13,325 bases of DNA. Source: Candidatus Aenigmatarchaeota archaeon (GTDB taxonomy: Archaea > Aenigmatarchaeota > Aenigmatarchaeia > GW2011-AR5). A model generated the notes under the pieces. That model saw only the letters and a list, made by a program, of their open reading frames with translations. It made no database searches and was not told the origin of the DNA. The stretch spans positions 1-13,325 of the forward strand of contig JACQIH010000020.1 of assembly GCA_016198625.1 (NCBI GenBank), written 5' to 3'. The translations under genes and the position numbers were made by a program. This document shows, piece by piece, positions 1 to 13,325 of the stretch. Each line of letters starts with the position of its first letter. Position 1 is the first letter of the stretch.

Positions 1-910
1 GAACTTTATAGCCTGCGGGTGCTGCTGAACTGCTGCCTATGCTCACGTTCACGCCAGGCGTGTCGTTATATACAAGCGTCGCCGTGGTCGCCCAGCCTGA
101 TATCGCTGAGGGCCACTCCGTCCGGCAGTCCGTGCGGAAGCATATCTGCGAAGCGTTCAGGAAGCCGCTGGCGTTGATGTTGCCGCGGACGTCAAGCGTG
201 TACAGAGGCGAGGATGTCCCGATGCCGACCCTTGCGTTTGAGTCCTGGAACAATCCGAGGGTTCCTGCATTGTTTGTTATGTTCAGGGTTCCGATTATGG
301 ACAATGTATGCGCGGGCAATGTCGTGTTGATTCCCACATTCCGCGTGTTGTTCGCTATATAAAACAAGCTGGATGCCGCTGACAGATTTCCCTGCAGGAC
401 CAGATCGTCCGCAAGTTTCGCGCTGGTTACTGATCCGCTTGTGATTTTTGAGGATGTCACCGCGTTGGTCGCTATGTCCCCGCTGCCGACGCATGACGTG
501 CATACCAAGTCCTCGGACGTGTTCGCGCGGAATGCATAGCCGCTCGTAGCCAGCTGCCGTCTTGGCGTAAGGGTTTCCGTGCCTATGCGTATTTCCAGCC
601 AGTACGATTCGTCGAACGATAAATTGAGAGGCGTGTTGTTGCCGAGCAGCGCATTGACGATGCCGTTGTCAACGTAAAGCCGCTGGTCCTCCCACCACAG
701 GTTTGCGCCGCCGCTTGCGACATTGTAAATGCGGAACGTGAAGTTGTACGTGTCGGTGAGCAGCACGTTGCTCGTGTCCGTGAGCTTTGCCTGGAAGTTC
801 ATGGTGTTGGGGACAGCGGCGTAGACGAGGGAAGCAAATATGAAGGAGAGAAGGACAAGTGAGAGAATCAGCACCGTTCCTTCTCTCCTCGGGGTGTGGT
901 TCAGCATCAT
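1..910 (-). CDS. Secreted adhesin / tail-fibre-like surface protein, C-terminus off the left edge
   Basis: The frame stays open from the ATG at 910 to the window edge (303 codons visible). Residues 1-32 form a Sec signal peptide with the core VLILSLVLLSFIFASLVYA. A module of about 100 residues follows (MNFQAKLTDTS...TYNFTFRIYN...TPRRQLATSGYAFRA), typical of bacterial and archaeal surface proteins that start with a 'QGRLTD...YAFRA' domain. Next is a short V/T/S-rich repeat (SGDIATNAVTSSKITSGS) and then tandem tail-fibre-like repeats, VGINTTLPAHTLSIIGTLNI and VGIGTSSPLYTLDVRGNINA, with a third beginning at the edge. Such repeats build elongated beta-structured stalks. The ATG overlaps the stop of the upstream regulator (ATGA), so the two are probably translated together. 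A second ATG follows immediately (905-907). Its ligand is unknown. Confidence 0.8.
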   Translation of the reverse strand, partial: MMLNHTPRREGTVLILSLVLLSFIFASLVYAAVPNTMNFQAKLTDTSNVLLTDTYNFTFRIYNVASGGANLWWEDQRLYVDNGIVNALLGNNTPLNLSFDESYWLEIRIGTETLTPRRQLATSGYAFRANTSEDLVCTSCVGSGDIATNAVTSSKITSGSVTSAKLADDLVLQGNLSAASSLFYIANNTRNVGINTTLPAHTLSIIGTLNITNNAGTLGLFQDSNARVGIGTSSPLYTLDVRGNINASGFLNASQICFRTDCRTEWPSAISGWATTATLVYNDTPGVNVSIGSSSAAPAGYKV

Positions 911-1098
911 TTCTTTCTCACCAGCTTCATGTTGCCGTACTTTTTGATGTCTGCTTTGCCTTCAGCGGCAAGTATGTGGCAGTACTTAGAAGCAGTGCTC
1001 ACGGAGAGCGAGCATTTGTCGGCGATGAGCTTGATGGGGACTGCGTCCTTGCTTAAGGCAGCCGCTACCCGGCCCTTCACCTCGTCGTAGAGAGGCAT
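907..1098 (-). CDS. Small winged helix-turn-helix DNA-binding protein (63 aa)
   Basis: The protein is a single compact wHTH domain. A recognition-helix pattern occupies about residues 20-45 (VPIKLIADKCSLSVSTASKY, then HILAAEGKADI), and a basic wing lies at 46-63 (KKYGNMKLVRKK). It has no membrane or sensor domain. Its stop overlaps the start of the adhesin gene by ATGA, so the regulator and adhesin form one transcript. A TATA box on this strand (1121-1128) lies 26 nt from the ATG, which predicts a leaderless mRNA. Three near-identical iterons surround that TATA box, so autoregulation is likely. The family assignment (MarR/ArsR-like wHTH) rests on pattern only. Confidence 0.72.
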   Translation of the reverse strand: MPLYDEVKGRVAAALSKDAVPIKLIADKCSLSVSTASKYCHILAAEGKADIKKYGNMKLVRKK

Positions 1099-1108
1099 AA
1101 AACTTATT

Positions 1109-1153
1109 AGTTAAGATTAATATTTAAAGTTAATGATTAAAGTTAAGATTAAT
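1109..1153 (-). promoter_or_regulatory. Promoter with three iterons upstream of the wHTH-adhesin operon
   Basis: The minus-strand TATA box TTTAAATA is the complement of 1121-1128. Plus-strand iterons are AGTTAAGATTAAT at 1109-1121, AGTTAATGATTAA at 1129-1141 and AGTTAAGATTAAT at 1141-1153. The outer two are identical 13-mers exactly 32 bp apart, about three helical turns, and the middle copy differs by an inserted T. They bracket the TATA box, so bound protein would block TBP/TFB access. The adjacent wHTH protein is the obvious candidate ligand (inference). Confidence 0.6.
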
Positions 1154-1194
1154 TCTTGAGCACCGTAAACTCACATAAAAAATCAAAGGGACCT

Positions 1195-1227
1195 AGAAAC
1201 GGAAGAAACGGACAAATCTTTATATAG
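1195..1227 (+). promoter_or_regulatory. Promoter of the toxin-antitoxin-like pair with a tandem 9-bp repeat
   Basis: The TATA box TTTATATAG is at 1219-1227, 39 nt before the ATG at 1262, which would give a short leader of about 12 nt. Immediately upstream the 9-mer AGAAACGGA occurs twice in tandem (1195-1203 and 1204-1212). That is the position of the TFB-recognition element or of an operator for the AbrB-type antitoxin. Confidence 0.45.
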
Positions 1228-1261
1228 ATATACATTCAATAAAAAGATATACAGTGGTCCG

Positions 1262-1525
1262 ATGGCATGGCAGCGAGACAAATATTTGCGATACTGGTGG
1301 AATGACAAATTCGTTGTCATAACGTTGCACATCATGGACGAACTTGACAGACAGAACAAAACAATAGATTTTTTGGGCGAGGTACTGGAAAAGGTGCAGC
1401 ATAAAACAGTATCAAAAAAACACGGAAAACATGAGTGCAAATTAAGAATAGACCGGAAGACATGGAAACTTGTTTACGCATTGAAGGATGACAAAGCATT
1501 CATGATTCACCTAAAGCCGGAGTGA
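1262..1525 (+). CDS. DUF4258-like small protein, candidate toxin of a TA pair
   Basis: This 87-residue basic protein starts MAWQRDKYLRYWW. The segment VITLHIMDELDRQNKTIDFL, then LEKVQHKTVSKKHGKHECKL and a C-terminal KLVYALKDDKAFMIHLKPE, resembles the DUF4258 / RelE-like small-toxin layout: an [IV]T.H..[DE]. start, a central helix pair and a closing beta hairpin. The match is by eye and not strong. The gene directly after it, 4 nt downstream, encodes a zinc-finger/AbrB protein of antitoxin type. Toxin-first order is as in mqsRA. Both genes are richer in AAA, ATA and GAA codons than the flanking GC-rich genes, which suggests horizontal acquisition. The toxin role is inferred from family pattern and neighbourhood. 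Confidence 0.6.
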   Translation: MAWQRDKYLRYWWNDKFVVITLHIMDELDRQNKTIDFLGEVLEKVQHKTVSKKHGKHECKLRIDRKTWKLVYALKDDKAFMIHLKPE

Positions 1526-1529
1526 TTTT

Positions 1530-1877
1530 ATGGAACCTATATTGATAGAAATGGAGAAAACAAAGCAAATAGAGCTGAAAAGCTGCCCTATTTGCAAATC
1601 CGCATTGAAAAAAGTCGAGATAGAGAGAAAAGGGATTGTTCTGAACGGCTACAAGTGCTCAAAATGCAATGAAATATTCTTTCCGTCAGACGAAGTTTTC
1701 AAGTACGAAATTCTGAGTGGAAAAAGAAAAATGGCGAGGAAGATAGGAAAAGTCGGCCACTCTATTGTAATCAGGATACCGAATACAATAGCCAAAGAAT
1801 TGGGAATAGGAAAAGGCGATGTAGCTTATTTTGAAAAAAGAGGAAACGAAATCAAAATAAGAATCATTTCCGAATAA
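1530..1877 (+). CDS. YgiT-type zinc finger fused to AbrB/MazE-type domain, candidate antitoxin
   Basis: The protein has 115 residues in two parts. Residues 17-53 form a zinc ribbon with C19-P-I-C22 and C43-S-K-C46, as in YgiT/MqsA-type antitoxins. Residues 68-115 (RKIGKVGHSIVIRIPNTIAK, then ELGIGKGDVAYFEKRGNEIKI) form a SpoVT/AbrB swapped-hairpin DNA-binding domain. MqsA pairs the same ribbon with an Xre-type HTH, so the AbrB replacement is a different architecture. The start is supported by GGAGTGAT (1519-1526), which overlaps the previous stop and complements the 16S tail. The expected role is to bind the upstream small protein and repress the shared promoter. Confidence 0.72.
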   Translation: MEPILIEMEKTKQIELKSCPICKSALKKVEIERKGIVLNGYKCSKCNEIFFPSDEVFKYEILSGKRKMARKIGKVGHSIVIRIPNTIAKELGIGKGDVAYFEKRGNEIKIRIISE

Positions 1878-1882
1878 AGATA

Positions 1883-1892
1883 TTTTTATAAG
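1883..1892 (+). promoter_or_regulatory. TATA box of the cysteine-rich membrane protein gene
   Basis: TTTTTATAAG is centred 28 nt upstream of the ATG at 1915. Archaeal TATA-to-start spacing of this size predicts a leaderless or near-leaderless mRNA. Confidence 0.5.
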
Positions 1893-1914
1893 GGGCTTCC
1901 GATAATCTATAACC

Positions 1915-2301
1915 ATGAACAAGGTCGAGTCCAGAAAGTACCTGATTATCGGCGGCATCGTGGTTGTCGCCTTGGTCGCTTATTTCCTCCTTACAACGTA
2001 CAAGCCTGCGCCTGCTGTGCCGACTCAGGACACGAACCTTTCGCAGCTGCCGAAAGTCAATCCCGGCATCGCGCAGGAGCTCACGCCTGGCAAGTGCCCG
2101 GCGAACCAGTGCAGGAACTGGCAGTTCGGCTCGTGCTCGAAGAAGCAATTGTACAAGGAAAGGGAATGCTTCAGGTACGGCGCGTTTCCCGACTGTCCCG
2201 AGGAGATTTATTACGAGACCAAAATAGAGCCGGTGGATGCGTGCGGCCAGCCGGACTGCGGAGCGGGAAAAACGTACAACAACAATTACACGTGCGTCTA
2301 A
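1915..2301 (+). CDS. Membrane-anchored cysteine-rich extracellular protein, function unknown
   Basis: The 128-residue protein begins with a short basic tail (MNKVESRK) and one transmembrane segment (residues 9-28, YLIIGGIVVVALVAYFLLTT). A proline/threonine-rich linker runs to about residue 60, followed by a compact domain with eight cysteines at 61, 66, 74, 85, 94, 110, 115 and 127. The even number and the extracytoplasmic location fit four disulfides. CPANQC and CGQPDC have CxxxxC spacing and are not redox CxxC sites; zinc binding is a less likely alternative. The family is not recognised. The next gene encodes a thioredoxin-fold membrane protein, so the two may be linked through disulfide chemistry, although each has its own TATA box. 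Confidence 0.75.
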   Translation: MNKVESRKYLIIGGIVVVALVAYFLLTTYKPAPAVPTQDTNLSQLPKVNPGIAQELTPGKCPANQCRNWQFGSCSKKQLYKERECFRYGAFPDCPEEIYYETKIEPVDACGQPDCGAGKTYNNNYTCV

Positions 2302-2306
2302 TCAAG

Positions 2307-2341
2307 AAATATAAAGGTTCGCGGAAATTCTAAGAAGAGGT
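2307..2341 (+). promoter_or_regulatory. TATA box and Shine-Dalgarno that fix the GTG start at 2349
   Basis: AAATATAAAG at 2307-2316 is the TATA box. GAGGTAA begins at 2337 and lies 7 nt before the GTG codon at 2349, supporting that start. Confidence 0.45.
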
Positions 2342-2348
2342 AACGGGC

Positions 2349-2951
2349 GTGGCGGAAAAGCTAATCAAGGGCAGAATCCTTTACGGCGTAATCGCTGTCC
2401 TTGTTCTCGCGCTTGCCTTCCTGATATACAGCTCCTACATATCGGCAGGCCAGAAAGCGGCAAAGCAGGAAGCGGCTGTTGAGAAGGTGGCAAGAATTTA
2501 CGAGCTGCTGACCGAAAATACGGTCGAGGTTCTTAACGTCAAAGAAGAAAGCGGAATGTACCGCGTTATCCTCGCCACTCGCGACGCCGCGGGCAGCAGG
2601 CAGGTGCAGGAAGTCCTGGTGAGCAGCGACGGCGCGTTATTCACGGACCGCGCCGTAAACACGCAGGCGCTTCTTGACAGGGTCACGAAGGAAAAGGCAT
2701 TTGCGGAATGCCTGGCGGAAAAACAGGTGCTCGTGTTCGGCCAGAGCAGCGAAGTTAATACCCAGACGCAGCTGCAGGTAATCGGCTCGTTCTATAGAAA
2801 AGTATACGTCGACTGCACCGGCGCTAACCTGCAGGTATGCCAGCAGGTCGGGATAACCCAGGTGCCCACGACCGTTTATAACAATACCCCCTATATCGGA
2901 GTCCAGACCCTGCAGCTGTACGAAGAGCTTACCGGATGCAGGATGGGCTAG
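2349..2951 (+). CDS. Membrane-anchored thioredoxin-fold protein lacking a CxxC active site
   Basis: This 200-residue protein has a GTG start. Residues 10-30 (ILYGVIAVLVLALAFLIYSS) form one transmembrane anchor. Residues 56-105 resemble the small N-terminal domain of archaeal Dsb-like proteins (EVLNVKEESGMYRVIL, then a V..DG.L strand). Residues 120-200 follow a thioredoxin fold: strand QVLVFG, then KVYVDCTGANLQVCQQVGIT, the cis-proline motif QVPTT (P173), and a helix ending in ELTGC. In functional relatives CPHC or CxxC follows the first strand; here that stretch reads GQSSEVNTQT (131-140) with no cysteine. Cysteines remain at 121, 156, 164 and 197. It may be a structural or chaperone-like relative, or may use the other cysteines. 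A pilin gene follows behind its own TATA box. Confidence 0.75.
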   Translation: MAEKLIKGRILYGVIAVLVLALAFLIYSSYISAGQKAAKQEAAVEKVARIYELLTENTVEVLNVKEESGMYRVILATRDAAGSRQVQEVLVSSDGALFTDRAVNTQALLDRVTKEKAFAECLAEKQVLVFGQSSEVNTQTQLQVIGSFYRKVYVDCTGANLQVCQQVGITQVPTTVYNNTPYIGVQTLQLYEELTGCRMG

Positions 2952-2954
2952 TTC

Positions 2955-2962
2955 TTTTTAAG
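2955..2962 (+). promoter_or_regulatory. TATA box of the first pilin gene
   Basis: TTTTTAAG is centred about 26 nt before the ATG at 2985, the leaderless spacing also seen at other genes in this window. Confidence 0.45.
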
Positions 2963-2984
2963 CGGAAAATTACATAGTTTAGGC

Positions 2985-3422
2985 ATGAAGGGCGTCTCGC
3001 CGCTTATAGCCGCCATACTGCTGATTGCTTTTACCCTTGCTGTTGCAGGCATACTGGGCTCATGGACAACGAGATTCTCGCAGCAGGGGCTCGTGAAATC
3101 CGAGGAAAAGGACAGCTGCGTCGGCGCCCTTGGCCTCAAGTCGCCCTCGTTTTCCGGGACTCTCCTGACCGTTCAGGTCATAAACCAGAAGACGAATTTC
3201 AACCTGTCCGGCATGGTCGCGAACATCATCTATGCGAACGCCACGAAAACAAAGGCGCACTCCAATGTAATGATGAAGGACCTGAATTTCATGGACCCCA
3301 TGCCGCCGGGATACAGCGACTGGCTTGTCTACAACACCAATGACACGACAAAGCCGTTGAGGGTGGAAGTTTCTGCCGCGAACTGCGGAGCGTCATTCGC
3401 GGCGGACATCGCGGTGCCGTAA
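2985..3422 (+). CDS. Archaeal type IV pilin, family A
   Basis: The protein has 145 residues with the shortest possible class III leader, MKG|VSPLIAAILLIAFTLAVAG. Prepilin peptidase would cut after G3, leaving a 142-residue mature pilin whose first 25 residues form the hydrophobic assembly helix. The globular part has several N-x-[ST] sequons (NLS, NAT, NDT) and cysteines in KDSCVGALGL and AANCGASF that could form a disulfide. It is a clear paralogue of the pilin ending at 10382, sharing FSQQ, SEEK, GAL.L, ANIIY, KAHSN and DPMPPG. Both mature forms are exactly 142 residues although the leaders differ by 65. It is probably a fibre subunit. Confidence 0.9.
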   Translation: MKGVSPLIAAILLIAFTLAVAGILGSWTTRFSQQGLVKSEEKDSCVGALGLKSPSFSGTLLTVQVINQKTNFNLSGMVANIIYANATKTKAHSNVMMKDLNFMDPMPPGYSDWLVYNTNDTTKPLRVEVSAANCGASFAADIAVP

Positions 3423-3433
3423 CTTTAACCAAA

Positions 3434-3442
3434 TTTAATATA
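3434..3442 (+). promoter_or_regulatory. TATA box in front of the surface-filament operon
   Basis: TTTAATATA is centred 29 nt before the ATG at 3467. From that gene to 9753 the genes are mostly separated by 1-21 nt or overlap, apart from two gaps of about 62 and 85 nt. This is therefore the likely main promoter of the run. Confidence 0.5.
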
Positions 3443-3466
3443 CAAGGCGCCGACATATTACATCTG

Positions 3467-4225
3467 ATGAAGTTAGCGTTCGTTTTCGCGGTGCTTGCCG
3501 CCGCTGCCGCTGTTTTCGCTGCAGAAATGAGCAGCTCGTCCTACAGAGTCGACTCAGCGAACCCTTCGGCATCCGGAATCCTGACGGGAGGCGATTACAT
3601 CGCCCGGACTTCGGTCGAAACATTCGCAGGGAAGACGACGAGCAGCAGCTTCATAGCCGTGCTTGGCTTCGACTTCCCGCTGCTGTCCGAAATACTGAAC
3701 CAGACAGTCACCTTTGTCCTCGAATTCAGCATCAACGGCACGGCAAACGACGCGGCGGAAATAGATTCGTCGCAGCTTTCGGCGAACCAGAAATTCCTGC
3801 TGCTTACGTCGAAGAACATAAGCAACTTCTACGTATGCATGGAAGACACCGCGATAACGGGCACGCCGGCTTTCGGCATCGTCTTCTCCGGGAAGCAGCT
3901 CAGCTACATAAACCTCAGCGTGAATACGACGCAGACGACCTCGTTCAACCTCCGCCTGTCGCAGGCGCAGGAAAAGAACCGCTTCGTGATCCCGATAACT
4001 AGGGAGGGTTGCGCGAACATCCGCAGCAAGTTCCAGCTCATAAAGATACACGGCTTCATGCCGCAGGCATTCGTTCCGTTCTTCCTCGGCAAGTCGCCGA
4101 TAGAAATCATCCTATCATACACGGACGTCGATATAATCGGCGATTTCGTGAAGACGGGCTCCGCGAAGCTCGTGCTCGAAAAGAACGAGACGGACAGCCA
4201 GGTCCAGATAATCGTGAGGGATTAG
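3467..4225 (+). CDS. Sec-secreted protein, paralogue of the protein at 5018, function unknown
   Basis: Residues 1-19 form a Sec signal peptide (MKLAFVFAVLAAAAAVFAAE) with an A-x-A-type site and no class III motif. The mature protein (about 233 residues) is beta-rich and has sequons NQT, NGT, NIS, NLS and NTT and two cysteines (YVCMED, REGCAN). The C-terminus has the motif EIILSYTDVDIIGDFVKTGS, then a strand ending IIVRD. The product of 5018-5581 ends with the same pattern (MRLEYTDIDIVGRSLIGPGA, then VAVIK), and both contain an [I/S]..I.[IL].G motif upstream. A prepilin-like gene starts 1 nt after its stop. It is probably a periplasmic or surface partner of the filament; no named family is recognised. 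Confidence 0.8.
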   Translation: MKLAFVFAVLAAAAAVFAAEMSSSSYRVDSANPSASGILTGGDYIARTSVETFAGKTTSSSFIAVLGFDFPLLSEILNQTVTFVLEFSINGTANDAAEIDSSQLSANQKFLLLTSKNISNFYVCMEDTAITGTPAFGIVFSGKQLSYINLSVNTTQTTSFNLRLSQAQEKNRFVIPITREGCANIRSKFQLIKIHGFMPQAFVPFFLGKSPIEIILSYTDVDIIGDFVKTGSAKLVLEKNETDSQVQIIVRD

Positions 4226-4226
4226 T

Positions 4227-5009
4227 GTGAGAAAAAGAATGAGGGTCAAGGGAGAAAGGCTTTTCTCCTTGAAGGGGCTGACGATAACCCTCGAGGTCAT
4301 AATCGCCGTGATTATCGTCACGTCGGCCGTCATAGTCCTGAGCGCCGCGAACTCGGTCCTGGAAGAGGGGAAATCCGCGCAGCGCTTCAATCTCGCGCGC
4401 CAGCTGCTGACGACTGCTGACGCCGTGGTAAGGGAGATGTCGTCCGAGGCCCCGGGCTCGATGCGCGTGCTGAAGCTCGACAGCATAGAAGGCGGCGAGC
4501 TCGTTGTTTCGGGGAAATCCGACACCATAAAATACCAACTGCTCCTGCCGCGGCAGATTTTCCAGGAAGGCATGCGGTTCAAGGAAGGGAACCTCCTTAT
4601 ACTTTCGGGACCGCATGTGGAGGCGTACGAAGCCGACATCGACGGCGACGGCTCGGACGACCTCGTTCTCGAAAACAGGGCGGTCCTTTTCGCTATGAGG
4701 AAGAACGGTACGCCGGGAAGCCCCGTTGCGATAAACACCACCAAGCTGATAGTCCAGATGAGGGAGAAGAGGCTGCCGATGAATGTCACGAATCCCATTT
4801 CGCTCATAGCGGTCAACGATCTGCACAATTCAACATACGGCACGGGATGGACCGAATTCACGAGGAACGAGTCGTTCCTGCCGAGCAATTCGATAAGGGT
4901 TGTCATGAACACGACCGAGGCGAACATATCTTACATAGCGGAATTCACGCTGACAGGCGCCGGCGACTTCGTCGAGATGCAGGTGAAGAACATAAGGAGC
5001 GTCAAATAG
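4227..5009 (+). CDS. Minor-pilin-like protein with a calcium-loop motif
   Basis: The 260-residue product starts at GTG 4227, 1 nt after the previous stop; ATG 4239 is an alternative. The leader ends FSLKG|LTITLEVIIAVIIVTS, with cleavage after G17 and Glu at mature position 6. The assembly helix runs to about residue 42. An amphipathic segment follows (QLLTTADAVVREMSSEAPGS), then a beta-rich body. Residues 137-145 read DIDGDGSDD, matching the DxDxDGxxD calcium loop of EF-hand/FG-GAP type. The C-terminus (ISYIAEFTLTGAGDFVEMQV, KNIRSVK) matches that of the 9049-9753 product (ISYDVYYTLYAGADFLKVEL, RNVRTP), so these are paralogues. The length and single copies suggest a minor pilin and not the major fibre subunit. 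Confidence 0.82.
   Translation: MRKRMRVKGERLFSLKGLTITLEVIIAVIIVTSAVIVLSAANSVLEEGKSAQRFNLARQLLTTADAVVREMSSEAPGSMRVLKLDSIEGGELVVSGKSDTIKYQLLLPRQIFQEGMRFKEGNLLILSGPHVEAYEADIDGDGSDDLVLENRAVLFAMRKNGTPGSPVAINTTKLIVQMREKRLPMNVTNPISLIAVNDLHNSTYGTGWTEFTRNESFLPSNSIRVVMNTTEANISYIAEFTLTGAGDFVEMQVKNIRSVK
4246..4272 (+). repeat. Leader hairpin just upstream of the KG cleavage codons (4227 gene)
   Basis: The 3' arm TTCTCCTTGA (4263-4272) pairs with TCAAGG/AGAA (4246-4256) through one bulged G, with loop AGGCTT. The 3' arm runs straight into AAGGGG, the Lys-Gly codons. Together with ATGAGG at 4239 this is a short version of the leader cassette found at 7794, 9855 and 11557. Confidence 0.55.
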
Positions 5010-5017
5010 TGGTTTTC

Positions 5018-5581
5018 ATGAGGATGTTATTTCTGATGCTGCTTGCCGTCGCATTGATTTCTGCAACCGCTCTCAGCCAGGACACCGTGTCCTCGGGATA
5101 CTACATTTTCGGGCGCTCGGCTGCTTTCTCAATCGTCAGCAACATAAACAACAAGAGCAACGACGCGATACAGCAGGGCAACGACTACATCTCGGCCGCG
5201 GACGGGCACCTCATCCTGGCACTTGTTTCCTCGTCAGGATTCGGCACGAAGAACAGCACGAATTACAACGGCCTTTCGTACCTGCTGGAAATGAGGCAGC
5301 CCCTTGACTCGAGGCTCTTCATAACTTTCACGCGGGCCACCGAGGAAGGCATCAGGAAAAAGATAGATTCAATCAGGCTCTACGGCATCGTGGATACACG
5401 CTTCGGCTCTTACAATGTCACGAGGCCCGATACGATTCCCGTGGTAATGCGGCTCGAATACACGGACATAGACATAGTGGGGCGCTCTCTCATCGGCCCC
5501 GGGGCGCGCGAGATTGTCGTGGAGAACCTCGGGAAGAACTCCAACAACGTCACGAAGGTCCAGGTGGCGGTGATAAAATGA
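5018..5581 (+). CDS. Sec-secreted protein, paralogue of the 3467 product, function unknown
   Basis: The 187-residue protein starts at ATG 5018; GTG 5009 is in frame but less likely. Residues 1-19 (MRMLFLMLLAVALISATALS) form a Sec signal peptide without a prepilin site. The mature part opens QDTVSSGYYIFGRSAAFSIV and has NKS, NST, NYT-like and NVT sequons and no cysteine. Its C-terminal MRLEYTDIDIVGRSLIGPGA and VQVAVIK parallel the end of the 3467 product. The alternation secreted / minor pilin / secreted suggests a duplicated gene pair or a shared complex. Its stop overlaps an ATG (ATGA, 5578-5581) that opens a 21-codon frame leading into the next pilin gene. Confidence 0.78.
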   Translation: MRMLFLMLLAVALISATALSQDTVSSGYYIFGRSAAFSIVSNINNKSNDAIQQGNDYISAADGHLILALVSSSGFGTKNSTNYNGLSYLLEMRQPLDSRLFITFTRATEEGIRKKIDSIRLYGIVDTRFGSYNVTRPDTIPVVMRLEYTDIDIVGRSLIGPGAREIVVENLGKNSNNVTKVQVAVIK

Positions 5582-5643
5582 GAAACTTTGCTGCTCCAAG
5601 CAGATTTTTGGAAAAAAGTTGCATCAAAAAGAGGTCGTGGTAA
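5578..5643 (+). CDS. Possible 21-aa linker ORF between two pilin-operon genes
   Basis: ATG at 5578 overlaps the previous stop (ATGA), and the TAA at 5641-5643 overlaps the ATG of the next gene (TAATG), so the frame exactly fills the gap. The peptide is MRNFAAPSRFLEKSCIKKRS plus W. A 41-codon ORF at 12578 also starts right at a pilin stop codon and opens MNFAAP. The DNA here is also a degenerate member of the palindrome family (AACTTTGCTGCTCC), so the conservation may be in the nucleic acid and not the peptide. GAGGT at 5631-5635 serves as Shine-Dalgarno for the next gene. Confidence 0.25.
   Translation: MRNFAAPSRFLEKSCIKKRSW
5580..5597 (+). repeat. Post-stop half-palindrome, copy 1
   Basis: GAGAAACTTTGCTGCTCC overlaps the stop codon (5579-5581). 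It matches the second palindrome of the unit at 6185-6238 (GAGAAACTTTGTTTCTCC) at 16 of 18 bases. Similar sequences follow stops at 8964, 10984 and 12578. Confidence 0.5.
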
Positions 5644-6149
5644 TGATAAATAATATTTTCTTTTTGGGCAACTTGCACTTTTTCTTTCCTGAAAAGAAAA
5701 AGGGCAGAAAGGGCCAGTCGCACATACTGATGCACGCGTTCGCGGTGGCGTTCAGCCTGATCATGATATGGATCATCGCCTCTAGCATGAATTCCATGAT
5801 AGACGACCACAGGGAATTTGTCGGGAAGAAGGAAATACTGCAGGTCTGCGACATAATGAAGACGGCAGCCGAGAAAATCATGGTGCCGCAGGAATACGTC
5901 TCAAGAAGCAATACCACGCTCGGGAGCATCAGCATCGCGATGCCCGAGAAGATAGGCGGGACGAATTACAGGACTCGCTTCGTCAACGACACGCTTATCA
6001 TAGAGACAACAGGCACACCTACGATCAACGACACGTGCATAATGGGCTTCAACGCCACCTTCCGCGGCGGCACGAACGGCGGCAGGACGTCCGTCGTTTA
6101 CACGCGGTACAGCGACGGGACGGACGAGATAAGGGTGACTAATGTCTGA
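5643..6149 (+). CDS. Minor-pilin-like protein (168 aa) with a hairpin leader
   Basis: The start at ATG 5643 is chosen from the Shine-Dalgarno GAGGT (5631-5635) and TAATG coupling. The leader is MINNIFFLGNLHFFFPEKKK then GRKG|QSHILMHAFAVAFSLIMIWI, with cleavage after G24. An acidic/helical stretch and a small globular part follow, with sequons NTT, NDT and NAT and one cysteine pair (VCDIMK, DTCIMG). Its leader DNA (5649-5713) is almost identical to that of the 8218 gene, but the mature proteins differ in length and sequence, so the leader has moved or been copied separately from the body. Likely a minor pilin. Confidence 0.78.
   Translation: MINNIFFLGNLHFFFPEKKKGRKGQSHILMHAFAVAFSLIMIWIIASSMNSMIDDHREFVGKKEILQVCDIMKTAAEKIMVPQEYVSRSNTTLGSISIAMPEKIGGTNYRTRFVNDTLIIETTGTPTINDTCIMGFNATFRGGTNGGRTSVVYTRYSDGTDEIRVTNV
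5649..5713 (+). repeat. Leader cassette, unfilled copy (pair of 8233-8351)
   Basis: Two blocks match the 8218 leader exactly: 26 nt at 5649-5674 (AATAATATTTTC...GGCAACTT) and 38 nt at 5676-5713. Only G5675 separates them here; 55 nt carrying two palindromes occupy that place in the other copy. Within the right block CTTTTTCTTT (5678-5687) and AAAGAAAAAG (5693-5702) form a hairpin with loop CCTGA directly before the Lys/Gly codons. Confidence 0.75.
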
Positions 6150-6170
6150 TTGAGACGTGGAGTAATAATT

Positions 6171-7766
6171 ATGAATGAGGGAAATCTGCAAAGAGCAGAG
6201 CTCTTTGAAACGTTGGAGAAACTTTGTTTCTCCAGACGTGAGGTTAGAAGGAGAGAAACCGAAACAGTTTGGAAGTTGCAAAGCAACTTCATCCGGCTTT
6301 TCTCCTCCTCCAAGGGCGCGGCACAGCTGGATTTCGTCATAGCCGTCGGGCTGTTCCTCGTACTCTTCGCTTTCATAATCCTTTCGTTCAGCAGCTTTGT
6401 GGCGCCGATAAAGAACCTGGCGGACATAGCGCAGCTGAGGAGCGAGGCGGAAACACTGCGCGGCGTGGCCGACAGCGAGTACGTGCCGCGGGACTGGCCG
6501 CCGCCTTTTCTCGGCGCCAATACAGTCTTTCTGCTGCGGCTTGACAATTCCACAGCGGACAGCAGCAGTTCCGGAAACAGCGGGACTTCCGCCGGCGGCT
6601 TGAACTGCGCTCCCAACGTGCAGGGCATTATCCTGAGCGCCTGCGCATTTGACGGCACAAACGACGCCGTTAATGTCAGCGACAACGCTGCCACGAGCGT
6701 CACGGGAAATTTCACGATAGAAGCCTGGCTGAGGATTGAGCCCGCCTCGGCGAAAAACATGTCCGTTGTTTCGAAATACGAGCCAGGCGGAAACCAGCGT
6801 TCCTACGCCCTGTTTGTGAGGAACGACAGCAAGGTCGATTTCAGGATATCAACGGACGGCTCCGCGGTAATGAACGTTGTCAGCAATTCAACCCTCTCGA
6901 CCAACGTCTGGTACCATGTTGCCGGAGTGTTCGTGACGAACACTTCGCTGAATATCTATGTCAATGGCGTGCTCGAAAACAGGAATGTGAGCAGCGTGCC
7001 TTCGTCCGTTCTAGATTCCTCGGTTGCCACAACAATAGGCGGGCGCGGAGGAGCAGCGGAATCCTTCTTCAACGGGACGATAGACGAGGTACGGCTCACG
7101 AACCGCTCGCTGAACACAACGGAAATCCAGGAACACCACGAATTCGGCAAAAAATTGCGCCGCCTCGGGCTGAGTACGCGCGCGTACAAGATGACCGTGC
7201 TGATAAACAACACCGCGGCGTTCCTGCGGAACACGAGCGACCCCGTCGCGAGGATTACAAACGAGCTTGTCACCTTCAACATATCCTCATTCATTGAGAA
7301 CTACGACCTGAATTCCGTCGCCGTATACGACGACTACAACCGCTCCGTGACGTACCAGAGGAGCGGCCAGAATTTCTCTTTCGTCGTCGAGGTGAATGCG
7401 AGCCAGGAAAGATTTTATACAGTGTATTTCGACGACGACAGCCGGCGTTTTCTGGAACCCGGAAACACGGTAAGCGGCGTTGATAACCTTACAGAAACCG
7501 TATTCACGCCGGAAAGAATGACGCTGGTGCAGTACGACAAGCTCGCGCAGCTGAATCTCACAAACATGACGCACGTGAAGGAAGGCACGCGGATGGAAGG
7601 CAGCTTCAGGATAAAGATAACTGACCTGGATACGAACAGCTCGTCTATTGACGTAGGGGAGACGCTTCCGAAGACCGGGAACGTCGTTTCATTGCAGCGC
7701 TTTGTCGTGTTCCAGAACAGCACCGCCGGCATAAGGCGCGGCAAGATGATCGTCCAGGTGTGGTAG
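6171..7766 (+). CDS. Prepilin-like LamG-domain protein, likely filament-tip adhesin
   Basis: The 531-residue product is numbered from ATG 6171, supported by GGAG at 6159-6162; TTG 6150 and TTG 6276 are alternatives. The 49-residue leader ends LFSSSKG|AAQLDFVIAVGLFLV, followed by an assembly helix to about residue 76. Residues 117-323 form a LamG/concanavalin jelly-roll: FDGTNDAVNV, FTIEAWLRIE, WYHVAGVF, NIYVNGVL, FFNGTIDEVRLTNRSL. The remaining 200 residues are beta-rich with many N-x-[ST] sites. LamG domains bind glycans or proteins, so a single very large prepilin among small pilins fits a tip adhesin or a substrate-binding minor pilin. The leader contains three perfect triloop palindromes. 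It lies 3 nt before the next gene. Confidence 0.87.
   Translation: MNEGNLQRAELFETLEKLCFSRREVRRRETETVWKLQSNFIRLFSSSKGAAQLDFVIAVGLFLVLFAFIILSFSSFVAPIKNLADIAQLRSEAETLRGVADSEYVPRDWPPPFLGANTVFLLRLDNSTADSSSSGNSGTSAGGLNCAPNVQGIILSACAFDGTNDAVNVSDNAATSVTGNFTIEAWLRIEPASAKNMSVVSKYEPGGNQRSYALFVRNDSKVDFRISTDGSAVMNVVSNSTLSTNVWYHVAGVFVTNTSLNIYVNGVLENRNVSSVPSSVLDSSVATTIGGRGGAAESFFNGTIDEVRLTNRSLNTTEIQEHHEFGKKLRRLGLSTRAYKMTVLINNTAAFLRNTSDPVARITNELVTFNISSFIENYDLNSVAVYDDYNRSVTYQRSGQNFSFVVEVNASQERFYTVYFDDDSRRFLEPGNTVSGVDNLTETVFTPERMTLVQYDKLAQLNLTNMTHVKEGTRMEGSFRIKITDLDTNSSSIDVGETLPKTGNVVSLQRFVVFQNSTAGIRRGKMIVQVW
6185..6238 (+). repeat. 54-nt in-frame palindrome-pair unit, copy U1
   Basis: Layout is 4 + 19 + 6 + 21 + 4 nt. 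The first palindrome (6189-6207) has arm CAAAGAGC and loop AGA. The second (6214-6234) has arm TGGAGAAAC and loop TTT. The flanks GGGAAA and TGAGGTTAGA are adjacent, without the unit, at 11552-11567. It begins at a third codon position and encodes LQRAELFETLEKLCFSRR in the removed leader. Confidence 0.75.
6239..6315 (+). repeat. Leader cassette interrupted by a third palindrome
   Basis: 6239-6261 (TGAGGTTAGA...GAAACCG) is a 23-nt exact match to 11558-11580. It is followed by a perfect palindrome with arm GAAGTTGC and loop AAA (6272-6290), then the closing arm TTTTCTCCTCC and AAGGG. This copy is translated in a different frame from the 11521 gene. Confidence 0.6.
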
Positions 7767-7768
7767 AC

Positions 7769-8221
7769 ATGGATAATATTTTAAAGAGGGAAACGAGATT
7801 CAAAAGAGAGAAACCGTCAGGTTTCTGCTCTTTGAAGGGGTACATCTACACGCTCGAAGCCCTGGTCGTGATTACTTTCGTGATTCTTACCATAACCTTC
7901 ATGTTCAATGTCACGCCGCAGCAGCCCGAGCTCGAGATAAGCAACGTCAAGCAGCAGGGCTTCGAGGCGCTGGAATACATGGACAAGAGGGGGGAGCTGC
8001 GCAGGATCGTCTGGGAAAACGACGAAGCCGAGCTGGAGAGCCAGGTCTCCCAGCTGCTTTCGAAAAACCTGAAAATAGAAAGCAACATATGCAGCTTCAA
8101 CTGCTCGGCCGGCTCCGTGGCCGGGAACGAAACGGTCGTGGGCGTCAGGTATTACGTTGCCAATTACCGAAACATATACCTGGGGAAGAAAGTGATTCTA
8201 TGGATGTGGAGAAAAATATGA
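7769..8221 (+). CDS. Minor-pilin-like protein (150 aa)
   Basis: ATG 7769 lies 2 nt after the LamG gene's stop; a GTG at 7760 is in frame but overlaps that gene. The leader MDNILKRETRFKREKPSGFC then SLKG|YIYTLEALVVITFVILTITF is cleaved after G24 and has Glu at mature position 6, the same T-L-E-x-[LI] arrangement as the 4227 product. A coil-rich segment follows (QQGFEALEYMDKRGELRRIV), then a small domain with two close cysteines (NICSFNCSAG) and a basic hydrophobic C-terminus (GKKVILWMWRKI). It overlaps the next gene by ATGA. It is a likely minor pilin, perhaps paired with the LamG protein. Confidence 0.8.
   Translation: MDNILKRETRFKREKPSGFCSLKGYIYTLEALVVITFVILTITFMFNVTPQQPELEISNVKQQGFEALEYMDKRGELRRIVWENDEAELESQVSQLLSKNLKIESNICSFNCSAGSVAGNETVVGVRYYVANYRNIYLGKKVILWMWRKI
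7794..7837 (+). repeat. Leader cassette hairpin (7769 gene)
   Basis: ACGAGATTCAAAAGAG and GAGAAACC resemble the ATGAGGTTAGAAGG/GAGAAACC cassette elsewhere. The inner arms AGAAACC (7809-7815) and GGTTTCT (7820-7826) flank loop GTCA. The outer arms CAAA.GAG and CTCTTTG extend the stem to 7801-7834, directly before AAGGGG (Lys-Gly). Confidence 0.55.
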
Positions 8222-8964
8222 GATATTACCCGAATAATATTTTCTTTTTGGGCAACTTTCTCGAAAAGCAAAGCTTTTCGGAATCTCGGAGAAGCTTCGC
8301 TTCTCCCAAGATACACTTTTTCTTTCCTGAAAAGAAAAAGGGCAGAAAGGGGCAGATGTTCGTCATAGCCGGGCTCATCATACTCATAGGACTCTTCCTC
8401 CTGAGGGGAGTTTTCGGGATATACTCGACTCTCGAGGAAAAAAGGTTCCAGGAAACGATGATAATGGACAAGGAGCTGAGAAACATCCAGCACGAGTACG
8501 AGAATATCGTGGCCGTGAGCCGCCTGCAGGGCAACGCCAACGCCTCGGCTATCTCGAACCTGATGGACTTCTCGACGTTCCTGCGCGGCGAAGAGGATGC
8601 GGAGGTATTTTACGCGCTCATTTCCGTCAACAACACGGCGTTCAGCGTGACCGCTGGGAATTTCCTCAACGACAACATAAATCTCACGGTCAACGCGACC
8701 ACCTCGACCCCCGCGTTCGCAGTCATCGGGGCGATCAACGACAAAAGGAACGGCACCGCGTCATTTTCGGCGGACATATCGAGCGGCATCGTGAACGTGA
8801 CGCTCACCTACGAAAGGCGCAACCAGAACATAACCGAGACGATACCGATAAGGATAGCGCCGCCCGCGCGGGAAAGGTCCGTGCTCCAGCTGTTCCTCGA
8901 CGCGAAGCTGAAAAGCAAGGACGATTTCGCGAGGATAAAGAGCACTTTCAACACGACATGGTGA
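8218..8964 (+). CDS. Minor-pilin-like protein (248 aa) with a palindrome-filled leader
   Basis: ATG 8218 overlaps the previous stop (ATGA), which fixes the start well. The leader begins MRYYPNNIFFLGN and ends HFFFPEKKKGRKG|QMFVIAGLIILIGLFLLRG, with cleavage after G45. Between these halves lies an 18-residue insertion relative to the otherwise identical 5643 leader. The mature protein has a helical stalk (STLEEKRFQETMIMDKELRN) and a beta-rich domain with sequons NAS, NNT, NLT, NGT and NVT, and no cysteine. The C-terminus is basic (LDAKLKSKDDFARIKSTF). Likely minor pilin; no finer family is recognised. Confidence 0.8.
   Translation: MRYYPNNIFFLGNFLEKQSFSESRRSFASPKIHFFFPEKKKGRKGQMFVIAGLIILIGLFLLRGVFGIYSTLEEKRFQETMIMDKELRNIQHEYENIVAVSRLQGNANASAISNLMDFSTFLRGEEDAEVFYALISVNNTAFSVTAGNFLNDNINLTVNATTSTPAFAVIGAINDKRNGTASFSADISSGIVNVTLTYERRNQNITETIPIRIAPPARERSVLQLFLDAKLKSKDDFARIKSTFNTTW
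8233..8351 (+). repeat. Leader cassette, filled copy (pair of 5649-5713)
   Basis: 8233-8258 and 8314-8351 are exact matches to 5649-5674 and 5676-5713. The right block holds the hairpin CTTTTTCTTT (8316-8325) / AAAGAAAAAG (8331-8340). The U2 unit lies between the blocks. Confidence 0.75.
8259..8313 (+). repeat. In-frame palindrome-pair unit, copy U2 (net 54 nt)
   Basis: The first palindrome (8262-8280) has arm CGAAAAGC and loop AAA. The second (8288-8306) has arm GGAGAAGC and loop TTC, after a 7-nt spacer. These 55 nt replace the single G at 5675 of the matching leader, a net gain of 54 nt (18 codons). It encodes LEKQSFSESRRSFASPKI in the leader. Confidence 0.82.
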
Positions 8965-8968
8965 TTCC

Positions 8969-9010
8969 AGACTTTGCTACTCCATAACAGCTTGACGCAC
9001 AAGTGCGTCA
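8969..9010 (+). repeat. Post-stop half-palindrome plus palindrome between pilin genes
   Basis: AGACTTTGCTACTCCA (8969-8984) resembles the post-stop element at 5580. It is followed by a perfect palindrome TGACGCA-CAAG-TGCGTCA (8993-9010). Further on, ATCAAAAGAG..TAGTGG (9021-9038) matches ATCAAAA(A)GAGGT..GTGG before the 5643 gene and after the 12578 stop. Confidence 0.5.
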
Positions 9011-9048
9011 TTCGTTAATGATCAAAAGAGACTAGTGGATTTGATTTG

Positions 9049-9753
9049 ATGGCAAGCCCGATAGTGACGTTTGTGCTCGTGACCGCCATAGCCATAGCGG
9101 CTATGTTCATGGTCCTGAACATAGGGCTCCCCGCGATAGAAGGCGCGAAGACCGGCGAGACGTTCAGGCAGACCGAGTCCGTGATGATACAGATAGACAA
9201 CGCCGTGCGCGAGGTTGCGAAGGAAGGCGTGGGTTCCCGGCGCGTCATAAAATTCACGTCGCAGGGCGATATCGAGGTCGTGCCCCAGGAAGACTTCATA
9301 CAGTCAAGAACCGAGTCGAAAGCATCCGCCATAGACTTTCTTTCGAGGAAAACGGGCAAGAACATCATGTACATAGGCGGCGAGGACGTCGTATGCGACG
9401 CCTCGGCGAACTTCACCGTTGAAAACACCTTTTTCAAGGCGGTTCTGCTGAAAGCCGCCAACGCCACGCCACTGCCCAGCCTCAGCACGAACAACATCAT
9501 AATATCCCTGACCGAGAAGGACAGCGGGACTCAGGTGAACGTCACGAACTCCACGATTATCATAGACGACAACCCAGCGCTCGCCGGCGGGACGGGCTTC
9601 ACGGAGCTTCTCCGTGCCGGCAGAGGGCTTTCTTCCTGCACGGTCCACGCCTTCGTGAATGCGAGCAGCTCGATATCCTACGACGTTTATTACACGCTTT
9701 ACGCCGGCGCGGATTTCCTGAAAGTGGAGCTTAGAAATGTCAGGACGCCTTGA
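9049..9753 (+). CDS. Minor-pilin-like protein, paralogue of the 4227 product, without a recognisable class III site
   Basis: The 234-residue product starts at ATG 9049, with TTG at 9046 as an in-frame alternative. It opens MASPIVTFVLVTAIAIAAMF, the assembly helix of a pilin, but no Lys/Arg-Gly precedes it and an in-frame TGA at 9019-9021 limits any upstream extension. The segment IQIDNAVREVAKEGVGSRRV and the C-terminus ISYDVYYTLYAGADFLKVEL parallel the 4227 protein. Two cysteines (VVCDAS, LSSCTV) may pair. The DxDxDG loop of the paralogue is absent. Either the leader was lost to the palindromic debris just upstream, or Met1-Ala2 is handled differently. Confidence 0.75.
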   Translation: MASPIVTFVLVTAIAIAAMFMVLNIGLPAIEGAKTGETFRQTESVMIQIDNAVREVAKEGVGSRRVIKFTSQGDIEVVPQEDFIQSRTESKASAIDFLSRKTGKNIMYIGGEDVVCDASANFTVENTFFKAVLLKAANATPLPSLSTNNIIISLTEKDSGTQVNVTNSTIIIDDNPALAGGTGFTELLRAGRGLSSCTVHAFVNASSSISYDVYYTLYAGADFLKVELRNVRTP

Positions 9754-10382
9754 AACCGGAATACGGGGAAATCCGCTTCTTCAAAATATTTAAATGGGGC
9801 GAATCAAGTAATAGCAGTGATTTCGTGAGTACTTCTGATTCTAGTAATAAGGGAATGAGGTTAGATTTGCAGAAACCGAAGGTTTCTGAAATGCCAAAGA
9901 ATCTTCGATTCTTTGAGCAAGGAGAGAACCGCAGGTTCTTCTCCTCTAAAGGAGTATCGCCCCTTATTGCCGCCGTCCTGCTGATCGCCTTTACCATGGC
10001 CATCGCGGGCATAATGGCCACGTGGGCGACGACCTTCTCGCAGCAGAAACTGCTGACTTCGGAAGAGAAATCGAACTGCATAGGCGCCCTGGACCTGTCG
10101 TCGGCTGCTTTCTCAGACAAGCTTGTCAGCGTCCAGGTAAAGAACCTTAAAACGAACATGAACCTGTCATCCCTGACGGCCAACATCATTTACAGCGACC
10201 CGGCGAAAAGCAAGGCGCATTCGAACATAGCCATGAAAGGCTACAACGTGACGGATCCCATGCCGCCTGGATTCACCGACTGGTTCATCTACAACAGCAG
10301 CGAAGCCACGAAACCGGTGCGCATAGAAGCGTACGCCGGCAACTGCGGCCCTGATTTCACGGCGAAGATTTCATTGGCGTGA
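9750..10382 (+). CDS. Archaeal type IV pilin, family A, with a 68-residue leader
   Basis: The longest frame starts at TTG 9750, overlapping the previous stop (TTGA); GTG 9825 and ATG 9855 are in-frame alternatives. AAATATTTAAATGGGG (9784-9799) resembles either a leader block of other genes here or a TATA box, so the start is uncertain. The leader ends RRFFSSKG|VSPLIAAVLLIAFTMAIAG. The mature chain is 142 residues, the same as that of the 2985 pilin, and is closely similar to it (FSQQK, SEEK, ANIIY, KAHSN, DPMPPGF, GNCGPDF). The leader includes a serine-rich stretch and three hairpins. The downstream pilin has its own promoter. Confidence 0.85.
   Translation: MKPEYGEIRFFKIFKWGESSNSSDFVSTSDSSNKGMRLDLQKPKVSEMPKNLRFFEQGENRRFFSSKGVSPLIAAVLLIAFTMAIAGIMATWATTFSQQKLLTSEEKSNCIGALDLSSAAFSDKLVSVQVKNLKTNMNLSSLTANIIYSDPAKSKAHSNIAMKGYNVTDPMPPGFTDWFIYNSSEATKPVRIEAYAGNCGPDFTAKISLA
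9866..9919 (+). repeat. 54-nt in-frame palindrome-pair unit, copy U3
   Basis: Layout is 4 + 19 + 6 + 21 + 4 nt, identical to U1. The first palindrome (9870-9888) has arm CAGAAACC and loop GAA; the second (9895-9915) has arm CAAAGAATC and loop TTC. It splits ATGAGGTTAGA from AGGAGAG, which are contiguous at 11557-11574. It starts at a third codon position and encodes LQKPKVSEMPKNLRFFEQ. Confidence 0.78.
9920..9945 (+). repeat. Leader hairpin with GCA triloop (9750 gene)
   Basis: GGAGAGAACC and GGTTCTTCTCC pair around loop GCA with one bulge, and the next bases TCTAAAGGA carry the Lys-Gly codons. Compared with 11569-11594 one A is missing from the 5' arm and the matching T from the 3' arm, a compensatory loss that keeps the stem paired. 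Confidence 0.6.
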
Positions 10383-10435
10383 AAAGGAGTCTCTATTTCT
10401 GTTTTGTCAATGGAAGAGTCTTGACATCCGTCGGG

Positions 10436-10445
10436 AATAAATAAG
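10436..10445 (+). promoter_or_regulatory. TATA box of the pilin gene at 10466
   Basis: AATAAATAAG is centred 26 nt before the ATG. The 83-nt gap between the two pilin genes holds nothing else that is clear. Confidence 0.5.
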
Positions 10446-10465
10446 GGCGCGGGCAATAATAAATC

Positions 10466-10984
10466 ATGCCGAGAATCCGCAGTTCTTTGAGGATGCGCGG
10501 CATAAGCACGATACTTTCCGCGGTGCTCATAGTTGCCATAGGCGTCACGCTCACCCTGATAGTCTCCAACTGGCTCAGCACCACGTTCAAGGAACGCACG
10601 GAGGACGTCAGGGACAGCGCAAAGATAAAGCTCGACTGCCAGTTCGCGGACCTTTACGTCAGGAACGTGACCTACAACTGCAACTCAAACTGCGCGGCGG
10701 GCACGTCGCACACCCTGACGCTGACCGTCGTGAATTCAGGCAAGAAGGCCGTGAGCATCCGGGACGCGAACGTCCTGAACTCGAACGGAACGCTCTTTAT
10801 TTTTGAGATGAACGGGTCGAAGGAACTGAACGCCACGGACGTCCTCACTGTGAGCAACGCCACCACGGCGGCATGCACGGAAATAAACAATTCCATAGAC
10901 AAGGTCATAGTCGTGAGCACGACGTGCCCCAAGGACGCCTCGGACAACTTTCCCGGCAGCGACGTCGTGTTCCAAAACTGTTAG
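10466..10984 (+). CDS. Archaeal pilin-like protein, divergent member of the Asn-Cys group
   Basis: The protein has 172 residues; the start is supported by TATA spacing. The leader MPRIRSSLRMRG|ISTILSAVLIVAIGVTLTLIV is cleaved after G12. It is a beta-rich pilin with seven cysteines (KLDCQF, YNCNSNCAAG, AACTEIN, STTCPKD, FQNC), more than its neighbours. The central VVNSGKKAVSIRDANVLNSN resembles VRNSGRTTETIISAQILSKT of the 11521 pilin, and it also ends in Asn-Cys. The DNA GAATCCGCAGTTC within the leader looks like a worn copy of the GCA-loop hairpin. An uneven cysteine count leaves one free or intermolecular thiol. Confidence 0.82.
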   Translation: MPRIRSSLRMRGISTILSAVLIVAIGVTLTLIVSNWLSTTFKERTEDVRDSAKIKLDCQFADLYVRNVTYNCNSNCAAGTSHTLTLTVVNSGKKAVSIRDANVLNSNGTLFIFEMNGSKELNATDVLTVSNATTAACTEINNSIDKVIVVSTTCPKDASDNFPGSDVVFQNC

Positions 10985-11002
10985 AAACTTCGCTGCATCT
11001 CC
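10983..11002 (+). repeat. Post-stop half-palindrome, copy 3
   Basis: AGAAACTTCGCTGCATCTCC overlaps the TAG at 10982-10984 and resembles GGAGAAGCTTCGCTTCTCC of unit U2, with GCA inserted and the symmetry partly lost. Confidence 0.4.
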
Positions 11003-11033
11003 GAACTGCATTCTGCCCCGCTTCCCTGATAAA

Positions 11034-11043
11034 GTATATATAC
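11034..11043 (+). promoter_or_regulatory. TATA box of the pilin gene at 11066
   Basis: GTATATATAC is centred 28 nt before the ATG, predicting an essentially leaderless mRNA. Confidence 0.55.
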
Positions 11044-11065
11044 CGAGTTTTACCATGGTCTTATT

Positions 11066-11512
11066 ATGAAGGGGGTTTCGCCGCTCATCGCCACGGTGCT
11101 GCTGATAGCCATTTCTGTCATAATCGCCTCGCTGATATCAACGTGGGTCTCGGGGCTCTCCAAGGACCAGGAGACGACGCTCACCAACCGCTCCACCGAG
11201 CTGACCGAGTGCGCAGGCAGGGACATGAGGATAGAGGACGTCTATCTTGACTTTCCGGCAAACAGGTCCCGCGTGAATGTAAGGAACACCGGCCAGGTCG
11301 ACGAGACCATCGTATCCATCTTCATGCTGAACCAGCAGGGCATCAACGCGACGCTGAACAGCACAATTCCGCTCACGCTGAAGAAAGGTGAATTGAAAAC
11401 TATAGAATTCGCGCTTAACGGGACCATGACGGCGTGCGGGAACTTCTCGCAGGTCAGAATATCAACGCTGTGCGGCACCGACACCTACAGGAAGAAGGCG
11501 ACGAACTGCTGA
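11066..11512 (+). CDS. Archaeal type IV pilin, family B
   Basis: The 148-residue product has the minimal leader MKG|VSPLIATVLLIAISVIIAS, giving a 145-residue mature pilin. The body shares IEDVYL, SRV.VRN(S/T)G, an N-x-T-rich middle, NFSQVR(I/V)STxC and a terminal NC with the 11521 and 12111 products. Cysteines at TECAGR, TACGNF, STLCGT and the C-terminal residue allow two disulfides. The sequons NRS, NAT, NST, NGT and NFS suggest heavy N-glycosylation. It is a likely fibre subunit, and its tandem copies suggest alternative or mixed subunits. Confidence 0.9.
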   Translation: MKGVSPLIATVLLIAISVIIASLISTWVSGLSKDQETTLTNRSTELTECAGRDMRIEDVYLDFPANRSRVNVRNTGQVDETIVSIFMLNQQGINATLNSTIPLTLKKGELKTIEFALNGTMTACGNFSQVRISTLCGTDTYRKKATNC

Positions 11513-11520
11513 AGGATAGA

Positions 11521-12042
11521 ATGAGCATGTCTGAAATAATATTTTCTAAAGGGGAAATGAGGTTAGAAGGAGAGAAACCGCAGGTTTCTTCTCCTCTAAA
11601 GGGGGTTTCGCCGCTCATCGCGACCGTCATGGTTATAGCTATAACCCTGATAATCGCCACGCTGATTTCCTCGTGGATATCGGCGCTCTCGCAGGAGCAG
11701 GGGAAGACCGTCTCGAACAAGACCGAGGCGATAACAAGCTGCGCGGGCTCGGGCATAGTGATAGAGGACGTCTATCTCGAGACGGCCACAAACATATCGC
11801 GCGTCACGGTGCGGAATTCGGGAAGAACGACCGAGACGATCATCTCGGCGCAGATACTGAGCAAGACCGGCGTGAACGGGACCCTCAATACGTCATTGCC
11901 GCTCAGCATAACCAGCGGCGACATAAAGTCGCTTGTATTCAACACCACCGGAGCCATAACGAGCTGCGCGAACTTCTCCCAGGTGCGCGTTTCCACGGAA
12001 TGCACGTCCGATTTCTACAGGCAGTCGCCGAGGAACTGCTAG
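11521..12042 (+). CDS. Archaeal type IV pilin, family B, with a long hairpin leader
   Basis: The start is placed at ATG 11521, 8 nt after the previous stop; ATG 11527 and ATG 11557 are alternatives. A start upstream of AATAATATTTTCT is favoured because 5643, 7769 and 8218 also begin before that block. The leader ends RLEGEKPQVSSPLKG|VSPLIATVMVIAIT, 28 residues. The mature chain is 145 residues, the same as the 11066 pilin, with matching motifs (IEDVYLE, SRVTVRNSG, NFSQVRVSTEC) and a terminal NC. The leader DNA is the simplest full copy of the cassette and serves as the unfilled reference for U1 and U3. There is no convincing TATA box, so it is probably cotranscribed with 11066. Confidence 0.87.
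   Translation: MSMSEIIFSKGEMRLEGEKPQVSSPLKGVSPLIATVMVIAITLIIATLISSWISALSQEQGKTVSNKTEAITSCAGSGIVIEDVYLETATNISRVTVRNSGRTTETIISAQILSKTGVNGTLNTSLPLSITSGDIKSLVFNTTGAITSCANFSQVRVSTECTSDFYRQSPRNC
11557..11604 (+). repeat. Basic leader cassette with GCA-loop hairpin (reference copy)
   Basis: ATGAGGTTAGA is followed by GGAGAGAAACC (11569-11579), loop GCA (11580-11582), GGTTTCTTCTCC (11583-11594) and TCTAAAGGGG. The stem is 11 bp with one bulge. Copies or relatives occur at 4239, 6239, 7794 and 9855/9920. Confidence 0.65.
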
Positions 12043-12078
12043 GAATTTTTGGAATAGAGAGAAAGCGGGACAAAAAAA

Positions 12079-12087
12079 CTATATAAG
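12079..12087 (+). promoter_or_regulatory. TATA box of the pilin gene at 12111
   Basis: CTATATAAG is centred 28 nt before GTG 12111 and 37 nt before ATG 12120. The spacing used elsewhere in the window favours the GTG as a leaderless start. Confidence 0.5.
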
Positions 12088-12110
12088 CAGGGTTCCACAA
12101 AAATAAAAAA

Positions 12111-12578
12111 GTGGCTCAAATGAAAGGCGTCAGCACCATCATCGCGACAGTCCTGCTTCTTGCTATAACGGTCCTCATTTCGCTCGTGGTATCGACATCG
12201 TTCACGCAGATAACCAAGGAGCAGACATCCACGGTCTCCACCAGGACGACGCAGGCCGTGAATTGCACGTCGTCCGACATCAACGTGGAGGCGGTCTACC
12301 TCGACACGGGCCCGTCAAACCAGAGCCGCGTGACCGTGCGGAACTCGGGGCAGATTAACGAGAACATCGTCGCGGCGAAGATGTACAACAAGACGGGCAT
12401 CGAGGCGGCCTCGATTACAACCTATCCCGCCGCCATCGCGAAGGGCTCCCTGACAACGCTGCTGTTCAACATATCAGGCTCCGGCGGTCTTAACGTCACC
12501 TGCAGTTCCTTCTCGCAGGTGATAGTCTCCACGGAATGCGTGACGGAAGTGTTCGACTCGACGCCGAAGAACTGCTAA
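12111..12578 (+). CDS. Archaeal type IV pilin, family B
   Basis: The protein has 155 residues from GTG 12111, or 152 from ATG 12120, which would give the familiar MKG start. The leader is MAQMKG|VSTIIATVLLLAITVLISL and the mature length is 149. It shares VEAVYLD, QSRVTVRNSGQ, SSFSQVIVSTEC and the terminal KNC with the other family B pilins but is the most divergent of the three. Its cysteines (AVNCTSS, NVTCSS, STECVTE and the C-terminus) keep the same four-cysteine pattern. Its stop TAA overlaps an ATG (TAATG) that opens a 41-codon frame. Confidence 0.88.
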   Translation: MAQMKGVSTIIATVLLLAITVLISLVVSTSFTQITKEQTSTVSTRTTQAVNCTSSDINVEAVYLDTGPSNQSRVTVRNSGQINENIVAAKMYNKTGIEAASITTYPAAIAKGSLTTLLFNISGSGGLNVTCSSFSQVIVSTECVTEVFDSTPKNC

Positions 12579-12703
12579 TGAACTTTGCTGCTCCAAAGTT
12601 CAATCAAAAGAGGTTTGTGGTTAAAAGAAAGCCTCTATGGAAAGAAAATATTAAGAACAAGAAAAGTTTAATCAAAAGCGAAAGAAAGAAATTCGGAGAA
12701 TAG
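12578..12703 (+). CDS. Possible 41-aa lysine-rich ORF between pilin genes
   Basis: ATG 12578 overlaps the pilin stop by TAATG, and the TAG at 12701-12703 is 2 nt from the next pilin's ATG. The peptide starts MNFAAPKFNQKRFVVKRKPL and continues as a Lys/Arg-rich tail (KENIKNKKSLIKSERKKFGE). The opening repeats that of the 21-codon frame at 5578. Base composition is markedly A-rich, so this could equally be a leader RNA with no coding role. Confidence 0.3.
   Translation: MNFAAPKFNQKRFVVKRKPLWKENIKNKKSLIKSERKKFGE
12580..12601 (+). repeat. Post-stop palindrome, copy 4
   Basis: GAACTTTG and CAAAGTTC form perfect 8-bp arms around loop CTGCTC, starting 2 nt after the pilin stop. ATCAAAAGAGGT..GTGG follows at 12603-12620, as before the 5643 gene. 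Confidence 0.55.
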
Positions 12704-12705
12704 GC

Positions 12706-13104
12706 ATGGAAAAAAAAGGGATAACGCCGGTCGTTGCTATAATACTTCTGCTTCTCATTACGGTGGCCATTATAGGGTTCGCCTTCGGGTTCTTCCAGCG
12801 GTCTTTCGCCACGTCCGCGCAGCAGACCCAGCAGGAAACGGAGCGGCTGACGCAGACAACAGGCCAGACGTTCAGGATTGACAACGCCGCAGGGGACGCC
12901 GTGGTGGTAAGGAACACAGGAAGCGGGTCGCTCAACACGGCAACGCTCTCGGTGTATGCGGCCGACGTAATCCAGGCATGCACGTGGTCGGCCGGGAACA
13001 TAACCGCTGCCGGGATAGGCACGTGCACGCTCGGTAGTTCCTGCGCCGGGAAGCAGGTCAGGGTCGTCGGGATTTCGGGAGAAGACTCAATATCGTGCAA
13101 ATAA
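12706..13104 (+). CDS. Archaeal pilin-like protein, short divergent member
   Basis: The 132-residue protein has the leader MEKKG|ITPVVAIILLLLITVAIIG, cleaved after G5. The helix runs into GFAFGFFQRSFATS and a Gln/Thr-rich stalk (AQQTQQETERLTQTTGQTFR). The head is small, with VVVRNTGSGSLNTATLSVYA, the equivalent of the VRNSG strand in family B, and cysteines at IQACTW, GTCTLG, SSCAGK and SISCK. There is no TATA at leaderless distance; GGAG at 12695-12698 lies 7 nt before the ATG, so this gene likely uses a leadered transcript. It is the last gene of the pilin array on this strand. Confidence 0.85.
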   Translation: MEKKGITPVVAIILLLLITVAIIGFAFGFFQRSFATSAQQTQQETERLTQTTGQTFRIDNAAGDAVVVRNTGSGSLNTATLSVYAADVIQACTWSAGNITAAGIGTCTLGSSCAGKQVRVVGISGEDSISCK

Positions 13105-13109
13105 CTGCC

Positions 13110-13130
13110 CAGAATTGCTTCGCAATTCTG
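13110..13130 (+). repeat. Solitary triloop palindrome after the last pilin gene
   Basis: Perfect 9-bp arms CAGAATTGC / GCAATTCTG flank loop TTC, starting 6 nt after the stop codon. It belongs structurally to the same palindrome family. A T-run (13158-13163) follows 28 nt later, so a transcription-end role is also possible. Confidence 0.65.
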
Positions 13131-13157
13131 TCCAGACCATATATTTCTTTTGACCAG

Positions 13158-13163
13158 TTTTTT
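13158..13163 (+). terminator. T-rich candidate terminator of the pilin array
   Basis: A run of six T follows TTTCTTTT (13143-13150) between the last pilin and the convergent SRP RNA. Archaeal termination often needs only a T-rich stretch. Confidence 0.35.
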
Positions 13164-13215
13164 CCTTCCAAGAAAAGATTGAATGAGGCGCGCCCGCAGT
13201 GGATGCAGAAGCTGC

Positions 13216-13325
13216 AAAAAGTTTGTCCGGAGTTCTTGCTCCACCCAGATACCGCTGAGCATTCCGACTATAACTTAGGGCTGCTCGGTTCCCCGCCTGA
13301 CCCGGTTTGCTACAGAAGAAATCCC
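13216..13325 (-). ncRNA. Archaeal SRP (7S) RNA, 3' part; 5' part beyond the right edge
   Basis: Read on the minus strand, 13305-13278 gives CCGGGTCAGGCGGGGAACC then GAGCAGCCC. This is SRP helix 8: the GTCAGG side of the asymmetric loop, CGG-GGAA-CCG with the GGAA tetraloop, and the opposing AGCAGCC. This is the binding site for SRP54, and SRP RNA is the scaffold for targeting secretory and membrane proteins. The 3' arm continues for about 55 nt to a GGAG...CTCC hairpin (13242-13229) and a T-run (13220-13216) taken here as the approximate 3' end. That end is a guess to within about 10 nt. The gene converges on the pilin array. Confidence 0.82.

Follow-up and report, generated by a model that had tools for sequence, protein, structure and literature searches.

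A double-hairpin palindromic element, probably mobile, dispersed through genomes of Aenigmatarchaeota and occasionally carried in frame within genes

What are the paired palindromes that interrupt three pilin leaders in an archaeal genome, and how did they get there? The stretch of DNA analysed here (the window; 13,325 nt, Candidatus Aenigmatarchaeota archaeon, assembly GCA_016198625.1, contig JACQIH010000020.1, positions 1 to 13,325, forward strand) contains three such units, U1, U2 and U3 (Table 1). Judging from sequence comparison, they probably represent a palindromic element that is short, mobile and non-autonomous and consists of two tandem hairpins in mirror arrangement. The element family is best read as new for archaea, with resemblances to Rickettsia palindromic elements, REPINs and the double hairpins of organelles.

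Table 1. Palindromic units, host open reading frames and leader modules in the window
Feature	Position	Strand	Description	Family-model match
U1	6185..6238	+	HP1 6189-6207 (8 bp, loop AGA); HP2 6214-6234 (9 bp, loop TTT); outer CGT/ACG; 54 nt; flanks GGGAAA^TGAGG	79 bits
U2	8259..8313	+	HP1 8262-8280 (8 bp, loop AAA); HP2 8288-8306 (8 bp, loop TTC); net 54 nt against leader at 5649-5717	74.2 bits
U3	9866..9919	+	HP1 9870-9888 (8 bp, loop GAA); HP2 9895-9915 (9 bp, loop TTC); outer TGC/GCA; 54 nt; flanks TTAGA^AGGAG	77.1 bits
U1 host ORF	6150..7766	+	N-terminal match to DUF7287, Laminin_G_3 domain; pilin-like from KG-hydrophobic start (by eye)	
U2 host ORF	8218..8964	+	Prepilin-like by eye	
U3 host ORF	9750..10382	+	Prepilin; Pilin_N at residues 67-99, 21.9 bits, below Pfam cut-off 25.2	
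Leader hairpin module	9921..9944	+	GGAGAGAACC-GCA-GGTTCTTCTCC; directly 3' of U3; recurs in several leaders (families D4, D5, D18)	
Same leader hairpin module	11569..11594	+	In unit-free pilin leader serving as empty counterpart of U1 and U3	
Single perfect hairpin	6272..6290	+	GAAGTTGC-AAA-GCAACTTC; in leader module 3' of U1; relative G001 is without it	

On recheck, the coordinates given for U1-U3 in the original prediction, their perfect triloop palindromes and their spacers of 6-7 nt were all exact, and each unit can indeed be compared with a leader from the same window that lacks it: at 11557^11558 for U1 (GGAAA^TGAGG), at 5674^5675 for U2 (55 nt against one G) and at 11567^11568 for U3 (TTAGA^AGGAG). 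The leader hairpin adjoining U3 is one base pair shorter than its counterpart in the compared leader. Folding z-scores were -4.1, -4.2 and -5.2 for U1, U2 and U3, with equally good folds in 0 of 200 shuffles, and the minimum-energy structures of U1 and U3 are identical. The coding features also hold: all three units are in frame, lack stop codons and encode peptides that begin L-[QE]-[KR] and have Glu at position 8 (peptides read by eye; host start codons predicted). With a hexamer-based gene caller, the called gene reached across the unit for U3 but not for U1 or U2, and the longer host ORF of U2 (8089-8964) had no Pfam match at E 0.1. In another sequence, L013, a unit encodes a segment with 84% identity to residues 39-57 of the U3 host ORF.

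The element is dispersed and multi-copy, with a net gain of about 54 nt per insertion. A search for further copies, as the original prediction had proposed, found 23 unit places at E <= 1e-3 in the source assembly (508 kb, 56% complete) and matches in at least 40 of 156 genomes of the phylum, made up of 19/19 from the family, 11/12 of the others listed from the order and 10/125 from elsewhere; thus 30 of the 31 genomes listed for the order have matches. Per-genome counts are lower bounds, with 98 candidates scored in each relative and 37 in each genome of the 156-genome survey. Six relatives (G001, G004, G010, G015, G026 and G030) each had at least 36-89 R1 matches with both strands counted, and the family model matches both strands at many places.

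A typical unit reads TCT-N-[8 bp, 3-nt loop]-AGA followed by TCT-[8-9 bp, 3-nt loop]-N-AGA, with single-base bulges near the hairpin foot that are mirrored between the two palindromes. Among 64 distinct high-scoring units, 52 are 53-54 nt long; TCT starts 41 of 64 distinct units and AGA ends 36. Perfect hairpins (stem of at least 8, loop of 3-5) numbered 11 in the window against 1.2 in shuffles (10 shuffles), 155 against 18.3 in 400 kb of G001 and 193 against 17.3 in 320 kb of G008 (3 shuffles each), and the commonest spacing between adjacent hairpin centres is 26 nt. The distant relative L012 has a hairpin excess (8 against 0.9) but not the 26-nt spacing, and L010 has no excess (2 against 1.3). 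Reading frames within units are unusually open, with a mean of 4.31 of 6 open against 2.14 in shuffles, and this openness is distributed over the frames.

The units had been predicted to be confined to prepilin leaders, which is not borne out. When the best 150 of 174 matches in samples of G001, G008, G004 and G010, weak and both-strand matches included, were merged to 94 places, 85 were intergenic, 7 lay in called genes and 2 at stretch edges; an earlier count on 87 hand-picked units, with some places omitted, likewise put 7 in called genes (6 coding in G008, 1 in G001). Several of the 16 copies inspected in the source genome lie in gaps of apparent ribosomal-protein operons. Under the refuting condition that the original prediction had set itself, the strict expectation of copies 54 nt long and in frame fails on this mostly intergenic placement and on the spread of lengths, whereas the element itself stands: further copies, unoccupied sites in G001 and an insert in an epimerase gene support a double hairpin of archaea that is conserved in structure, adds about 54 nt on insertion and can sit in frame. 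Units do seem more frequent in the pilin region, with 7 places in a 20-kb stretch of G001, chosen because it held pilins, against a mean of 0.84 in 19 other stretches.

Within genes, the G001 epimerase has an in-frame insert of 22 aa that is missing in 9/9 aligned homologs, one of them 79% identical; its predicted structure has pLDDT 56-67, against a mean of 92.6 for the fold. Two FtsY homologs that are 93% identical in alignment have unit-like peptides at two different spots. Together with the pilin leaders, these genes place units in frame inside unrelated proteins, as Rickettsia palindromic elements are.

Near-identical copies occur in unrelated flanks, the element inserts into its own copies, and such nested composites are themselves multi-copy. 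G008 has two sets of three identical 53-nt copies with unrelated flanks, the two forms being nearly identical to each other; these six recent copies have T on the left in 6/6 cases and on the right in 5/6. Of 79 units, however, just 37 are flanked left and right by the same base, which speaks against a 1-bp target duplication as a general rule. Stems that are identical in G008 bear the loop either as TTC or, inverted, as GAA. In G013, five sites hold a nested composite in which one unit lies in the middle of another. Joining the outer flanks around the nested unit at L097:6376 restores a canonical fold; the joined flanks fold near-canonically in L027 and match the canonical fold only partly in L123 (the nested case of G008), L074 and L075. 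U1 is present at the orthologous site in G001 (L009:6392-6445) with changes on both sides of HP2 and its frame still open. The search for empty sites that had been suggested found two in G001: the U2 site is unoccupied, with a U2-like copy of 51 nt and 96% identity at a different place (L009:12593-12643), and the U3 site is unoccupied in an ortholog without the whole leader.

The arms of the element change jointly on both sides, with G-T and A-C intermediates nearly absent. We tabulated pair statistics over 82 matches in 65 distinct rows (64 where one second-strand row was dropped). As had been predicted, the arms differ between units while pairing is kept: every one of the 20 stem pairs shows two-sided change, with 252 such cells against 8 one-sided. 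The 1209 stem cells (omitting the pair at columns 40/63, which is often unpaired) comprise 1193 Watson-Crick, 8 G-T, 3 A-C and 5 other combinations, and a single position of stem 2 lacks pairing in 24 of the 65 rows. Comparing units with one another, in pairs that are not independent, one-sided and two-sided changes numbered 14 and 2 at distance 0-3, and 522 and 3959 at distance 20-23; one-sided changes predominate solely between near-identical units. Changes on both sides, together with nearly all cells being Watson-Crick, point to a palindrome kept as DNA.

Covariation of every stem pair, strong folds and the position of some copies near start codons, in apparent ribosomal-protein operons and pilin leaders, would also suit a structured RNA, that is, leader or operon-gap hairpins controlling mRNA stability, processing or translation, with pairing selected on the RNA. 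Functional RNAs, however, generally retain many more G-U pairs than these units do. The two-strand matches of the family model, the near-identical copies in unrelated flanks and the nested copies argue in the same direction, and in the five sources scanned against Rfam at gathering thresholds (the window, L009, L013, L117 and L118; 93,886 bases) no family fell at a unit, the sole match being the archaeal SRP RNA in L009; we regard an RNA explanation as unlikely. The least probable of the alternatives is a coding insert specific to prepilin leaders and selected for its added peptide. One pilin cluster does hold three in-frame copies, the open frame of U1 in G001 would fit, and so would the unit-rich G001 pilin stretch, although that stretch is not random; against this stand the 85 intergenic places among 94, the unoccupied U2 and U3 sites and the spread of openness over the frames of units.

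It is very unlikely that the palindromes are simply born in place, with template switching creating hairpins de novo everywhere and no element moving. The 8-11 fold excess of hairpins over shuffles in G001 and G008, the excess in L012 without the 26-nt spacing, and the loop inversion and arm matching are all compatible with local birth, but it is hard to reconcile with unrelated sites sharing identical 53-nt copies or nested composites, a spacing peak at 26 nt and precise insertions in leaders and the epimerase. A REPIN/RAYT-type system, in which a Y1 tyrosine transposase moves paired palindromes, would match the short palindromes in a mirrored pair with single-base bulges near the foot, their mostly intergenic placement and the tens of matches per genome. 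Genes or fragments of the Y1 family (PF01797) were found in 15 of 59 genomes, including G008, where the fragments lie at contig ends, and G013. The six copy-rich relatives named above, with assemblies 75-90% complete, nevertheless have no PF01797 match, and the arms here diverge where REP sequences are conserved within a genome, according to the excerpt consulted (PMC3116915); such a system seems rather unlikely. The other candidate movers fared similarly: PF00078 (10 of 31 genomes, 9 over cut-off), PF07282 (12 of 31, 7 over cut-off), PF00589 (18 of 31) and PF01609 (12 of 31) are, like PF01797, each missing from several copy-rich genomes, whose assemblies are incomplete. Copies are abundant in G001, G004, G008, G010, G013, G015 and G020 and few in G006, G009, G024 and G027. 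Exact matching of two degenerate unit patterns, which cover part of the family, gave 0 matches among viral sequences in IMG/VR.

Under the probable reading of a mobile element, the palindrome would be maintained as DNA, alike on both strands. Most likely, hairpins would be extruded at the replication fork and template switching would copy one arm onto the other, which would also explain loops occurring in both orientations; strong selection for a cruciform would match the arms too. Insertion of the mobile element may take place in trans on a single-stranded or cruciform form, via some nuclease, recombinase or repair route. The element would be tolerated in gene ends, linkers and surface loops because its length is near 54 nt and it has few stop codons, and pilin leaders may be a permissive landing place for it, not its function. 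A further-reaching reading is possible, if somewhat doubtful: the element would be inherited by shape, its identity lying in the set dimensions of a DNA double hairpin (stems of about 8 bp, 3-nt loops, centres 26 nt apart, single-base bulges in mirror position). Its letters could then drift freely, since each arm would be rewritten on the model of its partner by template switching, and a putative DNA-structure-reading enzyme of this archaeal order would move it without Y1, reverse transcriptase, TnpB or DDE_Tnp_1.

Among known short repeats, prokaryotic MITEs are likewise short, non-autonomous and multi-copy. MITEs typically end in inverted repeats of roughly 10 bp or longer, whereas the ends of these units have only 3 complementary nucleotides (TCT/AGA), a target duplication does not look general, and none of the five families above was identified as a parent transposon. 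Rickettsia palindromic elements are described, in the part of the source consulted, as bacterial palindromic repeats of about 150 bp that lie in frame within unrelated genes (PMC10969869). The units share this habit but are archaeal, about 54 nt long, mostly intergenic and made of two separate hairpins; they are defined by structure, with divergent arms. REPINs consist of two inverted palindromes forming one mobile, extragenic unit in which compensatory hairpin changes have been noted, again from an excerpt (PMC3116915). Two inverted palindromes also form one multi-copy unit here, but several copy-rich genomes have no Y1 transposase match, arms diverge between copies within one genome (small sets of identical copies excepted), the hairpins are directly adjacent and in-frame insertions occur.

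Organellar double hairpins (fungal DHE, sponge RHE, Volvox) are close in form, being dispersed units of two tandem hairpins with nested insertions, but they reside in eukaryotic organelles. In the sections consulted, fungal DHEs are tandem hairpins with complementary substitutions, inserted in genes and retained in transcripts (PMC2800124), and organellar palindromic repeats, including those of Volvox, average 50 nt, with 3-5 nt loops often in two orientations and nested repeats (PMC2670323); the Volvox mtDNA repeats are intergenic and intronic only, except for one rRNA module, and these sections do not mention a constant mirrored layout of about 54 nt. In Nematomorpha mitochondria, translated genes contain perfect palindromes for which template switching was proposed to explain joint arm evolution; these reach 284 bp and encode conserved protein in both arms, and so are not inserted elements, as far as the consulted part of that paper goes (PMC6649704). 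Among the matches listed from open-licence papers, we found no description of such elements in these archaea. In the portions consulted, a hairpin survey of 118,019 genomes (PMC13155455) has no word starting aenigm, dpann or nanoarch, a survey of REPs in bacteria and archaea (PMC12306157) has neither aenigm nor dpann, and a Ca. Aenigmarchaeota genome paper (PMC8407114) has 'palindrom' once, in a CRISPR reference.

The units appear to be an undescribed archaeal counterpart, in a small-genome lineage, of organellar double hairpins and of the palindromes that Rickettsia carries in frame. As many copies of the same shape differ in their letters, they form a natural record for asking whether it is a copying process or selection that keeps palindromes perfect. 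The calling of genes in this lineage is affected as well, some leaders, linkers and loops being in fact inserted elements. More generally, the family hints at a novel route for moving very short DNA.

All three of the double-hairpin units that the original prediction described in the pilin leaders, U1, U2 and U3, were there as described, in leaders whose start codons are putative. U1 and U3 have an identical fold, in which an 8-bp hairpin with a 3-nt loop is followed by three unpaired bases and then by a 9-bp hairpin, also with a 3-nt loop, that is closed by three more pairs around a one-base bulge. In U2 both hairpins have 8 bp, and its outer pairs are unlike those of U1 and U3. For each unit, none of 200 dinucleotide shuffles folded as well.

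Positions of units and neighbouring features in the window
Feature	Position	Remarks
U1	6185-6238	unit-free version of the leader at 11557^11558
U2	8259-8313	unit-free version of the leader at 5674^5675
U3	9866-9919	unit-free version of the leader at 11567^11568
ORF with a pilin-like N-terminus	6150-7766	N-terminus joined to a Laminin_G_3 (concanavalin-like lectin) domain
Single perfect hairpin, CAGAATTGC-TTC-GCAATTCTG	13110-13130	few bases 3' of the last pilin-like ORF's stop codon
Second recurrent motif	5580-5625, 8964-9035, 12577-12625	just 3' of stop codons; also at L018, L020, L032, L097
Leader hairpin module	6240-6261, 7795-7816, 9857-9878, 11559-11602	

Among 64 distinct units, 30 are 54 nt long and 22 are 53 nt (others 51, 52, 56 or 57); the hairpin centres lie 26 nt apart in 45, and stem 1 has 8 bp in 41. 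C precedes the loop of the first hairpin (HP1) in 59/64 and of the second (HP2) in 54/64. HP1 triloops read purine-N-A in 52/61, and HP2 triloops read T-N-pyrimidine, the mirror image, in 57/61; 41/64 units begin with TCT and 36/64 end with AGA. With such mirrored loops and ends the unit therefore looks much alike from either strand, and the covariance model often matched both strands of one place.

The window is contig C72 of a 56%-complete assembly (508 kb, 88 contigs), in which a covariance model built from U1, U2 and U3 (R1) gave 40 rows at E <= 1, both strands counted, or 23 places at E <= 1e-3; the E-values are rough, the calibration having been short. Among the 20 of these places read in context, four at contig ends bear one identical unit and seem to be copies of a single longer repeat. 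Counting this assembly and its relatives, all comparisons resting on MAG assemblies, R1 matched in 35 of 59 genomes, with a maximum of 100 matches per genome (both strands counted). A second model (R2), built from 82 matches and searched within the phylum, matched in 40 of 156 genomes: 19 of 19 in the family, 11 of the 12 further ones listed for the order, and 10 of 125 elsewhere. Four of these last ten have one weak match each; since G064, G054, G050 and G105 hold 29, 18, 12 and 6 matches, the units are concentrated in one order, not strictly limited there. A model-free count agrees with this picture of a dispersed family: perfect hairpins occur at 8-11 times the shuffled level in G001, a genome of the same genus, and in the relative G008, where the commonest distance between neighbouring hairpin centres is again 26 nt in both. 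Locus L012, from a distant relative, also exceeds expectation in hairpins, without the 26-nt spacing.

Evidence for movement comes from identical units in different surroundings. G008 carries three identical copies in unrelated flanks and a second such trio, also in unrelated flanks, that differs from the first by loop inversion only; T precedes all six copies and follows five. Of 79 units, 75 are flanked by A or T on the left and 69 on the right, and because the same base flanks only 37 of them, a one-base target duplication is not general. Units also enter one another: G013 has one placed centrally within a second, forming a four-hairpin composite at five sites with small differences in the outer unit among them, and another unit type is nested in the HP1 3' arm of a host unit at L097 (G001), L123 (G008) and L027 (own genome). 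Joining the flanks without the inner unit restores a canonical outer fold at L097, a near-canonical one at L027 and only a partial one at L123. G020 (L079-L083) and G026 (L084-L086) carry identical units within longer repeats with conserved hairpin flanks of their own; these repeats may be bigger mobile elements of a similar kind.

Occupancy differs between the window and the corresponding G001 region, whose gene-wide segments are about 70-80% identical. U1 is common to both, with HP2 and outer-stem pairs changed on both sides. In G001 the leader of the U2 gene is a different one and holds no unit, while 51 nt with 96% identity to U2 occur elsewhere, upstream of another pilin gene; the U3 leader is missing there, the gene starting only just upstream of the class III site. 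The U3 gene is 77% identical to a relative in JACPJW010000001.1, a Candidatus Aenigmatarchaeota MAG (L009), and archaeon GW2011_AR5 is among the more distant relatives.

Placement was scored for the best 150 of 174 matches, merged to 94 places, in samples of G001 (400 kb), G008 (320 kb), G004 (60 kb) and G010 (20 kb). Genes cover 79-87% of the sampled DNA, yet 85 places are intergenic, with seven in called genes (six genes) and two at stretch edges. Of 16 copies inspected with their neighbours in the window's own genome, one (U3) lies within a called gene, and several occupy short gaps beside genes that we take, by eye, to encode ribosomal proteins S9-L13, L29-S3 and S17. Because our home-made gene caller detects open frames only, insertion in frame was judged by comparing proteins. 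An epimerase of G001 (Pfam PF01370) carries a sharp-edged 22-residue insert, 66 nt of DNA, missing in 9/9 aligned homologs, one of them 79% identical; its predicted fold has a mean pLDDT of 92.6, with the insert blocks at 56-67 and 82-99 elsewhere. Two FtsY homologs (93% identical in alignment) also carry unit-like peptides, at separate positions in a poorly conserved N-terminal region; that of the second homolog was recognised by eye from the protein. Units keep a mean of 4.31 of six frames open against 2.14 in mononucleotide shuffles, which helps explain their carriage inside genes. A 20-kb G001 stretch with the pilin cluster has 7 places, where 19 other stretches average 0.84; it was chosen on purpose, which makes the figures descriptive and not a test. 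Long dispensable pilin leaders may simply be permissive.

Other repeats were seen as well. In a second recurrent motif, recognised by eye, NATCAAAAcGG or NATCAAAAGAGG comes after a hairpin of the type GAAACTTT...AAAGTTT. Its strict tail pattern, AGTT(T)NATCAAAA, was counted 28 times in the 400 kb from G001 and 4 times in the 320 kb from G008, and the window has it once; at several places units are inserted within the motif. Several pilin leaders share a further repeated hairpin module, AATGAGG..GGAGAGAAACC-GCA-GGTTTCTTCTCC, which also recurs near other genes (L021, L022, L027), where it encloses a unit. A longer repeat at or near the ends of contigs C1, C30, C32, C55 and C68 of the window's own assembly (G000; L023, L034-L037) has further hairpins, with ACGGCTTTTAAGCCGT beside a unit, and is perhaps the cause of some assembly breaks.

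In an alignment of 65 distinct units, every one of the 20 pairs shows changes on both sides in some rows; such cells number 252 against 8 with one-sided standard changes, and 97.5% of cells are paired, percentages that lean towards the structure, since it was taken from the model used to align. None of 500 shuffles reached any pairing measure, and sliding the partner lowered the measures strongly. One outer pair of stem 2 is unpaired in 24/65 rows; without it, Watson-Crick pairs fill 1193 of 1209 cells, with 8 G-T, 3 A-C and 5 other. Selection at the RNA level would be expected to tolerate G-U, and the pairing is probably maintained at the DNA level. Near-identical units (total distance 0-3) differ by 14 one-sided and 2 two-sided changes; at larger distances the counts are 22 versus 30 (4-7), 64 versus 233 (8-11) and 522 versus 3959 (20-23). 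Fresh mutations are therefore one-sided, and are afterwards matched or lost. On identical stems, the two sets of G008 copies carry loops in opposite orientations, TTC and GAA. Template switching at extruded hairpins would give both arm matching and loops in either orientation; selection on cruciforms would give the arm matching.

Candidate movers were sought by enzyme family. There was no match to Y1 transposase in G001, G004, G010, G015, G026 or G030; to reverse transcriptase in G001, G004, G008, G010, G013 or G015; to a TnpB domain in G001, G004, G008 or G013; to PF01609 in G001, G008, G010, G013 or G015; or to tyrosine integrase in G008, G013, G020, G026 or G030. None of the five was thus found across all copy-rich genomes, for which assembly incompleteness or diverged proteins are possible reasons. 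Three contig ends in G008 (C2, C3, C4) carry pieces of a Y1 transposase, each matching about 31-33 profile positions, which suggests an insertion sequence that broke the assembly.

In effect the units resemble Rickettsia palindromic elements (PMC10969869); in anatomy they are like the double-hairpin elements and nested palindromes of organelles in fungi, sponges and algae (PMC2800124, PMC2670323). REPINs are the nearest prokaryotic mobile pair (PMC3116915), but of the traits that define them, sequence conservation is not seen in these units and the transposase gave no match in several copy-rich genomes. The family is best read as a non-autonomous element, the DNA of which would be moved while folded into hairpins, by a factor that acts in trans.
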